This document shows, one piece after another, positions 1-64,000 of a stretch of 64,000 nucleotides of DNA; position 1 is the first letter of the stretch, and each line of letters begins with the position of its first letter. Position numbers and translations under genes: made by a program. The stretch spans positions 744,001-808,000 of the forward strand of contig JANSYK010000002.1 in NCBI GenBank assembly GCA_024742485.1, written 5' to 3'. Source of the stretch: Alphaproteobacteria bacterium. GTDB taxonomy: Bacteria > Pseudomonadota > Alphaproteobacteria > Rhizobiales > Rhizobiaceae. Under the pieces are notes generated by a model. That model did no database searches. It saw only the letters and a program-made list of their open reading frames with translations, and had not been told where the DNA came from.

Positions 1-66
1 TTCACATTTTCCATGCTACCGCAGTCCGGGTGAAATCACACCAGACTGCAAACAATCAAACCACGC

Positions 67-88
67 CCGGAAAACCCGCTCTTTCCGG
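67..88 (-). terminator. Weak hairpin downstream of the antiterminator gene
   Basis: The arms CCGGAAA (67-73) and TTTCCGG (82-88) can pair around an 8-base loop, about 12 bases after the stop codon of the minus-strand gene ending at 100. No clear U-run follows on the minus strand, so this is only a candidate terminator. Confidence 0.25.
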
Positions 89-99
89 CAGGTAAAGCT

Positions 100-600
100 C
101 TAAACGGCTTCGACGGCGTGTATGGGGAGCGCGACTTTTACCTGGCGGCCGATCATATCGAAAAGAAGGACCACCCGCTCGGCTTCGGTCATGCCATGAT
201 AGGTTCCGGTCTGACCATTAAAGGCTCCGTCGAGCACACGCAAGCGGGCACCCGAATCAAACAGGACAAGTTGGCTCAACGGCACAGCGCCGTCATCAAT
301 TTCACTGTCGCGCAAATCGTCAACAACACCATCGGGCAGCGCTGTCGGGCGTTCGCTGTGGCACACCAGCCGGCTCACCCCAACAGTGCCGTTGATGGAC
401 CGCCAGCGGTCGACATCACAATCGAATCCGACGAACAGATAGCGTGGGAAAAGCGGTCGCAGCACATTGGACTGCCGGCGGGCATGGCGCACAACTTTTC
501 GGCATCGCGGCAGATAGGCATCAAAACCTTGCCGTCGCAAATGTGCAACGGCGGTCTGTTCCGCCGATGGTTTGGTGTACACGACGTACCAGCGCTTCAT
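100..600 (-). CDS. NusG/RfaH-like transcription antitermination protein
   Basis: A 166-residue NusG paralogue. The N-terminal NGN domain opens with the WYVVYTKP pattern (residues 4-11) and carries the PLFPRYLFV signature (about 49-57). A short KOW segment (about 118-136, RVLDGAFNGQTGTYHG) follows. NusG paralogues of this length bind elongating RNA polymerase and let it read through long surface-polysaccharide operons, and that fits this locus, which holds UDP-sugar genes. Its start codon overlaps the stop of the upstream winged-helix regulator by four bases (597-600), so the two are probably translationally coupled. It is too short and too KOW-divergent to be the housekeeping NusG. The target operon probably lies left of the window. 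Confidence 0.85.
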   Translation of the reverse strand: MKRWYVVYTKPSAEQTAVAHLRRQGFDAYLPRCRKVVRHARRQSNVLRPLFPRYLFVGFDCDVDRWRSINGTVGVSRLVCHSERPTALPDGVVDDLRDSEIDDGAVPLSQLVLFDSGARLRVLDGAFNGQTGTYHGMTEAERVVLLFDMIGRQVKVALPIHAVEAV

Positions 601-1286
601 GCTGCATCTCCGCTGGCATGCGCCGGCTGGTGGCGCGTCAGGCGAAGCAATTGCGGCGCAAGAATTCGCTCATCGGGGAGCAGATACAACAGCGCCTCAT
701 AGGTCGCCTGTGCATTTTCCATATCGGTCAACAGAACGGCATCGAAATCACGTGCTTCTGTCAGGCTACCCGCAGCCGGAAGCCCGACAACCGATTCCCT
801 GTTGCTGCCCGGCGCGATGACTGCCACCGGTTTCACCTGTGCGTCAATGGCTGCCAATGTGGCGATCTCGGCCAGATCGCCGTCGCCCACCAGAGCCACC
901 TTCGTCCAGCCATGGGCGTCGCAGATAGCCAGGCATTCGGCGTACTGGGCACGGGCTCGGCGATAGAAGGCAAGAGAATTGGACAGATACTCCGCAATCA
1001 ATCGGCTCTTTTCCGCAAAACCCTTGGGCGTCAGAAAATAGGCATAGCGTTTTGTCGGCACCTGCTGAGCCTTGACCAGGCCTTTGCGCATGCAGCGTTT
1101 GACATAGCCATTGACGAGACCGACAGCCACGCCGAAACGCAAGGCGAGGGAGCGCTGGGTCACCGATTGATCGCCCTCGATTGCGCTCAGAAGCCGCAAG
1201 GAGAGCTCACTCTCCAGCGCCTCTTTTGATGCCTGAACCGCAGAGGGTTCGCATTTGGGTAGTTTGTCGACGGAATTTGCGTTCAT
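597..1286 (-). CDS. Winged-helix regulator with C-terminal Rossmann-like domain, EPS-associated type
   Basis: A 229-residue protein. An N-terminal MarR-like winged helix-turn-helix (about 30-80; LALRFGVAVGLVNGYVKRCMRKGLVK) is followed by a C-terminal part (about 115-215) containing KVALVGDGDLAEIATLAA, which resembles the nucleotide-binding Rossmann strand-loop-helix of PglD-type sugar acyltransferases. The N-terminal half matches the EPS-associated MarR regulators found beside polysaccharide loci. It overlaps the antiterminator gene by ATGA. A 7+7 bp palindrome lies five bases upstream of its start (1291-1308), which suggests autoregulation. The C-terminal domain could sense a UDP-sugar or CoA ligand; that part is inference. 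Confidence 0.75.
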   Translation of the reverse strand: MNANSVDKLPKCEPSAVQASKEALESELSLRLLSAIEGDQSVTQRSLALRFGVAVGLVNGYVKRCMRKGLVKAQQVPTKRYAYFLTPKGFAEKSRLIAEYLSNSLAFYRRARAQYAECLAICDAHGWTKVALVGDGDLAEIATLAAIDAQVKPVAVIAPGSNRESVVGLPAAGSLTEARDFDAVLLTDMENAQATYEALLYLLPDERILAPQLLRLTRHQPAHASGDAA

Positions 1287-1290
1287 GCGA

Positions 1291-1308
1291 TGAACACTAG
1301 TGTGTTCA
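1291..1308. promoter_or_regulatory. Palindromic operator candidate upstream of the EPS regulator
   Basis: TGAACAC (1291-1297) and GTGTTCA (1302-1308) are perfect inverted arms around TAGT. The site sits five bases before the start codon of the winged-helix regulator, where a bound repressor would block transcription or initiation. Autoregulation is inferred. Confidence 0.45.
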
Positions 1309-1397
1309 CAGCGTGAATGTCAATTGGTTGAAGTGCCACGACATGGAATTCAAGACGTTTCACCCAGGCCACGATCGCCGGCGGTGTGGTTTCGATT

Positions 1398-2405
1398 TCA
1401 GAGGCTGTAATAGTCCCGGTACCACTCCACGAAACGCGGGATCCCCTGATCGATCCCCGTTCGGGGCTGATATCCTACGGCGTCGACGATGGCCGTGATA
1501 TCGGCCGCCGTAGCCGGCACGTCGCCGGGCTGCAGGGGCAGAAAATTCTTCTTTGCTTCACGCCCCAGGGTCTTTTCCAGAATGGCGATATATTCCATCA
1601 ACGATGCCGGATTGTTGTTGCCGATGTTGAAGACCCGGTGAGGGGCACTGGATGTGCCCGGATCGGGATGATCATGATCCCATGTCGGATTGGGCTTTAC
1701 GGGTGAATCGCAGACCCGCACCACGCCATCGACAATATCGTCAATATAGGTGAAATCGCGACGATGCTTGCCATGGTTGAAGACGTCGATCGGCTCGCCG
1801 GCGAGAATCTTGCGTGTGAAGATGAACAGCGCCATGTCTGGGCGCCCCCAGGGGCCGTAGACGGTGAAAAACCGGAGCCCGGTCGCCGGAATACCGTAGA
1901 GATGCGAATAGCAATGGGCCGTCAACTCATTGGATTTCTTGGTCGCCGCGTAAAGGCTGAGCGGATGGTCGACATTGTCGCTGACGGAAAACGGCATGCG
2001 TCCGTTGGAGCCGTAAACCGAGCTTGATGAGGCATAGACCAGGTGCTTCACCGGGTGATGCCGACAGGCTTCGAGAATATTGCCAAATCCGACCAGATTG
2101 GCCTGGATATAGGCCTGCGGATTTTCAATGGAGTAACGGACGCCGGCCTGGGCAGCAAGATTGACCACAATATCGGGCTTGTGCTCCGCAAAGACGCGGT
2201 TGACGTCCTCGGCATTCGCCAGATCAGCCACGTAATTCTTGAAGCCGGGCTGCTTTTCCAGCAGGGCCAACCGCGCTTTTTTCAGATCGACGCTGTAATA
2301 GTCGTTGAGCACATCGAAGCCAATGACCTCTTCGCCGCGCGCCAGAAAATGCTGGGCAGTGTGGTAACCGATAAATCCGGCTGCGCCGGTAATGAGAATA
2401 GTCAT
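1398..2405 (-). CDS. UDP-glucuronate 4-epimerase, extended SDR family
   Basis: A 335-residue NAD-dependent nucleotide-sugar epimerase. It carries the GAAGFIG Rossmann motif (7-13), a serine-rich SSSSVYG strand (about 126-132) and the catalytic YxxxK pair (Y152, K156). The insertion NDYYSVDLKKARL and the FFTVYGPWGRPDMA stretch are typical of the UDP-glucuronate to UDP-galacturonate epimerases of rhizobia. The product would feed cytoplasmic UDP-GalA into exopolysaccharide, capsule or LPS. It lies 48 bases downstream of a UDP-sugar dehydrogenase on the same strand, so the pair may form an operon making acidic sugar donors. UDP-glucose 4-epimerase is a less likely alternative. Confidence 0.85.
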   Translation of the reverse strand: MTILITGAAGFIGYHTAQHFLARGEEVIGFDVLNDYYSVDLKKARLALLEKQPGFKNYVADLANAEDVNRVFAEHKPDIVVNLAAQAGVRYSIENPQAYIQANLVGFGNILEACRHHPVKHLVYASSSSVYGSNGRMPFSVSDNVDHPLSLYAATKKSNELTAHCYSHLYGIPATGLRFFTVYGPWGRPDMALFIFTRKILAGEPIDVFNHGKHRRDFTYIDDIVDGVVRVCDSPVKPNPTWDHDHPDPGTSSAPHRVFNIGNNNPASLMEYIAILEKTLGREAKKNFLPLQPGDVPATAADITAIVDAVGYQPRTGIDQGIPRFVEWYRDYYSL

Positions 2406-2453
2406 CGTTCTCGTTTCTTTAATCCAGGTCGGATCCCAATCAGAATTTTCGTG

Positions 2454-3731
2454 TCAAAGGCGCAGATCAGCCACGCCGTCGGGCAGCATCCATTTCAGGT
2501 CGAACAACACACCGTCCGCATTCAGCAGGGCGCGGATGGCCGGCGCGCCCATGGCCGCGAATTCCCGATGCGATACGGCAAGCACCACAAGATCGTAAAT
2601 ACCCTCCTGCGGATCGGCAACAAGGTCAATGGCACATTCGGCGCGGGCGGCTTGCGCATCGGCAACCGGATCATGGACATCCACATCCATCCCGACCTTG
2701 CAAAAGGCTTCGACCAGTTCGGAAACCTTCGTGTTGCGCAGATCCGGACAGTTTTCCTTGAAGGTCAGGCCGAGCACCAGGGCCCGCGCACCCTTCACCG
2801 CAATGCCGCGCTTCATCAGCGCGTCCAGCGCCATCCCGGCGGCGTGATCTGCCATGCCGTCATTTATGCGGCGGCCGGCCAGGATCATCTCGGGATGAAA
2901 GCCCAGTTCCTGTGCCTTGTGCGTCAGGTAATAGGGATCGACACCGACGCAATGTCCACCGACGAGACCCGGTCGGAAGCCGAGAAAATTCCATTTGGTG
3001 CCAGCGGCCTCCAGCACGGATTTGGCATCGATATCCATCCGGTTGAACAGGATGGTCAGCTCGTTGATCAACGCGATGTTCACGTCTCGCTGAATGTTCT
3101 CGATGACCTTTGCCGCTTCCGCCGCGCGGATTGACGGCGCCTGATGGGTGCCGACCGAAACGATCCTGCCATAGAGCATGTCCACGAAAGCGGCTGCCTG
3201 CTGTGTGGAACCCGATGTCACTTTCACGATATCGGCAAGCCTGTGGACCTTGTCACTCGGATTGATCCGCTCCGGACTGTAGCCAACCGTGAAGTCGGCG
3301 TTGAAGGTCAGGCCTGATACCCGCTCGACGACGGGCACGCAGATCTCTTCCGTGGCACCCGGATACACGGTCGATTCGTAGATGACGATATCGCCTTTCG
3401 ACAGTACACGTCCGACGGTTTCACTGGCTTTTACAAGCGCGGTGAAGTCCGGCCTTTTGTGCTGATCCACCGGTGTCGGTACCGTGACGATATGGACATT
3501 GCATTCTGTCAGATCGGCCTCGGAATCAACAAAGGACAATCGATTGGCCGCCTGCAGTTCCTCACTCGTCACTTCACGTGTCGAATCGATCCCGTTGCGG
3601 AGTTCTTCAATGCGCGCGGTTGAGATATCGAAGGCCACCACCGGATAATGCTGGGCAAACGCCACCGCCACGGGCAGGCCGACATATCCGGTGCCAATGA
3701 CGGAAATGCGAACATCTTGATTGTCTTGCAT
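2454..3731 (-). CDS. Nucleotide-sugar (UDP-HexNAc type) dehydrogenase
   Basis: A 425-residue UDP-glucose/GDP-mannose dehydrogenase family enzyme that oxidises the C6 hydroxyl of a UDP-sugar to a carboxylate in two NAD-dependent steps. The N-terminal Rossmann motif is IGTGYVGLP (12-20). The linker holds K208 and the catalytic cysteine is C261 within GGHCVGVDPYYL. The sequence resembles the TviB/WbpA-like UDP-GlcNAc or UDP-GalNAc dehydrogenases of capsule and O-antigen loci more than UDP-glucose dehydrogenase, but the exact substrate cannot be fixed by eye. It is followed by the epimerase gene in the same direction. Confidence 0.85.
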   Translation of the reverse strand: MQDNQDVRISVIGTGYVGLPVAVAFAQHYPVVAFDISTARIEELRNGIDSTREVTSEELQAANRLSFVDSEADLTECNVHIVTVPTPVDQHKRPDFTALVKASETVGRVLSKGDIVIYESTVYPGATEEICVPVVERVSGLTFNADFTVGYSPERINPSDKVHRLADIVKVTSGSTQQAAAFVDMLYGRIVSVGTHQAPSIRAAEAAKVIENIQRDVNIALINELTILFNRMDIDAKSVLEAAGTKWNFLGFRPGLVGGHCVGVDPYYLTHKAQELGFHPEMILAGRRINDGMADHAAGMALDALMKRGIAVKGARALVLGLTFKENCPDLRNTKVSELVEAFCKVGMDVDVHDPVADAQAARAECAIDLVADPQEGIYDLVVLAVSHREFAAMGAPAIRALLNADGVLFDLKWMLPDGVADLRL

Positions 3732-3846
3732 GATTCAAGTCGGTCCGTGGGAATGCGCTGGCGGGTTTCAAGCACAGTTTGGCTTGTATTACCAGCCGGT
3801 GTGTTGCGCGCTGTCTGTCCCGGGCCTCAATTTCGAGGCATGCGTC

Positions 3847-4974
3847 TCAAATCTTGACGTCCCACGCCCGGTAGCCATAGACCCAGTCGGCGTCGCCGCC
3901 CTTTTTGAGCCACTCATTGCCGCGGGAGGCGCGCTGGATCTGCGCTGTGCGGGTTTGCCGGGCCGCTTCGTAGCGTCGGAGCGCCGCCTCGACGGCATCG
4001 GGACCGACCCCTGCGAGACAACGGGCAAGAACCACCGCGTCTTCAATGGCCTGGCCAGCACCCTGCGCCATGAACGGCGTCATCGGATGGGCTGCGTCAC
4101 CCAACAGTGTGACGCGTCCTTTCGACCATCGGGGCATCGGTTCACGCACATAGAGCGCCGACTTTGTAACGTCGCTGCAGGCGGCAAGCAGGGCGCGGGC
4201 CTTGGGATGGAAATCCGCATAGGCCTCCCGCAATTCCTGAACATCACCGGGCGATGTCCAGCTTTCCTCCAGCCAGTCATCCTGCGGCGTCGTCGCGAAA
4301 ACAAAGATCTCACGGCCGCCGCTCAAAGGGAATGTCACGATCTGGCGGCTGGGTTCCGGTCCCCACCATTTGGTGAAGGAGCCGACATCGGAAAGGCCCT
4401 CCGCCGCCTCAATCGGAAACGTGGCACGGTAGGAAACGACACCCGTAAATTCCGGTGATTCAGGGCCGAACACCGACGTTCTGACAGCGGAATGAATGCC
4501 ATCCGCACCGATCAACACATCGAAAGACATGCGATCGCCGTCAGCAAACTCCAGAAAGACGGTGTTTTCATCCTCGGACACGGAACGCCCCTGCCTGCCC
4601 ATGGCAAATACGGAGCCGTCCAGACGCTCTTCCAGCGCCTTGAGCAAATCCGCCCGATGCACGGTCAGCTGTGGTGCACCATATTTTTCGTCTGCGGTGT
4701 CGGACATGGCGAGCCGGGAGGTTTCCTCTCCGGTGTCCCACATGCGACTGATGCGAAAATCCGGGCGGGCGGAAACTGCGCGTAGCGCGTTGCCAACACC
4801 GAGACCGTCTGCGGCATGCACCGCATTGGGCGTGAGATTGACGTCGGCGCCGACCCGCGTGAATCGGGCTGTCTGTTCAAACACCGTTACATCATGACCG
4901 AATTGCCGCAAGGCAATGGCCGCCGACAGGCCGCCGACGCCGCCGCCATTGATTGCGATCTTCAACTTGTCCAT
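3847..4974 (-). CDS. FAD-dependent aromatic monooxygenase, NicC/salicylate hydroxylase-like
   Basis: A 375-residue flavoprotein hydroxylase of the PHBH superfamily. The FAD dinucleotide fold is NGGGVGGLSAA near residue 9, followed by the DG region (VLIGADGIHSAVR) and the second FAD motif GDAAHPMTPFMAQGAGQAIEDA. The C-terminal DADWVYGY and the central KWW-GPE segment resemble 6-hydroxynicotinate 3-monooxygenase (NicC), which hydroxylates and decarboxylates. It is the last gene of the 13-gene operon, six bases after the aldehyde dehydrogenase gene. It probably hydroxylates an aromatic or N-heteroaromatic acid using NAD(P)H; the true substrate is unknown. Confidence 0.8.
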   Translation of the reverse strand: MDKLKIAINGGGVGGLSAAIALRQFGHDVTVFEQTARFTRVGADVNLTPNAVHAADGLGVGNALRAVSARPDFRISRMWDTGEETSRLAMSDTADEKYGAPQLTVHRADLLKALEERLDGSVFAMGRQGRSVSEDENTVFLEFADGDRMSFDVLIGADGIHSAVRTSVFGPESPEFTGVVSYRATFPIEAAEGLSDVGSFTKWWGPEPSRQIVTFPLSGGREIFVFATTPQDDWLEESWTSPGDVQELREAYADFHPKARALLAACSDVTKSALYVREPMPRWSKGRVTLLGDAAHPMTPFMAQGAGQAIEDAVVLARCLAGVGPDAVEAALRRYEAARQTRTAQIQRASRGNEWLKKGGDADWVYGYRAWDVKI

Positions 4975-4980
4975 CGTGGC

Positions 4981-6507
4981 TCACTTTCCGGTGTCTGGCG
5001 ACGGTTCCTGGTCGGTCGGCCATCGGGCCCAGGGATGTGGTGCACCACTCATGTCCTGGTAGAGCGATTTTTGCCGCATACAGGCCCGCATGCCGTCGCG
5101 CCCCTTTTCTCGGCCAATCCCGCTTTCCCCGTCGCCGCCAAAGGGGGTTGATATGGAAAACTGCTTGTAGGTATTGACCCACACCGTGCCGGCCCGGATC
5201 GCCCGCCCGACCCGCCAGGACTTTTGGAAATCACGGGACCAGATGCCGCAGGCGAGGCCATAGGCATTGTCGTTGGCGAGCGCGACGACCTCATCTTCAT
5301 CGTCAAAGGGCATCACCGCCAGCACCGGTCCGAAAATCTCCTGCCGGCAGGTTTCGCTGTCATTGGCAAGGCCTGCGATGATCGTCGGGTTGTAGTAGGC
5401 GCCTTCGCGAAGTGCGGGATCGTCCGGGCGGGCACCGCCGGTCAGAACCTCCCCGCCCTCCTTCCTTGCTGTTGCGACCCATTCCTCGACCGACCGGCGG
5501 TGGTCGGGATGGACCAGCGGGGCAACTTGTGTCCGGGCTGAAAACGGGTGCCCGACGACAAGCTTGCGTGTCGCCTCGACCAGCCGGTCGACAAATCCCG
5601 GATAGAGGCTTCTTTGAACAAACAGGCGCGAACCGGCGATGCAGGACTGGCCGGAAGATGAAAAAATTCCAAAAAGGATGCCTGCGATGGCCAGATCCGG
5701 GTCGCAATCCTCAAAAACGATGCTGGGCGATTTGCCACCCAGTTCCAGTGACACGGGCATCAGCTTCTGCGCGGCCCTGCCGGCGATATGGCGTCCCGTG
5801 GCCGTGCCGCCGGTAAAGGAGACCTTGTCGATGTCAGGGTGGTCCACCAGCAGATTACCAATGGTGCCGCCGCTGCCGGGCAGAACGGAAAACAGACCCT
5901 TTGGGATCCCGGCCTCATCCATGATCCGGGCAAGCTCCAGCGCCACCAACGGGCTCCAGGACGCCGGCTTCAGCAGCACCGCATTGCCGGCAGCCAGCGC
6001 CGGTGCGATCTTCTGCGCGTCGCTGGCAATCGGCGAATTCCAGGGGGTAATCGCAGCAACGACCCCAAGCGGTTCGTGTAGCGAAAACGTCAGATAGTCT
6101 CCGCGCGGGACCGTCAGTGCCTCGTCCGCCGTTTCGCAGACACTGGCATAATAACGAAAGGTCCCGGCGGCAGACTGTGCGAGGGCACGGGTTTCAGTGA
6201 GCGTTTTGCCGGTATCGCGGCTCTGGATGAAGGCGATGCGCTCGATGTTGCCTGCAATGCCGCGTGATATGGCGTCAAGCAGACCGGCCCGTTCATGCGG
6301 TTTCATGTTCCGCCAGGCAGGATCGGCCTGAGCCAACTTTGCCGCTTCAATCGCGTCCAGCCCATCCTGATTTGAGGCGCCTTTGATGATGCGGTTCATC
6401 GAATTGTCGGCTGAAAAACGAGACTCGATCTCAGCGCCACCGCCGCGCCGCCATTGTCCGCCAACGAAAATGCGGTCGGGTGGCAGCTGATCCAGGGAAA
6501 GGCTCAT
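4981..6507 (-). CDS. NAD(P)-dependent aldehyde dehydrogenase
   Basis: A 508-residue member of the ALDH superfamily with all hallmarks: TPWNSP (oxyanion Asn region), PASWSPL cofactor Lys region, the FTGGTATG loop, the catalytic Glu in LELGGKSP, the catalytic Cys in GQSCIAGSR, and the EIFGPVL motif. Family members oxidise aldehydes from decarboxylation or ring cleavage, such as hydroxymuconic semialdehydes or benzaldehydes. It sits between the aspartate-dehydrogenase-like gene (10 bases upstream) and the NicC-like monooxygenase (6 bases downstream). A role after the TPP-dependent enzyme, oxidising the aldehyde it makes, is plausible but unproven. Confidence 0.88.
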   Translation of the reverse strand: MSLSLDQLPPDRIFVGGQWRRGGGAEIESRFSADNSMNRIIKGASNQDGLDAIEAAKLAQADPAWRNMKPHERAGLLDAISRGIAGNIERIAFIQSRDTGKTLTETRALAQSAAGTFRYYASVCETADEALTVPRGDYLTFSLHEPLGVVAAITPWNSPIASDAQKIAPALAAGNAVLLKPASWSPLVALELARIMDEAGIPKGLFSVLPGSGGTIGNLLVDHPDIDKVSFTGGTATGRHIAGRAAQKLMPVSLELGGKSPSIVFEDCDPDLAIAGILFGIFSSSGQSCIAGSRLFVQRSLYPGFVDRLVEATRKLVVGHPFSARTQVAPLVHPDHRRSVEEWVATARKEGGEVLTGGARPDDPALREGAYYNPTIIAGLANDSETCRQEIFGPVLAVMPFDDEDEVVALANDNAYGLACGIWSRDFQKSWRVGRAIRAGTVWVNTYKQFSISTPFGGDGESGIGREKGRDGMRACMRQKSLYQDMSGAPHPWARWPTDQEPSPDTGK

Positions 6508-6517
6508 GATGGCGCGC

Positions 6518-7351
6518 TCAAATCGCCACGGGTGCGGTGCGGCGTATTACTTCGCGCACCAGGCTGTAGACCGTTGGCAGGGATGTTTTCGGATTGGCCG
6601 GGGAGGGTTTCCCCTCCACGCGGATCGAGACCGTCGCTGCTGAGGATGTCACCTCGATCTGGTGAATATTGGCCGTAACGTCCGGATCTGCGATCAACCG
6701 CACACGGGTATCGTCGAACCCGGCACCGGCAAGGGCGATCGTCGCCGCCGTGTTGGCGTTTTTTGGGTAGTCGGCCGATGCCTGCCGCGCTGATCCTTCA
6801 TAGAAGACGGCAGCCTCATTCAGAGCGGAAAGATCGATGGTGTCTTCAGCCGGCGTGCCCTTCCACGATGCCGGTGGTTTTCGCGATGTGTAGGTCACCT
6901 CGCTGATGTCGGCGTGGCGCATGCCGGCAAGAATATCGATACCGCCCACAGCACCGGCCGGAATGGTCAGTTGGCTACCTGCTTCGCGTGCTGCATCCTG
7001 AAGACGCTGACAGAGTGACGGGTCATTCAACGCCCCGGTGGAGGCGATCACCAGGTCAATGCCGCTCGACAGAACCTCCTGTGCATTGTCAATAACAGCC
7101 TGATGTCCGGCGCATTCGATGACCAGGTCCGGCTCAGCGGAAACCAGATCGCCAATCGTGCCGACACAGTCGAATTCGCGAGCCGTTCCCGTTGCCGTGC
7201 TTTCCAGCAGGCCCAGCCTGCCGTTTTCGGTTCCGGGACGGACCAAAAGGACAATCCCGTCCAATGGCTCTTCAAGTGTACTAGCCAGCACGCCCAGCAA
7301 TTCCTGTGCAATGCTCCCAAATCCGATGATGCCAAGGCGTTTGAGCATCAT
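6518..7351 (-). CDS. L-aspartate dehydrogenase-like protein (NadX family)
   Basis: A 277-residue protein with an N-terminal GFGSIAQ Rossmann motif (near 10-16), the ECAGHQAV segment, the PAGAVGGID loop and the C-terminal YPKNANTAATIALAG ... ADPDVTANIHQIEV block. That block is the signature of aspartate dehydrogenases and holds the conserved catalytic His. Characterised members interconvert L-aspartate and iminoaspartate/oxaloacetate with NAD(P). A housekeeping NAD-biosynthesis role is unlikely, because the gene sits deep inside a catabolic operon and overlaps the TPP-enzyme gene by four bases (7348-7351). It may handle an amino- or imino-dicarboxylate intermediate of the pathway; that is inference. 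Confidence 0.78.
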   Translation of the reverse strand: MMLKRLGIIGFGSIAQELLGVLASTLEEPLDGIVLLVRPGTENGRLGLLESTATGTAREFDCVGTIGDLVSAEPDLVIECAGHQAVIDNAQEVLSSGIDLVIASTGALNDPSLCQRLQDAAREAGSQLTIPAGAVGGIDILAGMRHADISEVTYTSRKPPASWKGTPAEDTIDLSALNEAAVFYEGSARQASADYPKNANTAATIALAGAGFDDTRVRLIADPDVTANIHQIEVTSSAATVSIRVEGKPSPANPKTSLPTVYSLVREVIRRTAPVAI

Positions 7352-9021
7352 GTAGCGCGCCCCGCCGCACCGGCCGGCGGACCGCCGAACGCCTCTCCAA
7401 AGGGGCCGATGGCCTTCATGTCGATCTCGATCAATACGGGTCCGGACCGTTCCAACGCACCATCCAGGGCCGTCTCGAAGTCGGCGACGTCGCCAATCTT
7501 TTCATGGGTCAGGCCGACCGCCGTGCAAAGCGAGCCGAAATCCGGTGTCTTGAGCGCCGAGTAGACCCGTCGCCCGTCATACTGGGCATCCTGAATGTTT
7601 TCGATGACGCCATAGGCCTCATCATTCATCAGGATGTAGACAATGTCGGCCTTTTCCTCGACCGCCGTGATCAGTTCCGCAAGCCCAAGCTGTGCACCGC
7701 CATCGCCGACCAGTCCGACAACCTTGTTTTCGCCTTCGACGAGACCGGCACCGATGCCCATGGCAAGGCCCTGTCCAATCCCGCCACCAAGTGCGTGCAC
7801 ACCGTGATGTGGTTCGGCGATCTGCACGTAACGGTTGCCGAAGGTGGAGTTGGCGATGGTGACATCGCGCACGAAAGGGTGGCGCCCCGCAGCGACGCGC
7901 TGCTGCAACACATCGGCAATGACGCGATAGGGGCCGAGCACATCGCGCAACCGTCCTTCTCCCTTGACGCGGGCAATCGCGAATTCATGCCTGAAGGCTT
8001 CATCCACCTCGAGGGATTTCGGCAGGCAATCCAGCAGCCGCTGTAGCGTATCGGTTGCATCGCCGTGAATGAAGCTGTCGACCGCATAGTTGCGCCCGCC
8101 CTGGGCGGCGTCACAGTCGATCTGGACCAGCGGTGCCGGCAGCGCCATGCGATTGTCGCGTGTCTCGTTGCCCCGCAGCCGCGACCCGACCACGATCATC
8201 AGATCCGCAGCTTCGTAAAGCGCCATGGCCTCCGGCGTCATGTTGAAGGCGCCAAGCGTCGCCGGGTGATCCTCATCCACGCTGGCCCGTCCATTGGTGC
8301 TCGTGACCGCGCAAAAACCCCTTTCGACCAGTTCATTCGCCTGGGCTTTGGCCTTGTTTGCACCGCCTCCCAGCCAGAGCACCGGCCGTTTCGCGGCTTT
8401 GACGATTGCAGACAGTCGTTCGATTTCACTCTGCGGCGCATGGATGCTTGCCAGCGCGGGGACGGATTGCGGAGCAGCGCGGGGGACTTTGAGCCGCTGG
8501 ACATCAACCGGTATCTCCAGACTGACCGGTCCGCTGGGGGCGCTGAGCGCGGCTGATGCGGCGGCCGACAGCACGGAATGAACGGCAGCCGGTTCCCACA
8601 GACGGAAATAGGACTTGGAAATCGCCTTCAGCATATCCGCCTGTTTCGGCACATCATGGATCGCGGCGCGATCGCGGTCCATGAACTCGCGGTCGACCTG
8701 GGTTGTGATATGCAGCACCGGCGAACCGGCTGTCAGCGCTTCGACCTGTGCCCCGGCCGCATTCCCGGCCGCGGTCCCCGTCGAGGTCAGCACCACCCCG
8801 AGGCCACGCGAAACCCGCGCATAGGCGTCCGCCATGTTCATGGCGCCTGCTTCTCCGCGCGCCGGGACGAAACGAATACGGCCCTGACGCGCAATGGCGT
8901 CGATGATGGGCATGTTGTGGATCGAAATGACACCGAAGATCGTCGCAACGCCGATATCGGCCAGATGACCGGCAATGGCATCGCCAACCGTTTCGATTTG
9001 TGCTGCCGCGTCCTGTTTCAT
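7348..9021 (-). CDS. Thiamine diphosphate-dependent decarboxylase/lyase, acetolactate synthase family
   Basis: The start is placed at ATG 9021 (557 residues) because an earlier in-frame start at 9231 would overlap the upstream SDR gene by almost 200 bases. The fold is visible in order: a PYR domain with the ThDP-activating Glu in ARGEAGAMNMADAYAR (about residue 57), a central domain with LWLGGGANKA, and a PP domain with the GDGG...ND ThDP/Mg motif (VGDGGAQLGL ... ILMNDEAYG). Relatives are benzoylformate decarboxylase, acetolactate synthase and oxoacid decarboxylases. In this operon, oxoacid decarboxylation to an aldehyde for the neighbouring ALDH is the simplest idea. Confidence 0.82.
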   Translation of the reverse strand: MKQDAAAQIETVGDAIAGHLADIGVATIFGVISIHNMPIIDAIARQGRIRFVPARGEAGAMNMADAYARVSRGLGVVLTSTGTAAGNAAGAQVEALTAGSPVLHITTQVDREFMDRDRAAIHDVPKQADMLKAISKSYFRLWEPAAVHSVLSAAASAALSAPSGPVSLEIPVDVQRLKVPRAAPQSVPALASIHAPQSEIERLSAIVKAAKRPVLWLGGGANKAKAQANELVERGFCAVTSTNGRASVDEDHPATLGAFNMTPEAMALYEAADLMIVVGSRLRGNETRDNRMALPAPLVQIDCDAAQGGRNYAVDSFIHGDATDTLQRLLDCLPKSLEVDEAFRHEFAIARVKGEGRLRDVLGPYRVIADVLQQRVAAGRHPFVRDVTIANSTFGNRYVQIAEPHHGVHALGGGIGQGLAMGIGAGLVEGENKVVGLVGDGGAQLGLAELITAVEEKADIVYILMNDEAYGVIENIQDAQYDGRRVYSALKTPDFGSLCTAVGLTHEKIGDVADFETALDGALERSGPVLIEIDMKAIGPFGEAFGGPPAGAAGRAT

Positions 9022-9034
9022 CGCACTGTCCTGC

Positions 9035-9826
9035 TCATACAAATCTCGAAACACCGCCGGAAAGCTCGAGTCTGGCACCTGTGATATAGCTGGCAGCCGG
9101 CGAGCCAAGAAAAACGATGGCTCGTGCCGCCTCTTCGGGCTCGCCGAACCGGCCAAGCGGAATGTTCTTGGACAGGGCCTGCTCGCGAAACCAGTCCTGC
9201 CGGGATTGGTTCTGGTCGGGTCGCGCCTCAAAGCGCCGCTCCCACTGCCCCGAAATCACCACACCGAGAAGCAGGGAATTCACGCGAATGTCGGGTGCCA
9301 GTTCCACGGCCAGGCTTTTCAGGAGGTTTTGTACCCCTGCGCGTGCCGCCGATGTACAGACCATGTGTATCTCGGGCTGATAGGCAAGCAATGAATTGAC
9401 GCCGACGATGGCCCCGCAATCGCTGCTTTGCAGCATCGGTTGAAAAGCCCGGGTCGGATAGATCTGGCTAAAGAACTTCAGATCCAGTTCGGTGCGCCAG
9501 GCTTCGTCGCTGGTGTCGGCAAATGTCGAAACCCGTCCCTGACCTGCATTGTTGATCAATAGATCCGCACCACCGAACGTGTCCTCGACCTCTCCGGCGA
9601 AAGCTGCCATTTCTTCTGCGTCCAGAACGGAACAGGCGCGGGCCAGGATGGCCTGTGCGCCAAAGCGCTCCGCCAACCTGTCGCGAACCGAATCCAGCCG
9701 ATCTGCATTGCGGGCGCACAACGCCACCCTGCAGCCTTCCTCCAGCAACAGGCTGACCGTTGCCAGGCCGATCCCTGATGACCCGCCGGTCACCACCGCT
9801 GTTTTGCCGGTAAGGCCAAGGTCCAA
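9035..9826 (-). CDS. SDR-family protein lacking the YxxxK catalytic pair
   Basis: A 263-residue short-chain dehydrogenase fold: TGGSSGIG cofactor motif (about 13-20), NNAG motif (about 89-92), and the C-terminal GRFGEPEEAARAIVFLGSPAASYITG block. At the usual Tyr-x-x-x-Lys position the sequence reads MVCTSAARAG, so both the Tyr and the Lys are replaced. This is known in a divergent SDR subgroup and means the reaction may not be a standard alcohol oxidation. A TTG start (9826) is preceded by GGAGG lying inside the last codons of the VOC dioxygenase gene, four bases away, so translation is probably coupled. Confidence 0.78.
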   Translation of the reverse strand: MDLGLTGKTAVVTGGSSGIGLATVSLLLEEGCRVALCARNADRLDSVRDRLAERFGAQAILARACSVLDAEEMAAFAGEVEDTFGGADLLINNAGQGRVSTFADTSDEAWRTELDLKFFSQIYPTRAFQPMLQSSDCGAIVGVNSLLAYQPEIHMVCTSAARAGVQNLLKSLAVELAPDIRVNSLLLGVVISGQWERRFEARPDQNQSRQDWFREQALSKNIPLGRFGEPEEAARAIVFLGSPAASYITGARLELSGGVSRFV

Positions 9827-9830
9827 GGGT

Positions 9831-10748
9831 TCAGGCCTCCGCTTCTGTCCGCCAGCCGCGATCGGGGCGGCCCAGCATCACGGCGCGCATGGCGGGAGTC
9901 GGCGGTCCGGCCGTCATCCAGCGATCACTTTTTTCGGGATCACCCCATGGCCATTCCTGGGCAACATGCGTTGCTTCGTCGATCTGCTGCAATTCGGTGG
10001 TGAATTCGATCACGAATCCGGATGGTGAAACGAAATAGGCAAAGGGGTTGTTTCCCGGCCCATGCCTGCCGGGTCCCCAGCTTGGAACCTGTCCCATTTG
10101 TTTCAGGCGGCCGATTCCGCGCATGAAGCCGTCAATGTCCGGCATTTCGAAAGCCACATGATTGGCGCTGGCATGGGCATTTTTGAACAAACCGATCGAA
10201 TGATGATCCGTGCTGCATCGAAGAAACGACATCTGATCGACGTAATAGTCGCTGAGACGAAAGCCGAGCGTGTCGGTGTAGAAAGCCTCGGTCCTTTGCA
10301 GGTCGGGCGTGTTGAGCACAACGTGAGAGACCTTGACCGGCATGGCGTGCACGGGCTCTGTATCGGTATTTTCCTCAACGTCGCACACGATGCGCAGCTT
10401 GCGATTGTCGGGATCCAGCAACGAGAATCCGAAACCGCCTCCGGGTGTGTCAAACGCGTGAGGTTCTTCAAGGATTGCAACGTCGTGGTCACGCAATCTC
10501 GCAAAAAGCGCGTCGAGCCGGTCGCGGCTGGTCATGCCGAAATTGATATAATCGATGCCAAAATCATCGCCATCGCTCAGACCGTATATGAAGGGTTCCC
10601 TGCCGGTCCCGCGCAGATAGATTGTTCCGTCATCCCGGTGCGCGACCGCAAGCCCCCAGGTCTGCTCGTAGAAGGCGACGCTGTCTGTCATGCCGGGTGC
10701 ACGCATCACGATGCCACGCAGAAAATCAACGCCCAATGCTTCGCTCAT
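9831..10748 (-). CDS. Extradiol-type (VOC/glyoxalase fold) dioxygenase
   Basis: A 305-residue two-domain vicinal-oxygen-chelate protein. The N-terminal repeat (about 8-122) has lost metal ligands; the C-terminal repeat (about 138-252) shows a plausible Fe(II) triad H142 (SHVVLNT), H197 (NHVAFEM) and E248 (GFVIEFT). The arrangement matches type I extradiol ring-cleavage dioxygenases that open catechol-like rings between adjacent carbons. GGGAGG precedes ATG 10748. The start overlaps the IclR gene stop (10745-10748) and the SDR gene follows after four bases. Hydrolysis of its product by the operon's alpha/beta hydrolase would be a standard meta-cleavage sequence. Confidence 0.82.
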   Translation of the reverse strand: MSEALGVDFLRGIVMRAPGMTDSVAFYEQTWGLAVAHRDDGTIYLRGTGREPFIYGLSDGDDFGIDYINFGMTSRDRLDALFARLRDHDVAILEEPHAFDTPGGGFGFSLLDPDNRKLRIVCDVEENTDTEPVHAMPVKVSHVVLNTPDLQRTEAFYTDTLGFRLSDYYVDQMSFLRCSTDHHSIGLFKNAHASANHVAFEMPDIDGFMRGIGRLKQMGQVPSWGPGRHGPGNNPFAYFVSPSGFVIEFTTELQQIDEATHVAQEWPWGDPEKSDRWMTAGPPTPAMRAVMLGRPDRGWRTEAEA

Positions 10749-11560
10749 AATGACCTCCCGGTCGCCTGATGGGTTGCCGACATGTGGCCAAGCTGGGTCG
10801 AAATGGCCTTGCCGGCGGCACTGATGGCGGAAAATATTTCGTCTCGCCGTCCCTGATCCGCCGCGAAGTGATGATCCGGTCCGGTGACGTTGATCGCACC
10901 GGCGAAATCACTGGCATTGTCTCGAATGACGACGGCACAGGAACCAATACCCTCTTCGAAATTACCGACGCTCCACGCGGCGCCGATCGCCCGGTCCTCC
11001 GCAAGCTGTGCCTGAAGCTGTTCCAGCGATGTGGCGGTCTTGTCGGTTGAAGCCGGCAGGTCGGCGCCGCCGATCAGATTTTCAACGGACGCCGGTTCCA
11101 TATGGGCAAGGATGATCCGGCCGATCGTTGTTGCGTGGGCCGGCAGCCGGCTTCCGACCCGGACATTGCTGACCAGATGCAGGTTCGGGGTTTCCCGAAC
11201 CAGATAGACGATGCTGCGATCTTCCAAAACGCCGAGATGCGCCGACAGGCCGAGATCGGCGGCCAATTGTCTGAGAACCGGTTGCGACACCTGAACAATG
11301 TCCCGTGAGAAAACAGCGCCGGCGGCCAGTGTCACCAGACCGGTGCCAAGCCGAAAACCGCCGCCGTCCTCTGTCCGCTCGATCATCCGTTCATCAAGCA
11401 GGGTGTGGAGCAGCCGCAAAAGGGTCGTGCGATTGATCCCGACATCCTTCGCGGCCTTGCTGGTATTGGCGCAATTGTGGCCGTCACCGATATAGTGCAG
11501 CAGCTTGATGGCCCGCTGCACGGGAGGGACGCTGTAACTGGCTTTTCCGTTTCCGATCAT
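10745..11560 (-). CDS. IclR-family transcriptional regulator
   Basis: The start is set at ATG 11560, two bases after the hydrolase stop, giving 271 residues; the longer in-frame extension to 11677 would overlap the hydrolase. An N-terminal winged HTH (about 8-75; AKDVGINRTTLLRLLHTLLDE) is followed by an IclR effector domain (about 90-260) with the characteristic ARTIGR-like segment HATTIGRIILAH and SVGNFEEGIGSCAVVIRD. It lies inside the catabolic operon, so its level should follow pathway expression. It is the best candidate to bind the two 25-bp palindromes at 16835-16859 and 20110-20134, since it is the only regulator with a recognised DNA-binding ligand domain in the island. Confidence 0.88.
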   Translation of the reverse strand: MIGNGKASYSVPPVQRAIKLLHYIGDGHNCANTSKAAKDVGINRTTLLRLLHTLLDERMIERTEDGGGFRLGTGLVTLAAGAVFSRDIVQVSQPVLRQLAADLGLSAHLGVLEDRSIVYLVRETPNLHLVSNVRVGSRLPAHATTIGRIILAHMEPASVENLIGGADLPASTDKTATSLEQLQAQLAEDRAIGAAWSVGNFEEGIGSCAVVIRDNASDFAGAINVTGPDHHFAADQGRRDEIFSAISAAGKAISTQLGHMSATHQATGRSL

Positions 11561-11562
11561 CG

Positions 11563-12408
11563 TCAGACATTTTCCAGTTTCGGTTGCAGGCGCACGACAA
11601 AGTCGCGAAGCGCCTGTGCAACGGCCTCCGGCCGCTGCTGATGCACGATATGTCCGGCATCGTCGATTTCGAGCCATTCATGGGTGAGGTCGGACGCATG
11701 GGTCGACAGGGCCTGATGTGCCTGGAGGCTCTGTTCAGGCGGGGTGATCACATCGTCGCGGCCGACCAGCACGAGGCTGGCAACAGACAATTGCCCTACC
11801 GAAGCGGCGAGGTGACCCTTGCTCAAGGCATGAACCGCCTGGCCGTAACCGGTCGGATCAATACGGCTCATGGCGGCGATCGCATCGGCCAGAACGTCCG
11901 GTTGGGCATCGGGCCGCACCATCAGTCTGGGCGCGCGCTGCTCCGCAAAGGCCCGGGCACCCAGCCGGGCAAGCGCGGCTAGACGATCAGCGGCCTTGTC
12001 CGGCAGCGCCTCGCCCTGATCGATGCCGTACCCTTCTGCACAGGCCATCAGCACCAGCCCGGAGACCCGTTCCGGGTGCCTTTGCGCATAGGCGGCAGCG
12101 ATCAGGGTTCCGAGCGAATGGCCAACAAGGATCAGCGGGCCGATACCCAGGGCCTCGACGACCTGTTCCAGCCGTTCCGCATAATCAGTGGCATCGGGTT
12201 CAGCCGGCGCCAGCGCTCCGGAGCCCCCATAACCCGGTGCGTTCCAGACGAGGATGTCCCAATCGGTCGGAAGATAAGGGAGCAACCGGTTGAAGGATGT
12301 GGCATCGGAGCCGATGCCATGAAGCATGACCACATGCGGGCCGCTTCCCCGCCGGTGCCGGTATTCGATGCCGCATGTTTCCAGATAGCGCATGTCGGAA
12401 TCGCTCAT
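11563..12408 (-). CDS. Alpha/beta hydrolase, meta-cleavage product hydrolase-like
   Basis: A 281-residue alpha/beta-hydrolase fold enzyme. The oxyanion-hole motif is HGIGSDATSF, the nucleophile elbow is GHSLGTL, the acid lies in VGRDDVITPPEQS and the catalytic His in IDDAGHIVHQQRPE. Meta-cleavage product hydrolases cut a C-C bond in ring-opened catechols, which would pair with the extradiol-type dioxygenase downstream. Its ATG (12408) overlaps the stop of the SDR gene by four bases, and the IclR gene starts two bases after its stop. An esterase or enol-lactone hydrolase role cannot be excluded. Confidence 0.82.
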   Translation of the reverse strand: MSDSDMRYLETCGIEYRHRRGSGPHVVMLHGIGSDATSFNRLLPYLPTDWDILVWNAPGYGGSGALAPAEPDATDYAERLEQVVEALGIGPLILVGHSLGTLIAAAYAQRHPERVSGLVLMACAEGYGIDQGEALPDKAADRLAALARLGARAFAEQRAPRLMVRPDAQPDVLADAIAAMSRIDPTGYGQAVHALSKGHLAASVGQLSVASLVLVGRDDVITPPEQSLQAHQALSTHASDLTHEWLEIDDAGHIVHQQRPEAVAQALRDFVVRLQPKLENV

Positions 12409-13154
12409 GAGAACACAAAGCCCCGATTGGTCGGGAGCACCTGTCCGGAAAGGGTCAGGGCGGCTTCACCAAGCAGGAACGCAATCGTGCCAACCACATC
12501 TTCAGGTGCCTGCGGGCCCGGCACGGCGCTGTTGTCGGCGTAGTGGGCGTGGCGTTCCGCCGGTACATATTCGGTTGACTCGGTGGTCAGGATGCCCGGC
12601 GCCACGGCCGTGATCCCGATACCGTCAGGACCCAGTTCCCTGGCCAGCGACCGTGTCATGGCCATGACGGCGCCTTTGCTGGCAACATAGGAGAGCAGGT
12701 TCGGAGCGCCCCACAGGGCCGTATCCGACGCCAGATTGACGACCCGGCCGGAGCCTGACTGAATCAGAAGCGGCGCACAGGCGCGCACCATCAGCCAGAC
12801 ACTGCGGATATTGACATCCATCACCCGGTCCCAGGTCTCGATGTCGATTTCATCAAACCGCTTGCCGCCAATGCCGGTGGCGATGGCGCCATTGTTGACG
12901 AGACCATGCAGGCGACCTTCCCGGTCCGCGATGTCCTTCGCCAGCGCTGCAATGGACGCCGGGTCGGCAAGGTCGAGACCGACGAAGCGCGCTGAACCGC
13001 CTTCGGATTCGATCTGCGCGACGGTCTCACTGCCTCCATCTTCTTCGATATCCGCCGCAATCACCGTCGCGCCGCCGGCCGCACAGGCAAGCGCAGTCAG
13101 GCGCCCGAGACCGCGGGCAGAGCCGGTAACCAGAATGATGCGGCCGTCGAGCAC
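12405..13154 (-). CDS. Short-chain dehydrogenase/reductase with intact catalytic residues
   Basis: A 249-residue classical SDR: TGSARGLG cofactor motif (about 10-17), NNGA motif (about 88-91), the catalytic Ser in VNLASDTA, and YVASK supplying Tyr and Lys. It would oxidise or reduce a secondary alcohol or cis-diol with NAD(P). A ring-cis-dihydrodiol dehydrogenase acting after the Rieske oxygenase encoded at 18759 is attractive in this context but is inference. It begins ten bases after the cupin gene and overlaps the hydrolase gene by four bases. Unlike the other SDR of the operon, it keeps the complete active site. Confidence 0.85.
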   Translation of the reverse strand: MLDGRIILVTGSARGLGRLTALACAAGGATVIAADIEEDGGSETVAQIESEGGSARFVGLDLADPASIAALAKDIADREGRLHGLVNNGAIATGIGGKRFDEIDIETWDRVMDVNIRSVWLMVRACAPLLIQSGSGRVVNLASDTALWGAPNLLSYVASKGAVMAMTRSLARELGPDGIGITAVAPGILTTESTEYVPAERHAHYADNSAVPGPQAPEDVVGTIAFLLGEAALTLSGQVLPTNRGFVFS

Positions 13155-13164
13155 GGGGTGGTTC

Positions 13165-13716
13165 CTATTTCTTGTCGCGTTTGATGCCGGCCAGCGGGTG
13201 GTCCGGCGGATAGGTGGGTGTCACTGGCTTGGGGTTGCCGATCATCACACACATCAGCGCCTCTTCCATGCCCTCATTGACGAGGCCCCGATAGACACCG
13301 GGCGGTACGGAAATCAGATCACGCTCGTTAAGCACCGTTTCGACCCGCTCGCCGAGATGATCGACAATGATGCGAATGTTGCGTCCCTTCAGGATAAAGA
13401 ACACCTCTTCGGCATCCGTGTGCAGATGCGCCGGACCTTCGCATCCCGCCGGCAGCACCATGGTGGAAAAGGTGAAATTCTCTGCCTGGATGACATTGGA
13501 GTCACTGGCAACCCCGGTGGCGCCGGTGCCCATGTAGCGCATCTGGGCGCGCTTGTATTTCGGGTCGTAGTCAGCCTGGAATTTCAGCGCGTTCCAATCG
13601 AGTTTGCGCGTGTCGTATCGTGCAATGCGGCTCTCGACCCAACTTTCCAGCGTCTTGCCTTCGGGCACGACAACATCTTCCGGCTTCGTCTCGGGGATAT
13701 TTGCCTGCATGTTCAT
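13165..13716 (-). CDS. Cupin-domain protein of the catabolic operon
   Basis: A 183-residue protein with a C-terminal cupin barrel (about 75-165). The first cupin motif is visible as H97, H99 and a Glu at 103/104 (GPAHLHTDAEEVFF). The second motif, SVPPGVYRGLVN, lacks the usual metal-binding His, so metal binding would be incomplete or supplied otherwise. The N-terminal segment (ETKPEDVVVPEGKTLESWVESRIARYDTRKLDWNAL, split here by eye into two helices) has no function I recognise. It follows the transporter permease by three bases and precedes the SDR by ten. An isomerase, a dioxygenase accessory or a small-molecule binder are all possible. Confidence 0.72.
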   Translation of the reverse strand: MNMQANIPETKPEDVVVPEGKTLESWVESRIARYDTRKLDWNALKFQADYDPKYKRAQMRYMGTGATGVASDSNVIQAENFTFSTMVLPAGCEGPAHLHTDAEEVFFILKGRNIRIIVDHLGERVETVLNERDLISVPPGVYRGLVNEGMEEALMCVMIGNPKPVTPTYPPDHPLAGIKRDKK

Positions 13717-13719
13717 CTC

Positions 13720-14481
13720 TCAATTCTCCGATTTTGGAATGTAGTGAAGAAGCCGCGTCTCGGCGTAGGTGACGGCCGAATAAAGGACGATGCCTATGAT
13801 GGTCAGAACGGCGATGGCATTGAAGACCATGGCGGCATTGGCCTGTCCTTCGCCGTAGGAAATCAGGTAGCCGAGCCCGGTATTGCCGCCGACAAGCTCG
13901 CCAACCGTGACACCGATCACGGCCAGCGTCGAGCCGATACGCAGACCGGCCAGCAACGCTGGCAGTGTCGATGGAAATTCGACCTTGAGGAAGATTTCGA
14001 AGCGGCTCAGATTATAGGCCCGGGCCAGATTGATCAGGTCGCGGTCAACCGTTTTCATGGCCTGCAGCACGTTGACCAGGATCGGGAAAAACACGATCAG
14101 GATTGTCACCAGCAGCTTCGGCCAGAACGTATAGCCGAACCACATGATGAACAGCGGTGCAAAGGCCACTTTCGGCGCGATCTGCAGGGCAAGGATATAG
14201 GGCGACAGGACCTGCTCCCAGAACCGTGACATGCCCAGCATGTAGCCGATAAAGGCACCGAGCAGGCTGCCGATCGCAAATCCGACCAATGTCATCACGA
14301 AGGTCGAGATGGTGTGGTTGACAAGGTTGTCGAGGCGGAACATGCGCAGCAATTCCGCAAAACACTGACTGGCCGTCGGAATGATATAGCGCGGAATTCC
14401 AAACAGCGGCGGCAGGATCTCCCACAGAGCCAGGAAGGCCAGTGCCACCAGTATCGTCGTGATGAGAATGCTGTTCTTCAT
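13720..14481 (-). CDS. ABC transporter permease, NitT/TauT (SsuC-like) family
   Basis: A 253-residue inner-membrane permease with about six hydrophobic segments; the first spans residues 5-25. The EAA-type loop reads NLARAYNLSRFEIFLKVEFPSTLPALLAGLRIG, recognisable as the cytoplasmic contact with the ATPase. Members of this family import nitrate, taurine, sulfonates or aromatic acids such as phthalate. It forms the transporter with the binding protein at 14577 and the ATPase at 15974. It is separated from the binding-protein gene by 95 bases holding a strong hairpin and is followed after three bases by the cupin gene. Confidence 0.88.
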   Translation of the reverse strand: MKNSILITTILVALAFLALWEILPPLFGIPRYIIPTASQCFAELLRMFRLDNLVNHTISTFVMTLVGFAIGSLLGAFIGYMLGMSRFWEQVLSPYILALQIAPKVAFAPLFIMWFGYTFWPKLLVTILIVFFPILVNVLQAMKTVDRDLINLARAYNLSRFEIFLKVEFPSTLPALLAGLRIGSTLAVIGVTVGELVGGNTGLGYLISYGEGQANAAMVFNAIAVLTIIGIVLYSAVTYAETRLLHYIPKSEN

Positions 14482-14534
14482 CGGGCCGCTTGCTCGAGGG
14501 TGTTGACGGGATCAGCCATTGGTCGGCTCATTTG

Positions 14535-14563
14535 GGGAGCCGGCAGCATTCCTGCCGGCTCCC
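14535..14563 (-). terminator. Strong stem-loop between binding-protein and permease genes
   Basis: A perfect 12-bp stem, GGGAGCCGGCAG (14535-14546) pairing with CTGCCGGCTCCC (14552-14563), around a 5-base loop. It lies just after the binding-protein stop on the minus strand and has no U-run. It is probably an attenuator or mRNA-stabilising hairpin that keeps binding protein more abundant than permease. Confidence 0.6.
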
Positions 14564-14576
14564 GATTGCATGTAGC

Positions 14577-15551
14577 CTATTGGGCAACAAACTCGTTGGT
14601 ATAGGTGTCGCCGATCGGTACGGCCTCGCGAACGATCTCGTTGGCGACATAGAAGTCCTGGACGGCCTTCAGGCGGCTTTCATCGAACTTGCCGAAATTG
14701 TCGACATCGGACCCATAAACCAGTCGAACATAGTCGCGCATGATGCCTTCCATGATCTTTTCCTTGCCGGCGTGCTGGGGCACGGCGGCAACATAGTCTT
14801 TCGATGCCTGTTCGGGGTCCGCGATGATGTCCTTGTAGCCCTTGACAACAGCACCCACGAAGCCGCCGACCACGTCCGGACGGTTCTTGATGGTGTCTTC
14901 CGACGTCAGGATGGCCTGGGCCATGGCCGGAAAGATCTCGTTGATGGGCGTGACCTCAACCTCGACGCCGGCACCACGGATAGCCGCAGTCCATTCCGGC
15001 ACACCGGAGATCGCCTGAAGGTCGCCGGAAATCATCAGCTTGATCATTCCGCCGGGGCCGACGGCCTGGATATTGACATCATCCTTGCTGATCCCCGCAT
15101 CGGCGAGCACGGCAAGAAGATTGTAGTAGGTCGTATCCTTGAAGGAGAGAACGCCGACGGATTTACCCTTGAGGTCGGCAATGGAGTTGATCCCGGCATC
15201 CTTGCGCCAGGTGATCTGTGTCAGCGCTTCCGAACCGAGCAGTGCCACACCCTTGACCGCCAGGCCGTTGGCGCGAACGATCAGCGGTGTATCGCCAATG
15301 CCGCCGCCAAGATCGGCATTGCCTACGGCAACCTGCTTGGCCACATCGGCGCCGCCCTTGCCCACCTGAAAGGTGACATCGAGACCGGCTTCATCGAAAT
15401 ATCCCTTTGCCTTGGCCAATTGAAACGGCGCAAAGGCCGGCAGGAAATCCGGCGCGGGGAAGAGATAGGTCATTTTCTCGGCCGCGAACGCGCTCGCAGC
15501 CATCAGCGAAAGGCCAAAGGCCATCGCCAGTTTCAAACTTGTCTTTGTCAT
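14577..15551 (-). CDS. ABC transporter periplasmic binding protein, NMT1/SsuA-like
   Basis: A 324-residue exported protein. Residues 1-23 form a signal peptide ending ASAFAAE. The body is of the NMT1/SsuA type: GKGGADVAKQVAVGNADLGGG, then the KSVGVLSFKDTTYYNLLAVLADAGI hinge region, then VVGGFVGAVVKGYKD. This class delivers sulfonates, pyrimidine precursors or aromatic acids to TauT-type permeases. Its RBS GGGAG lies between the gene and the inserted 405-bp inverted-repeat element that begins 22 bases upstream (15573). The ligand is probably the growth substrate of the adjacent pathway. Confidence 0.88.
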   Translation of the reverse strand: MTKTSLKLAMAFGLSLMAASAFAAEKMTYLFPAPDFLPAFAPFQLAKAKGYFDEAGLDVTFQVGKGGADVAKQVAVGNADLGGGIGDTPLIVRANGLAVKGVALLGSEALTQITWRKDAGINSIADLKGKSVGVLSFKDTTYYNLLAVLADAGISKDDVNIQAVGPGGMIKLMISGDLQAISGVPEWTAAIRGAGVEVEVTPINEIFPAMAQAILTSEDTIKNRPDVVGGFVGAVVKGYKDIIADPEQASKDYVAAVPQHAGKEKIMEGIMRDYVRLVYGSDVDNFGKFDESRLKAVQDFYVANEIVREAVPIGDTYTNEFVAQ

Positions 15552-15572
15552 GGTGTATCTCCCTGGTTTTTG

Positions 15573-15977
15573 TTAGAGCGAAGGGTTCTTAGATTGGTTC
15601 ATTTGACCACTCATTTTTGTTTCCTGCCTAGAGCAATTCAGGTTTTGACGGAATCGGCAAAGCCTGAATGCACCAACAAAATTAAAAGCCGACACCGTTG
15701 TCACGTTTCTGACAAAACGTGAAACGGTCTTGGCGAACCGGCCGCCGTGGTGTTCCTCCACCACAAGGCCGGTTCAACGACGGCAGGGGGCAAAAATGAA
15801 CGGCCCATGTTGCTACACGTTTCCAAAGTCTTCTCCCTCTCTGGGGTGGGGTAAATCGGCCCATCGGCCGCGTTGTGCCGCTTGCCCGATGCTCTGCATC
15901 GCGCTGTGCGACGCGCCTTGCCGAATGAACCGATTTCCCTCCATCAAATGATCCAATCTAAGCGCCCTTCGCTCTAA
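15573..15977. mobile_element. MITE-like element, copy 1 (405 bp)
   Basis: The element is bounded by 34-bp terminal inverted repeats (15573-15606 and 15944-15977) that begin TTAGAGCGAAGGG and differ at three positions. It carries an internal 41-base hairpin (15735-15775) with GAACCGGCC/GGCCGGTTC arms. A second copy, inverted in the window, lies at 58247-58550. Copy 1 has about 101 extra bases (15631-15731). It encodes no plausible protein; small reading frames are artefacts of the repeat. It splits the transporter ATPase gene from the binding-protein gene, and its right TIR supplies the ATPase stop codon TAG. A TA target duplication, as in IS630/mariner-type MITEs, is possible. Confidence 0.85.
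15631..15731. repeat. Extra 101-bp segment inside MITE copy 1, with two inverted repeats
   Basis: This stretch is absent from copy 2. It contains ATTCAGGTTTTG/CAAAGCCTGAAT (15636-15647 and 15658-15669, one mismatch) and the perfect pair TCACGTTT/AAACGTGA (15701-15708 and 15715-15722). It is either an insertion into copy 1 or a deletion from copy 2. Confidence 0.6.
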
Positions 15978-16753
15978 TTCACGACCTGTCGGTCCTGCAG
16001 TTTCAGCAGATCGAACATGTGGCTGATATATTCAGTCACACGAGGATGCTGGCGGCGGGCGGTCGGGTTGCCGCGATCTGGAATATCGACCTTGATTTCC
16101 TCGATAACCCGGCCGGGTCTTTCGCTTAGAACGAGAATCCTGTCAGCCATGAACACGGCCTCTGCCAGGTCATGGGTGATCAGCAGCGTTGTGATCTTCT
16201 CGTCTTCGATTGTTTCGGCAAAATTCTTCTGAATGATGATTTTCGTCTGCGCGTCCAGAGCGGAAAACGGCTCGTCCAGCAAAATGACTTCGGGATCGAT
16301 TGCCAGGGTCCGAGCCAGTGCGGCCCGCTGGCGCATGCCGCCAGACAACTGATAGGGGTAGTAGTCTCCGAATCCACCCAACTGACATTTTTCAAGCTGC
16401 AGATGCGCACGCTCTCGGCACTCCTTGCGGGAAAAGCCGCGCGATTCCAGTCCGAATGCGACATTGGCCTCGATCTTGCGCCAGGGCAGGAGCAAATCCT
16501 TTTGAAGCATGAAGCCGACATGGGAATTGGGACCCGAAACGATGTCACCTGAAACCAGAACTTCTCCCTCGGTGGGCTGATACAGACCCGCTGTCATGTT
16601 CAGCATGGTGCTCTTGCCGCAGCCGGACGGTCCAACGACCGCGACAAACTCCGCTTCGTCCGTTTTGAAAGTGATGTCCTTGAGCGCTGTCAGTGCCGTG
16701 CCGGTACCGTTTTGCCCGAAGCCTTTTGTTACCGAGCGAAATTCAAGCGCCAT
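15974..16753 (-). CDS. ABC transporter ATP-binding protein, NitT/TauT (SsuB-like) family
   Basis: A 259-residue ATPase with Walker A GPSGCGKST (41-49), Q-loop FMLQKDLLLPW, signature LSGGMRQR, Walker B VILLDEPFSALD and the switch His in ITHD. It energises import by the permease at 13720. It is the first gene of the long minus-strand operon, downstream of the palindromic operator at 16835-16859. Its last codon and stop (AAT TAG) run into the MITE terminal repeat TTAGAGCG, so the present C-terminus may differ by a few residues from the ancestral one. Confidence 0.9.
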   Translation of the reverse strand: MALEFRSVTKGFGQNGTGTALTALKDITFKTDEAEFVAVVGPSGCGKSTMLNMTAGLYQPTEGEVLVSGDIVSGPNSHVGFMLQKDLLLPWRKIEANVAFGLESRGFSRKECRERAHLQLEKCQLGGFGDYYPYQLSGGMRQRAALARTLAIDPEVILLDEPFSALDAQTKIIIQKNFAETIEDEKITTLLITHDLAEAVFMADRILVLSERPGRVIEEIKVDIPDRGNPTARRQHPRVTEYISHMFDLLKLQDRQVVN

Positions 16754-16834
16754 GTCTGACCTCGCCGCAAACGCTGTGCTCTTTGATAACAGAAGATTCG
16801 ATTTCGATCATTCAGCCACTGTTAGAATAAGTTC

Positions 16835-16859
16835 AAATATGAACATAGTGTTCTTATTT
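16835..16859. promoter_or_regulatory. 25-bp palindromic operator, copy 1 (probable IclR-family site)
   Basis: Arms AAATATGAACA (16835-16845) and TGTTCTTATTT (16849-16859) around TAG form an inverted repeat with one mismatch. The site lies between the divergent ATPase gene (start 16753) and the flavin monooxygenase gene (start 16919). An almost identical site with perfect arms lies before the Rieske operon at 20110-20134, and GTTC precedes both. Assignment to the IclR regulator encoded at 10745 is inference from genetic context. Confidence 0.75.
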
Positions 16860-16886
16860 TGACAATAACTGTGCGCTCCCTATGAT
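16859..16886 (+). promoter_or_regulatory. Sigma70-type promoter for the second flavin monooxygenase
   Basis: TTGACA (16859-16864), a 16-base spacer, then TATGAT (16881-16886), 33 bases before the gene start. The -35 box shares its first base with the right arm of the palindrome, so a protein bound there would touch RNA polymerase. Confidence 0.55.
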
Positions 16887-16918
16887 GCAAGTTCGAATTT
16901 CAACGGAGACACTTTGCG

Positions 16919-18106
16919 GTGTTGAATCAGCAAAAATCGATCCTCATCGTAGGCGGCGGTATCTCTGGCCTCGTCCTAGCGATTGCGTTGCGGCGGAAGC
17001 GGATCGATGTGACGGTCGTGGAGATTTCGCCGGAGTGGACACCGAAGGGCTCGGGCATTCACCTCTATTCCAATGCGCTCCGTGCACTCGATTCCATCGG
17101 ACTTGCGCAGGAGATCGTGGCGGCTGGATCGGCCCACGACTTTTATGATTATTCCGACCCGCGCGATGAACACCGGGTCCGCGTTCGCTATCCGCGTCTG
17201 GCCGGAGAGGAACTGCCGGCCCTGGCGACCATCACCCGACAGGCACTCCACACGATTCTGGTCACATCTGCGCAACAGGCCGGTGCCCGGATTCGTCTTG
17301 CAACGACCGTTGCGGACATGACGGAAGGTTCCGGTTCTGAAGATGGTGACGTACTGATTACGTTGAGCAATGGCCAGACCGAACGCCATGATCTGATCGT
17401 GGCCGCTGACGGTATCTATTCCCCGATGCGCGAAAAATATCTGAGTCGAAGCAATCTCATTTACTCCGGCCAGGCGATCATGCGTGCGGTTCTGCCGCGT
17501 CATCCTGATTCGGTCGATCCGAAAATCATGTTTGCCGGTGCCGGCCAGATGTTCGGCATCGTGCCTGTCAGCGGCGACTCCGTCTATCTGATTGCCGGCT
17601 TCGCTGAATCTGAGCACAAGCGCTACGATCGCGACTTGCTGCATACTCTTCTGCAGGACAGGTTTCGCCCGGTATTTGGCGGGCTGGCGCCCTGGTATCA
17701 CGACCGGATCACTGATGCGGGCCAAGTGACCTACACCTCCATCGAATTGGTTGATCAACCGCCGCCATGGCACCACGGACGCATGATCTTCATGGGCGAT
17801 GCGGTCCATGCTTCGCCGCCCTATCTGGCGCAGGGTGCGGCCATGGCGATCGAGGATGCGATCGTGCTGGCGGAGCTGATCGGCTCAGATTTGCCGTTTG
17901 ACCGGATCGTCGAAGACTACATGGCGCGCCGCGTGCCGCGGGCTGAATTCATCAAGAAGACGTCCCTGGAGCGAAACCGGCTGCGCTACCAGGGCGGCAC
18001 ATATGAAAGTGCTGACGGTACAATCAGCCCCCGCATGCAGCATCTGCGCAATACGGCCCAACCGTTGATCGATGAGCTCTATATGACCCTGGCTGAGCCG
18101 ATCTGA
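16919..18106 (+). CDS. FAD-dependent monooxygenase of the catabolic island
   Basis: A 395-residue PHBH-fold flavoprotein: VGGGISGLVLAIAL (near 10-23) for FAD binding, VVAADGIYSPMRE as the DG motif, and GDAVHASPPYLAQGAAMAIEDAIVLAEL as the second FAD motif. The start is GTG 16919 with GGAG about ten bases upstream. It is transcribed divergently from the 13-gene operon with the palindromic operator in between, so both are likely co-regulated. It is clearly different from the NicC-like hydroxylase at 3847, so the pathway seems to use two flavin hydroxylations as well as a Rieske step. Substrate unknown. Confidence 0.83.
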   Translation: MLNQQKSILIVGGGISGLVLAIALRRKRIDVTVVEISPEWTPKGSGIHLYSNALRALDSIGLAQEIVAAGSAHDFYDYSDPRDEHRVRVRYPRLAGEELPALATITRQALHTILVTSAQQAGARIRLATTVADMTEGSGSEDGDVLITLSNGQTERHDLIVAADGIYSPMREKYLSRSNLIYSGQAIMRAVLPRHPDSVDPKIMFAGAGQMFGIVPVSGDSVYLIAGFAESEHKRYDRDLLHTLLQDRFRPVFGGLAPWYHDRITDAGQVTYTSIELVDQPPPWHHGRMIFMGDAVHASPPYLAQGAAMAIEDAIVLAELIGSDLPFDRIVEDYMARRVPRAEFIKKTSLERNRLRYQGGTYESADGTISPRMQHLRNTAQPLIDELYMTLAEPI

Positions 18107-18120
18107 ATCGTCCCATCGGT

Positions 18121-18762
18121 TCAGGTCCAGCTATACCCGTAGCTGGCGATGCTTCTGGCCAGCGCATTGGCGTTGCGGTCGCCCGCAGTCGCGCCGCGTA
18201 GCCACGTGCGGCCATGCACCTCAAGGCCGCGTAAATTGCATCGGCCATCAAAGCGCGTGTCGGCCCACCACAACCCGCCCATGCATTCCGACTGTTCCAG
18301 GGAAGCGGTGCCGAGAAATCGGGCGTGGTCTGCCGAAAAACTGCCGGAGACCTGCATGTGGTCCAGAAACGCCGCTGCTCGGAACGTGGCTTCGTCAAAA
18401 CACCCGATGCCGCGAAATTCCGCTTTTGAAAAAATGGCATCTCGCTGAAACGCTGCGCCGTCAAACCGCGCATCATGAGCAAACAGAACGTTTGAAAAAT
18501 CGACACCCGACAGAAACCGGCACCGGCGAAACCATGTCAGCCCGTCAAACTGTGCCCCGCGCGCAATGACCGGATCATTGAACACCGCACCAGTCAGATC
18601 AAAGCCGCAGATCGCCATGCCGGAGAGGTCGAGTGTTCCGAGAATTGCTGCGCCGGCCAGATCGTGTTTCTCGCCGGCCCTGAAGGGCTGACCAAGCAAT
18701 TCCCTTAGCGCACCTGCCTCGATGGATTGCGGTGCACTGCGATCTGGTCGATCCATGGTCAA
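18121..18762 (-). CDS. Pentapeptide-repeat-like protein linked to the Rieske oxygenase
   Basis: A 213-residue protein built of degenerate five-residue repeats, with Phe, Leu or Met at the centre and Ala/Gly/Ser before it (for example DLAGA AILGT LDLSG, then ARFDG AAFQR DAIFS KAEFR). The run extends from about residue 33 to 190 and should fold into a right-handed quadrilateral beta-helix. No signal peptide or transmembrane helix is visible. The start codon overlaps the Rieske gene stop by four bases (18759-18762), so it is co-translated with it. No function is known for such a partner; scaffolding or stabilisation of the oxygenase is speculation. Confidence 0.7.
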   Translation of the reverse strand: MTMDRPDRSAPQSIEAGALRELLGQPFRAGEKHDLAGAAILGTLDLSGMAICGFDLTGAVFNDPVIARGAQFDGLTWFRRCRFLSGVDFSNVLFAHDARFDGAAFQRDAIFSKAEFRGIGCFDEATFRAAAFLDHMQVSGSFSADHARFLGTASLEQSECMGGLWWADTRFDGRCNLRGLEVHGRTWLRGATAGDRNANALARSIASYGYSWT

Positions 18763-19802
18763 CCGGTTTCCCGGTGCGCCATCTGCTCGCTCGCTTCCAG
18801 GTGGGCCTTGGCTTTGCGAACCATCATGCGGCGCAGTTGCGATACGCCGGAATCATGCTGATAAAGCATTTCGCGCTTGCGCGCATCGACGGGGATCGAC
18901 TCCAGCATCACGCGATCCTGTTCGAGTACATGCCAATGGCGGTCTTCCAGAAATGCGCGATACAGGAACCGCCAGGAATCGGCGGCCAGCCCGCTGACCT
19001 TCCGGCATCGCCAGAAGAAACTGTGGTGGGTGTCCCGGTCAATTGGTGTTGCAAAGCCGATGATCCGAAACGGACCGCCCGGCCCGGCGCCATCCGGATA
19101 GGGGATATCAAGCCGCATGAACATCATGTCGCCATTGCCGACAATATGAGAATAGTCGAAATTCACGCCCTGCTGCGACACCCGTTCGATGATGAAACCG
19201 TCACCGGTTTTGGTCAGTTTCATTGTGTCCTGCTTGCTGCCATAGGCAAGCGTGAAGCTGTCGGCGTGCAGGTAACTGGCATGCATCGGGTCGGCGCCAT
19301 TGTCGAGGCTGAGACGGTAGCTGCAATCCCACTGGGTCATGCAGCAAAAGACCTCCCATTCGCCATTAATGAGTTCTTCCGGTGGATTGAATGGTGTTGG
19401 CTCCGGTTGATCCGCGCTGGGCAGATAGATGAACACGGCATCGCCGGCCTCTTCGGCGGCATAACTCGTGAGCGGCCGGCGCCCCTCGAGCGCGCATTCG
19501 GGCATGGCTGGTACCCGTACGATCGTTCCGGTGCCGTCAACGGTGACCCCATGATACCGGCAGGCCAGATTGTCCTCATGGACTTCCCCAAGTGAGAGTT
19601 TCGCCCCACGATGCGGACAATAGTCCTCGACGCAATGAACCTTTCCCTTCGTGTCGCGCCACAGGACAAGTCTCTCACCTGCAATCAGCCGGGCGAAAGG
19701 TTTGTTGGCCTTGACCTGGACCGATTTGCACACCGGGTGCCACAATCCGCCGAGACCCTTGTTGAGATAGTCATCGACTGCGTCGTGAATGGCTTGCGTC
19801 AT
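18759..19802 (-). CDS. Rieske non-haem iron oxygenase, alpha-type subunit
   Basis: A 347-residue ring-hydroxylating or demethylating oxygenase. The Rieske [2Fe-2S] ligands are C62, H64, C81 and H84 (CPHRG ... CRYHG). The mononuclear iron ligands are visible as H174 and H179 in DNGADPMHASYLH; the bridging acidic residue is D171 or D167, and the third ligand probably lies in the DRHWHVLEQDR stretch. The size and single-subunit form resemble the vanillate demethylase/phthalate dioxygenase (group I) class. No reductase gene is nearby, so electrons must come from a reductase encoded elsewhere. It is the middle gene of a three-gene operon behind operator copy 2. Confidence 0.87.
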   Translation of the reverse strand: MTQAIHDAVDDYLNKGLGGLWHPVCKSVQVKANKPFARLIAGERLVLWRDTKGKVHCVEDYCPHRGAKLSLGEVHEDNLACRYHGVTVDGTGTIVRVPAMPECALEGRRPLTSYAAEEAGDAVFIYLPSADQPEPTPFNPPEELINGEWEVFCCMTQWDCSYRLSLDNGADPMHASYLHADSFTLAYGSKQDTMKLTKTGDGFIIERVSQQGVNFDYSHIVGNGDMMFMRLDIPYPDGAGPGGPFRIIGFATPIDRDTHHSFFWRCRKVSGLAADSWRFLYRAFLEDRHWHVLEQDRVMLESIPVDARKREMLYQHDSGVSQLRRMMVRKAKAHLEASEQMAHRETG

Positions 19803-19828
19803 CTTTTTTCTCCTGCAGGCCCAATTTG

Positions 19829-20089
19829 TCAGGCACCGATCCCATCGGCATCATAGGCAGCGTCATGCGATGCATTGATGGCCTTCAGCTCATTTTCGAA
19901 ATTGGCCAGTGTCCACGGCCCTGTCTCACCCGATGGCCGGCGCGTACCAAGCGCGTTCAGTTCAGCCACAACCGCGGAAAAATCATGGGTTCCCTTGGCG
20001 TAAATCGACTCCAGTGCCGATGCCAGGTCCCGTTCGGTCTCCGTCAACGGGCGACCCAATGATTGGTTTTTCAGTGCCGGATCCTGCAT
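19829..20089 (-). CDS. Small recombinase-like helix-turn-helix protein
   Basis: The start is taken at ATG 20089, with GAGG eight bases upstream, giving 86 residues; a TTG at 20101 is less likely. The central segment (YAKGTHDFSAVVAELNALG, then RRPSGETGPWTLANFENELKAIN) resembles the small HTH module found after the catalytic domain of large serine recombinases, where it reads GxxTxxGxxWT. Similar stand-alone proteins occur beside Rieske oxygenase genes. There is no catalytic recombinase domain. It is the first gene of the Rieske operon, 26 bases before the oxygenase. It may bind DNA or may be an oxygenase accessory; the role is unknown. Confidence 0.65.
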   Translation of the reverse strand: MQDPALKNQSLGRPLTETERDLASALESIYAKGTHDFSAVVAELNALGTRRPSGETGPWTLANFENELKAINASHDAAYDADGIGA

Positions 20090-20109
20090 GGCAAGCCTCA
20101 ATATTGTTC

Positions 20110-20134
20110 AAATAAGAACACATTGTTCTTATTT
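20110..20134. promoter_or_regulatory. 25-bp palindromic operator, copy 2 (perfect arms)
   Basis: AAATAAGAACA (20110-20120) and TGTTCTTATTT (20124-20134) are perfectly complementary around CAT. It matches copy 1 at 16835-16859 except for one arm base and the spacer. It lies 21 bases upstream of ATG 20089. Confidence 0.75.
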
Positions 20135-20149
20135 GCTATATTCGCGAAG

Positions 20150-20155
20150 ATTATA
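20150..20155 (-). promoter_or_regulatory. Candidate -10 box of the Rieske operon
   Basis: TATAAT is read on the minus strand (20155 to 20150). No good -35 box is seen 17 bases upstream. If this is the -10, the palindrome at 20110-20134 would lie about 15-40 bases downstream of it, a blocking position for a repressor. Confidence 0.35.
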
Positions 20156-20271
20156 CACCGGTGCAAGAGCTGCTGCGGAAAAATCACGCAACGGTAAATC
20201 CATCCGAGCCGAACCATGGCCGGGTCGGCAGGTTCCGGTCAATGGCAACAAACCTTCATCAATCGGTCAAC

Positions 20272-20310
20272 TTGCGCCATTCGACATGCGGATTTATGCA
20301 ACCGGTTGCA
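20272..20310 (+). promoter_or_regulatory. Inositol operon promoter with overlapping palindromic operator
   Basis: TTGCGC (20272-20277), a 17-base spacer and TATGCA (20295-20300) form a sigma70-like promoter. The 14-bp perfect palindrome TGCAACCGGTTGCA (20297-20310) overlaps the -10 box. The same palindrome, extended to 18 bp, occurs at 29681-29698. Binding by the LacI-type regulator encoded at 25461 is inferred from the palindrome class and context. Confidence 0.65.
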
Positions 20311-20378
20311 AAATGAAATGACTCCCGATACTGTCATGCCAATTGCAGACGACGAACAAAGCAATACCTTGGGGAAAA

Positions 20379-21215
20379 ATGCTGCATTTTGCGCTTAACA
20401 GTATCTGCGCACCGGCCATGGGCTATCGTGATTTCATCGCTTTGGCACAGGATACCGGATGCGGCGGCGTTGAGTTCCGCAACGATCTGCAGCGACCTGT
20501 TTTCGGAGATGATTCCGGTGCGGCAGCCGGAGAATTCTGCAGGAAGGCCGGGCTGACAATCCATGCACTTGCGGAACTGAGAGCCTTCAATCGGTGCACC
20601 GATGAAACGCTGGATCAGGCGAGAGACCTGGCACGGCTTGCCGTGGCCTGCGGTGCGCAGGCCATTGCCCTCATCCCCGATAACAGCACAGCCGGTCCTC
20701 AACGGTCGTCCGAACAGGCCGATCTGCACCACGCGCTGGGCAGGCTGAAGCCATTGCTGGACGACCATGGTCTGACCGGATTGATTGAACCGCTCGGCTT
20801 CCAATCGTCATCGCTGCGCCGCAAATCTGATGCTGTGCACGCGATAAGGGAGTTGGATGCGGCTGACACATTTCAGCTGGTCCACGACACGTTTCATCAT
20901 CACCTTGCCGGCGAGGAGGAACTGTTTCCGCACGAAACCGGCATTGTGCATATTTCGGGCGTCACCGATCCGACAATCGACCGGTCTTCCATGCGCGATG
21001 CGCATCGGGCCCTGGTCGACGGGAATGATCGTCTCGGCACCGTCAATCAGCTGATTGGTCTTCAAAAGGGAGGATTTAAGGGACCGGTTTCATTTGAACC
21101 CTTTGCACCGCAGGTGCACGCATTCACCGACCCGGAAGCGGCGCTTTCGCGGTCAATTCACTTCATCACGACCGAATTGGCTGCCCGGCAGCCTGACGCG
21201 GACGCGATGAATTAA
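20379..21215 (+). CDS. iolI: 2-keto-myo-inositol isomerase-like TIM-barrel protein
   Basis: ATG 20379 was chosen because GGGG precedes it and the TIM barrel begins immediately (MLHFALNSICAP); this gives 278 residues. It belongs to the AP-endonuclease 2 / sugar isomerase family: VEFRNDL strand, IALIPDN, LIEPLGF, then the metal-site HDTFHHHL and the C-terminal GPVSFEPFAPQVHAF, which closely parallels the corresponding parts of IolI. IolI interconverts 2-keto- and 1-keto-myo-inositol. It is the first gene of the plus-strand inositol transport operon, 68 bases after the operator. Another inosose isomerase/epimerase activity is possible. Confidence 0.72.
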   Translation: MLHFALNSICAPAMGYRDFIALAQDTGCGGVEFRNDLQRPVFGDDSGAAAGEFCRKAGLTIHALAELRAFNRCTDETLDQARDLARLAVACGAQAIALIPDNSTAGPQRSSEQADLHHALGRLKPLLDDHGLTGLIEPLGFQSSSLRRKSDAVHAIRELDAADTFQLVHDTFHHHLAGEEELFPHETGIVHISGVTDPTIDRSSMRDAHRALVDGNDRLGTVNQLIGLQKGGFKGPVSFEPFAPQVHAFTDPEAALSRSIHFITTELAARQPDADAMN

Positions 21216-21280
21216 ACGTCTCTTCGGAGACATCCGGCGAGTTTATCCAGGTGTGCCGGCACCATTTGGGAGGATCCTAA

Positions 21281-22219
21281 ATGCAAAAGACTCTTGTAGC
21301 ACTGGGGCTGACAGTCCTGATGTCCACCTCTGTGATGGCTCAGGAAATCGGCGCAACGATTTCAAGGTTTGACGACAACTGGCTGACAGTCATGCGCAAC
21401 GGCATGACCGAGCACGCTGCCGGTCTCGACGGCGTCAACCTGCAGATGGAAGACGCAACCGACGATCTTGCCAAGCAGATCGACCAGGTGCGGAACTTCG
21501 TTGCATCGGGCGTTGATGCAATCATCGTGAACATTGTCGACACATCGGCAGGCGCTGCGATCACCGAAGCTGCCGGCAATACCCCGCTGGTCTTCGTCAA
21601 CCGCGAGCCCGACAATGTCAACGAACTGCCCCCGACTCAGGCCTTCGTTGCATCGAACGAAATCGAATCCGGTACATTGTCGGCTTTCCAGATCTGCAAC
21701 AATCTGCGCGCAGACGGCAAGGCTGGCGGTGCACGCGGCTACCTGATGAACGGTCAACTGTCGAACCAGGCCGCTGTTCAGCGTTCGAAAGACGTCCACG
21801 ACGTCATCGGCATGGACATGTGCAAATTCATGGAGATCATCGACGAACAGACCGCAAACTGGTCGCGTGATGAAGCCCAGGATTTGATGACCAACTGGAT
21901 GTCTTCCGGCGAGCCATTTGACTTTGTTCTTGCCAACAACGACGAAATGGCAATCGGCGCAATCCAGGCCATGAAGGCTGCCGGAATGGACATGGCCGAC
22001 GTACAGGTCGGTGGTGTTGATGCCAGCCAGGATGCCCTGGTTGCCATGCAGGCCGGCGACTATGACGTCACCGTCTTCCAGGATGCGTTCGGTCAGGGTG
22101 CCGGCTCCGTTGACACGGCACTTGCGCTTGCTGCCGGCAAGAAAGTCGATCAGAAAGTCTACATTCCGTTCGTTCTGGTGACACCGGCCAACATGGATCA
22201 GTTCCTCGACAAGAACTAG
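21281..22219 (+). CDS. Sugar ABC transporter binding protein, probably for inositol
   Basis: A 312-residue periplasmic binding protein of the ribose/LacI fold (CUT2 class). Residues 1-20 are a signal peptide (cleavage after VMA). The body shows TISRFDDNWLTVMRNGM, the AIIVNIVDTSAG loop, FVNREPDN, NNDEMAIGAIQAMKAAG and VGGVDASQDALVAMQAGDYDVTVFQD. The C-terminal FVLVTPANMDQF resembles IbpA, the Caulobacter inositol-binding protein. It lies between iolI and the permease inside the inositol regulon. A strong hairpin follows its stop codon. Confidence 0.82.
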   Translation: MQKTLVALGLTVLMSTSVMAQEIGATISRFDDNWLTVMRNGMTEHAAGLDGVNLQMEDATDDLAKQIDQVRNFVASGVDAIIVNIVDTSAGAAITEAAGNTPLVFVNREPDNVNELPPTQAFVASNEIESGTLSAFQICNNLRADGKAGGARGYLMNGQLSNQAAVQRSKDVHDVIGMDMCKFMEIIDEQTANWSRDEAQDLMTNWMSSGEPFDFVLANNDEMAIGAIQAMKAAGMDMADVQVGGVDASQDALVAMQAGDYDVTVFQDAFGQGAGSVDTALALAAGKKVDQKVYIPFVLVTPANMDQFLDKN

Positions 22220-22241
22220 GGTCTGACCGGTTCAGAATACG

Positions 22242-22268
22242 CAGGGCGGCGATACCGTTGCCGCCCTG
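22242..22268 (+). terminator. Stem-loop after the sugar-binding protein gene
   Basis: A perfect 9-bp stem, CAGGGCGGC (22242-22250) with GCCGCCCTG (22260-22268), 22 bases after the stop codon and 45 bases before the permease start. No U-run. It probably attenuates or stabilises the mRNA so that binding protein is made in excess. Confidence 0.6.
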
Positions 22269-22312
22269 TATGTTCATGCATCTTTTGAAACGCATCACCG
22301 AGGTCTTCTTCT

Positions 22313-23386
22313 ATGAGTGATACCAGCCACGGCACCGGTGGGCTGACCTTCGACAAGAGCAAAAGGTCCTGGCCCAACGAAATGAACATCCTCTTCGCGC
22401 TGATTATCATCATCGTGATCTTTGAGGTGCTCGGGCAGGTCTTGCCCTATATGAACAATCAGAGCTTCCTGTTCGATACGAAAGGTCGCTTTGATACAAT
22501 CTTCAACGAAGCGCGGTTGCAGATCATCATCCTGCAGGTTGCGATCATCGGCATCATCGCACTTGGCGTGACCCAGGTGATCATCACGGCCGGTATTGAC
22601 TTGAGTTCAGGTCCCCTTGTCGCAGCCACAGCCATGATCGCGATGAGCTTCGCACAGACCGAACTGGTCAACGGCAATCCCAACCCAAAGGCGATCTTCG
22701 GGCTCTGGGCCATGGATCTACCGGTTATGGTGCCGGTTCTCGTGGGGCTGTTATTCGGGGCAATGATCGGCGCGATCAATGGCACCTTCGTCGCCTTTTT
22801 CCGCATTCCGCCGTTCATCGCGACGCTTGGCATGTTCCTGATCTGCCGAGGCATAGCCCTGTGGTGGTCTTCGGGTCGGCCTGTTTCCTTCCCCACCGAC
22901 AGCTACAAGGCTCTCGGGGCCGGTATGATGCCGGTGGTCTGGTTTCTGGCCCTGGCGGTGCTTTTCCACTGTATCCTTCGATACACCGTCTACGGCAAGC
23001 ATACCTACGCGATCGGCTCAAACGAAGAAGCTGCGCGAATGTCGGGTATCAACGTCAAGCGGCACAAGGTCATGGTCTACATGATCGCATCGATGCTCGC
23101 CGCTTTTGCCGGTGTTGTCCTGAGTGCCAAGGCGTCAACGGCGCAGGCAGGCATGGGTGAGTTCTACGAGCTCTTTGCCATCGCCATGGCCGTGATCGGC
23201 GGTATCAGTCTGACGGGCGGCCGCGGGTCGATCATCGGCACGGTTCTGGGTGCGATGGTGCTCGGCGTCATTCGCTCAGGATTCACATTCGTCAAGCTGG
23301 ACGGGTCCTATCAGTTGATGGCCATGGGCGGTATCATCATCGCCGCGGTGATCCTTGACCAATACCGACAACGCAACCGAGCTTAA
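22313..23386 (+). CDS. Sugar ABC transporter permease, CUT2 (RbsC-like) family
   Basis: A 357-residue integral membrane protein with about ten hydrophobic segments; the first is residues 25-45 (NILFALIIIIVIFEVLG). The GVTQVIITAGIDLSSG stretch and the conserved cytoplasmic GSNEEAARMSGINVKRHKVMVYMI loop, followed by GGISLTGGRGSIIGTVLGA, identify the ribose/inositol permease family. It presumably dimerises with itself and couples to the ATPase gene that starts 16 bases downstream. Confidence 0.9.
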   Translation: MSDTSHGTGGLTFDKSKRSWPNEMNILFALIIIIVIFEVLGQVLPYMNNQSFLFDTKGRFDTIFNEARLQIIILQVAIIGIIALGVTQVIITAGIDLSSGPLVAATAMIAMSFAQTELVNGNPNPKAIFGLWAMDLPVMVPVLVGLLFGAMIGAINGTFVAFFRIPPFIATLGMFLICRGIALWWSSGRPVSFPTDSYKALGAGMMPVVWFLALAVLFHCILRYTVYGKHTYAIGSNEEAARMSGINVKRHKVMVYMIASMLAAFAGVVLSAKASTAQAGMGEFYELFAIAMAVIGGISLTGGRGSIIGTVLGAMVLGVIRSGFTFVKLDGSYQLMAMGGIIIAAVILDQYRQRNRA

Positions 23387-23402
23387 GTCAGGAGACGACA
23401 CG

Positions 23403-24179
23403 ATGACCGACGAGGTTGTTCTGAAAACGGAAGACCTGACCAAGCACTACGGTGGGGTCCATGCGCTGGAAGGCGCCAATTTCGAGATGAAAAAGGGCGA
23501 GCATATCGCCATCATGGGTGACAACGGTGCGGGCAAGTCGACCTTTGTCCGCCAGATAACAGGGGTGGAGCAGCGGACGCGCGGCAAGATCACGTTCTAT
23601 GGCGAGGACGTGGAATTCGCCGGGCCGCTGGATGCCCGTGAAGCCGGCATCGAGACGGTGTTCCAGACCCTCGCCCTTGCGGACGACCTGGATGTGCCCG
23701 ACAACCTGTTTCTGGGACGCGAGATGACCAAGCTCGACTGGCTTGGACCCTTTCGCCTCCTGGACTACAAGGGCATGCGCGAGGCGACGTTGGCCGGATT
23801 GGAAAAGACCGCGGTCAAAATCCCCAACATCCGCAACTCGATCGAGAAAATGTCGGGCGGACAGCGGCAGTGTGTCGCGATTGCGCGGACTGCCACGTTC
23901 CATTCGCGCCTGACCATCATGGACGAACCGACGGCCGCTTTGGGCGTGCAGGAGACGGCTCAGGTGGAAAACATCATCCGCACCCTGAAAGAGGCCGGTG
24001 AACCCTTGATCCTTGTCAGCCACAATATGCGGCAGGTCATGGATCTGGTGGATCGGATTGTTGTGTTTCGCCGGGGGCGCATCGTTGCCAATCTGAACAA
24101 GGATGAGACCGACGGGCAGGATATCGTCGCCTATATCACCGGTGCCAAGACCGGGGCGGAATATGAAGGGGCCGCGTAG
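23403..24179 (+). CDS. Sugar ABC transporter ATP-binding protein, single-domain type
   Basis: ATG 23403 follows AGGAGACGACACG, so it is preferred over an earlier in-frame start inside the permease gene; 258 residues. Walker A is GDNGAGKST, the signature is MSGGQRQC, Walker B is LTIMDEPTAALG, and the switch His lies in LVSHN. Most CUT2 ATPases are about 500 residues with two ATPase halves; this one has a single half, as in the rhizobial FrcA fructose system, so the working complex would hold two copies. It follows the permease gene by 16 bases. Confidence 0.88.
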   Translation: MTDEVVLKTEDLTKHYGGVHALEGANFEMKKGEHIAIMGDNGAGKSTFVRQITGVEQRTRGKITFYGEDVEFAGPLDAREAGIETVFQTLALADDLDVPDNLFLGREMTKLDWLGPFRLLDYKGMREATLAGLEKTAVKIPNIRNSIEKMSGGQRQCVAIARTATFHSRLTIMDEPTAALGVQETAQVENIIRTLKEAGEPLILVSHNMRQVMDLVDRIVVFRRGRIVANLNKDETDGQDIVAYITGAKTGAEYEGAA

Positions 24180-24208
24180 CGGCCTCTGATGTTCAGGAAC
24201 AACAGGCC

Positions 24209-25228
24209 ATGAACATACGGTTTGGAATCCTCGGGGCCGGCCGGATCGGGCAGGTCCATGCAAGGGCGGTCTCGACCGTGCCGGCAGCCGAACTCGTCGC
24301 GATCGCCGAACCGGCCGCTGAGGTGGCCCACCAGGTCCAGGCCGATTATGGCTGCGCTATCCGATCCATCGACCAGATGGCGGAAGCCGACGACATTGAT
24401 GCCGTCATCATCTGTACGCCCACCGACACCCACGCTGATCTGATCGAACGGTTCTGTGCCGCCGGAAAGGCCGTGTTCTGCGAAAAGCCCATCCATTTGG
24501 ATGTGGATCGGGTCAAGCAATGCCTGGCAAATGTTCGCGAGAGCAATGGTCGCCTGATGGTCGGATTTCAGCGGCGGTTCGATCCGGATTTCAACGCGCT
24601 GAAAACGGCGATCGATGAAGGTCGGATCGGCGAGGTCGAAATGATCAGCCTGACAAGTCGCGATCCCGGGCCCCCGCCTTATGACTATATCGAACGGTCG
24701 GGCGGGATCTTTCGTGACATGACGATCCACGATTTCGATGTCGCCCGCTGGCTGTTGCCCGACGAAATCGAGACGGTTCAGGCTGCGGCCAGTGTCCTTG
24801 TGGACCCCAAAATCGGCACGCTGGGTGATTTCGACAGTGTCAACATCATCATGACCACCGGCACGGGTCGCCAGTGCACCATCACCAATTCGCGGCGCGC
24901 CACTTACGGCTACGATCAGCGGATCGAAGTCCATGGTTCGAGGGGCATGCTGACCGCCGAGAACACGCGCCAATCACGAATCGAGATCGCGGATCAGGAC
25001 GGATCTCACCGTCCTCCCTTGCTTGATTTCTTCATGACCCGCTATACCGCCGCCTATGCGGCTGAAATCGAAGCCTTCGTGGGTGCGTTGCACGATGGTC
25101 GACCGATGCCGACAACCGGAGCAGACGGATTGCAAGCCCTGGTGCTGGCGGAAGCCGCTCTGCGTTCGGTCAAGGAAGGAAGGCGTGTTCGCGTCAGCGA
25201 GATATCGGGTCCCCATGAAACTGATTGA
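24209..25228 (+). CDS. iolG: Inositol 2-dehydrogenase, Gfo/Idh/MocA family
   Basis: A 339-residue NAD-dependent oxidoreductase: GAGRIGQVHARAV (9-21) nucleotide motif, the catalytic EKP in VFCEKPIHLD (near residue 93), the GFQRRFDPDF segment, and DMTIHDFDVARWLL supplying the substrate-binding Asp/His pair. This combination matches rhizobial IdhA/IolG, which oxidises myo-inositol to 2-keto-myo-inositol. The gene lies 29 bases after the transporter ATPase in the same operon. A small membrane-protein gene overlaps its last 14 bases. Confidence 0.85.
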   Translation: MNIRFGILGAGRIGQVHARAVSTVPAAELVAIAEPAAEVAHQVQADYGCAIRSIDQMAEADDIDAVIICTPTDTHADLIERFCAAGKAVFCEKPIHLDVDRVKQCLANVRESNGRLMVGFQRRFDPDFNALKTAIDEGRIGEVEMISLTSRDPGPPPYDYIERSGGIFRDMTIHDFDVARWLLPDEIETVQAAASVLVDPKIGTLGDFDSVNIIMTTGTGRQCTITNSRRATYGYDQRIEVHGSRGMLTAENTRQSRIEIADQDGSHRPPLLDFFMTRYTAAYAAEIEAFVGALHDGRPMPTTGADGLQALVLAEAALRSVKEGRRVRVSEISGPHETD

Positions 25229-25394
25229 TTTCGATCATCCCTTTTTTGAGCCGCTGTGGCGGCGTATCGCGATTGTTGTGTTTTGCCTGGGCTGGGCGGT
25301 GTTCGAGTTCACGATCGCCGAGCCGTTCTGGGGCATATTGTTTGGCGGCTTCGGCCTTGTCGCCGCGTGGAGTTTCTTTGTCTCAAAACGATAA
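25215..25394 (+). CDS. Small membrane protein in the inositol operon
   Basis: A 59-residue frame starting at ATG 25215, inside the last codons of the inositol dehydrogenase gene (14-base overlap, different frame). It begins MKLIDFDHPFFEPLWRR, followed by two hydrophobic segments (about 18-34 and 38-55) with a short loop between them, and ends SKR. The charge pattern fits a two-helix inner-membrane protein. Similar short proteins (DUF3329-like in my recollection) sit at this place in alphaproteobacterial sugar operons. Its role is unknown; a link to the transporter is only contextual. Confidence 0.65.
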   Translation: MKLIDFDHPFFEPLWRRIAIVVFCLGWAVFEFTIAEPFWGILFGGFGLVAAWSFFVSKR

Positions 25395-25460
25395 AACTTG
25401 CACGGCGCGATGTAGCTCGATGGCAGGACCGCACCTTGAAAGACAGGGGCGCCGAAATCC

Positions 25461-26456
25461 ATGGCGATAACCCTCAAGGACGTAGCCCACCGCGCCGGTG
25501 TTTCGCGCTCTGCCGTTTCCCGCGCCTTTACCCAGGGCGCATCGGTTTCCGAAAAGACCAGACGAAAGGTCATGAAGGCCTCCAAGGAACTTGGCTACCG
25601 GCCGAATGCGCTGGCCTCGTCCTTGACCACCGGTCGGACAAAGCTGATCGGGCTGGTGAGCAACAACTTTCACAACCCGATCTTTCTGGAAGTGTTCGAC
25701 CTCTTCACAAAGGGGTTGCAGGACCGCGGGTTGCGGCCATTGCTGGTCAATCTCACCGACGAAGTTGATCCCGAAAATTCGGTCAATATGCTGCGGCAAT
25801 ACTCGGTTGACGGTGTCATTGTGGCCTCATCGACCCTGCCGGCCAGTTTTGCAAAGGCCTTTCGCGACGCACAAATGCCGGTCGTCCATTCCTTCGGCCG
25901 TCACTCGACCTCACCGGATGTCCATGTGGTGGGGATCGACAATGTGACCTGCGGGAAAATGGCGGCCCGGGAGCTGGTGGAACGCGGCTACAAGAGGGTT
26001 GCCTTTCTCGGCGGCCCCAAATCGGCAACGTCGACCCAGGACCGGTACAGCGGATTTCAGACCTATCTGCGGGACTGTCCCGATATCGAATCCAGTTTCA
26101 GTTTTGCCGCGGCCTATTCCTTCGACGCCGGTTGGGACGAGATGAACCGCCTCCTGGCGCAAACACCCGCCGAAGCCTATTTCTGCGGTGACGATGTTCT
26201 GTCCATCGGTGCTTTGTCGGCGATCCAGGCCGCCGGACTGCGTGTGCCGGACAATATCGGGCTCATCGGGTTGAACGACATGGAAATCGCACGTTGGCAA
26301 AACATCAATCTGACGACCATTCACCAGCCGGTCGAACAGATCATTTCCTCATCGATCGAATTGATTGTCGCCATGTTGGCGGACCCCGATCGCATACCGG
26401 AAGCGCGCCTGTTTTCGTGCCGGGTTGTCGAACGCGGAACGCTCCGGCACCGGTAA
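25461..26456 (+). CDS. LacI-family repressor of the inositol regulon
   Basis: A 331-residue regulator: LacI helix-turn-helix (about 2-26; ITLKDVAHRAGVSRSAVSRAF) with hinge helix PNALASSLTTGRTKLIGLV, then a sugar-binding-protein-like effector domain (IVASSTLP, AFLGGPKSATSTQDRYSGF, CGDDVLSIGALSAIQAAGLRVP, GLNDMEIA). The central AL of the hinge helix typically inserts into a CG-centred palindrome, which fits TTGCAACCGGTTGCAA at 29681-29698 and its twin at 20297-20310. Probably released by an inositol-derived ligand. It ends the plus-strand operon; a separate promoter in the 66-base gap cannot be excluded. Confidence 0.88.
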   Translation: MAITLKDVAHRAGVSRSAVSRAFTQGASVSEKTRRKVMKASKELGYRPNALASSLTTGRTKLIGLVSNNFHNPIFLEVFDLFTKGLQDRGLRPLLVNLTDEVDPENSVNMLRQYSVDGVIVASSTLPASFAKAFRDAQMPVVHSFGRHSTSPDVHVVGIDNVTCGKMAARELVERGYKRVAFLGGPKSATSTQDRYSGFQTYLRDCPDIESSFSFAAAYSFDAGWDEMNRLLAQTPAEAYFCGDDVLSIGALSAIQAAGLRVPDNIGLIGLNDMEIARWQNINLTTIHQPVEQIISSSIELIVAMLADPDRIPEARLFSCRVVERGTLRHR

Positions 26457-26477
26457 GAACAGGCAGCCCCGTTCCTG

Positions 26478-27635
26478 CTATCGGAACATTGGCGGCCTGG
26501 CGTCCACCCAGGCGCCTTCCGCCCCGGCCGACTCGACGGCTGCATGCACGGCCGCCATTGATCGCAACCCGTCTTCTGCTTTCGGGAAAAGATTGCTTGC
26601 CGGGTGCAGGTCCGTTCCGTCCTTTTGCGCCCGGATAGCGGCGGCAAGATCGGAATAGATATTGGCGAAGGCCAGCGGCATGCCCTCGGCATGACCGATG
26701 GTGACGCGACTGGCGCGGTCGGCTTCCGGGCTAAGGTCGCCTTCGCCGCGCTCGATTATCTGGTTGCGGCCGCCGACAGGGGTCCAGAACAACTGATTGG
26801 GCTGCTCCTGCGCCCATCGCAATCCGCCGCGCTCGCCAAACACCTGGATGCCCAACCCATGCATCCGGCCAATGGCAACGGAACTGGTCCACAGCCGGCC
26901 GACGGTTCCCGCGCTCATTCTGAAATTGACCATGGCGTCGTCCTCCAATTCGCGCGACGCGATGGTCGACGCGAAATCGGCGGAGAGTTTCGAAACCTCC
27001 TGGCCGGTCACGAAAGAGGCCATGTGCAGCGCGTGAATGCCGCAGTCGGCAAATTGTGCCGAAACACCTGCCTGGCTCGGATCATAGCGCCAACGCACCC
27101 GTGGATTGTCGGCATCCGCCGCATCGGCGTGATGGCCATGGGCAAATTCGGCGACCACCAGCCGGACCGCACCGAGATCGCCGCGGGCAATCATGGCCCG
27201 CATGTGCCGAACGAGCGAATAGCCCGTATAGCCGTAATTGACCGCGCAGATGCGGTTTGCATCGCGCGATACACGAACGATTTCTTCGCCTTCCTCGACG
27301 GTCATCGTCATCGGTTTTTCGCACAGAACATGGAAACCCGCCTTCAGAAATTCCCGGGCGATCTCGAAGTGCGTGGCGTTTGGCGTAGCGACGGTAACCA
27401 GATCGACCCGGTCCTCACGGGCCGATTCACCCGCCAGCATTTCTCGCCAGTCGCCATAGGCCCTGTCCGCCGCCACGCCAAGGCGCTGCGCATAGTCCCG
27501 TCCGGCGTCGGGATTGTGATCAAGGGCGCCCGCCGTGAAGGCAAACTCTCCGTCGAGACCGGACCCCAGACGATGCGCCGGTCCGATCTGGCTGCCTTCC
27601 CCGCCGCCGACCATTCCCCAAGCCAGTTTGCTCAT
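26478..27635 (-). CDS. Gfo/Idh/MocA-family dehydrogenase of the inositol regulon
   Basis: A 385-residue NAD(P)-dependent dehydrogenase. The N-terminal MVGGGEGSQIGPAHRLG is an altered dinucleotide motif typical of the longer MocA-type branch; the catalytic Lys is in HVLCEKPMT and the substrate His in FADCGIHALHMASFVTG. This branch includes enzymes for scyllo-inositol and other inositol isomers or their keto forms. It is the last gene of a three-gene minus operon after iolE (10-base gap). The gene ends 21 bases from the convergent lacI gene. Exact isomer unknown. Confidence 0.8.
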   Translation of the reverse strand: MSKLAWGMVGGGEGSQIGPAHRLGSGLDGEFAFTAGALDHNPDAGRDYAQRLGVAADRAYGDWREMLAGESAREDRVDLVTVATPNATHFEIAREFLKAGFHVLCEKPMTMTVEEGEEIVRVSRDANRICAVNYGYTGYSLVRHMRAMIARGDLGAVRLVVAEFAHGHHADAADADNPRVRWRYDPSQAGVSAQFADCGIHALHMASFVTGQEVSKLSADFASTIASRELEDDAMVNFRMSAGTVGRLWTSSVAIGRMHGLGIQVFGERGGLRWAQEQPNQLFWTPVGGRNQIIERGEGDLSPEADRASRVTIGHAEGMPLAFANIYSDLAAAIRAQKDGTDLHPASNLFPKAEDGLRSMAAVHAAVESAGAEGAWVDARPPMFR

Positions 27636-27645
27636 GTCAGTGTCC

Positions 27646-28539
27646 TCAAAACCCGATGGAATTCAGATAGGCCCGGTTTTTCCTGGCATCGCCCAGCGGG
27701 TCGGTGCCCTCAATGGTCGGATCGCAATCCTGCTCGACTGTGCACCAGCCGTCATATCCGGCATCCAGCAAAACCTGCCGCACCTGCGGAAAATCCACAT
27801 CGCCTTCGCCAAGATTGCAGAAGATGCCCTGGCCGCAGGCCGTATAGAAATCGGTGCTGTTTGCGATGACATCCGCCTTGACCGCCGGATGGATATCCTT
27901 GAAATGCATGTAGGAGATGCGGTCCATGTTCCGCTTCATGAAGGCGACCGGGTCAAAGCCGGCATAGGAGTGATGGCCCGTGTCGAAGCAAATCTTGAGA
28001 TAGCGCTCGTCGACTTCGTCAAGAAGGCGTTCCAGCTCGGGCTCAAAGTCCATGAAACCCGCAGCATGAGCGTGAATACCGGCAACCAGCCCATACTCTT
28101 CGGTCGCCATTTTGGCGATGGTGGCGATCCTGTCGCGATAGGCTGACCATTCGGCCGGCTCCATCTGTTCGGCCGCATCGACGCGGCCGGCCGTCGGAGC
28201 CCGACGTTCGGAAATGGAATCGATGAGAACCAGATGCCGGGCGCCGTGGTCCCTCAGCGCTTTGCAGGTGCGGACCGAGCCGTCCAGAACATCGTCCCAT
28301 TGGGATGGATCGTGAAAGGGCCTGAAAACAACGCCGCCAATCAGTGTCAGACCGTGCTGTGCCAGCGCATCCGATACCTGAGGCGGGTCTTCAGGCATGA
28401 AACCCACGGGTCCCAGTTCGATGCCGCGATAGCCGGCCTCGGCATTCTCGCGCAGCACATCCAGCCAATGCGGATTGCGCGGATCGCCTGCAAACTCGAC
28501 ACCCCAGGAACAGGGGGCGTTTCCAATCTGAATTGTCAT
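27646..28539 (-). CDS. iolE: Inosose dehydratase
   Basis: A 297-residue TIM-barrel protein of the IolE family: starts MTIQIGNAPCSWGVEF, with GYRGIELGPVGFMPEDP, the metal-site FDTGHHSYAG, the MHFKDIHPAVKADVIA strand and GEGDVDFPQVRQVLLDAGYDGWCTVEQDCDP. IolE dehydrates 2-keto-myo-inositol to the trihydroxycyclohexane dione that IolD opens. AGGAG precedes ATG 28539. The preceding gene's stop lies within this RBS region (28552), indicating coupling. The sequence match is strong throughout. Confidence 0.9.
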   Translation of the reverse strand: MTIQIGNAPCSWGVEFAGDPRNPHWLDVLRENAEAGYRGIELGPVGFMPEDPPQVSDALAQHGLTLIGGVVFRPFHDPSQWDDVLDGSVRTCKALRDHGARHLVLIDSISERRAPTAGRVDAAEQMEPAEWSAYRDRIATIAKMATEEYGLVAGIHAHAAGFMDFEPELERLLDEVDERYLKICFDTGHHSYAGFDPVAFMKRNMDRISYMHFKDIHPAVKADVIANSTDFYTACGQGIFCNLGEGDVDFPQVRQVLLDAGYDGWCTVEQDCDPTIEGTDPLGDARKNRAYLNSIGF

Positions 28540-28551
28540 CGGTAAGTGCTC

Positions 28552-29655
28552 CTAAAATGCATCGACCATCTGCCAGCTTTTCGCCTGGCTCGCCGCTCGG
28601 GCCGCGGCAACCACCCGCGAGACATCCAGCCCGTCCCGGAAGGTTGGCCAGCGCGACGTACCCGCTTCGATGGCTCCAAGAAAATCCTTGGCTTCGATGA
28701 TGATCTGATCCTGGTAACCGGTGCCGTGGCCTGGTCCCTGGCAGAACGGCAGGTAGTCCGGATGGGCCGGGCCGGTCAATATCTTTTTGAAGCCACGCTG
28801 GCTTTCCGGGCCGGAGGCCTTGTAAAGCCAGATGGCGTTCTGATCCTCCTGGTCAAACCGGATCGCACCTGTCGTGCCGGAGATGTCATAGGCATAGCCC
28901 ATCTTGCGGCCTGTTGCCGTGCGTGATGCAAAAAGATGACCCATCACACCGTTTTCGAACCGGCACATGATTTGCGCCTGGTCGTCATTGGTGACCGTCA
29001 CCCCTCCACGTGTTTCATGCACGGTCTCGATATCGGCGATCAGGCTTTCGATCGGTCCCATCAGCGCCAGCGCGCCATTGATGATGTGGGGCGCCAGATC
29101 GCCCATGCAGCCATTCGCTTCGCCCTTGGTTCTCCAGGTCGCCTCTGAATTCACGTCACTGAAGAAATCTTCCGTATGTTCACCGCGAAACCAGGTGATG
29201 TCGCCGATTTCACCATCGGCGATCAGCTGCCGGGCAAATTGCGAAGCGGGTGTCCGGATATAGTTGAATCCGACCATGTTGACGACACCGCTATCCTCGG
29301 CGGCGGCAACCATGGCCCGGCTGTCTTCGATCGACGCGCCCAGCGGTTTTTCGCAAAAGACCGGTTTGCCGAGAGCAAAGGCCGCTTCTGCGATTTCCCG
29401 ATGGGTGTGCTGCGGCGAAGCGATCACAACCGCCTCGACCGCGTCGTCGGCAACCAGCGTGCGCCAGTCAGCTGCCGCACGCCGGAATCCATAGGCCTGC
29501 CGATAGGTCTCGGATGATTGCGGTGAAGACCCGCTGATCATTTCCAGGCGTGGCCGCAACGACGTGTTGAAAATGGCGCCGACGGCACTCATGGCGACGG
29601 AATGCGCCTTGCCCATATAGCCGCCGCCCACTATTCCGATGCCTAAATCGGGCAT
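28552..29655 (-). CDS. Gfo/Idh/MocA-family dehydrogenase, first gene of the iolE operon
   Basis: ATG 29655 has GGGAGG nine bases upstream and starts the fold directly (MPDLGIGIVGGGYMGKAHS), giving 367 residues; an ATG six bases earlier is too close to the RBS and an upstream start at 29712 would cover the operator. It shows the EKP motif in VFCEKPLGA, GFNYIRTP, and GCMGDLAPHIINGALALMG with the usual Asp/His pair. It is probably an inositol-isomer or keto-inositol dehydrogenase. It is the first gene after the promoter and operator at 29681-29729. Confidence 0.82.
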   Translation of the reverse strand: MPDLGIGIVGGGYMGKAHSVAMSAVGAIFNTSLRPRLEMISGSSPQSSETYRQAYGFRRAAADWRTLVADDAVEAVVIASPQHTHREIAEAAFALGKPVFCEKPLGASIEDSRAMVAAAEDSGVVNMVGFNYIRTPASQFARQLIADGEIGDITWFRGEHTEDFFSDVNSEATWRTKGEANGCMGDLAPHIINGALALMGPIESLIADIETVHETRGGVTVTNDDQAQIMCRFENGVMGHLFASRTATGRKMGYAYDISGTTGAIRFDQEDQNAIWLYKASGPESQRGFKKILTGPAHPDYLPFCQGPGHGTGYQDQIIIEAKDFLGAIEAGTSRWPTFRDGLDVSRVVAAARAASQAKSWQMVDAF

Positions 29656-29680
29656 TCGCATCGACCTCCCAGAAAAGTTG

Positions 29681-29698
29681 TTTGCAACCGGTTGCAAA
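29681..29698. promoter_or_regulatory. 18-bp perfect palindromic LacI-type operator
   Basis: TTTGCAACCGGTTGCAAA is perfectly self-complementary. It lies in the gap between the minus-strand dehydrogenase/iolE operon and the plus-strand iolDCB operon, directly downstream of the minus-strand promoter at 29702-29729. The same core occurs at 20297-20310. Confidence 0.75.
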
Positions 29699-29701
29699 AT
29701 G

Positions 29702-29729
29702 AGTATCTTCAAGTGTCCGCGCTAGTCAA
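29702..29729 (-). promoter_or_regulatory. Promoter of the minus-strand inositol operon
   Basis: On the minus strand, TTGACT (29729-29724), a 16-base spacer, then GATACT (29707-29702). The palindromic operator starts four bases after the -10, so a bound repressor would cover the transcription start. Confidence 0.5.
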
Positions 29730-29768
29730 TGGCTAAATTGCAGGGACCCGAAAGAATGAAAAGACGGG

Positions 29769-31649
29769 GTGAATAACGTGACACAGAGCGATGCCACCAT
29801 CCGGCTGACAACAGCACAGGCGATTATCCGCTATCTTGCCGCGCAATTCATTGAAATTGACGGCAAACGAACCCGGATCTGTGGCGGCGGCTATGGCATA
29901 TTCGGCCATGGCAATGTGACCTGCCTGGGCGAGGCGCTGTATGACCATCAGGATGTTCTGCCGCTCTATCGCGGACAGAACGAGCAGGGCATGGGGTTCG
30001 CAGCGGCTGCCTATGCCAAATATCATTTGCGCCAGCGCTTCATGTTCTGCACCGCGTCTGCGGGACCCGGCACTGCCAATCTGCTGACTGCATCGGCACT
30101 GGCGCACGCGAACCGGCTGCCCATGCTGATGCTGTGCGGCGACACCTTCCTGACCCGGCTGCCGGACCCGGTGCTTCAACAGATCGAACATTACGGAAAT
30201 CCGGCATTCGGACTCAATGACGGCTTCAAATCCGTGTCGCGTTACTGGGATCGCATCACGCACCCGGCGCAGATCATTCAGACGCTTCCGGCGGCGCTGG
30301 CGACCATGCTCGATCCCGCCGATTGCGGTCCTGCCTTTATCGGCCTTCCGCAGGATGTTCAGGGTTGGGCCTATGATTATCCGACCGCGCTTTTCGAGGA
30401 GCGCACCCATCACATTCGCCGCCAGGCGCCGGATGCCGACGAAGTGGCCGCAGCGGCCGATCTTCTGTCATCCGCGGAGCGGCCCGTGATCATCGCCGGC
30501 GGCGGCGTGCAATATTCCCGCGCCGTCAGCGAACTCACGCAATTTGCCGAAACGCACAACATCCCGGTGATCGAAACCATAGCCGGGCGCGCCAATCTGT
30601 TGGCAACCCACGGGCTCAATTGCGGCCCGGTTGGCGTGACCGGCTCCGACAGCGCCAATTGGGTCGCCGAACGCGCCGACGTGATCCTGTCGATCGGCTC
30701 GCGCCTGCAGGATTTCACCACCGGATCGTGGACGGCCTTCGACAAGCAGGCGCGCATCATTTCTCTCAATGCTGCCCGCCATGACGCCGGCAAACATCTT
30801 TCCCTGCCGGTCGTTGGTGACGCGAAGCTCGGCATTCAGGCCATCGCCGAACGGATGTCGGGCTATGAGGCGCCAGCCGGCTGGGTTGATGATGCAAAGG
30901 CGGAACGCAAGAAGTGGGACACCTATGTCGCCGACAATGTGCGGCCGGGTAACCGCCCGAACTCCTATGCGCAGGCAATCGGTGTGGTCAATGAGCTGTG
31001 CGACAAGCGCGACCGGGTCGTGGCGGCGGCCGGCGGATTGCCGGCGGAGGTCACCGCCAACTGGCGCACGCTCGATATCGGCACAGTCGATGTGGAGTTC
31101 GGTTTTTCCTGTATGGGCTACGAGATTGCCGGCGGATGGGGCGCGCGCATCGCGCAATCGGAAAACGAACCTGACGCCGATACGATCGTGCTGGTCGGCG
31201 ATGGTGCATATCTGCTGATGAATTCCGACATCTATTCATCGGTGCTGACCGGCAAGAAGATGATCGTGCTGGTGCTCGACAATGGCGGCTTTGCGGTGAT
31301 CAACAAGCTGCAGAACAACACCGGCAACGAGAGCTACAACAATCTCATCTCCGACACGCCGACGGCGGTCAACCAGGTCACGGTCGATTTTGAAAGCCAC
31401 GCCAGGTCGATGGGCGCCAATGCCGAGACGGTGGCCAATCCGGCCGAACTGGCGGAGGCCTTCAAGCGCGCCAAGGAAAGTGAAACCACAAGCATCATTG
31501 TCATGACGGTCGATGCCTATGAGGGCTGGACGACGGAAGGCCATACCTGGTGGGAAGTGGGAACGCCGAGTGTTTCCGAACGCGAAAGCGTCCGTGCCGG
31601 GCATGCCGAGGTCGAGGAAGGCCGCCTGCGGCAGCGGCGGGGTGTCTGA
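29769..31649 (+). CDS. iolD: 3D-(3,5/4)-trihydroxycyclohexane-1,2-dione hydrolase
   Basis: A 626-residue ThDP-dependent enzyme. The N-terminal PYR domain has the activating Glu in YRGQNEQGMGFAAAAYAKY; the central domain starts PVIIAGGGVQYSRA; the PP domain has the GDGAYLLMNSDI ... VLDNGGFAVINKLQ ThDP/Mg motif. Length, the GNVTCLGEALYD segment and the C-terminal EGHTWWEVGTPSVSER are typical of IolD, which opens the dione ring to 5-deoxy-glucuronate. The start is GTG; 29769 and 29778 are both possible, and the second has better spacing from GGGGTG. It is the first gene of the iolDCB-aldolase operon. Confidence 0.93.
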   Translation: MNNVTQSDATIRLTTAQAIIRYLAAQFIEIDGKRTRICGGGYGIFGHGNVTCLGEALYDHQDVLPLYRGQNEQGMGFAAAAYAKYHLRQRFMFCTASAGPGTANLLTASALAHANRLPMLMLCGDTFLTRLPDPVLQQIEHYGNPAFGLNDGFKSVSRYWDRITHPAQIIQTLPAALATMLDPADCGPAFIGLPQDVQGWAYDYPTALFEERTHHIRRQAPDADEVAAAADLLSSAERPVIIAGGGVQYSRAVSELTQFAETHNIPVIETIAGRANLLATHGLNCGPVGVTGSDSANWVAERADVILSIGSRLQDFTTGSWTAFDKQARIISLNAARHDAGKHLSLPVVGDAKLGIQAIAERMSGYEAPAGWVDDAKAERKKWDTYVADNVRPGNRPNSYAQAIGVVNELCDKRDRVVAAAGGLPAEVTANWRTLDIGTVDVEFGFSCMGYEIAGGWGARIAQSENEPDADTIVLVGDGAYLLMNSDIYSSVLTGKKMIVLVLDNGGFAVINKLQNNTGNESYNNLISDTPTAVNQVTVDFESHARSMGANAETVANPAELAEAFKRAKESETTSIIVMTVDAYEGWTTEGHTWWEVGTPSVSERESVRAGHAEVEEGRLRQRRGV

Positions 31650-31700
31650 CATGGATCTGCACACCGGCTGTACGGGACGCGCCAGCGGGCAGGGCTGCCC

Positions 31701-32687
31701 ATGAGTGCTTTGATCGACGGTATCAAGAAGAACGACTTTGTCATTGTCGGCCGGGCCGGGATGGACATGTTTCCCGATCCACCCGGCACCAGGACCGAAG
31801 AGGCGACACATTTTGTCAGCGCGCTGGGCGGGTCCGCGGCCAACACGGCCGCCGGCATCTGCAAGCTGGGTGGCAAGGCGGCGCTGGTCACATCGGTTTC
31901 CGACGATTCCATCGGCCGCTACTGTCTCAATCAGCTCGATCACTATGGTGTCGACCGCACCCATGTGAAATCCGTCGGCGGCGAGGCCCGCAATTCGCTG
32001 GCCGTATATGAAAGCCGGGTCAAGGATCACCAGACGGTCATTTATCGCAATGGCGCCGCCGATTTTCAGATGACGACAGATGATGTCGAGGCGGTCGATT
32101 TCGGTCGCTTTGGCGCGCTGATCACCGCCGGCACGGTGTTTGCCGCCGAGCCCTCTCGCAGTGCTGCCTTCCATGCTTTCGAACGGGCAAAAAAGGTCGG
32201 ATTGCCGATCATATTCGATGTCGACTACCGCCCCTATTCCTGGCCTTCCGCCAAGGTGGCCGAGGAGGTGCTGTCACGGGCCGGCAGCGAAGCCGACATG
32301 ATTGTCGGCAATGATGAAGAGTTCGGCTTCATGGCCGGATCGGTGGACAGGGGGTTGGACAAGGCCCGTGAGCTCGCCGCGACTTCGGCCACGATCGTGA
32401 TCTACAAGATGGGCGAACACGGCGCCATCACACTGACGGGCGGTGAAGAACACCGGTCCGGCATCTATCGCACTGAGGCGCTCAAGCCCACCGGTGCGGG
32501 CGACAGTTTCATGGCTGGCATGATGGCTTCCCTGGCAACGGGATACAATCTGGAAGACAGCGTGCAGCGAGGCTCGGCCTGCGCTGCGATCACTGTGTCC
32601 AGGCCCGGCTGTGCTCCAGCCATGCCGGATCCCGAAACGCTCGACACTTTTCTCAAAACCCATCCGGGCCCGACGACGGCCGCCTGA
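31701..32687 (+). CDS. iolC: 5-dehydro-2-deoxygluconokinase, PfkB family
   Basis: A 328-residue sugar kinase with the PfkB N-terminal signature GGSAANTAAGICKLGGKAALV and the C-terminal signature KPTGAGDSFMAGMMASLATGY, whose Asp is the catalytic base. IolC phosphorylates 2-deoxy-5-keto-gluconate before the aldolase step. Some alphaproteobacterial IolC proteins are fused to a DUF2090 domain; this one is the stand-alone kinase. It lies 51 bases after iolD and 11 bases before iolB. The RBS is weak (AGGGC region). Confidence 0.9.
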   Translation: MSALIDGIKKNDFVIVGRAGMDMFPDPPGTRTEEATHFVSALGGSAANTAAGICKLGGKAALVTSVSDDSIGRYCLNQLDHYGVDRTHVKSVGGEARNSLAVYESRVKDHQTVIYRNGAADFQMTTDDVEAVDFGRFGALITAGTVFAAEPSRSAAFHAFERAKKVGLPIIFDVDYRPYSWPSAKVAEEVLSRAGSEADMIVGNDEEFGFMAGSVDRGLDKARELAATSATIVIYKMGEHGAITLTGGEEHRSGIYRTEALKPTGAGDSFMAGMMASLATGYNLEDSVQRGSACAAITVSRPGCAPAMPDPETLDTFLKTHPGPTTAA

Positions 32688-32698
32688 AAGGAACAGCT

Positions 32699-33541
32699 AT
32701 GCACATCGCGCCCTTTGACAACAAGAACAAGCCGATCGTGGATGTGGAAGACAGCCGGGTCCCGCTCAACTATTTCAACATCGTCAAGCTGAAAAAGGGC
32801 GATGCTTTTGAATATGCCGTGCCCGGTTACGAGACATGCATTGTCCCGGCGACCGGCACGATCGATGTCAATGTCGAAGGATTCAAGGCCGCTGGTCTTG
32901 GCGGTCGTGGTGTCGATGTCTGGGACGGCGAACCCGAGGGCGTTTATGTACCCACCGCCGCGCGGGCTGAAATGGTCTGCACTTCGGATGATGCGGAGGT
33001 GTTTGTCGCCGGAGCGAAATATGACGAGGTCCTGGAGGCCTTCGCGGTCCGCTCCGACGAGCTGGACAAGGTTCAGTATGGCAGCGACGACACCAAGACC
33101 CACCGCAAGATCAAGCATATTCTCGGTCAGAAGCAGCATGGCAAGGTGGGCCGCCTGCTGGTCAGTGAACTCTACACGGTGGGCCAGGGCGGTTGGTCAG
33201 GCTTCCCAAGTCACAAGCACGATACGGATCGGTTGCCCGAGGAAACGCGCCACGACGAGACCTATAATTTCCGCTTCCGTCCCAATTACGGCTCCGGCCT
33301 GCAAATGCTGCAGCGGGTCGATAACGAGCCGGGTGACGCCTATCACATTGTCGATGGATCGACGGTCTGCATCGACAAGGGCTACCACCCCTGTGCGGTC
33401 ATGCCCGGCTATGAAATGTACTATTTCACCATTCTGGGCGGGTTGAGCCAGCGCTCGCTCGTGCAATATTTTCAGCCGACCCATGCTGCGCAACTGCACA
33501 CCATCCCCGGCATCCTGGATATGGTGGCCAAGTTCAAATGA
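32699..33541 (+). CDS. iolB: 5-deoxy-glucuronate isomerase
   Basis: A 280-residue bicupin protein. The C-terminal half holds a metal-binding cupin: WSGFPSHKHDTDRLPEETRHDETYNFRF, then YHPCAVMPGYEMYYF, both near-invariant in IolB. The enzyme converts 5-deoxy-glucuronate to 2-deoxy-5-keto-gluconate. AAGGAA precedes the ATG. Its stop overlaps the aldolase start by four bases (33538-33541), so the two are translationally coupled. Confidence 0.92.
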   Translation: MHIAPFDNKNKPIVDVEDSRVPLNYFNIVKLKKGDAFEYAVPGYETCIVPATGTIDVNVEGFKAAGLGGRGVDVWDGEPEGVYVPTAARAEMVCTSDDAEVFVAGAKYDEVLEAFAVRSDELDKVQYGSDDTKTHRKIKHILGQKQHGKVGRLLVSELYTVGQGGWSGFPSHKHDTDRLPEETRHDETYNFRFRPNYGSGLQMLQRVDNEPGDAYHIVDGSTVCIDKGYHPCAVMPGYEMYYFTILGGLSQRSLVQYFQPTHAAQLHTIPGILDMVAKFK

Positions 33542-34371
33542 CACTGGCGACATTGGCACAGGTGCTGCAGCCGGCCTATCGTGAGGGCGGCGCGGTCGCC
33601 GGCATGGTGTGTCTGGGCTGGGAGGATATGCGGGCCTATGTGCGCGCTGCCGAGGCGGAAGGTCGCCCGGTCATCCTGCAGGCGGGCCCGTCCTGCCGAA
33701 AGCACACGCCGCTGCCGGTTCTCGGCGCGATGTTTCGCAATCTTGCCGATGCGGCAAGTGTTCCCGTCGTCGCCCATCTCGATCACGGCTATTCCATCGA
33801 GGAGTGCCGGCAGGCGCTTGAAGCCGGCTTTACCTCGCTGATGTATGATGGGTCGCGCCATCCACTGGCGCAGAATATCGAGGAGACGGCAAGGGTCGCG
33901 GAAATGGCCCATGGCGCGGGCATTTCCTGTGAGGGGGAAATCGGCTTTGTCGGCTATTCCGGTGGCGAGGATTCAGCCGGCACGGACCCCGAAGAAGCCA
34001 GTCGTTTCGCGCGGGAGACCGGTGTCGACGCCATGGCGATATCCGTTGGCAACGTGCATCTTCAGCAGGACCGCACGGGCGGTCTCGACGAGGACCGGAC
34101 AGCGGCCATCGAAGCGGTGACCGACGTGCCGCTGGTCATTCATGGCGGATCGGGTGTTCCCCATGACCAGCGGGCGAAGCTTGCCGGCGGGACGGCGATC
34201 TGCAAATTCAATATCGGCACCGAATTGCGCATGGCCTTTGGGGCCGCATTGCGGGACGCAATCGCCGCCGATAATGATCGGTTCGATCGGGTCACCATTC
34301 TCGGTGAGGTCGAGGAACCGCTCCAGGCAGCCGCGCGTCAGGTGATACGGTCGCTCGGTTCGCACACCTGA
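33538..34371 (+). CDS. Class II aldolase of inositol catabolism, IolJ-like
   Basis: A 277-residue class II fructose-bisphosphate aldolase family protein: VILQAGPSCRKHTP, zinc ligands in VPVVAHLDHGYSIEEC, CEGEIGFVGYSGGEDS, IHGGSGVPHDQ and FNIGTELRMAF. In the iol pathway this family (IolJ) cleaves 2-deoxy-5-keto-gluconate 6-phosphate to DHAP and malonate semialdehyde. Position immediately after iolB supports that role over glycolytic or tagatose aldolase. Malonate semialdehyde would then need IolA, whose gene is not in this window. Confidence 0.82.
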   Translation: MTLATLAQVLQPAYREGGAVAGMVCLGWEDMRAYVRAAEAEGRPVILQAGPSCRKHTPLPVLGAMFRNLADAASVPVVAHLDHGYSIEECRQALEAGFTSLMYDGSRHPLAQNIEETARVAEMAHGAGISCEGEIGFVGYSGGEDSAGTDPEEASRFARETGVDAMAISVGNVHLQQDRTGGLDEDRTAAIEAVTDVPLVIHGGSGVPHDQRAKLAGGTAICKFNIGTELRMAFGAALRDAIAADNDRFDRVTILGEVEEPLQAAARQVIRSLGSHT

Positions 34372-34487
34372 AGCCATTCTGGTTCAAATGGGTCGGTTCT
34401 GTTTGTGGCCGGCACCTGCAATTGATTGCGTCAATGGTTTCCCGATTGGCCAGACCGGTAAAAGGCTGAATTGCAATCGACCGGATG

Positions 34488-34508
34488 GCTATCGCGTTTG
34501 GCGATAGC
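34488..34508. terminator. Perfect 8-bp stem-loop after the iol operon
   Basis: GCTATCGC (34488-34495), loop GTTTG, GCGATAGC (34501-34508). It lies 117 bases after the aldolase stop in the 218-base gap before the P450 gene. No U-run on either strand. It may be a weak terminator or an mRNA 3' boundary; the rest of this gap shows nothing else. Confidence 0.4.
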
Positions 34509-34589
34509 AAATTCCCAACTTTGGCCGTTCCACGATAGCCTGCCTTTCGTTACGGTTTCAGCAACACCGAAACCCCGATGAGGCGCCCC

Positions 34590-35801
34590 ATGAACCATGC
34601 GCTCGATCCGCTCGCCAGTGACGTTCTGGCCGACCCCTATCCGTTTCTGGCGCGGATTCGCGAAGAAACGCCGGTGGTCTATAGCGAGGCCATCGACATG
34701 TGGATCGTGACGCGGCACGCGGATGTGGAAGAAGTGTTTCTTGACCCCAAGCGCTTTTCGGCTGCGATTGCCCAGGCGCCGCTGATGCCTCTTTGCGACG
34801 AGGCGATGGCGATCCTGAAAGCCGATTTCGGCATTCAGCCGGTCATGTCCAACTTCGACCCGCCCGGTCACAGCCGAATTCGCCGACCGCTGGCGCGGGC
34901 CTTTTCGACCCGGCGCATGCGCATGCTGGAACCTGTCATCGAACGGCGCTGCGCGGAGATTCTGGATGGTTTTGCCGCCGACGGATCTGCCGATCTCGCC
35001 CGCGAGCTGTGTTACCCGCTGCCGGCATTGACCATCTTCACGATGATCGGCTTTCCCGATGAAGATGCCGACCGGATCAAGGCCTGGTGCGCCGACAAGC
35101 TGGTGGTCAATTGGGGACGGCCGAGCGCGGAGCAGCAGATCAATGCGGCCCGCACGATGGTTGCCTTCTGGAAATACTGCCTGTCCTTTGTCGAACGGCG
35201 CAGGCGTGAACCCGGTGACGACCTGACCACGGACCTGATGCAGGATGCCGATATTCCCGAACCGCTGACAGACCGCGAGATCGCCAGCATCGTCTTCGGT
35301 CTGAGTTTTGCCGGCCACGAGACGACCACAAACCAGCTGGCCAATTGCATCCGCGCGGTGGTGGAAAACGATCTGTGGACGCGCCTGAGGTACGACCGCT
35401 CGCTGATTGCGGCGGTCACCGAAGAATCCCTGCGGCAGGTCTCGTCCGTCATTGCCTGGCGACGCATCACCACACAAGCCACGACAATTGGCGGAACGCC
35501 GGTGCCGGAGGGCGCCAAGCTGCTGTTGTCCCTGGGTAGCGCCAACCGTGATCCTGCGCTCTTTGCCGATCCGGACCGCTTCGATCCGCAGCGCGACAAT
35601 GCCCGCGCCCATCTCTCCTTCGGCAAAGGCATTCACCTGTGCCTCGGCGCCCATCTCGCGCGCATGGAAATCAGCATTGTGCTGAACCAGATGCTCGACC
35701 GGTTCGACGTCCTGCGGTTGGACGGCGACGGTTACACCTTTCCGCCCAATGTTGCGTTCCGGGGACCCGAAACGCTCACGGCGTCTTGGGATCTGGCATA
35801 G
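34590..35801 (+). CDS. Cytochrome P450
   Basis: A 403-residue soluble bacterial P450 starting at ATG 34590 (GAGG six bases upstream). The oxygen-activating I-helix motif is AGHETT (241-246), the ExxR pair is E279/R282, and the haem-binding loop FGKGIHLCLG places the thiolate ligand at C351. It would hydroxylate or demethylate an organic substrate using a ferredoxin and reductase not encoded here. It is a single-gene unit between the iol operon and a convergent lipoprotein gene. The substrate cannot be predicted from sequence alone. Confidence 0.92.
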   Translation: MNHALDPLASDVLADPYPFLARIREETPVVYSEAIDMWIVTRHADVEEVFLDPKRFSAAIAQAPLMPLCDEAMAILKADFGIQPVMSNFDPPGHSRIRRPLARAFSTRRMRMLEPVIERRCAEILDGFAADGSADLARELCYPLPALTIFTMIGFPDEDADRIKAWCADKLVVNWGRPSAEQQINAARTMVAFWKYCLSFVERRRREPGDDLTTDLMQDADIPEPLTDREIASIVFGLSFAGHETTTNQLANCIRAVVENDLWTRLRYDRSLIAAVTEESLRQVSSVIAWRRITTQATTIGGTPVPEGAKLLLSLGSANRDPALFADPDRFDPQRDNARAHLSFGKGIHLCLGAHLARMEISIVLNQMLDRFDVLRLDGDGYTFPPNVAFRGPETLTASWDLA

Positions 35802-35891
35802 GACGAATCCGGTTCACCGGCAGCCGATGGTTACCCGAATTCCGGCGGCAGTGCCGAGGTCGTACGAACCCGATGCGACTCAAGTGGACTG

Positions 35892-36734
35892 TCACCAGGC
35901 GGCATTGATCACGGAAATAAGCTCATCGCGCGTGCCGATATGCCAACCATTGCGATCGCCCTGCACAAAGCTCAACAGCCGCATATTCGTGCGTCCCTCA
36001 AGGGTCCGCGCAATGAAATCGTCCGGCAATATGATTGAACGTCCATAGGCCGAGCGTAGTGGCACTCCGAGATCCGGCAGAATATGATTGGCGAGTTCCG
36101 CGCAGTAGAGACAGCGATCATCCATGGTTCGAAAATGGAAATCAAATGGTGTGCCAACATGGCTCAGGAACGCCAGAATCAACCGTCGACGTTCGGCTGT
36201 TCCAACTGTTTTTGGACGTAAAACGACAACGGCATCGGTACGAAACACGCGTGACGGCGGCGATAGATGCACACCACGATAATCCGACTCGATGATCGTC
36301 TCTCCAGCCGCGATGGCAGTCCTGTGATCGGCAACAGCCGGATTATCCAGAAGTCCCAATTTTCGATAGTCGTCCTCATTTCCAAGATAAACCGCGACAT
36401 GGGCAAAGGCGCCGTGAATGAGTCGATGTGTCAGCTTTGCCCTTGAGCGTACGATGATGATATCGAGAGGTTGCATCTGCTCAACGAGATAGGCTTGGGC
36501 CTCCGGCTGGTCGCTAAGATAGCCTGGTCGGAAACTGACCCGCGCCGCCATCCGGCCAAGAATGGGGGCGCCAATGCTGGCGGTGTGAACAAGAACCGGA
36601 GGATAGCGCTCCGTGTTTGCACAGCAGGTCGAAAGATCCGATAGCGATGATTTTCCCTCTTCCACACCATTTGCACACGCACCGAGCGCCAGGAAGAGCA
36701 GCAGCCATGCTAAATTTTGCCGTAGCCAGTTCAT
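35892..36734 (-). CDS. YiiX/YaeF-like permuted papain-fold lipoprotein
   Basis: A 280-residue protein. Residues 1-20 form a lipoprotein signal ending LGAC, with C20 as the lipidation site. The mature part resembles the permuted NlpC/P60 (YiiX/LRAT-like) family: PLDIIIVRSRAKLTHRLIHGAFAHVAVYLG supplies H112, and RCLYCAELANHILPDLG supplies C211 and E213. These proteins are amidase- or acyltransferase-like and can act on lipids or peptidoglycan peptides. It is divergent from the AttH-like gene at 36857 (122-base gap) and may belong with the ABC module beyond it. Confidence 0.72.
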   Translation of the reverse strand: MNWLRQNLAWLLLFLALGACANGVEEGKSSLSDLSTCCANTERYPPVLVHTASIGAPILGRMAARVSFRPGYLSDQPEAQAYLVEQMQPLDIIIVRSRAKLTHRLIHGAFAHVAVYLGNEDDYRKLGLLDNPAVADHRTAIAAGETIIESDYRGVHLSPPSRVFRTDAVVVLRPKTVGTAERRRLILAFLSHVGTPFDFHFRTMDDRCLYCAELANHILPDLGVPLRSAYGRSIILPDDFIARTLEGRTNMRLLSFVQGDRNGWHIGTRDELISVINAAW

Positions 36735-36856
36735 GCGTCCGACGAAACAGGTTCCGTTGTATTTAGAAGTAAGTCTATCCGCATCCGGGGCAGCAGGACT
36801 TGATCTATCTCATGGACGCGCGCCGCAGATGCATTACCTGAAGAATTCGAAAGTAT

Positions 36857-38092
36857 ATGGAGGGGCGTGTGAAGCGCGACTATCTGCGAACCGTGGCTTC
36901 AACACCGGATTTGCGGCCTCAACCCGGTGCGCCCATCGAGTGGTGGTTCGTGCAGGGACGCATCGACAAGGGCGTCGAAACACCGGTTCACTTCATGGTT
37001 GCATTCTTCCAGGTGCGCCAAAACTCCGGGCGCGGTTCGGTGGGTCACATGCTCCTGGCCAACGCCGTTGACGACAGGGGTGCGCAACGACTTGCACGCA
37101 GTGAAATCTCGCACGGGATCGTTCAAACACATCGTGAAATTGCCGAGCGCCTTCTTGCAAACCGCTTTTCCCCCAAGCTGGCCAAATTTGTTTTACAGCG
37201 TCATATGGAAGAATCGGAAAAAATCCGGTGCGAGAACGGCCCGCACATCCTGAATTCGCACGCCAGCCTTGCAAGTGACCGGATGGCTATTTGTTGGGAT
37301 GGGTTCGAGCTTCATCAGCAGGGCGATCACTTACGCTTGCACCTGTCTTCGGAGATCGGGCGGAATGGCGACCTTGCTGTAGACCTTGCGCTCACACCCA
37401 AGCGGTCCTGGCTGGACGAGACCGGACCAAATCTGTCCCCGGACCGGCCGCAGCCTTATGCCTATCGTTCTTGTCCACGCGCTGAACTCACCGGGACGCT
37501 CAACAATCACCCGGTCTCTGGAACCGCTTGGATCGAGCGGCAGTGGTCTGGCACGTTCGACAACTGGTTTATCGGAGAAACGGGCACACATCTGCAGCCG
37601 CTAGGCTGGGACTGGCTCGGCGTTAGCCTCGACAACGGCGAAGACATAATTGCCCACCAGCAAACCGTCGACAATGGAAAACCAATCGGCCAGAGCTCCG
37701 TTGTGGTGTTTCGGGACATGTTAGCGGAACGTGTTCAGGGTAGTTTCGAACTCATCAACACAGAAAGCTGGACAAGTCCACGAAACGGCATCGCCTATCC
37801 CATCGGACGCAAACTCGTCGTTCCGGCCCTCGGGGCCAATCTGCGCATCGAGCCAATCGCCCTGGATCAGGAGGTTTCAGTGTTCGGCGCACCGGCGATC
37901 TGGGAGGGAGCTGTCCGTGTCTCAGGGCGTTCCGGAGGCCGTGCGGTTAGGGGGCATGGGCGATTGGAGCTTTTCGGTTACGGATATACCGTAACGCTTC
38001 CTCAGTTCCTTGCGCGCAAGGTTTGGCGCGCCATAATGCCCAACACTCATTTGCCGCGCAACACCGAAGCCGGTGAAAGGGACACCGTTTGA
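36857..38092 (+). CDS. AttH/CrtC-type lipocalin-like protein (module A)
   Basis: A 411-residue protein of the CrtC/AttH (hydroxyneurosporene synthase-like) family. Near the N-terminus it has PIEWWFVQG, and later GTAWIERQWSGTF and LGWDWLGVSLDNGEDIIAHQ; these Trp-rich strands define the two lipocalin-like halves. No signal peptide is visible, unlike the paralogue at 56992, so it may be cytoplasmic or have a mis-set start. Its 3' end overlaps the convergent ABC permease gene by 46 bases. In other genomes such genes sit beside FtsX-type ABC transporters (att loci), as here. Biochemical function unknown. Confidence 0.7.
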   Translation: MEGRVKRDYLRTVASTPDLRPQPGAPIEWWFVQGRIDKGVETPVHFMVAFFQVRQNSGRGSVGHMLLANAVDDRGAQRLARSEISHGIVQTHREIAERLLANRFSPKLAKFVLQRHMEESEKIRCENGPHILNSHASLASDRMAICWDGFELHQQGDHLRLHLSSEIGRNGDLAVDLALTPKRSWLDETGPNLSPDRPQPYAYRSCPRAELTGTLNNHPVSGTAWIERQWSGTFDNWFIGETGTHLQPLGWDWLGVSLDNGEDIIAHQQTVDNGKPIGQSSVVVFRDMLAERVQGSFELINTESWTSPRNGIAYPIGRKLVVPALGANLRIEPIALDQEVSVFGAPAIWEGAVRVSGRSGGRAVRGHGRLELFGYGYTVTLPQFLARKVWRAIMPNTHLPRNTEAGERDTV

Positions 38093-39174
38093 AGGGCGGG
38101 GAAAACGGCGCCCGCCAGTCCGATCAGCAAGGACAGCGAAACCGCTTGGACGAGAAGCAGCGGACTGATGGTTGGATTCACAATCCCGGCTACGATAGCT
38201 GATCTGGAGACGCTCTCGGCGACGGCAATCCCCGCGACGCATCCAAGAATTCCGCCGCAGACGGAAATGATCAGGGCCTCGAAGAGGATCAATCCGACAA
38301 TGCGTGAGCGAGCCCAGCCAACAGCGCTCATGATGGCAATTTCGCCGCGACGCTCGCGAACCGCTGTCGACATGGTGTTGAAGATCGCCAAAACAGCGCC
38401 GAAAAGAGCTACGATTGCGATCGAGCGGGACAGGGCATCGGCGATCCGGGCGAAAGTGTGGCTGTTCACAAGGGCGGAGGTGACTTCTATCGACGTCATG
38501 GGAAACTGGACACGCAACGCCGCAACGGTTTCGTCACGCTCCGATGGCCCTTGATCCGGGCTCAGACGCAGATTGATCGACGTTGCCTGCCCCTCGCGAA
38601 AGGTCAATCTCTGTGCGACCTTCAACGGAACCATTGAGAGATTACGGATTAGAATAGAGTCCGACTGAACGATTCCAACCACTTCGAACGGCGTCTGAAA
38701 GACGGTTATACTATCGCCCACGGTAACACCAAACCGGGCAGCCGAGCCTGTGCCAAGCACGACTTCCAGCGCAGTATCTGAAGCCGGAAGACGACCAGCT
38801 GTCAGATTGAGTGTTGCCCAGGGAAAGCTCCCTACTGGCCAGGCCACAACGATTACCGATCCGCCATTTTCCAGAGATGTGAGGCGCGACAGTTCGGCAG
38901 CCGCTGCAGAGACTCCCGGAGCCTCCGCGAGCCGTTCCGCCAGGCTCTCGGAGACTATCGATGAAACCAGGTCCGCCGCTCCCGCCTCACTCACGATGGC
39001 GTCGGTTCCACGGTCGTTCAGTGCTGACAGAAGAGAGCTCTCAACCCCTCGAGCGAGACCGACGAGCGCAATGAAGGATCCGATCGCCAAAATGACGCTG
39101 GCCAGCGTTGCCAGCGTCCGCATGGGACGCGAGCGCAGATTGACGAGAGCAAGCGATATAGGTGTCATTTTCAA
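38047..39174 (-). CDS. FtsX/MacB-type ABC transporter permease (module A)
   Basis: A 375-residue permease. One N-terminal membrane helix (about 15-40, TLASVILAIGSFIALVGLARG) is followed by a large periplasmic MacB_PCD-like domain (about 41-255) and then an FtsX core with three hydrophobic segments (about 258-370). This LolC/LolE/MacB architecture drives mechanical extraction of lipids or proteins rather than import. It overlaps the ATPase gene start (39171-39174) by four bases. The 3' end overlaps the convergent AttH-like gene by 46 bases. Confidence 0.85.
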   Translation of the reverse strand: MKMTPISLALVNLRSRPMRTLATLASVILAIGSFIALVGLARGVESSLLSALNDRGTDAIVSEAGAADLVSSIVSESLAERLAEAPGVSAAAAELSRLTSLENGGSVIVVAWPVGSFPWATLNLTAGRLPASDTALEVVLGTGSAARFGVTVGDSITVFQTPFEVVGIVQSDSILIRNLSMVPLKVAQRLTFREGQATSINLRLSPDQGPSERDETVAALRVQFPMTSIEVTSALVNSHTFARIADALSRSIAIVALFGAVLAIFNTMSTAVRERRGEIAIMSAVGWARSRIVGLILFEALIISVCGGILGCVAGIAVAESVSRSAIVAGIVNPTISPLLLVQAVSLSLLIGLAGAVFPALQTVSLSPASVLRGK

Positions 39175-39884
39175 CCCGCGTGCTCTTTTACGATCACCTG
39201 GTCCGTACCACGGCCATCAACGACCAGGAATTGCCGATCGCATGCTTCCGCCACCTGAAGATCGTGGGTGACGATTATGACCGTCAGGCCCTTTTTGGCC
39301 CTTAATCTTTTCAAAAGGTCAATAATAGCCCGTGAGTTGGCTGTATCCAGTTCACCAGTCGGCTCATCCGCGAGCAGAATGCGGGGCATGTTGGCAAGCC
39401 CCCGAGCCACTGCGACCCGCTGACGCTCCCCACCGGACAGGCTTGCGGGGCGACGGTCGAACAGTTCTGACCCATTGACATCCGCAAGCAGTGAACGCAC
39501 CCGTCTGACCCGCGCACTCTTGTCGATCGCTGCACCGAGCATGGGAAGTTCGATGTTCTGGCCGGCGGTCAGTGTCGGAATCAACCAGTCTTCCTGAAAG
39601 ACCAGACCGATGGCGGTCCGGCGAAGGAGGGTCCATGCGGCAGGTCTATCGGGTGTTTGCCCATTGACGGAAACAGTGCCCGCATCGAGCGCGATCAGCC
39701 CCGACAGGGCATAAAGCAGTGTCGATTTACCACTGCCGGATGGCCCGACAATCGCCACCATTTCCCCGGAACCGACGCAAAAGTCGAGATGATCAAGTGC
39801 GGGCGTCTGCTGCGCTGGAAACCGCTTGACCAATCCGCGCGCATCAACCGCGGCTGGCAGGTTGCCGGACCCTGCCCTGGTCAT
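39171..39884 (-). CDS. ABC transporter ATP-binding protein, LolD/MacB-like (module A)
   Basis: A 237-residue ATPase: Walker A GPSGSGKST, the Q-loop GLVFQEDWLIPTLT, signature SLSGGERQRVAVARGL, Walker B RILLADEPTGELD, and switch His in VTHDLQVAEACDR. The LSGGERQR/ADEPTGxLD combination is that of LolD/MacB/FtsE ATPases. It is coupled by 4-base overlaps both to the MlaC-like gene upstream (39881-39884) and to the permease downstream (39171-39174), so all three form one operon. Confidence 0.9.
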   Translation of the reverse strand: MTRAGSGNLPAAVDARGLVKRFPAQQTPALDHLDFCVGSGEMVAIVGPSGSGKSTLLYALSGLIALDAGTVSVNGQTPDRPAAWTLLRRTAIGLVFQEDWLIPTLTAGQNIELPMLGAAIDKSARVRRVRSLLADVNGSELFDRRPASLSGGERQRVAVARGLANMPRILLADEPTGELDTANSRAIIDLLKRLRAKKGLTVIIVTHDLQVAEACDRQFLVVDGRGTDQVIVKEHAG

Positions 39885-40579
39885 GGCTGCAGTTCACCCT
39901 GTGTTGCAAATCTTCCGGCGGCCAGTTGGCTGATAAAGGCGTCCGGTCCCTGACGCATGAGAACGGGCCGAAACACGGATCTCTGCCGTGCCGAGGCGCG
40001 AACGCCATCGACTTCAATATCGCATATGCGTGCGGTTTTCTGACGGCACATGAACCAGACTGTGTCACGGGTATGGCCGTCGATCTTGATCCGGGTGACA
40101 ATGACCGGCAGACCGTTTGGCGCGGTGCGATTGCCAAGGACCCTTGACGTCGACGCGCCGTGGCGGCGCATGCCGGTGACAAAAGCGGTTTGCAGGTGTT
40201 TGCGGTAGGCGCTGACGAATTTCGGCCATAGCGGCCTGGAGATCGCACCGACATCGGCACCAAGTGTTGCGCGCGCCATGGTAACAAGATCGAAATGCCG
40301 AGCAGCGAGGACGTCGAAGCGGGCAGCGAGAACCTCATCGGAGAGATCCTGGCGCGCAGAAAGCTTATCGAGCGCTTCCATAAGCCGTTCCACGCTTGCA
40401 TGTGCGTTGGTAGATGCCTGTGCCGGATCAGAACCTGCGACTGTAACGAAAAGGTAAACCAAGGCCGCCAGCCAGATCGAATAGCGCACAACGCACCATG
40501 TACAACGATCTGATTGTATATCGGTTTTTTGGTTGTCTGACACGTCTTGCCAATGTGCTTTACAGCTCGCAGCACACAT
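39881..40579 (-). CDS. MlaC/Ttg2D-like periplasmic protein
   Basis: A reading frame of 232 residues; translation may start at the GTG at 40489 instead, just before the signal-like stretch VRYSIWLAALVYLFVTVAGSDPAQA. The mature region resembles MlaC: LAARHFDLVTMARATLGADVGAISRPLWPKFVSAYRKHLQTAF and the later KIDGHTRDTVWFMCRQ. MlaC carries phospholipids between membranes with an MlaE-type importer; here it is coupled by overlap to an FtsX-type transporter instead. That combination is unusual. The call rests on the helical FxxxMAR pattern and length. Confidence 0.68.
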   Translation of the reverse strand: MCAASCKAHWQDVSDNQKTDIQSDRCTWCVVRYSIWLAALVYLFVTVAGSDPAQASTNAHASVERLMEALDKLSARQDLSDEVLAARFDVLAARHFDLVTMARATLGADVGAISRPLWPKFVSAYRKHLQTAFVTGMRRHGASTSRVLGNRTAPNGLPVIVTRIKIDGHTRDTVWFMCRQKTARICDIEVDGVRASARQRSVFRPVLMRQGPDAFISQLAAGRFATQGELQP

Positions 40580-41352
40580 CTGTTGGTTCCCGATGCACTA
40601 AGTAATCACTACATATGAGACGGTATCGACAGGCAAAGGTTTCACCTTGATAAAAGTCAAAACGCACGGCGTTCGAAACGTGACCCGTCAGCAGCTCCTT
40701 TCGATATCCGTCTCAGGCAGGCGGTTGCGATGTGCCACTTGAACTAGCCGGAAGTCGGCTGAACAGCGGGCGCCTGTCGGATGGACAGATTGGATAAATC
40801 GTCTCCAGCCGTCCTTCAGACGGCTTCTTGGCGAAATTCCGGCCGGCACGGACCTGACCGACCGTTAGGAGAATTGCTGCCGATCGATCGGTGCCGGTGG
40901 GGTCCATCGTGATGCCGTCGGAAATGCACCCGATACCCGTGCGATATGCTCCGTGGTGAAACAGAGTATCGTGCCTCAATGCACGACCACCGCTGCCGAA
41001 ACATTGACTTTCAACAGGAACTGTCAGGGATGCGTGCCGATGATAGGCTGAGCGGAACAGGCAGCAGGTTATACCGTGGCATCCCTGCGAGACGACGGGC
41101 GGGCATCTAAACCTTTTAAGAACAGTTTGAAGGGACATGATTCCTGTCGGAGGCCGGTTCCTCGCGAGTATTTGCGCTCGATGGCCCTTGAAAACCTCAA
41201 AACGTGGGTTACCACCCGGTGTGAGGTCACGTCTTCGGCGGCGCGGTGTGAACAGGATTCCACCTGTCCATGTTGCCAGCCGCGCGGCTTTGACCGGCAT
41301 CATCTCCCGTGGGAGGGTGTGGCTTCCAGCCCATGACCATGTCGCGCCTGGT
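40580..41352. other. Gap of 773 bases without a convincing gene
   Basis: Frames of up to 196 residues exist but are rich in Arg, Ser and Pro with no recognisable fold, domain or RBS, so I call none. I see no tRNA, terminal repeats or transposase remnant by eye. The first part must contain the promoter of the MlaC operon; the last part lies downstream of the aldolase gene ending at 41353. It may hold a decayed gene. Confidence 0.5.
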
Positions 41353-42123
41353 TTAGGCCGATCCGTTTCTGATCTCCGAAATGCCGTCCCGCAGCGCCTT
41401 CTGCAGCAGCCAGATATCGCCGGAATAGCAAATCAGGCGGCAGCCCTCCTTGATACAGTTCCTTGCGTCCGACGCACTGCCAACCAGTTGCCCGACCGGA
41501 ACCTGATGTTCCCGCGCAGCGGTCATGACGCGGTCAATGGCGTCGCGGAACACCGGATTGTCGAACTGGCCGGCTATGCCGAGCGATGCGCTGAGGTCGA
41601 GATGGCCGATCCACAGGCAGTCGACACCGTCCAGGGCGGCAATCTCGTGAACATGATGGACACCCGACGCCGTCTCGATCAGGGCGATCAGTCCTGTCCC
41701 GTCATTTGCGGCCGCAAGGGCAGCCCCCACATCGGCGCTGTTGTAATCATCATGGGCGATGTTGAGCGCAACGCCGCGCCCGCCCTCCGGCGGATATTTG
41801 ACCGCTGAAACCGCATCGCGCGCCTCGGCGGCGGTATTGACCATCGGTGCGATGATGCCCGCAGCGCCGATATCGGCCGCGCGCTGAAGATGGTGCCCGG
41901 CCTTCGACGGCGGCCGCAACAGTGTTGCGATTCCTTCGGCCCGCAGATTGTTGAGGAGCTGCTTGACCGTCTCGAAGCCGAAGCCCGAATGCTCCATGTC
42001 GATGAAGACGAATTCGCAGCCCGCCGCCTTGAGAATCTTGCCGATCCCCGGTGTCGCGAACTCGCCGAGATAGGTACCGATCGGCACCGTGTCGCTTTGA
42101 AGAAGATGCTTGAAATCAGACAT
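41353..42123 (-). CDS. HpcH/HpaI-family aldolase
   Basis: The start is ATG 42123, preceded by GGAG (a longer frame to 42237 would overlap the amidohydrolase gene), giving 256 residues. Family features: GTYLGEFATPGIGKILKAAGCEFVFIDMEHSGFGFETV, LLRPP, GAAGIIAPMVNTAAEARDAV, and the metal-binding Glu in ALIETASGV followed by CLWIGHLDLSASLG. These enzymes perform retro-aldol cleavage of 4-hydroxy-2-oxoacids to pyruvate plus an aldehyde. It is 31 bases downstream of the amidohydrolase gene, so the pair is probably one operon. Confidence 0.85.
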   Translation of the reverse strand: MSDFKHLLQSDTVPIGTYLGEFATPGIGKILKAAGCEFVFIDMEHSGFGFETVKQLLNNLRAEGIATLLRPPSKAGHHLQRAADIGAAGIIAPMVNTAAEARDAVSAVKYPPEGGRGVALNIAHDDYNSADVGAALAAANDGTGLIALIETASGVHHVHEIAALDGVDCLWIGHLDLSASLGIAGQFDNPVFRDAIDRVMTAAREHQVPVGQLVGSASDARNCIKEGCRLICYSGDIWLLQKALRDGISEIRNGSA

Positions 42124-42154
42124 GGTCAACTCCGGCGGTTCGGGCAAGGTGCGA

Positions 42155-43453
42155 TCAGGAAGCGGCCAGCCAATTGACGTCCTGCGCCGAACGGCTGTCC
42201 GAGCCGGCGATACCGCCGTGTTGGTGGATGGCGCCATCCTTCATGATCATCTTCAGCCGCTGGCGGTCCTGCAGGATCGTGATGTCCTCCAGCGGATTGC
42301 CATCGACGAGCAGCATGTCGGCCAGATAGTCCTCGCGGATTTGTCCGAGTTCGTCGGCCATGTCCATTGCGCGCGCCCCCACCATGGTGGCGCAGCGCAG
42401 GGTCTCGGCTTCCGTAAATCCGTAATGGCGCACAAAATGCTCCAGATCCCTGGCATTGGTTCCCTGTGGATTGACGGAGAACCCGTAATCGCCGCCGATG
42501 ACCACTGGAATGCCTCGCCTGCGCATTTCATTGTGGGTCCAGCAATTGTCCTCGAACAGCTTCTTCAATTCGTCCAGCGCCGGGCCGTTGGCCGGATCGT
42601 CCGCCGCCTCCAGAGCCGCGATCGAACTGATGATGACACCGATGGCCGGGCCGGTCAGCACCCAGTCCTTTGCCGCTTCCAGCATGTCCAATGCTTCCGC
42701 ATCGGCATGATCGCAATGATAGATCATGTCGACATGGTTGCGAACCGCGCGCTTGACGGAATCGGCTGCGCGGCAATGAGCAGCCACCCGCTTGCCATGG
42801 GCATGGGCGGTTTCCACCGCGACCCGCACTTCCTCGTCCTTCATGACGGTGGAAAAGGAATCGGCATTGGGCATGAAGACATCGCCGGAAATGTTCAGCT
42901 TGATCGTGTCGACTCCTTCACGGATACACAGGCGCACCGTCGACGCGATCTCGTCGACGCCATCGGCAACAAGACCGAATGTGTGCAATTTCACATGCAT
43001 CTTGTTGGCATCGCCCAGGCCGCTGGTCACCGTGATTTCCGGGCTTGCCGCCCGCAGCCGGGGGCCGGGGATGCGGCCACTGTTGATTTCATTGCGAATG
43101 ACGGCATCGAGGCGCACTTTTGCGGAGGCAGCACTGTTGACGCTGGTGAAGCCGGCCTCGAGCAGCGTGCGCGCATTGTGCATGGTGGCGAGCGTGTGTT
43201 CTTCGGCACCGATTACCGCCAGTTCCATCATGTCCGCCTGGTCGATGAAGCTGATGTGACCATGGCCTTCGATCATGCCGGGCATCAGGAAGGCACCGTC
43301 CGCATCGATCTTTTCCGCGCCATCCGCCGCCATGACATCATGGCCGGTGCTGACCGCCGAGATGCGGTTGCCCTCGACCAGCACGCTGCCGGGTTTTGCC
43401 TTGCCTTCCGCACTGTCAAAAATCAGGGCATTGGAAATCAGGGTCCGGCGCAT
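42155..43453 (-). CDS. Amidohydrolase-family protein, imidazolonepropionase/prolidase-like
   Basis: Start ATG 43453 with GGAGG eight to nine bases upstream, giving 432 residues. It shows a beta-sandwich start (TLISNALIFDSAEGKAKPGSVLVEGNRISAV), the HxH motif in MIEGHGHISF, a later HCRAAD, YHCDHADAEAL and the metal Asp region GGDYGFSVNPQG, and the closing DYLADMLLVDGNPLEDI. This is the metal-dependent hydrolase superfamily, branch of Xaa-Pro dipeptidase- and imidazolonepropionase-like enzymes. It probably hydrolyses a cyclic amide, a dipeptide or a lactone. Divergent from the acyl-CoA synthetase gene 170 bases away. Confidence 0.83.
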   Translation of the reverse strand: MRRTLISNALIFDSAEGKAKPGSVLVEGNRISAVSTGHDVMAADGAEKIDADGAFLMPGMIEGHGHISFIDQADMMELAVIGAEEHTLATMHNARTLLEAGFTSVNSAASAKVRLDAVIRNEINSGRIPGPRLRAASPEITVTSGLGDANKMHVKLHTFGLVADGVDEIASTVRLCIREGVDTIKLNISGDVFMPNADSFSTVMKDEEVRVAVETAHAHGKRVAAHCRAADSVKRAVRNHVDMIYHCDHADAEALDMLEAAKDWVLTGPAIGVIISSIAALEAADDPANGPALDELKKLFEDNCWTHNEMRRRGIPVVIGGDYGFSVNPQGTNARDLEHFVRHYGFTEAETLRCATMVGARAMDMADELGQIREDYLADMLLVDGNPLEDITILQDRQRLKMIMKDGAIHQHGGIAGSDSRSAQDVNWLAAS

Positions 43454-43622
43454 GGTCTCTCCTCCCATAGCGTGTGCTTTGGTGTCCGGAATGTTGTAGC
43501 CTATTTTCTTGATGCGGTGTCACTCTTTGACCGTTGGCTTGTCGATGGCATGTGTCGTTGTTTTGGCAAATCGGGCCATGTAAAAGGGCAATGGTAAGAG
43601 TTCATTTCCGTGGGAGGGAACC

Positions 43623-45344
43623 TTGACGCGCGCCGTTGGAGACCATGTTGCGCCGGAAAACAACCTGTCCAGCGTCGCCGGCCGCCGGGACGTTCCGCTG
43701 CTGGAAAAGACAATACCGGCCTTGCTCAAGGAGACCGTCAGCACATTCGCCGACAATCAGGCTGCGGTCTTTTGCGACCAGGCGATACGCTGGACCTATG
43801 CTGAGTTTGATGACGCCGTCGATGCGCTGGCAGGTGGCCTGTTGGAACGCGGCTATAACAAGGGCGATCGGATCGGTGTCTGGTCTCCCAACCGATCCGA
43901 GTGGCTGCTGGCCCAGTTCGCCACCGCCCGGTTGGGACTGATTCTGGTCAATATCAATCCGGCCTATCGCGTCTTCGAGCTGGAATATGCCCTCAACAAA
44001 GTCGGCTGTCGCGGGCTGATTGTGGCGCCGAACTTCAAGACGTCGGACTATGTGGGCATGCTGCAGGAGCTGGCGCCTGAACTGGCCGAATGCCGACCGG
44101 GCCGTCTGCAGGCAAGCAAACTGCCGCATCTCGAAACCATCATCTGCATGGGCGACGAAACGCCTGCGGGAATGTTGGCTTTCAAGGATGTGATGGCGGC
44201 CGGAAGATCGATCTCTGCCGCCCGGCTGGATGCGGTCACCGAAACGCTTCATTGCAACGATCCGATCAACATCCAGTTCACCAGCGGCACGACGGGGCTG
44301 CCCAAGGGCGCCTGCCTGACCCATCGCAACATCGTCAACAACGCGAATTTCGTCACCGCGGCCATGGAATTTACCGACGCCGACCGGCTTTGCATCCCCG
44401 TGCCGTTCTATCACTGTTTCGGTATGGTAATGGGAACCCTCGGCTGCGTGACCAAGGGAGCGACCATGGTCGTTCCGGGCGAGGGGTTCGAGCCCGCTTC
44501 GACCCTGCGGGCGGTTACGGAAGAAAAATGCACCGCGCTTTATGGCGTGCCGACCATGTTCGTTGCCATGCTCGATCAGCCTGATCTCGACAGCTACGAT
44601 TTCAGCCATTTGCGGACCGGCATCATGGCCGGTGCGCCCTGTCCGATCGAGGTGATGAAAAAGGTCCAGGCACTGATGAACATGAACCAGGTCACCATCG
44701 CCTACGGCATGACGGAAACCAGTCCTGTCTCGTTCCAGAGCAATGTCGACGACCCGCTGGAAAAGCGGGTTTCATCGGTGGGGCGCATTCATCCGCATGT
44801 GGACGTCAAGATCGTAGACGAGGCCGGGGACATTGTAGTGGTCGGCCAACAGGGAGAGCTGCTGACACGCGGCTATTCCGTCATGCTTTGCTATTGGGAC
44901 GATGAAGAGCAAACGGCCAATGCTGTCGATTCGGACGGGTGGATGCATACTGGCGATCTCGCGACCATCGATGCTGAAGGCTATTGCAACATCACCGGGC
45001 GGGTAAAGGACATGATCTGCCGCGGCGGCGAGAATATCTACCCGCGGGAAATCGAGGAGTTCCTTTATACGCACCCATTGGTGTCACAGGTCCAGGTCTT
45101 TGGCCTTCCCGATGAGAAATTTGGCGAAATCACCTGCGCCTGGGTCATCCTCAAACCCGATGCAACACTCGGCGAGCAGGACATCATTGACTTCTGCAAG
45201 GGGCAGATCGCTCACTTCAAGGTGCCGGCCCATATTCGGTTCAAGGACGAATTGCCGATGACGGTCACCGGCAAGCCGCAGAAGTTCATCATGCGCGACG
45301 CGATGATCGAAGAGCTGGGTCTGCAGGTGCAAAAGACCGCCTGA
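43623..45344 (+). CDS. AMP-forming acyl-CoA synthetase
   Basis: A 573-residue adenylate-forming ligase starting at TTG 43623 with GGGAGGG eight bases upstream. The P-loop is [11 protein letters not shown], then the [11 protein letters not shown] motif, [33 protein letters not shown] hinge, and the catalytic Lys in TVTGKPQKF. The full-length match is to medium/long-chain fatty acyl-CoA synthetases of the FadD3/AcsM type. The substrate may be a fatty or aryl acid. It is divergent from the amidohydrolase/HpcH aldolase operon. Confidence 0.88.
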
Positions 45345-45479
45345 ACGCATTGCGCTGACAGCCCTGTTCATTTGACGTGTTGTGCAGCGGCAACTCTTCG
45401 TGTTGCTGTCCGCAATCATGATCCGATTTTGCAACCATAGCGGTCTTGCCGCAGCACCACGGGGTGGTACCGTATTCGC

Positions 45480-46145
45480 ATGTGCGGACGGTTCATCATC
45501 AAGGGAAGCTGGGCGGAATATTACAACGCGCTGATGATCATTGGCGAGGCGGATCGGGGCCTGAACACCGCGCCGCGATACAATGTGGCACCGACACAGG
45601 ACGTCAAGTTCATCGCCCGGCAGGAAGACGGAAACCGCACGCTTGAGGGTCAATGGTGGCTTGTGCCCTGGTGGGCCAAGGAAAAGACCAAATTCGCGGC
45701 ATTCAATGCTCGCTCCGAGACGGCCTACAAATCCGGTGCTTTCCGCGACGCCTTCAAATCGAAGCGCTGCCTCATACCGGCCGATGGCTACTATGAATGG
45801 ACCAAGAACGCGGAAGACGGAAAGAAGGATCCCTGGTGCATCACGCTGCCGGACTGGCAGCCTTTCGCCTTTGCCGGCCTTTGGGCGCAGAACGATCATC
45901 TCGGCATCACCAGCTGCACCATCCTCACGGCACCCGCCGCGCCGGAAATCGAGCATCTGCATCACCGCATGCCGATCATCCTCAACCCGGCGCGTTTCCA
46001 GGAATGGCTGAATCCGGAGACCAGCGTCAGCGATGCGCGGGAGATCCTGCCCGACAATCGCGGCGGCGAACTGGTGAGCTACCGGGTCGGCCGGGAGGTC
46101 AACAACAGCCGGTCAAGCGGCGCGGAGCTGATCGAGCCGGTTTGA
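45480..46145 (+). CDS. SOS response-associated peptidase (SRAP), YedK/HMCES-like
   Basis: A 221-residue protein starting MCGRFI, so the Met is removed to expose the catalytic Cys2. It shows FNARSET (catalytic Asn region), GYYEWTK (Glu region) and HHRMPIIL (active-site His), all invariant in SRAP proteins. They form a stable thiazolidine crosslink with abasic sites in single-stranded DNA, shielding them during replication. It is a single-gene unit; no LexA box was recognised in the 134-base gap before it. Confidence 0.94.
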   Translation: MCGRFIIKGSWAEYYNALMIIGEADRGLNTAPRYNVAPTQDVKFIARQEDGNRTLEGQWWLVPWWAKEKTKFAAFNARSETAYKSGAFRDAFKSKRCLIPADGYYEWTKNAEDGKKDPWCITLPDWQPFAFAGLWAQNDHLGITSCTILTAPAAPEIEHLHHRMPIILNPARFQEWLNPETSVSDAREILPDNRGGELVSYRVGREVNNSRSSGAELIEPV

Positions 46146-46417
46146 GCAAGACCAGAATTGCATCCGGAAGAGCGCAAAATCTATAAGGCAGGTTTCCCAG
46201 ATCCTTTTTCAGATAATCCATACCTAATTGATATTTAGACATAATAGGAAATGGGAATGTTGTTCTGCGGGCCCACCAACGAACCTTCGTACGGCATCCT
46301 TCGACGAAATGGCATATTGAGTCACCAATCTGCTGTGATCACTCAAGTGCTGAAGAGTGAGACGATATTCCTCTTACCATTAGCCTGCACCGATTTTGGT
46401 GAAACATTGTTGCCCGC

Positions 46418-48190
46418 TCAAAAGGGGTCCTGACAGGTGCAAGCCTGATGATGGGCCGTTTCAATCGCATTCAGATAGTCCTCAAGGGCCGCCGAAAGGT
46501 CCTCATACCGCTCGGCAAGCTCGACCATATAGGGAAGGGCTTCAAGCATGGCCAGGGAGTATTCCGGCTCCCACCATTCAGGCAAAACATAGTAGAGCGC
46601 CCGCGAAGCACGGAAAATCTCGATGAAAGACAGCAAGGTTGACCCACGGCTTGCCGTGCGCGCAATCGCGTTCATCTTGAGAAATGTTGACAGATTACCC
46701 GAATAGGGTGCCAGGTCCTTCATGGCTGTCTCGAGGGTCTGGAATATGAGTTCCTGTGTTGCGCCCTCCAATGTTTCACCCTCGGCCGTTCCTTCCTGCC
46801 CGACCTCGAGAGCGAACCGGAGATCCTGCATCCTCTGATTGGCAGCCAGAACCAGCAGACGATGATAATGTCGGATTTCGTCGGCTCTGGTCCGCAGGGC
46901 AGGCAGAATGTCGCCACGCAGAGCAGCAAGTTCCGGCGCTGGATCCTGACAATACCGACTTGGCCGTGATCGCTCAATCAAGGTGCGCGGCAACTGCAAC
47001 GCAACGGTTTTTAGGGACGCGTAGGGGCCGTAGCTGATGTCCAGCCACCTCAGATCCGAATCAATCCCCCGATTGATCTGGAGGTTGGTGATCAGCGCAA
47101 AAATCTCACCGTTGAGATGAGTGTCCCTGGGATTGGACAGATATTGTTTGTCAGCCGGCAGCTCGTACAGAGCCTTGCCCGGTAAATCGCGATTGGGCGC
47201 GATTGCTTCGTCAAGCCTCCCGACAAAGGTCTGTAATGGCGGATCGAGTGCGGCATCGTAGGCCCGGACACACGCACGCATGGTAAGCGTCAATCGTTTT
47301 TCGGTTTGAAATTCAGGATCGCGGCTGGCCGCTCGAACGGACACATCGAGTTCCGCCCGCCATTGTTCATCCAACCGCCTGTTGCCTGGGTCGGTTCGGA
47401 TTTCAGCTCTGACGTCAGCTTTCGCGCCCGTTTCCAGCACATCACGCACACAGGTTGCGGTGCCCATCCGCAGGTCGATAGTGTTGCAGGAAAGGCCGCT
47501 GCCCAGAACGCCGTCCAGTGCCCCTGATCCGGTTTGAATGTCGAGCGTCAACCCGTTGGCGTCATTGTCCCCGGTGTTGGTCACGGTGAAGGGTATGGGT
47601 GCGGATCGGTCGATCCAGTAGTCCATGCGTGGATCGATCGCGTCGCCGCCGGTGATAATTAACACAGTTTCGTCGAGCTCAATGGCCTTCGGCCGGCTGA
47701 ACCTTGCGACGCGGTCATAAAACAGCTGCGGATCCTCGCCATCAATGCGCTGCTGCCGGTAGAATGTCTCGATCCGTTCCTGATCCAATCCGGGTGTTCC
47801 GATCAGTTTCAGATGATCGGCCACCGTCTTCTTCAACTCCGGTATCCACACAAACGCCTTCAGGTCTTCATTAATGGAGGCGAAGTAATCAGTGAGTTTT
47901 TCTTCGCTGATCCTTTCCCGTTTTTCCAGGGTTGCGGCGTTTTCCTCGAAAACCGCAATCAGATTGTCGAAATATTCGGTCTCAAAGGCCGAGACATAGT
48001 AGTCGGCGGACGTCTGGTTCTTCACCATGCGGGCAAGCTCTGCCTGCTGGCGGAAATAGGTCACGAGTTCCCGGATTTTCTCAGCCTTCAGGAAAGGCTC
48101 TTGAGATGCTGCGCTCGCCGGGGCAAGGATGGCTGCCAGCATGCCAACCGAAAGCGCTGCCGACACCAGCCATCTCGAAGGGCAGCGCAT
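46418..48190 (-). CDS. Large exported protein of unknown function, partner of the VWA protein
   Basis: Start ATG 48190 with AGGGAGA five bases upstream, giving 590 residues; a longer frame would overlap the VWA gene. Residues 1-28 are a signal peptide (ALSVGMLAAILAPASAAS). The rest is largely helical, with a possible beta domain (about 180-300; IPFTVTNTGDNDANGLTLDIQTG resembles a CARDB-like sandwich) and a Cys-containing C-terminus (ACTCQDPF). I recognise no family. It follows the VWA gene by 13 bases and is probably secreted or periplasmic with it. Confidence 0.65.
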   Translation of the reverse strand: MRCPSRWLVSAALSVGMLAAILAPASAASQEPFLKAEKIRELVTYFRQQAELARMVKNQTSADYYVSAFETEYFDNLIAVFEENAATLEKRERISEEKLTDYFASINEDLKAFVWIPELKKTVADHLKLIGTPGLDQERIETFYRQQRIDGEDPQLFYDRVARFSRPKAIELDETVLIITGGDAIDPRMDYWIDRSAPIPFTVTNTGDNDANGLTLDIQTGSGALDGVLGSGLSCNTIDLRMGTATCVRDVLETGAKADVRAEIRTDPGNRRLDEQWRAELDVSVRAASRDPEFQTEKRLTLTMRACVRAYDAALDPPLQTFVGRLDEAIAPNRDLPGKALYELPADKQYLSNPRDTHLNGEIFALITNLQINRGIDSDLRWLDISYGPYASLKTVALQLPRTLIERSRPSRYCQDPAPELAALRGDILPALRTRADEIRHYHRLLVLAANQRMQDLRFALEVGQEGTAEGETLEGATQELIFQTLETAMKDLAPYSGNLSTFLKMNAIARTASRGSTLLSFIEIFRASRALYYVLPEWWEPEYSLAMLEALPYMVELAERYEDLSAALEDYLNAIETAHHQACTCQDPF

Positions 48191-48203
48191 CACATTCTCC
48201 CTG

Positions 48204-49571
48204 TCAACGGACCGCCACGATTTCGATCCGGTCCACATATCCTGGAACCTCGCCATCAACGTCCTTGTAGTTTCCGATTGTGATCACGGGCTGCCCGGGC
48301 GCACGCAGAGACGTCAGGGATGGTGTTTGAACCAACCGTGGGTCGCCGTCATCCAAGACCCCCTTGAGGATCACGGTCGCATAATATTCCCGGGCCCGTT
48401 TTGAAAGGGTGAGGCGCAGGCCCTCTTTATTCAGGGCCGCGACCACAGGATCGACATCCCCATGAACCCTTTGTCCACAGTGACCGCTATTGCTGGAAAT
48501 GAGGCTGGAGGCGGAGGTTTGTTTTCCCTTCACTCGCTTGAACAGCGCAATTTCCAGCTTGTGACACCAGTCGCCACGGTGGTGGTAGACATTGGCTGCC
48601 AGGTAATTCTGATCGTCCCTGAACAACCCAAGTTCAAAACTGTCCTCGCCCGTCTGCAGGTCGATTTTGAGATCGACATTGATATCCCAATCCCCCGTGG
48701 GCAGCGCGTTGTCGAGCCGGAAGATGTTGGCTGACTGCTCGACCCAAAGCCCCTGTTCGCCTGATCCGACCATCAGAAGTTGACCACCCTCGACGATAAA
48801 AGCGTCTTCGTTCTCGTTGAGGACGGTCCACGCATGAGAAAGCGTATCCCCATCAAAATCGTCTTCAAAGATGAGTTTGGGTGCCTCCTCTTGCTGCGGT
48901 GCTGTTGTGACCTGCGCGATATCGATCGTGACCTGTTCCAGAGCCGTTCGCAGCCCCTTGGTATCCCGTGCGTCAAAATAGGAACCGCCGCCCTCGCGGG
49001 AGATGCAGTCGACCGCGGCGCGCTGGTCGTCCTTCAGATCATACCCGACGACATGGATGGTGGTCTTGATGCCGGCAGAAGCGAGTTTGCCGGCAGCAGC
49101 ACAGGGGTCGCCATTGCAGGATTCGACACCGTCCGTAATGAGAACGACCGTTGGGCGCTCAATACCGTCAGCGACGACCCAATCTGCGCTGCGTTCCAAG
49201 GCTGCCGCAATGGGCGTCTGACCCCGGGGGGTTATTGTTTCAAGCAGGCGTTCGAACTGACCTGATTGGGCGTCGTCATAGCCGGCGATCAGGGCGATGT
49301 CTTTGCAGTTCTTCTCTTTGTGATGGTGGCCATGGCCGTAGGCAACCAGCCCGACACTGGTACGGTCTGGAAGAGCACGCACCATATCGACCAGAACGTC
49401 TTTCGCCACATCGATCTTTCTCTGCCCATCGATCTGACCCCACATGGAGTTGGAGGCATCAAGGATAACCATGACATTTGACTGTTCAGCACTGGCAAGC
49501 GGACTTGATACCAGCCACATGGAGGCCGCAACGGTGGTAATGATGAATCCGAGAGGATTGGTATTGAGCAC
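48204..49571 (-). CDS. Exported von Willebrand factor A domain protein with lectin-like C-terminus
   Basis: The start is taken as GTG 49571 with GGAGG four bases before it (455 residues); an upstream ATG frame to 49673 is unsupported. A signal peptide (about 1-28) is followed by a VWA domain with an intact MIDAS: DASNS (38-42), the Thr in TPRGQTPIAAAL, and LITDGVESC. The second half (about 265-455; FEDDFDGDTLSHAWTVLNENEDAF ... LFRDDQNYLAANVYHHRGD) has the strand pattern of a laminin-G/concanavalin-like sandwich. It probably binds a ligand at the cell surface. Divergent from the LuxR-type gene at 49798. Confidence 0.82.
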   Translation of the reverse strand: MLNTNPLGFIITTVAASMWLVSSPLASAEQSNVMVILDASNSMWGQIDGQRKIDVAKDVLVDMVRALPDRTSVGLVAYGHGHHHKEKNCKDIALIAGYDDAQSGQFERLLETITPRGQTPIAAALERSADWVVADGIERPTVVLITDGVESCNGDPCAAAGKLASAGIKTTIHVVGYDLKDDQRAAVDCISREGGGSYFDARDTKGLRTALEQVTIDIAQVTTAPQQEEAPKLIFEDDFDGDTLSHAWTVLNENEDAFIVEGGQLLMVGSGEQGLWVEQSANIFRLDNALPTGDWDINVDLKIDLQTGEDSFELGLFRDDQNYLAANVYHHRGDWCHKLEIALFKRVKGKQTSASSLISSNSGHCGQRVHGDVDPVVAALNKEGLRLTLSKRAREYYATVILKGVLDDGDPRLVQTPSLTSLRAPGQPVITIGNYKDVDGEVPGYVDRIEIVAVR

Positions 49572-49797
49572 GGGACCTCCAAATGCGGTTCTTGCGTTTG
49601 AATGGCCTGGCTTGAACCGCGGTGAAAACTCAAGGGCCAGGGCTCGCCATGGCCGATTGCATTGCTGGTTCACAGGCGTTCACTGTGATATACGGATGTG
49701 TGGATGTGCGAACAATTGGGGGATTTCCCCCACGAACGCCGTGTTTCCAGGGATAACAAGAGCGCGCCCAATTGCCCTGTTCCTGGAGCAGGACTGC

Positions 49798-50565
49798 ATG
49801 AACAACCGATGTAATATGCAAACCAACCTGCTCGATTTTGCCACCACAATTCGCCAGTCACCGAATCTGGATGCGTCGTGGAATTGCCTGCTGACGGAGC
49901 TTGGCCGTTTGGGGTTCATTCATGCGAAATATGGTTTTTTGATCGCGGCTCCGGAACGCTTCCGGCGCGACGACCTGGTGATTGCAGGTCAGTTTTGCGA
50001 GGAATGGGAAGGGGCTCAGCTCAAACAGCTGAACTGGATCGAAAACGACTATATTGCGGATCACCTGCTGCGACGGGAAACGCCGCTTACGTTTTCACGT
50101 GTCTATCAATTGATGGATTCCGGCCAACTAACGCCGCAGCAGAAAAAAAATCATGCGATTGGGCGCGATGTGGGAATGGTCAATGGTGTCGCACTGCCTA
50201 TCCGCGAGCGCAATCCGATCGCACTCGGCGGAATTTCAATGGAAGCGGACCGTGCAATGACCGCGAAGGAGTTCCGACGGCACCTCAAACACGTCCTGCC
50301 AGAGCTCAAGAGCTTGGCAGAATTGTTTCACAGCAACGTAAGTCGTCCGCAGATGCTGGATGAATCGCGCCACCCGTCCCGGCGGGAGCTGGAGTGTCTC
50401 AACTGGGTGATGAAGGGCCTGCGCGTTCAGCAAATTGCGCACCAAATGGGCACCCACCCAAAGACGGTTGAAAAACAATTGGCCAATGTTCGCGCCAAAC
50501 TTGGTGCAAAAACAAATGCGCAGGCAGCAACACGGGCGCTGCTGATGGATTTGATTACACCCTAG
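49798..50565 (+). CDS. LuxR-type regulator with autoinducer-binding-like domain
   Basis: ATG 49798 follows GGAG by nine bases (255 residues). Residues about 15-165 resemble an autoinducer-binding domain (LGFIHAKYGFLIAAPE, WIENDYIADHLLRRETPLTFSRVY, GVALPIRE, GGISMEAD). The C-terminal GerE HTH begins SRRELECLNWVMKGLRVQQIAHQMGTHPKTVEKQLANVRAKLGAKTNAQA. No luxI-type synthase is in the window, so it may be a LuxR solo. It lies between the VWA operon (divergent) and the GH16 glucanase gene, which it may control. Confidence 0.83.
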   Translation: MNNRCNMQTNLLDFATTIRQSPNLDASWNCLLTELGRLGFIHAKYGFLIAAPERFRRDDLVIAGQFCEEWEGAQLKQLNWIENDYIADHLLRRETPLTFSRVYQLMDSGQLTPQQKKNHAIGRDVGMVNGVALPIRERNPIALGGISMEADRAMTAKEFRRHLKHVLPELKSLAELFHSNVSRPQMLDESRHPSRRELECLNWVMKGLRVQQIAHQMGTHPKTVEKQLANVRAKLGAKTNAQAATRALLMDLITP

Positions 50566-50799
50566 CTGGCATTGAACGGAGCGACGGATCGGACGCCTCT
50601 CGCGTGCGCTGTGCATGGCGGTCTTAACGAACGAAAGAGCATTGATCGAATCCGACGATGCAGGTTCAGCACCGCCATTCCAACTTCCTTAACGTGAATC
50701 CGTTATGATCGTTGGAACCTTTTCAATGGACACTGACCATGCTCGGTGTGACGCAATCGTCTCAAAGACTGCCTTTCTGAAACAGGGAGGGATATCTCC

Positions 50800-51663
50800 A
50801 TGGCTCTCTTTCGATCCGGCGCCTTGATCATCACACTGGTGCTCGTCGCGGCCCTGATCTGGTCGCTCGCCGCGCCCTTGTCGTTCGCAACGGAGCCCGG
50901 CAAGGATGGACCCTTGGGGAGTGATGGCGGCTGGACGCCGGTCTTTGTCGAGGAGTTCAACGGGACCAGCCTTGATCTGACGAAGTGGACGACATGCTAT
51001 TGGTGGAACAACAATGGCTGCACCAATTCCAGCAACAACAATTTGCAGTGGTACCTGCCCGGCAATGTTACCGTTTCCGACGGATTGTTGCGGTTGAGAG
51101 CGCGTCCCGAACCGGTTGTCGGGCATGAGGGCCGGATCTTCCCCTATACGTCGGGGATGGTGACCACCGGCCGCGATTACAGCGAGCTGCCGCGGCCGTC
51201 GCGTGTCCGTTTTCTCTACGGACATTTCGAAATCAGGGCCAAGGTGCCCTCCGGACAAGGCCTTTGGCCGGCGCTGTGGCTGTTGCCCGATGACCGCGAG
51301 TCCCGGCCGGAAATCGATATTCTTGAGGTCCTTGGCGACACGCCGGACAAGCTGCGGATGCATTTGCACGTCATCGACCCTGCCGGCGAAGAGCGCAGCG
51401 ATGGCGATACGGTTACGGTCCAGGATCTGTCGAAGAATTGGCATGTTTATGGCCTGCGATGGGAACCCGGTGCGATTATCTGGTATCTCGACGGTGTTGA
51501 AAAATGGCGTTTCGATGATGCTTTGGTTGTTCCGAGTGAACCGATGTATCTGCTGATGAACCTGGCTGTTGGCGGAGATTGGCCGGGTCCGCCGGACAGC
51601 AGCACACGGTTCCCTGCTGATTTTTTGATCGACTCCGTCCGTGTCTGGCGCCGCACTGAGTGA
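50800..51663 (+). CDS. Secreted glycoside hydrolase family 16 protein
   Basis: A 287-residue protein with a hydrophobic N-terminus (about 5-30, an uncleaved anchor or signal peptide). The GH16 catalytic motif ExDxxE is EIDILE, with E171 as nucleophile, D173 and E176 as acid/base. YGHFEIRAKVPSGQGLWPALWLLP precedes it, and WEPGAIIWYLDGV and YLLMNLAVGGDWPGPPD complete the jelly roll. It would cleave beta-1,3/1,4-glucans, or act on the cell's own exopolysaccharide. AGGGAGG lies upstream. The family match is strong; the exact glycan is unknown. Confidence 0.9.
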   Translation: MALFRSGALIITLVLVAALIWSLAAPLSFATEPGKDGPLGSDGGWTPVFVEEFNGTSLDLTKWTTCYWWNNNGCTNSSNNNLQWYLPGNVTVSDGLLRLRARPEPVVGHEGRIFPYTSGMVTTGRDYSELPRPSRVRFLYGHFEIRAKVPSGQGLWPALWLLPDDRESRPEIDILEVLGDTPDKLRMHLHVIDPAGEERSDGDTVTVQDLSKNWHVYGLRWEPGAIIWYLDGVEKWRFDDALVVPSEPMYLLMNLAVGGDWPGPPDSSTRFPADFLIDSVRVWRRTE

Positions 51664-51683
51664 GTGTCGGCATCGAGGCCGTT

Positions 51684-51700
51684 GCGGGTCTTCGGCCCGC
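51684..51700 (+). terminator. UUCG-loop hairpin after the GH16 gene
   Basis: GCGGG(T)C (51684-51690), TTCG loop (51691-51694), GCCCGC (51695-51700), with one bulged T. It lies 20 bases after the stop codon. No U-run follows, so termination strength is uncertain. Confidence 0.35.
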
Positions 51701-51823
51701 AGGGAAAAGGTCCGGGGTCCATCCATCACCAGACCCGTGTCGGGACGAAATGCAATTGCCCGTTGATTTGCATATTGCGACCGAAGTGCTAGCGTTCCAG
51801 TCTCGTGTCGACCAAAAGAAGCC

Positions 51824-52975
51824 ATGACCGTAGAAGCAGGGAATATTCCTCCGGAAGTGCTTTCGCACCTCTATGCCGCATCTTTGGATCACTCCAGGTG
51901 GCAGGATTTTTGCGATTCATTGAACAGGGTTGCCGACACGCCGATCCTGATGTTCGGGCACAATTTGAAAATCAATAGCGGCCTCGGCATCATCGCCGGT
52001 GGGTTGGATCCGGTCGAACTCGATCGCTATCAGTCGCATTTCGCAGTCTTGAATCCCTGGATGCACATGAATGCAATCATGCCCATGGGCACGGTTGGAA
52101 CGTCGGATCAGGCACTGCAACGCGAGGAATTGTTCAAGACCGAGTTTTACAATGATTGGCTTCGGCATCAGGAGAATGTGGTTGCCGGACCCTTCATGAT
52201 GTGCCACCGCGGCAAGGAGACTTTTGTCGGCATGGCTGCCGCGTGTCGGGCGCGCGGCGTTGACGAAACGCTGCCAAAAACTGTCAACCTGTTCACCGCC
52301 CTTGCGCCGCATATGGCGCGGTCGATTTCCCTGTCTTCCGTGCTGGCAGACGGCGGGCAGGCATCGTTCGGGCATTTCCAGAAGAGCCCCTTCGGCATTA
52401 TCGTCCTGTGCCGCAGTGGCCGGGCCGCGATGGTCAATGCAGCGGCGGAAGCGTTCATGGCGCGATCACAGACCTTCAGCATCGACTGGCGCGATCGCCT
52501 GGTCGGAAAAGATGAAGAGGTGCAGGCATTTGTAGCGGCTGCCCATTGTTCGATGGCCCAAAATGCAGGTGGCGATTTGCCCCGTCCTCTGCGCCTCGAA
52601 GTGGCCGGGCTGGGCCAATGTGTCCTCCATGCCCACATCATCCCATCAGACAATGGGTGCGTGTTTCCGGCATCCGCCTGGCTTGACCCGATCGTCGGTT
52701 TGGTGGTTGTTGCCGGTGCCGCCGGTTCCAGCCGAGGCGGCGAATTCGGCCAGCTGGCCGAACTGTTTGGTGCGACGCCTGCTGAAGTGCGTTTGGCCGA
52801 AGCGATAATGGCGGGCCAGTCCGCCTATGAATACGCCGATGCCCGTCAACTGAGCCGCCATACGGTTCGCAACCAGATGAGTGCACTGCTGCAAAAACTG
52901 GATGTTACCAGCCAATCCGGCCTGGTTCGAAAGCTCCATCAATTGTCGTCACCCTTTGGTTTTCAACAACATTGA
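51824..52975 (+). CDS. LuxR-family HTH regulator, long N-terminal sensor type
   Basis: A 383-residue regulator. The C-terminus (about 315-375; FGATPAEVRLAEAIMAGQSAYEYADARQLSRHTVRNQMSALLQKLDVTSQSGLVRKL) is a LuxR/GerE HTH, and the preceding ~300 residues are an uncharacterised sensor region with helical and PAS-like strands (FQKSPFGIIVLCRSGRAAMVNAAAEAFMA is a possible PAS core). No autoinducer domain is visible. It follows the GH16 gene by 160 bases in the same direction and may act on the neighbouring secreted-protein genes; target unknown. Confidence 0.78.
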   Translation: MTVEAGNIPPEVLSHLYAASLDHSRWQDFCDSLNRVADTPILMFGHNLKINSGLGIIAGGLDPVELDRYQSHFAVLNPWMHMNAIMPMGTVGTSDQALQREELFKTEFYNDWLRHQENVVAGPFMMCHRGKETFVGMAAACRARGVDETLPKTVNLFTALAPHMARSISLSSVLADGGQASFGHFQKSPFGIIVLCRSGRAAMVNAAAEAFMARSQTFSIDWRDRLVGKDEEVQAFVAAAHCSMAQNAGGDLPRPLRLEVAGLGQCVLHAHIIPSDNGCVFPASAWLDPIVGLVVVAGAAGSSRGGEFGQLAELFGATPAEVRLAEAIMAGQSAYEYADARQLSRHTVRNQMSALLQKLDVTSQSGLVRKLHQLSSPFGFQQH

Positions 52976-53083
52976 ATTCACACGCAGGGCGCAATTGCGT
53001 TGTGCAATCATCGGCCGGGCGCGGGCAAGCGCCAGCATGGCATTGGCCGAAGTTCTTTGACGCGGCACCAGCCCTTTGCTCGA

Positions 53084-53683
53084 TTACCGGTTGCCATAAG
53101 CCAGGAAATGTCCATTCGCCTTGGGATCATCGATGCGGAATCTCAACTGCATGCCGGCGTTCTCGATCATGGCGACCTGCTGTTCGAACTGTTCATTGGT
53201 GATGACAAGGTGATTGCCAAATCGCCAATCCCGCTCCATCCACGGGCCGAGCACCTCGAGAAGCCGTCGGTCCAAACCATCGGCCAATCGGATCTTTCGG
53301 ACCCAGAAATACAACGCTGCGGCCCGGACTGGCCATTGGGTGCCATCCATCGACCTGATCTTTGAACGCGTGAACATGGTTGCGGCGGTCGAAAAAATGT
53401 AGACGCAGCCAAGGCACTGCGTCTCAGCCGGATTCAACATGGTGTAAGCGAATGATTCCCGCGCCGCATGACGCTGTTCGAGCTTTCGCAAATCCTCTCG
53501 ATTCTCGTCCACCGTGAAGTCATCCGCTGGCCAGTTCGATTGCTCCCATTTTCGCAGAAAAACCCTGCTTTCCATCACCGCCTCATAGTCAAGCGCGGCA
53601 TCGGTGACGCCTATGGGGCGAAGCAGGAACTCATCGTTCTGCACCCCTTCCGGCACAGGGATTTCTGGTGTGTTGAACGGCAC
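53084..53683 (-). CDS. GNAT-family acetyltransferase-like protein
   Basis: The GTG at 53683, with AAAGGA nine bases upstream, is preferred (199 residues); a longer ATG frame begins at 53788. The N-terminal NDEFLLRPIGVTDAALDYEAVMESRVFLRKW pattern and the SFAYTMLNPAETQCLGCVYI strand fit the GNAT (RimJ/RimL-like) fold, but the acetyl-CoA pyrophosphate loop is degenerate. The C-terminal part (AMIENAGMQLRFRIDDPK) contains the usual last helix and strand. The substrate is unknown. It is divergent from the ABC module at 53933 and convergent with the LuxR gene. Confidence 0.62.
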   Translation of the reverse strand: MPFNTPEIPVPEGVQNDEFLLRPIGVTDAALDYEAVMESRVFLRKWEQSNWPADDFTVDENREDLRKLEQRHAARESFAYTMLNPAETQCLGCVYIFSTAATMFTRSKIRSMDGTQWPVRAAALYFWVRKIRLADGLDRRLLEVLGPWMERDWRFGNHLVITNEQFEQQVAMIENAGMQLRFRIDDPKANGHFLAYGNR

Positions 53684-53932
53684 CGAATTTGATCCTTTCC
53701 CAATCTCCTTTGGTGGACATTGACGTCCCGATGCCAGGTTTGCAATGAGATTGCTGTGACGGATCGGGTTCGGCTCATCGAGGCTCATGTCGAGTGATTG
53801 ATACGTACCCGCCGCAAGGGTGGTTCGACGGAAACACCATCACCCCCACCAGCGACCAAACGCCACCACGTTTTTCATTCCCAACAACCCGCCAAACCTT
53901 CTAGACTGCACCCTGTTCCAAACGGGGTCCCC

Positions 53933-54589
53933 ATGCTGCTTGCCTTGCACGATGTCAGGAAATCCTATTTTACCGAAGAAGGACCGGTCGATGTGCTCAA
54001 GGGTGTGTCGCTGGAGCTTGATGCCGGACAGCGTCTGGCGCTGACCGGTGAATCCGGCTCGGGCAAGAGCACATTGCTGCATCTGGTTGCCGGGCTTGAC
54101 ACACCCGATACCGGTGAAATCATCGTTGGCGGGCATGACATCACCGCGATGGATGACGGGCATCTGGCGGCCCTTCGGCGCACGACGATTGGGCTGGTGT
54201 TCCAGCAGTTCAACCTCATTCCGTCGCTGACCGTGGAGCAGAATCTTGCCTTTCATGCCCGGCTTGCCGGACGACTCGATGCCGACTGGAATGCCGATCT
54301 GACGGAGCGGCTGGGACTGTCCGACTGCCTGTCCCGCTATCCCGAACAATTGTCGGGCGGCCAGCAGCAGCGCGTGGCAATCGGTCGGACGCTGGCGGCG
54401 CGGCCGGCGCTGATCCTGGCGGATGAGCCGACCGGCAATCTCGATGAGGACACCAGCGATGCGGTGATTGCGCTGATGCTGCAGCTTGTAGCCGATGTCG
54501 ACGCCGGTTTCATTCTTGTCACCCATTCGACCCGCCTGGCGGGCCTGCTGGACCGGCGGTTGCATCTGTCGCACGGGTTGCTGCAATGA
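53933..54589 (+). CDS. ABC transporter ATP-binding protein, LolD-like (module B)
   Basis: ATG 53933 starts the conserved fold (LALHDVRKSYFTEEGPVDVLKGVSLELDAGQ), giving 218 residues. Walker A is GESGSGKST, Q-loop is GLVFQQFNLIPSLT, signature QLSGGQQQRVAIGRTLA, Walker B LILADEPTGNLD and the switch His in VTHST. LolD/MacB-type ATPases power FtsX-fold permeases that move lipids or envelope proteins. The permease starts ten bases after its stop and the AttH-like gene overlaps the permease end, so the three form one operon. Confidence 0.9.
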   Translation: MLLALHDVRKSYFTEEGPVDVLKGVSLELDAGQRLALTGESGSGKSTLLHLVAGLDTPDTGEIIVGGHDITAMDDGHLAALRRTTIGLVFQQFNLIPSLTVEQNLAFHARLAGRLDADWNADLTERLGLSDCLSRYPEQLSGGQQQRVAIGRTLAARPALILADEPTGNLDEDTSDAVIALMLQLVADVDAGFILVTHSTRLAGLLDRRLHLSHGLLQ

Positions 54590-54599
54590 GGATGTGGTG

Positions 54600-57002
54600 A
54601 TGATCGGAGCCGGCCTGTCAGCCCTGTTGTCGCATTGGCGCAGCAAGCCGCTGCAATTGGCAACGCTGATTGTCGGCCTGGCATTGGCGACCGGCCTCTG
54701 GACCGGTGTTCAGGCGATCAACAGCGAAGCCCGATCGAGCTATGACCGGGCGGCAGCGGTGCTTGGACAGGACACGCTGGCACGGCTGCAATCGGCGTCT
54801 GGTGGGCCGATCGCCCCGGAACATTTCGTGGCATTGCGACGCGCCGGCTGGCTGGTCTCGCCTCTGGTTGACGGCCCATTGCGGCTGGGACGGATTCGCG
54901 CGCGCGTGCGCGGCATCGACATCTTCACACTGCCGCGAGAGGCAACGCCGTTCGAGGTGTCGGGCGAGACCGGTTTTGCGGCTTTTACCGGGGACGACGA
55001 ACTGGTGCTGGCCCATCCCGACACAGCGGCAAGGCTCACCGGGTCCGAACTCAATCTACGCGCCGCGCCACAGGTTGCACCGGGTGATCTGGTCACCGAT
55101 ATCGCCACCGCCTGGCGCCTGTTGGATCGGCAGGATTTCGATTCTCTGCTGTTGGCTGCAGAGCAACCGGCCGGGTTGGTACCGCTTGCCGTCCTCGCGC
55201 CCGAACTCGCGCGCATCGACCCCGATCCGCAGGGCGACATCGCGCGTTTGACGGACAGTTTCCATCTCAATCTGACGGCCTTTGGCTTTCTGTCTTTTGC
55301 CGTTGGTCTCTTCATCGTGCACGCGACAATCGGTCTGGCCTTCGAGCAGCGCCGCACGATGATCCGCACGCTGCGGGCGCTCGGCCTTCCGAACCGTGCG
55401 GTTGTCGCGCTGCTCCTGACCGAGACACTGGTGCTGGCGCTGGTGGCCGGGCTGTTTGGCGTGGCGCTCGGATATGGCATTGCCGCGCTGTTGCTGCCGG
55501 ATGTGGCGGCAACGCTTCAGGGGCTGTACGGCGCCTCCGTCGCCGGCTCGCTGACTCTGCGGCCTGACTGGGTCCTGGCCGGCATCGCAATGGCCTTTGG
55601 CGGCGCATTGCTGGCGGTGTGCCAGGGGTTGTGGCGCATAGCCCGCATGCCGCTGCTGGCGCCGGCCCACCCACGGGCCTGGGCCATTGCCAGCCTGAAG
55701 ACCCAGCGTTGGGCGAGCCTTGCCGGCGCTGTTTTGCTGGTGCTTGCCCTTGCGACCGGCTGGCGCGGCGGCGGCCTTGTCATGGGCTTTGCGACCCTTG
55801 GCGCCCTTTTGCTTGGTGCCGCGCTGCTGCTGCCGGCATTGCTGATTGCAGCTCTGCAATTTGGCGGGCGCACGGCACGCTCTGCCATGGCCGAATGGGT
55901 TTGGGCCGACATGCGCCAGCAGGTGCCCGGCCTGTCACTGGCGCTGATGGCGCTGATGCTGGCGCTTGCGACAACTATCGGCGTCAGCACCATGGTCAAC
56001 TCGTTCCGCGCGACATTTACGGGTTGGCTGGACCAGCGCCTGGCCTCCGAACTGTATGTGACGGCCCAAAATGAATCCCAGGCCGCAGAGCTGCGTGCCT
56101 TTCTGGGTGAGCGGGCACAGGCCGTGTTGCCCATTCGCACCGCCGAAATCGAAATCGGCGGACAGCCGGTTTTCCTCTACGGCATTGTCGATCACCCCAC
56201 CTATCGGGAGAACTGGCCGCTGCTCGAAGGCGTGGACGACGTTTGGGATCGGTTGGCGGCGGGAGAGGGCGTGCTGGTCAATGAACAGTTCTTCCGCCGT
56301 GGCGTTTACCGACTTGGAGACCGGCTGACGCTTGTGCCTGGCTGGAGCGACGACATTATCGGTGTCTATTCCGACTACGGCAATCCGACCGGTCAGGCGA
56401 TCGTCGATCATGACCGGCTGGTGGCGGCCTTTCCGGACACCCCCAGACTGCGTCATGCCGTGCGCATCGCACCGCAACAGGCAACGGCGCTCAGCGAAGC
56501 GCTGGTCAACACATTTGGTCTTCCTCCTGGTAATATCCTCAACCAGGCCGAGGTAAAGCAGTTTTCACTAGGAGTATTCGACCGGACCTTTCTGGTAACC
56601 GGTGCCCTCAACACGCTGACCCTGGGCGTTGCCGGATTTGCCATTCTGGCCAATCTGTTGACGCTGTCGGCCATGCGCCTGTCACAGGTTGCGCCGGTCT
56701 GGGCAGTCGGAACGACGCGCGCCGGGCTGGCCTGGCTGGAGATGCTGCGGACATTGGCATTGGCAAGCCTGACCTGGCTGGTGGCGCTTCCCGTCGGCCT
56801 GCTGCTGGCGTGGGTACTGCTCACAATCGTCAATGTCGAGGCGTTCGGCTGGCGGCTGCCAATGTTCGTCTTCCCGGCAGACTGGTTTCGACTGCTGGCG
56901 CTGGCCCTCCTGGCTGCAGGCCTGGCGGCTGTCATTCCGGTCTGGCGTCTGGCGCGTACGCGGCCGGCAAGTTTCCTGAAGGTTTTCGTCCATGAGCGCT
57001 AG
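54600..57002 (+). CDS. FtsX-type ABC permease with two FtsX domains (module B)
   Basis: An 800-residue permease starting at ATG 54600 with GAGG upstream (55 bases of an earlier in-frame start overlap the ATPase). One N-terminal helix (about 17-35), a periplasmic region, then a first FtsX core near 225-345, further membrane segments around 375-425, a second periplasmic region (about 470-620) and a final FtsX core (about 665-790). It is about double the size of the module A permease, so a single chain may replace a dimer. Its end overlaps the AttH-like gene by 11 bases. Confidence 0.86.
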   Translation: MIGAGLSALLSHWRSKPLQLATLIVGLALATGLWTGVQAINSEARSSYDRAAAVLGQDTLARLQSASGGPIAPEHFVALRRAGWLVSPLVDGPLRLGRIRARVRGIDIFTLPREATPFEVSGETGFAAFTGDDELVLAHPDTAARLTGSELNLRAAPQVAPGDLVTDIATAWRLLDRQDFDSLLLAAEQPAGLVPLAVLAPELARIDPDPQGDIARLTDSFHLNLTAFGFLSFAVGLFIVHATIGLAFEQRRTMIRTLRALGLPNRAVVALLLTETLVLALVAGLFGVALGYGIAALLLPDVAATLQGLYGASVAGSLTLRPDWVLAGIAMAFGGALLAVCQGLWRIARMPLLAPAHPRAWAIASLKTQRWASLAGAVLLVLALATGWRGGGLVMGFATLGALLLGAALLLPALLIAALQFGGRTARSAMAEWVWADMRQQVPGLSLALMALMLALATTIGVSTMVNSFRATFTGWLDQRLASELYVTAQNESQAAELRAFLGERAQAVLPIRTAEIEIGGQPVFLYGIVDHPTYRENWPLLEGVDDVWDRLAAGEGVLVNEQFFRRGVYRLGDRLTLVPGWSDDIIGVYSDYGNPTGQAIVDHDRLVAAFPDTPRLRHAVRIAPQQATALSEALVNTFGLPPGNILNQAEVKQFSLGVFDRTFLVTGALNTLTLGVAGFAILANLLTLSAMRLSQVAPVWAVGTTRAGLAWLEMLRTLALASLTWLVALPVGLLLAWVLLTIVNVEAFGWRLPMFVFPADWFRLLALALLAAGLAAVIPVWRLARTRPASFLKVFVHER

Positions 57003-58068
57003 GGTTGGGACACATTCATATTTTGCAGGTCTGTTCATCCTGATTGCGACCGGCGCACTGGCACAGGGCTTTGCCGGACTGGGAACGGACAGTGAGGGGT
57101 TTGCGGTGCCGGAGCGCGGGCGGGTCCTGACCTTTCCGGATGATCATGGTCCCCATCCCGATTACCGTATCGAATGGTGGTACCTGACGGCCAATCTCCA
57201 GGACGCGAAGGGCACGCCCTATGGTCTGCAATGGACCCTCTTTCGTGCCGCAACGAAGCCGGAGCCGGCCGAAGGCTGGTCGGCCAGCCAGACCTATATG
57301 GGCCATGCCGGACTGACGACAGCGGACCGTCATTACGCGACCGAGCGCTTTGCCCGCGGCGGCATTGGCCAGGCCGGCGTGACGGCGCGCCCCTTTGCCG
57401 CCTGGATCGACGACTGGCAGATGACCGGAAAAGCTGCACCGGGCGAAGATGAACTGTCCGCGCTGCAGGTGACAGCAAGGGGGATTGATTTTTCCTATGA
57501 CATTGAACTGACGGCATCGGGACCGTTGGTTCTGCATGGCGAGCGCGGCTATTCGGTCAAATCGGGCTCGGGCCAGGCGAGCTACTATTACTCGCAGCCC
57601 TTTTACAGCCTCACCGGCACAATCACCTTGCCCTCCGGCCCGGTGGACGTCAGTGGTCAGGCCTGGCTCGACCGCGAATGGTCATCGCAGCCGCTCGATG
57701 CGGACCAGACCGGCTGGGACTGGTTGTCGATACATTTTGATGACGGCGCGAAACTGATGGGATTCCGGCTGCGCAGCCGCAGCTCAGCTTTTTTCAGTTC
57801 GGCCACGTGGATCGCGCCGGATGGGCAGACGACCGCCTATGGTGATGGTACGTTGATGATGATACCGGAGGAAACGCACCGGGTCTTGGAGCGTGACATC
57901 CCGGTAAAGTGGCGGCTACGGCTTGCCGAACGTGATCTCGACATCACCGTGACCGCCCTCAATCCCGACAGCTGGATGAAAACGCTAGTGCCCTATTGGG
58001 AAGGGCCGGTCAGGGCCGAGGGCAGCCACCCCGGAAGCGGCTATCTGGAAATGACCGGCTACGAGTAA
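56992..58068 (+). CDS. Exported AttH/CrtC-like lipocalin protein (module B)
   Basis: A 358-residue protein with a signal peptide (about 1-24, ending GALAQG). The AttH/CrtC hallmarks are DYRIEWWYLTANL near residue 62, GLQWTLFRAATKP, GQAWLDREWSSQPLDADQTGWDWLSIHFDDGAKLMGFRLR and the closing EGSHPGSGYLEMTGYE. It is likely a periplasmic lipid- or carotenoid-binding protein working with the ABC transporter encoded upstream. Its ATG overlaps the permease stop by 11 bases. It is a paralogue of the gene at 36857, which lacks a visible signal peptide. Confidence 0.82.
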   Translation: MSARVGTHSYFAGLFILIATGALAQGFAGLGTDSEGFAVPERGRVLTFPDDHGPHPDYRIEWWYLTANLQDAKGTPYGLQWTLFRAATKPEPAEGWSASQTYMGHAGLTTADRHYATERFARGGIGQAGVTARPFAAWIDDWQMTGKAAPGEDELSALQVTARGIDFSYDIELTASGPLVLHGERGYSVKSGSGQASYYYSQPFYSLTGTITLPSGPVDVSGQAWLDREWSSQPLDADQTGWDWLSIHFDDGAKLMGFRLRSRSSAFFSSATWIAPDGQTTAYGDGTLMMIPEETHRVLERDIPVKWRLRLAERDLDITVTALNPDSWMKTLVPYWEGPVRAEGSHPGSGYLEMTGYE

Positions 58069-58073
58069 CAACG

Positions 58074-58091
58074 CGCCGGCAATATCCGGCG
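58074..58091 (+). terminator. Short hairpin after module B
   Basis: CGCCGG (58074-58079), loop CAATAT, CCGGCG (58086-58091), five bases after the AttH-like stop codon. No U-run is visible. Between here and the MITE copy at 58247 I see no gene. Confidence 0.35.
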
Positions 58092-58246
58092 GCCTACGGA
58101 CTGCGAGGATCAATACCGCCTGCCTGGCCTTTGGTGTCATCCATTCGGGAACGTCACGGCAAATCCGAACGATGACAGGTGCCACTTGACCTCAACCTCG
58201 ATTGAGGTGCTATCGGTGTTGCGTTCAAACAGTTTCAAGGGATGTT

Positions 58247-58550
58247 TCAGAGCGACGGGCGCTTAAATTGGATCATTTGATGGCGGGAAATCGGTTCATT
58301 CGGCAAGGCGCGTCGCGCAGCGCGATGCAGAGCATCGGGCAAGCGACGCAACACAGTCGATGAGCCGATTTACCCCACCCCAGAGAGGGAGAAGACATTG
58401 GAAACCGGTAGAAGCATGGGCCGCTCGTTTTGCCCCCTGCCGTCGTTGAACCGGCCCTGTGGTGGAGGAACACCACGGCGGCCGGTTCGCCTAGGCAGAC
58501 GACAAAAAATGAGCGATCAAATGAACCAATTTAAGCGCCCGTCGCTCTAA
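58247..58550. mobile_element. MITE-like element, copy 2 (304 bp), inverted relative to copy 1
   Basis: Its 34-bp terminal repeats (58247-58280 and 58517-58550) start TCAGAGCG and TTAGAGCG and differ at two positions. The core, read on the plus strand, is the reverse complement of copy 1 at 15573-15977 with scattered base changes. The shared hairpin is 58448-58488. Small reading frames inside it are artefacts. It ends ...GCTCTAA, and the A of that TAA is the first base of the methyltransferase ATG at 58550. Confidence 0.85.
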
Positions 58551-59191
58551 TGGACGCTGATTTCTGGCATGAGCGGTGGAAGGCCAATCAGATCAACTTT
58601 CATGAAGGCAAGGCCAATGCCCTGCTCGTCGCCCATTTCGATGCGCTCGCCCTTTCGAGAGGCGCTCGCGTGTTTGTGCCGCTGTGCGGCAAGACGCGCG
58701 ATATTGCCTGGTTGTTGGCGAAAGGCCATCGGGTCGCCGGCGCCGAGTTGAGCCAGACGGCAATCGATCAATTGTTCACTGAACTGGACGTGGAACCGAC
58801 CCTCACAAACGAGGGTAAGATGATCCGCTATTCGGCGCCGGACCTCGACATCCATGTCGGTGATATCTTCGATCTGACGGTGGACCTGCTCGGGCCGGTC
58901 GATGCGATTGTGGACCGGGCTGCACTTGTGGCTTTGCCCGATGAGATGCGCAAGAACTACGCTCGTCATCTGATTGAAATAGCGGCGCACGCGAAGCAAT
59001 TGGTGATCACGTTTGAGTATGATCAGTCGCAGATGGCCGGACCGCCCTTTTGTGTTACCGATGACGAAATACGCCGACTTTATGCCGCAGCGTATGAATT
59101 GACCCATCTCACACGTGTCGAGGTTCCTGGCGGCTTGAAGGGCAAGGTGTCAGCAACCGAGAGCGCCTGGTTTCTCGATGCTCCCCGTTAG
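58550..59191 (+). CDS. tpm: Thiopurine S-methyltransferase-like protein
   Basis: A 213-residue SAM-dependent methyltransferase of the bacterial TPMT family: DFWHERWKANQINFHEGKAN at the start, VPLCGKTRDIAWLLAKGHRVAGAELSQTAIDQLF (SAM motif I region), GDIFDL, and VDAIVDRAALVALP. Bacterial TPMTs methylate selenium or tellurium species or thiopurines. The ATG's A comes from the terminal repeat of MITE copy 2, and the last bases of the element occupy the RBS position (GGGCGC ... no clear SD), so the gene either lost its native leader or uses one from the element. Confidence 0.88.
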   Translation: MDADFWHERWKANQINFHEGKANALLVAHFDALALSRGARVFVPLCGKTRDIAWLLAKGHRVAGAELSQTAIDQLFTELDVEPTLTNEGKMIRYSAPDLDIHVGDIFDLTVDLLGPVDAIVDRAALVALPDEMRKNYARHLIEIAAHAKQLVITFEYDQSQMAGPPFCVTDDEIRRLYAAAYELTHLTRVEVPGGLKGKVSATESAWFLDAPR

Positions 59192-59314
59192 GCTGAAGAT
59201 CGGCATCTGGGGATGCTCAATCGCCCTGTACAGGATTATTGCACGGGTCTGGTTCGAATTGTCTGGACGCTCATTGCGCCGAACCCTACGCTTTTCGCAA
59301 AAGGGGGAGCCACA

Positions 59315-60190
59315 ATGTCAGACATATCGGTAATCGGGCTGGGAAAAATGGGTGCTTCGCTCGCTGCAGCACTGATGGCAAGCGGCAGGTCGGTGACCGT
59401 ATGGAACCGGGCCGCCGAAAAGGCAGCGCCCTTGGTGGATGCAGGAGCGATTCTGGTATCCTCACCCGAGGAAGCAGTGGCCGCCAGCGACGCGACCATC
59501 GTCTGCATCAAGACTCACAAAACCACGACCGAAGTGCTGCGACCGATTGCGGAGCATCTGGATGGCAAGACGATCATTGATCTGTCGACCGGAGGCGCGG
59601 AAGAGGCCGTCGAACTGGTGGCGATGCTGACTGATGCTGGTGCGCTATGGCAAATCGGCATGATCAATGCCTACCCGTCCGGCATCGGCAAAGAGGAAAC
59701 TGCGATTCTTTGCGCCGGTCCGCCAGAGGTTTGGGGCCGATGGGGCGATGTGATCCGCACGCTGGGCGGCGCGTCGACGCATGTCGGTACCGAGCCGGCC
59801 GCGATCCCGGGACTGTTTGCCGCCATGTTCACGGCACGGCAGGGTTTCATGTTCGGACTCATCTATGGGGGTGCAGTTTGCAAGAGGGCCGGGTTGCCAT
59901 TGCAGGTCTTTGCCGATCAGGTTCCTGTCACGCTTGGCATGGCTGGCAACTACGCTGACCTCTTCACGCGCACGGTGCCCGCCGGCGATTATGATGATCC
60001 GGGCGCAACCACTGCGGTCTATCTGGCGGCTCTTGACGATGTCATGGCAACGTTCGAGGAAACCGGGACGACCGACGATTTTCCTCGTCTCATGCGCGAC
60101 CTGGCCAAGCGCGGCGTGGACGAGGGCTATGCCAAGAAGGAACTGACAGCCCTTGTCGAAATGTTGGCGGGCGACGCGTCTGAATCTTAG
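59315..60190 (+). CDS. NAD(P)-dependent imine-reductase-like oxidoreductase
   Basis: Start ATG 59315 with GGGGGAG seven bases upstream, giving 291 residues; an earlier in-frame start at 59213 lacks support. The N-terminal Rossmann fold is VIGLGKMGASLAAAL with VTVWNRAAEKAAPL, typical of the IRED/beta-hydroxyacid dehydrogenase superfamily, and the C-terminal helical dimer domain is present. The usual LSTGG motif appears as DLSTGGAEEAVELV. Imine reductases and 6-phosphogluconate-like dehydrogenases are hard to tell apart by eye. It is unlinked to the catabolic islands. Confidence 0.72.
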   Translation: MSDISVIGLGKMGASLAAALMASGRSVTVWNRAAEKAAPLVDAGAILVSSPEEAVAASDATIVCIKTHKTTTEVLRPIAEHLDGKTIIDLSTGGAEEAVELVAMLTDAGALWQIGMINAYPSGIGKEETAILCAGPPEVWGRWGDVIRTLGGASTHVGTEPAAIPGLFAAMFTARQGFMFGLIYGGAVCKRAGLPLQVFADQVPVTLGMAGNYADLFTRTVPAGDYDDPGATTAVYLAALDDVMATFEETGTTDDFPRLMRDLAKRGVDEGYAKKELTALVEMLAGDASES

Positions 60191-60323
60191 CCGGAAAACT
60201 ATCCCTTCAGCCACAATCTGGTGTGTCCGTCGTTGGTATAGCCGAAACGGTTAAGCGTTGAATCTCTGCGGCCAGGCGGATATTTTGCCTGGATATCGCA
60301 ACATGATCGGACTTGGTTTTGCT

Positions 60324-60350
60324 GGATTGCGGCGAAGGACGCTGCAATCC
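60324..60350. terminator. Hairpin in the leader of the CMD-family gene
   Basis: GGATTGC (60324-60330) pairs with GCAATCC (60344-60350), with inner GCG/CGC pairs and one mismatch. It lies 60 bases before the gene at 60411. It may be a terminator of the preceding transcript or an mRNA structure; no U-run follows. Confidence 0.3.
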
Positions 60351-60410
60351 CGCCGCGGAGCACTTGTCCCACCCGAACGGACAATTCAATGGAAAATCGA
60401 AAGGCCTCCC

Positions 60411-60797
60411 ATGACCAGTGATTCATCCCCAAGCCGCGCCCAGCGCGGTGCGCAAGTTGTCGACAAACTCAACGGCGGAAAGCCGCAAAAGGCGCTTGAA
60501 AACATGCGCGAAACATTTCCGTTCCTGGCCGAGGCAACGGAAAGCTATGCCCTCGGCGATGTCTGGTCGCGGACTGTGCTTGACGATCGGACTCGCCAGA
60601 TCGCTACTGTTGCCGCCTTTGCGGCGCTTGGCGTGACGGACTTCATGAAAATTCACGCAGGATACGCGCTCAATGTCGGGGTCAGTGAGGAGGAATTGAA
60701 AGAGGTGATCTATCTGACGACCGTTCATGCCGGATTTCCACGGGCAATCGCTGCTTCCGCCGCATTGTCGGAAGTCTTTACCGAGCGATCCGATTGA
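60411..60797 (+). CDS. Carboxymuconolactone decarboxylase (CMD/AhpD) family protein
   Basis: ATG 60411 gives 128 residues. The all-helical CMD fold is visible: ENMRETFPFLAEATESYALGDVWSRTVLDDRTRQIATVAAFAALG, then IHAGYALNVGVSEEELKEVIYLTTVHAGFPRAIAA with the conserved His. No CxxC pair is present, so an AhpD-type peroxidase function is unlikely; gamma-carboxymuconolactone decarboxylase or an uncharacterised relative is more plausible. It stands alone, convergent with the XRE regulator gene that ends at 60813. Confidence 0.78.
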   Translation: MTSDSSPSRAQRGAQVVDKLNGGKPQKALENMRETFPFLAEATESYALGDVWSRTVLDDRTRQIATVAAFAALGVTDFMKIHAGYALNVGVSEEELKEVIYLTTVHAGFPRAIAASAALSEVFTERSD

Positions 60798-60812
60798 AGT
60801 CCTATTCTGCTT

Positions 60813-61559
60813 CTAACCCATGGCGCGCAATGTCTGTTCCGTGATGGAATCCGCCGGAAAAAACAGTTCGATCTTCAGATCATCAAGGGTGAGATCGACG
60901 GGTGTGCCGAACTGGGCGACCGTGGAAAACAGCGAAAGCCTCAGATCACCGGCCCGGTAGATGGTCGGGATGATCGGACCGCGAACATCATCACCGCCGC
61001 CCGGAACAGCAGCCAGAATGCTTGCCGCCTCGTCCAGTTTCTCGACACCGCCCTGCGCGGCGCTTTCCGTGCGCAGCCGCTGCGCCGAATGATGGGCAAC
61101 TTCCGGCCAGTTCTCAATCACCGCCGGCATGGCATCGGATGTGATCAGCTCCAACAGGCTGGCGCCCGGGGAGACACCCAGCAGGCCGAAGAGTTTTTCC
61201 GCCGGCTCGTTCATCCGCACGATGGTCCAAAGCCGGTCCACCGCGAAGGCCGGATAGGGCGCGTGTTGCGTCAGCGTATGATCGAGGGCGGCGCGAATGG
61301 GCGCCATCTCCTCTTCATCCCAGCTGCGTCCGGGATACCGCACAGCATAACCGGCATGGGTCAGCAACTGGTTGCGGGTCTCAAGCGGCAGATTCAACGC
61401 ATCTCCCAGCCGTGCCACCATTTCGCGGCTGGGCTGCGCGCGTCCCGTTTCCAGAAAGGAGATATGGCGCGAGGAAACGTCAGCTTCCAGGGCCAGGTCA
61501 AGCTGGCTGAATCGGCGGGCTTTGCGCCAGGTTTTCAAGGCGTCCGGGAAATGGGTCAT
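60813..61559 (-). CDS. XRE-family regulator with MmyB-like ligand-binding domain
   Basis: ATG 61559 gives 248 residues. The N-terminal HTH (about 6-60; KTWRKARRFSQLDLALEADVSSRHISFLETGRAQPSREMVARLGDALNLP) is followed by an MmyB-type ligand-binding domain (about 85-245; PAFAVDRLWTIVRMNEPAEKLFG, GGGDDVRGPIIPTIYRAGDLRL). It is divergent from the membrane-protein pair at 61667, and the perfect palindrome TTACCT-GTG-AGGTAA lies in the shared promoter region 36 bases upstream of its start. Autoregulation and control of the pair are probable. Confidence 0.86.
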   Translation of the reverse strand: MTHFPDALKTWRKARRFSQLDLALEADVSSRHISFLETGRAQPSREMVARLGDALNLPLETRNQLLTHAGYAVRYPGRSWDEEEMAPIRAALDHTLTQHAPYPAFAVDRLWTIVRMNEPAEKLFGLLGVSPGASLLELITSDAMPAVIENWPEVAHHSAQRLRTESAAQGGVEKLDEAASILAAVPGGGDDVRGPIIPTIYRAGDLRLSLFSTVAQFGTPVDLTLDDLKIELFFPADSITEQTLRAMG

Positions 61560-61594
61560 GTCCGGATCATAACAACTTGCCGGGGTTCCGTCAG

Positions 61595-61609
61595 TTACCT
61601 GTGAGGTAA
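61595..61609. promoter_or_regulatory. 15-bp palindromic operator between XRE regulator and membrane-protein pair
   Basis: TTACCT (61595-61600), spacer GTG, AGGTAA (61604-61609), a perfect inverted repeat between divergent starts at 61559 and 61667. MmyB-domain XRE regulators commonly bind such sites in the intergenic region with the gene they control; the binding here is inference. Confidence 0.65.
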
Positions 61610-61666
61610 TTGTTTTCAAATCGGCTTTGCGCTCGGTTGGGACGAAACATCCCATGGAGCAAAAGC

Positions 61667-62110
61667 ATGACGCATGATTTTCACAAATTCTGGCTGAAAA
61701 TTACCGCCATCGTTGTCGGATCCTTCGGGCCGGTCTTCTTTCTGGGCACGATGGAACCCACAACCGAGCCGATCCGTTTTACAATCGATCTTCTGAGCTG
61801 GCCGGTCGATGGCCAGCAGACCTATGAGCACGCCGATACGCGGTTTCTGTCCGCGTTGACGGGCGGATTTCTGCTTGGCTGGGGCGTGATGATCTGGCGC
61901 CTGTCGGCGACTGTCTACGACGCAGCGCCCGAAGGTGTTCGCAAGGCGGTCCTGACAGGGATCCTTGCCTGGTTCTTTCTCGACAGTGCCGGATCGATCA
62001 CCTCCGGCAACGCTTCCAATGCCGGCTTCAACATCATCGTCCTGTTGATCGCCGTCGGCCCGCTTTGGTTTCCGGCACGCAACACCACGCAAATGGAGCA
62101 AGTCCAATGA
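61667..62110 (+). CDS. Small membrane protein, first of an XRE-controlled pair
   Basis: ATG 61667 has GGAG seven bases upstream (147 residues). About four hydrophobic segments are visible (roughly 9-25, 66-83, 94-111, 119-133), starting ITAIVVGSFGPVFFLGT; the sequence has no family that I recognise for certain. It is coupled to the next gene by a 4-base overlap (62107-62110), and both lie downstream of the palindrome at 61595-61609. Confidence 0.68.
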   Translation: MTHDFHKFWLKITAIVVGSFGPVFFLGTMEPTTEPIRFTIDLLSWPVDGQQTYEHADTRFLSALTGGFLLGWGVMIWRLSATVYDAAPEGVRKAVLTGILAWFFLDSAGSITSGNASNAGFNIIVLLIAVGPLWFPARNTTQMEQVQ

Positions 62111-62463
62111 CCATCCTTCGGACCCTTTGCATCGCACTCTTTGCAATCGTTGCGATCTATACTGTCATTGTTGTCGCCAATCATGGCGCAAATCTTTTGC
62201 CGGTCTACTTCGCCGATCTTTTCTCGGTCACCTGGACCGGGCAATTTGTTCTCGATTTCACCACCTATCTCGTGTTGTCAGCCCTTTGGGTGGCGTGGCG
62301 TCATCAGTTTTCAGCGTTCGGCATTGGTCTTGGCCTGCTGGCCGGGGTGGGTGGCATGCCGGTCTTTTCGATCTATCTGATCGTTGCGATCGGTGCTGCC
62401 CGCGGCGATGTGCGTGTACTGCTGCTGGGACCGGCAAGGGCCGGTGGCGACCCGTCCGGCTAG
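62107..62463 (+). CDS. Small membrane protein, second of the pair
   Basis: ATG 62107 overlaps the preceding stop; 118 residues. Three hydrophobic segments (about 5-25, 48-62 and 70-97: AFGIGLGLLAGVGGMPVFSIYLIVAIGAA) suggest a small inner-membrane protein. No family recognised. It is likely co-translated with its partner under the XRE regulator. Confidence 0.66.
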   Translation: MTILRTLCIALFAIVAIYTVIVVANHGANLLPVYFADLFSVTWTGQFVLDFTTYLVLSALWVAWRHQFSAFGIGLGLLAGVGGMPVFSIYLIVAIGAARGDVRVLLLGPARAGGDPSG

Positions 62464-62520
62464 GCCCATAGGCACATCTACCTAAAGAAGCAGCAGGTCT
62501 GACAATTCCCCGGAGCGCCA

Positions 62521-64000
62521 ATGTTCAGCCAGACTGAGCCCATGGCCACCGTGACATTGAAACTGTTGACAGGTCTTGTCCTGCTGCTGATTGCCTGTGC
62601 CGGACCAGCACTACCGGCACGGGCGGCGGAGCCTGCGGAGATAACACTCTGGGAGACGGTTCGCGACAGTGATTCCTCGGCCGAACTGCAGCTTTTCCTC
62701 GAAGCCTATCCCAATTCGCGATTTGCACCGCTTGCCAAGCTGCGCCTTCGGCGCCTGCTGCCGGATGCTGATCAGGGTGACGCCGTGGCGGCAGCGGGAT
62801 CAGTGCCTTCAGTTCCCCCGCATCGGCCAACCGGTTATGCGGGATTTGAAATCCGCCTCGCCAAAGCTGATCTCGTAGACCTGGCATCACCATCCTTCCG
62901 GCCGAAGCTGCTGATTCCACGCGTATTTTCCTTTGGTGCTGCAGCAAAGGCTGGTTTTCTGGCCGGTGACCGGATCGTCACGATCAACGGTTACCGGCCT
63001 GTTTCCGTCAGCGACGCCGTGGCAAAACTAAAAGCGGTCGCTCCGGGTGACACCATTGATTTTCGGATCGAGCGGGACAGCGAGACCGTCGATATCAGCA
63101 TGGAATCCGCGGACAGGTTTGCGCTGCTATGGAAGGCGGCCCATGCGGGGAACAGTCTGGCCATGAGCTTTCTGGCCGATGAATACAGGCGCGGCGAAAC
63201 GGTGGATGTGGACAGGAGCCGCGCTGCCCATTGGATGGAAAAGGCTCTTCCTTCGGGTGATCCCTATGTTCTGTTTGCTGCGGGTTACTACACGGAGCTC
63301 GATCGATACGACGAGTGGTCCGATACCGAGGCGCGAGCATTGGCGCTCGATCTATATTTGCGGGCGGCCAAAATCGGCGAGATCGATGCCTTTATTGCAG
63401 CATCGCGGCTGCTGGCAGGCAACAAAGAGGACAGGGCACTGGGGCTTGCCTGGCGGGCCTATCAACTCGATCCGGGCAAGGGTGCCATAGCACTGTTCGA
63501 CCGGATGGAAGAACAGAAGCGACTAAACCATGGGGGCATCAGCCGTGATGACCTGCTGATCGAAGCTGCGGAATCCGGCAATACCGAGGCGCTCCTGCGC
63601 ATTGGCATGGGCGCAGCCGGGGCCGGCCTGTCTCCGCGCCAGTCCTTCGGTCTGATCCGCCGCGCTGCCGTCTGGGGTCATGCCCGCGCGCAGCTTGAAC
63701 TCGGCGAACGGTATCGACAGGGAGCCGGCACAATTGCAGATCCCGAGGCCGCGCTGACCTGGTTCCGTCAGTCGGCAGCGAACGGTTTCGGCGCGATACG
63801 CGGACAAGCGCGGACGAAAATAGGGCTTGCACACTTTCGTGGAACCGGTACGCCGAAAAACCTTGAAAAGGCCTATCAATGGTTTGAGGCTGCCGCGCAG
63901 GACGACAACGTTCTGGGTCACTTCTATGTGGCATACATGGCCGGCCGTGGCATGGGCACAACCGAAAACCAACAGACTGCCGTCACCCATTTTCTCAAGG
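62521..64000 (+). CDS. PDZ and Sel1-repeat protein, cut by the window edge
   Basis: The frame is open from ATG 62521 (GGAG five bases upstream) to the end of the window, at least 493 residues. A signal peptide (about 15-35, LLTGLVLLLIACAGPALPARA) precedes a region rich in charged residues, then a PDZ domain (about 115-195; VFSFGAAAKAGFLAGDRIVTINGYRPVSVSDAV), followed by helical Sel1-like repeats (for example AKIGLAHFRGTGTPKNLEKAYQWFEAAAQ near 445-475). Such proteins act as periplasmic scaffolds. The C-terminus lies outside the window. Confidence 0.78.
   Translation, partial: MFSQTEPMATVTLKLLTGLVLLLIACAGPALPARAAEPAEITLWETVRDSDSSAELQLFLEAYPNSRFAPLAKLRLRRLLPDADQGDAVAAAGSVPSVPPHRPTGYAGFEIRLAKADLVDLASPSFRPKLLIPRVFSFGAAAKAGFLAGDRIVTINGYRPVSVSDAVAKLKAVAPGDTIDFRIERDSETVDISMESADRFALLWKAAHAGNSLAMSFLADEYRRGETVDVDRSRAAHWMEKALPSGDPYVLFAAGYYTELDRYDEWSDTEARALALDLYLRAAKIGEIDAFIAASRLLAGNKEDRALGLAWRAYQLDPGKGAIALFDRMEEQKRLNHGGISRDDLLIEAAESGNTEALLRIGMGAAGAGLSPRQSFGLIRRAAVWGHARAQLELGERYRQGAGTIADPEAALTWFRQSAANGFGAIRGQARTKIGLAHFRGTGTPKNLEKAYQWFEAAAQDDNVLGHFYVAYMAGRGMGTTENQQTAVTHFLK

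Follow-up and report, generated by a model that had tools for sequence, protein, structure and literature searches.

The window, by which we mean the whole 64-kb stretch of DNA analyzed here, carries a run of 13 co-directional genes encoding an FAD monooxygenase (FMO1), an aldehyde dehydrogenase, an aspartate dehydrogenase, a TPP enzyme, an SDR, a VOC (extradiol-dioxygenase-like) protein, an IclR-family regulator, an alpha/beta hydrolase, a further SDR, a cupin, an ABC permease, a substrate-binding protein and an ABC ATPase. A first, sequence-only reading had called this run an operon; its genes do share one direction, but a 405-bp repeat element separates gene 1 from gene 2, so they may not form a single transcript. 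A second FAD-dependent monooxygenase (FMO2) diverges from the run and is followed by a Rieske run headed by a gene for a small HTH_62 protein (Table 1). The IclR protein is 271 aa long from its likely start, residue 40 of a listed 310-aa open reading frame (10745-11677), and has the recognition helix GINRTTLLRLL. Both family domains score above their cut-offs (HTH_IclR, 27.5 bits against 22; IclR_C, 120.3 bits against 24), and the closest named NCBIfam subfamily is PcaR/PcaU/PobR (TIGR02431), yet at 134.6 bits the protein stays below the membership cut-off of 284.75.

Table 1. Features of the locus, in window coordinates
Feature	Position	Strand	Basis and details
Run of 13 co-directional genes	3847..16753	-	Pfam; includes FMO1 and IclR
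IclR-family regulator	10745..11560	-	Pfam IclR_C 8.7e-35, HTH_IclR 2.6e-06
Third promoter-like sequence	16783-16811	+	Consensus scan; set aside in the analysis
Candidate operator site 1	16831..16863	-	Boxes GTTC 16831-16834, GAAC 16841-16844, GTTC 16850-16853; weak fourth box TGAC 16860-16863 (3/4 bases)
Promoter-like sequence of the 13-gene run, TTGTCA-18-CATATT	16836..16865	-	Consensus match only (9/12); mostly within site 1
Promoter-like sequence of divergent FMO2, TTGACA-16-TATGAT	16859..16886	+	Consensus match only (11/12); -35 overlaps site 1 box 4
Possible weak extra 14-bp site GTTCGAATTTCAAC	16891..16904	+	2 mismatches; near expected FMO2 transcription start
FAD-dependent monooxygenase (FMO2), divergent	16919..18106	+	Pfam FAD_binding_3
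Rieske run	18121..20089	-	Pfam
Pentapeptide-repeat protein	18121-18762	-	Pfam
Rieske/VanA-type oxygenase	18759-19802	-	Pfam
HTH_62 protein, first in Rieske run	19829-20089	-	Pfam
Candidate operator site 2	20106..20138	-	Boxes GTTC 20106-20109, GAAC 20116-20119, GTTC 20125-20128; fourth box lost (GCTA 20135-20138)

Two 25-bp palindromes reported earlier, AAATATGAACATAGTGTTCTTATTT at 16835-16859 (a dyad perfect but for one mismatch) and AAATAAGAACACATTGTTCTTATTT at 20110-20134 (a perfect dyad), are indeed present, each directly preceded by GTTC. With up to three mismatches the palindrome occurs at these two places only, both in the window and, using a somewhat looser pattern, in the whole genome of the organism (6,867,895 bases, 6.87 Mb), where the reversed-pattern control gave 0 matches. 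None appeared in 100 shuffles of the window, bearing out the earlier view that chance is an improbable origin. A reading of the sites as terminators was dropped, since no terminator was detected in 16700-16960 or 20050-20400. The stringency of the weak extra site yields 7 matches in the window against 2.2 expected by chance.

Comparison with related loci revealed that the 25-bp palindrome is not the conserved unit, being found at no more than three mismatches in only 1/91 loci (L033) and at no more than four in 3/91. What is conserved is the three-box sequence GTTC-W6-GAAC-N5-GTTC, a 19-bp repeat, together with a weak fourth box; the preceding GTTC is therefore a core part of the unit. The sites are real, but the isolated palindrome of the sequence-only reading gives way to a three-box tandem within 33 bp. 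Across 82 sequences the spacers are strict: the inner one is W6 in 55 cases, W2 in 7 and never W3-5 or W7-11, while GAAC-N5-GTTC occurs 89 times versus 12-25 times at other spacings, and a period of 19 nt recurs 38 times at +19 and 20 times at -19, with at most one occurrence at any other distance listed. Per-base conservation is 85-99% in boxes 2 and 3, 77-86% in box 1 and 56-72% in box 4. Three boxes of alternating direction and tandem palindrome centres 19 nt apart, within the 18-22 nt range, are both traits by which IclR operators are recognized.

The unit is also polar. In 62/65 sites with a non-IclR target no more than 130 bp away (13 of the 78 sites had none within that distance and were left out), the intact 14-bp palindrome GTTC-W6-GAAC faces the target, and in 2/65 the polarity is opposite, one of them being site 1 of the window relative to FMO2. 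(L056 was left out of the 78-site and 82-sequence sets because it and L041, from Amorphus coralli, are one contig; the slice counts below include it.) The intact palindrome of site 1 is directed at the 13-gene run on the minus strand. Site 1 does lie between the run and FMO2, as originally described, but by polarity it belongs mainly to the run and only secondarily to FMO2.

In alpha-, beta- and gammaproteobacteria alike, the unit is found again upstream of these catabolic genes and in many cases upstream of iclR too. A search of related genomes had been proposed as a check, and with a consensus built from the window and loci L033-L035, sites were found in 44/73 locus slices whose IclR has the window's helix type, near the regulator and pathway genes as expected of an IclR operator, against 0/73 shuffled slices and 0/73 for each of 8 control words; these locus counts are not independent, because similarity to the IclR was the basis for gathering the loci, and many of them come from related Rhodobacteraceae. 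None of the seven slices with another IclR helix type has a site, and TTTC-W6-GAAA is found in 3/7 of those versus 0/73 slices of the window's type. GTTC-W6-GAAC occurs 41 times in the 80 slices (1.41 Mb; 1, 0 and 0 times in shuffles), never inside mapped genes, though these make up 46% of the bases. Genes no more than 350 bp from the 78 sites are FMO1 (39), IclR (22), HTH62 (14), ABH (11), CUP (9) and others (6), where one site may count for two genes.

Loci keeping the genes while lacking the site had been named as evidence that would speak against the proposal. At the search threshold 29/73 slices are site-less, but 23 of the 25 re-searched genome-wide (all except L092, L095, L097 and L105) have a site, with none at up to one mismatch in G106 and G129. 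At up to one mismatch a site is present in 27/29 searched genomes with this IclR type (L045 and L096 left out) and in 11/96 relatives without an ortholog. In the set of 101 relatives, one-mismatch matches form a background, with 15/101 for the pattern and also 15/101 for its reversed control, while exact sites are found in 4/5 genomes with an ortholog versus 1/96 without; the search found none in G047, which has the ortholog, and the single match without it, in G019, is still counted here, although its position within a transporter gene led us to treat it as a chance match. Among class genomes the exact pattern matched one lacking the ortholog, and its reversed control 5/385.

Published IclR-family sites show three alternating-direction boxes in 32/181 groups and a tandem period of 18-22 nt (Suvorova and Gelfand 2021, PMC8222616). 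The operators of PcaU, PobR and HmgR described there resemble the window sites in their GTTC-type half sites, extra third box and aromatic catabolic targets, although the PcaU consensus GTTCGATWATCGMAC has GTTC-N7, whereas the window sites have GTTC-N6-GAAC with an all-A/T centre lacking CG. Half sites are likewise similar in the group 1 (GKTYCRYW3-4RYGRAMC) and group 2 (TGRAACAN1-2TGTTYCA) motifs, and both published and window-type sites lie near start codons (PMC8222616). The central spacer RY-W3-4-RY of group 1, with 7-8 nt between GTYC and GRAC, does not describe our set, in which 55 sequences have W6 and 0 have W7 or W8; by manual alignment, agreement of GAACA-N3-TGTTC with the N1 form of the group 2 motif requires the final C of the half site as anchor and a T where the motif has its first G. 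The window type thus differs in its inner spacer, 6 nt versus 7-8 in the published consensus, and in its polarity towards the target gene, of which the motif descriptions in that paper make no mention (PMC8222616). Against these published consensus motifs, the operator principle is known and the site layout is a small variant.

The sequence-only reading had offered the locus's own IclR as natural candidate regulator, and the comparison supports it, the site tracking the helix type, the targets and the box layout; the neighbouring IclR protein very probably binds both palindromes, and we regard this predicted binding as well supported. A different IclR-family or other regulator from elsewhere in the genome has a slim chance of being the true ligand of the sites: several clusters carry a second IclR with the SAAFR helix type, and the genome itself has another IclR of 29% identity, but in many site-bearing slices the relative of the window's IclR is the only one seen. 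That the HTH_62 protein binds instead is very unlikely. Its gene heads the Rieske run right behind site 2, the family is present in 29/31 searched genomes with this IclR type (L082 left out), and a site lies within ~300 bp of the gene in 15/16 site-bearing genomes where it could be placed; the co-occurrence in 29/31 alone does not discriminate, however. Vibrio nigripulchritudo (L036) has sites before FMO1 and CUP with no HTH62 match in 30 kb, G113 has a site and no HTH62 match, and L040 carries a TTTC-type repeat, close to another IclR, in front of its HTH62 and Rieske genes but has its GTTC site at the ABC transporter genes. These cases, with a box layout that agrees with IclR sites, demoted it as main candidate. 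The shuffles and the conservation of sequence, position and polarity across classes leave chance or a non-regulatory repeat, for which no supporting evidence was found, at a practically negligible probability.

The direction of control is suggested by where the sites lie. The promoter-like sequence reported earlier before FMO2 is present and has one base in common with palindrome 1; a search for a consensus promoter at site 2, whose proximal edge is ~17 nt upstream of the ATG at 20089, gave no match. The distance from site centre to target start, estimated because homolog start codons were extrapolated, is 45 nt or less in 34/71 cases, so that a promoter could hardly fit downstream. Position of site 1 over a promoter-like sequence and of site 2 just before a start codon therefore favours repression, and it is from site positions only that we infer repression relieved by a compound. 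PcaU and PobR are activators, the subfamily of PcaR, PcaU and PobR includes activators, and a site abutting the -35 is a position that activators also use. The same IclR might accordingly act on the same sites as an inducer-dependent activator, perhaps repressing only its own transcription; the nearest named subfamily, the PcaU/PobR-like three-box layout and the abutment of site 1 on the -35-like hexamer of FMO2 are consistent with this, but the short target distances and the covered promoter-like sequence of the run make it rather improbable.

We thus favour, at a probability of about 0.8, that the two sites are operators through which IclR would exert promoter-covering, inducer-released repression of uptake and degradation genes. 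The sites, their layout, conservation, polarity and link to the IclR type come from comparison; binding, the oligomer on DNA, the promoters, repression and the ligand are deduced. One IclR dimer would bind the 14-bp palindrome and a second, 19 bp away on the same DNA face, box 3 and, where present, box 4. The complex at site 1 would cover the promoter of the 13-gene run, implying negative autoregulation since the run holds iclR, and would contact the -35 of FMO2, whereas that at site 2 would occupy DNA downstream of the Rieske run's promoter and ahead of its start codon. Binding of an aromatic substrate or intermediate to the C-terminal domain of IclR may release the protein and jointly induce uptake and degradation genes. 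More tentatively, the operator may be a polar, asymmetric one with dimer 1 on the gene-proximal palindrome and a differently arranged dimer 2 on box 3, its orientation selected across three classes. If true, this would give comparative support for alternative IclR dimerisation modes in a group whose 6-nt spacer departs from the published consensus; the natural pair (fourth box 3/4 bases in site 1, three boxes in site 2) and the polarity make footprinting a simple way to test the alternative dimerisation that has been proposed.

FMO1, the cluster's conserved monooxygenase, has its closest solved relatives among 6-hydroxynicotinate 3-monooxygenase-type FAD hydroxylases (2.6e-79). Riboflavin catabolism, as far as its chemistry is described in PMC12746152, is partly similar but uses a P450 and xanthine oxidase; Pfam scans of the cluster proteins showed neither. 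Judged from search listings, no paper for the gene set, homarine or the HTH_62 name describes the cluster as such, and six 14-mers had no literal occurrence in the literature text searched. For a catabolic gene set that Alpha-, Beta- and Gammaproteobacteria of sea and soil carry, our results propose a regulator together with its operator code and regulon. The operator may serve as a handle, genes behind it being pathway candidates and the inducer being whatever frees the protein from DNA, and IclR would control a widespread, uncharacterised gene set for the breakdown of aromatic compounds.

The sequence-only reading had described two near-identical 25-bp palindromes, each directly preceded by GTTC, and had considered them very unlikely by chance. 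This first observation is right: palindromes and preceding GTTC are present, no further copies occur in the window or in its own genome at ≤3 mismatches, and a chance origin is unlikely, 100 shuffles having given 0 matches. The TTGACA-16-TATGAT promoter-like sequence, also from that reading, does begin on the + strand at the edge of site 1. Sites 1 and 2, the candidate operators around the palindromes, consist of alternating boxes (GTTC, GAAC, GTTC and, in site 1, a weak fourth), with an intact 14-bp palindrome, GTTC-W6-GAAC; this was not found at ≤2 mismatches in the adjacent sugar-type cluster.

Features of the window around the two sites
Feature	Position	Strand	Content
13-gene run	16753 down to 3847	-	Co-directional catabolic/transport genes; from 16753: ABC ATPase, substrate-binding protein, permease, cupin, SDR, alpha/beta hydrolase, IclR, VOC protein, SDR, TPP enzyme, aspartate dehydrogenase, aldehyde dehydrogenase, FAD monooxygenase FMO1
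IclR gene	10745-11560		Likelier start at 11560
MITE-like element	15573-15977		Between ABC ATPase and substrate-binding protein genes
Second copy of its right part	58249-58494 (G000:C102:802249-802494)		92% identical
Site 1	16831-16863		Palindrome 16835-16859
FMO2	16919-18106		FAD monooxygenase, divergent from 13-gene run
Rieske run	20089-18121		HTH_62, Rieske/VanA-type oxygenase, pentapeptide protein
HTH_62 gene	19829-20089		Small, 'recombinase-like'; possible accessory protein
Site 2	20106-20138		Palindrome 20110-20134
Sugar-type cluster	20343-29712		Adjacent; AP_endonuc_2 proteins, Gfo/Idh/MocA oxidoreductases, ABC transporter, LacI regulator

The listed IclR ORF (310 aa) overlaps the preceding gene; a product of 271 aa is likelier because a methionine at residue 40 stands just before the aligned region. 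The MITE-like element, with terminal inverted repeats of 34 nt (91%) and an inner unit of ~105 bp that has at least ~39 genomic copies elsewhere (81-95% identity; from scoring 40 of 229 candidates), could interrupt the 13-gene operon.

Plasmids of Nitratireductor, Pseudosulfitobacter, Paracoccus and Vibrio nigripulchritudo carry related clusters, and Cupriavidus, Caballeronia and Acinetobacter have more distantly related ones; others were found in genomes of further relatives and in 80 genome slices chosen by IclR similarity (80 taken out of 556 confirmed). A motif search in related genomes, as had been proposed, shows that sites of the GTTC-W6-GAAC-N5-GTTC type recur at many of these loci. 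Scored with a symmetric consensus, GTTC-W6-GAAC-N5-GTTC-W6-GAAC, written from the window and three related loci (L033-L035), the 73 slices with an NRTT- or NRVT-type recognition helix in their IclR held a site at ≥17.5 in 44 cases, versus 0/73 first-order Markov shuffles; none of the seven other-helix slices had a site at this score, and eight control words had no match in the 73. The 80 slices contain 41 copies of GTTC-W6-GAAC, none found inside their mapped genes, versus counts of 1, 0 and 0 for three shuffles.

Across 78 sites taken from 52 sequences, the slices supplying 65 of them, boxes 2 and 3 hardly vary, box 1 is well conserved and box 4 poorly, and spacing is strict: W6 inside the palindrome (plus seven matches at W2), N5 between palindromes and a 19-nt period. 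Of the 78, 65 have the start of a catabolic (non-IclR) gene no more than 130 bp away; the intact palindrome faces this gene in 62 of those, is reversed in two (site 1 when judged against FMO2, and an HTH_62 site) and is equal in one. By polarity, site 1 points at the 13-gene run and site 2 at the Rieske run.

Genome-wide, a site at ≤1 mismatch was present in 27 of 29 genomes searched for this IclR type (25 from among the 29 whose slices had no site at the threshold, 23 of them matching, and four whose slices had one), exactly in 13, versus 1/7 other-helix genomes; the reversed control matched 2/29 and 3/7, and of four named positive controls the two searchable both matched. A search of 31 genomes with this IclR type found the HTH_62 family in 29; among the 29 genomes searched for sites, an HTH_62 gene was located in 16, and in 15 of these a site lies within ~300 bp of it. 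Among 385 genomes of the class, an IclR ortholog was found at E 1e-50 only in the window's own, and the exact pattern occurs only there and in one other (reversed control, 5). Among 101 relatives, exact matches occurred in 4/5 genomes with an ortholog versus 1/96 without, the latter within a transporter gene; in the exception, G047, whose IclR is near a contig end, the site was not found. At ≤1 mismatch 15/101 matched, genomes lacking an ortholog accounting for 11; such lone matches mean little because the reversed control also matched 15/101.

Where the cluster is kept with a different IclR helix, the repeat, in the few cases seen, can differ too: TTTC-W6-GAAA occurs in 3/7 other-helix slices versus 0/73 of this type, and similar TTTC-type repeats were noted by eye in Acinetobacter and near Rieske genes of relative G028, which has a second IclR. 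An Acinetobacter baumannii plasmid record (L039, 10239-23428) holds a related catabolic cluster whose IclR differs; judged by name, its genes possibly have counterparts in A1S_0956-0958 (L-aspartate dehydrogenase, betaine-aldehyde dehydrogenase, acetolactate synthase), which appear in an expression table for growth with mucin (PMC5757984).

In a survey of 181 IclR groups (PMC8222616), half sites resemble those described here; 32 groups have three-box sites, and in 94 tandem sites lie 18-22 nt apart. The central spacer between GTYC and GRAC given there is 7-8 nt, whereas here it is 6 nt, and for this reason we do not file our sites under group 1 proper.

On the - strand, a promoter-like TTGTCA-18-CATATT (16865-16836) lies mostly within site 1, whose box 4 (TGAC) overlaps the -35-like hexamer of FMO2. 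Site 2 ends ~17 nt upstream of the ATG at 20089; no consensus promoter was found near it, and TGTATAAT, noted by eye at 20157-20150 on the - strand, would as a promoter element put site 2 just downstream of the transcription start. The centre-to-start distance is ≤45 nt in 34 of 71 homologous cases, the window's own sites included. From such positions, which would suit a repressor blocking promoters or early elongation, we infer repression, with IclR autoregulated through the 13-gene run; that IclR acts at these same sites as an activator seems unlikely. The inducer may be an aromatic or pyridine carboxylate, as only suggested by the best solved relative of FMO1, 6-hydroxynicotinate 3-monooxygenase.

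The earlier proposal that the IclR protein regulates both sites is well supported, as far as sequence comparison goes, by helix-type association, layout and conservation, and we put the probability that the sites are operators of this IclR, acting as a repressor, at roughly 80%. The proposed regulation is of a familiar kind, with a variant spacing and a notable polarity.
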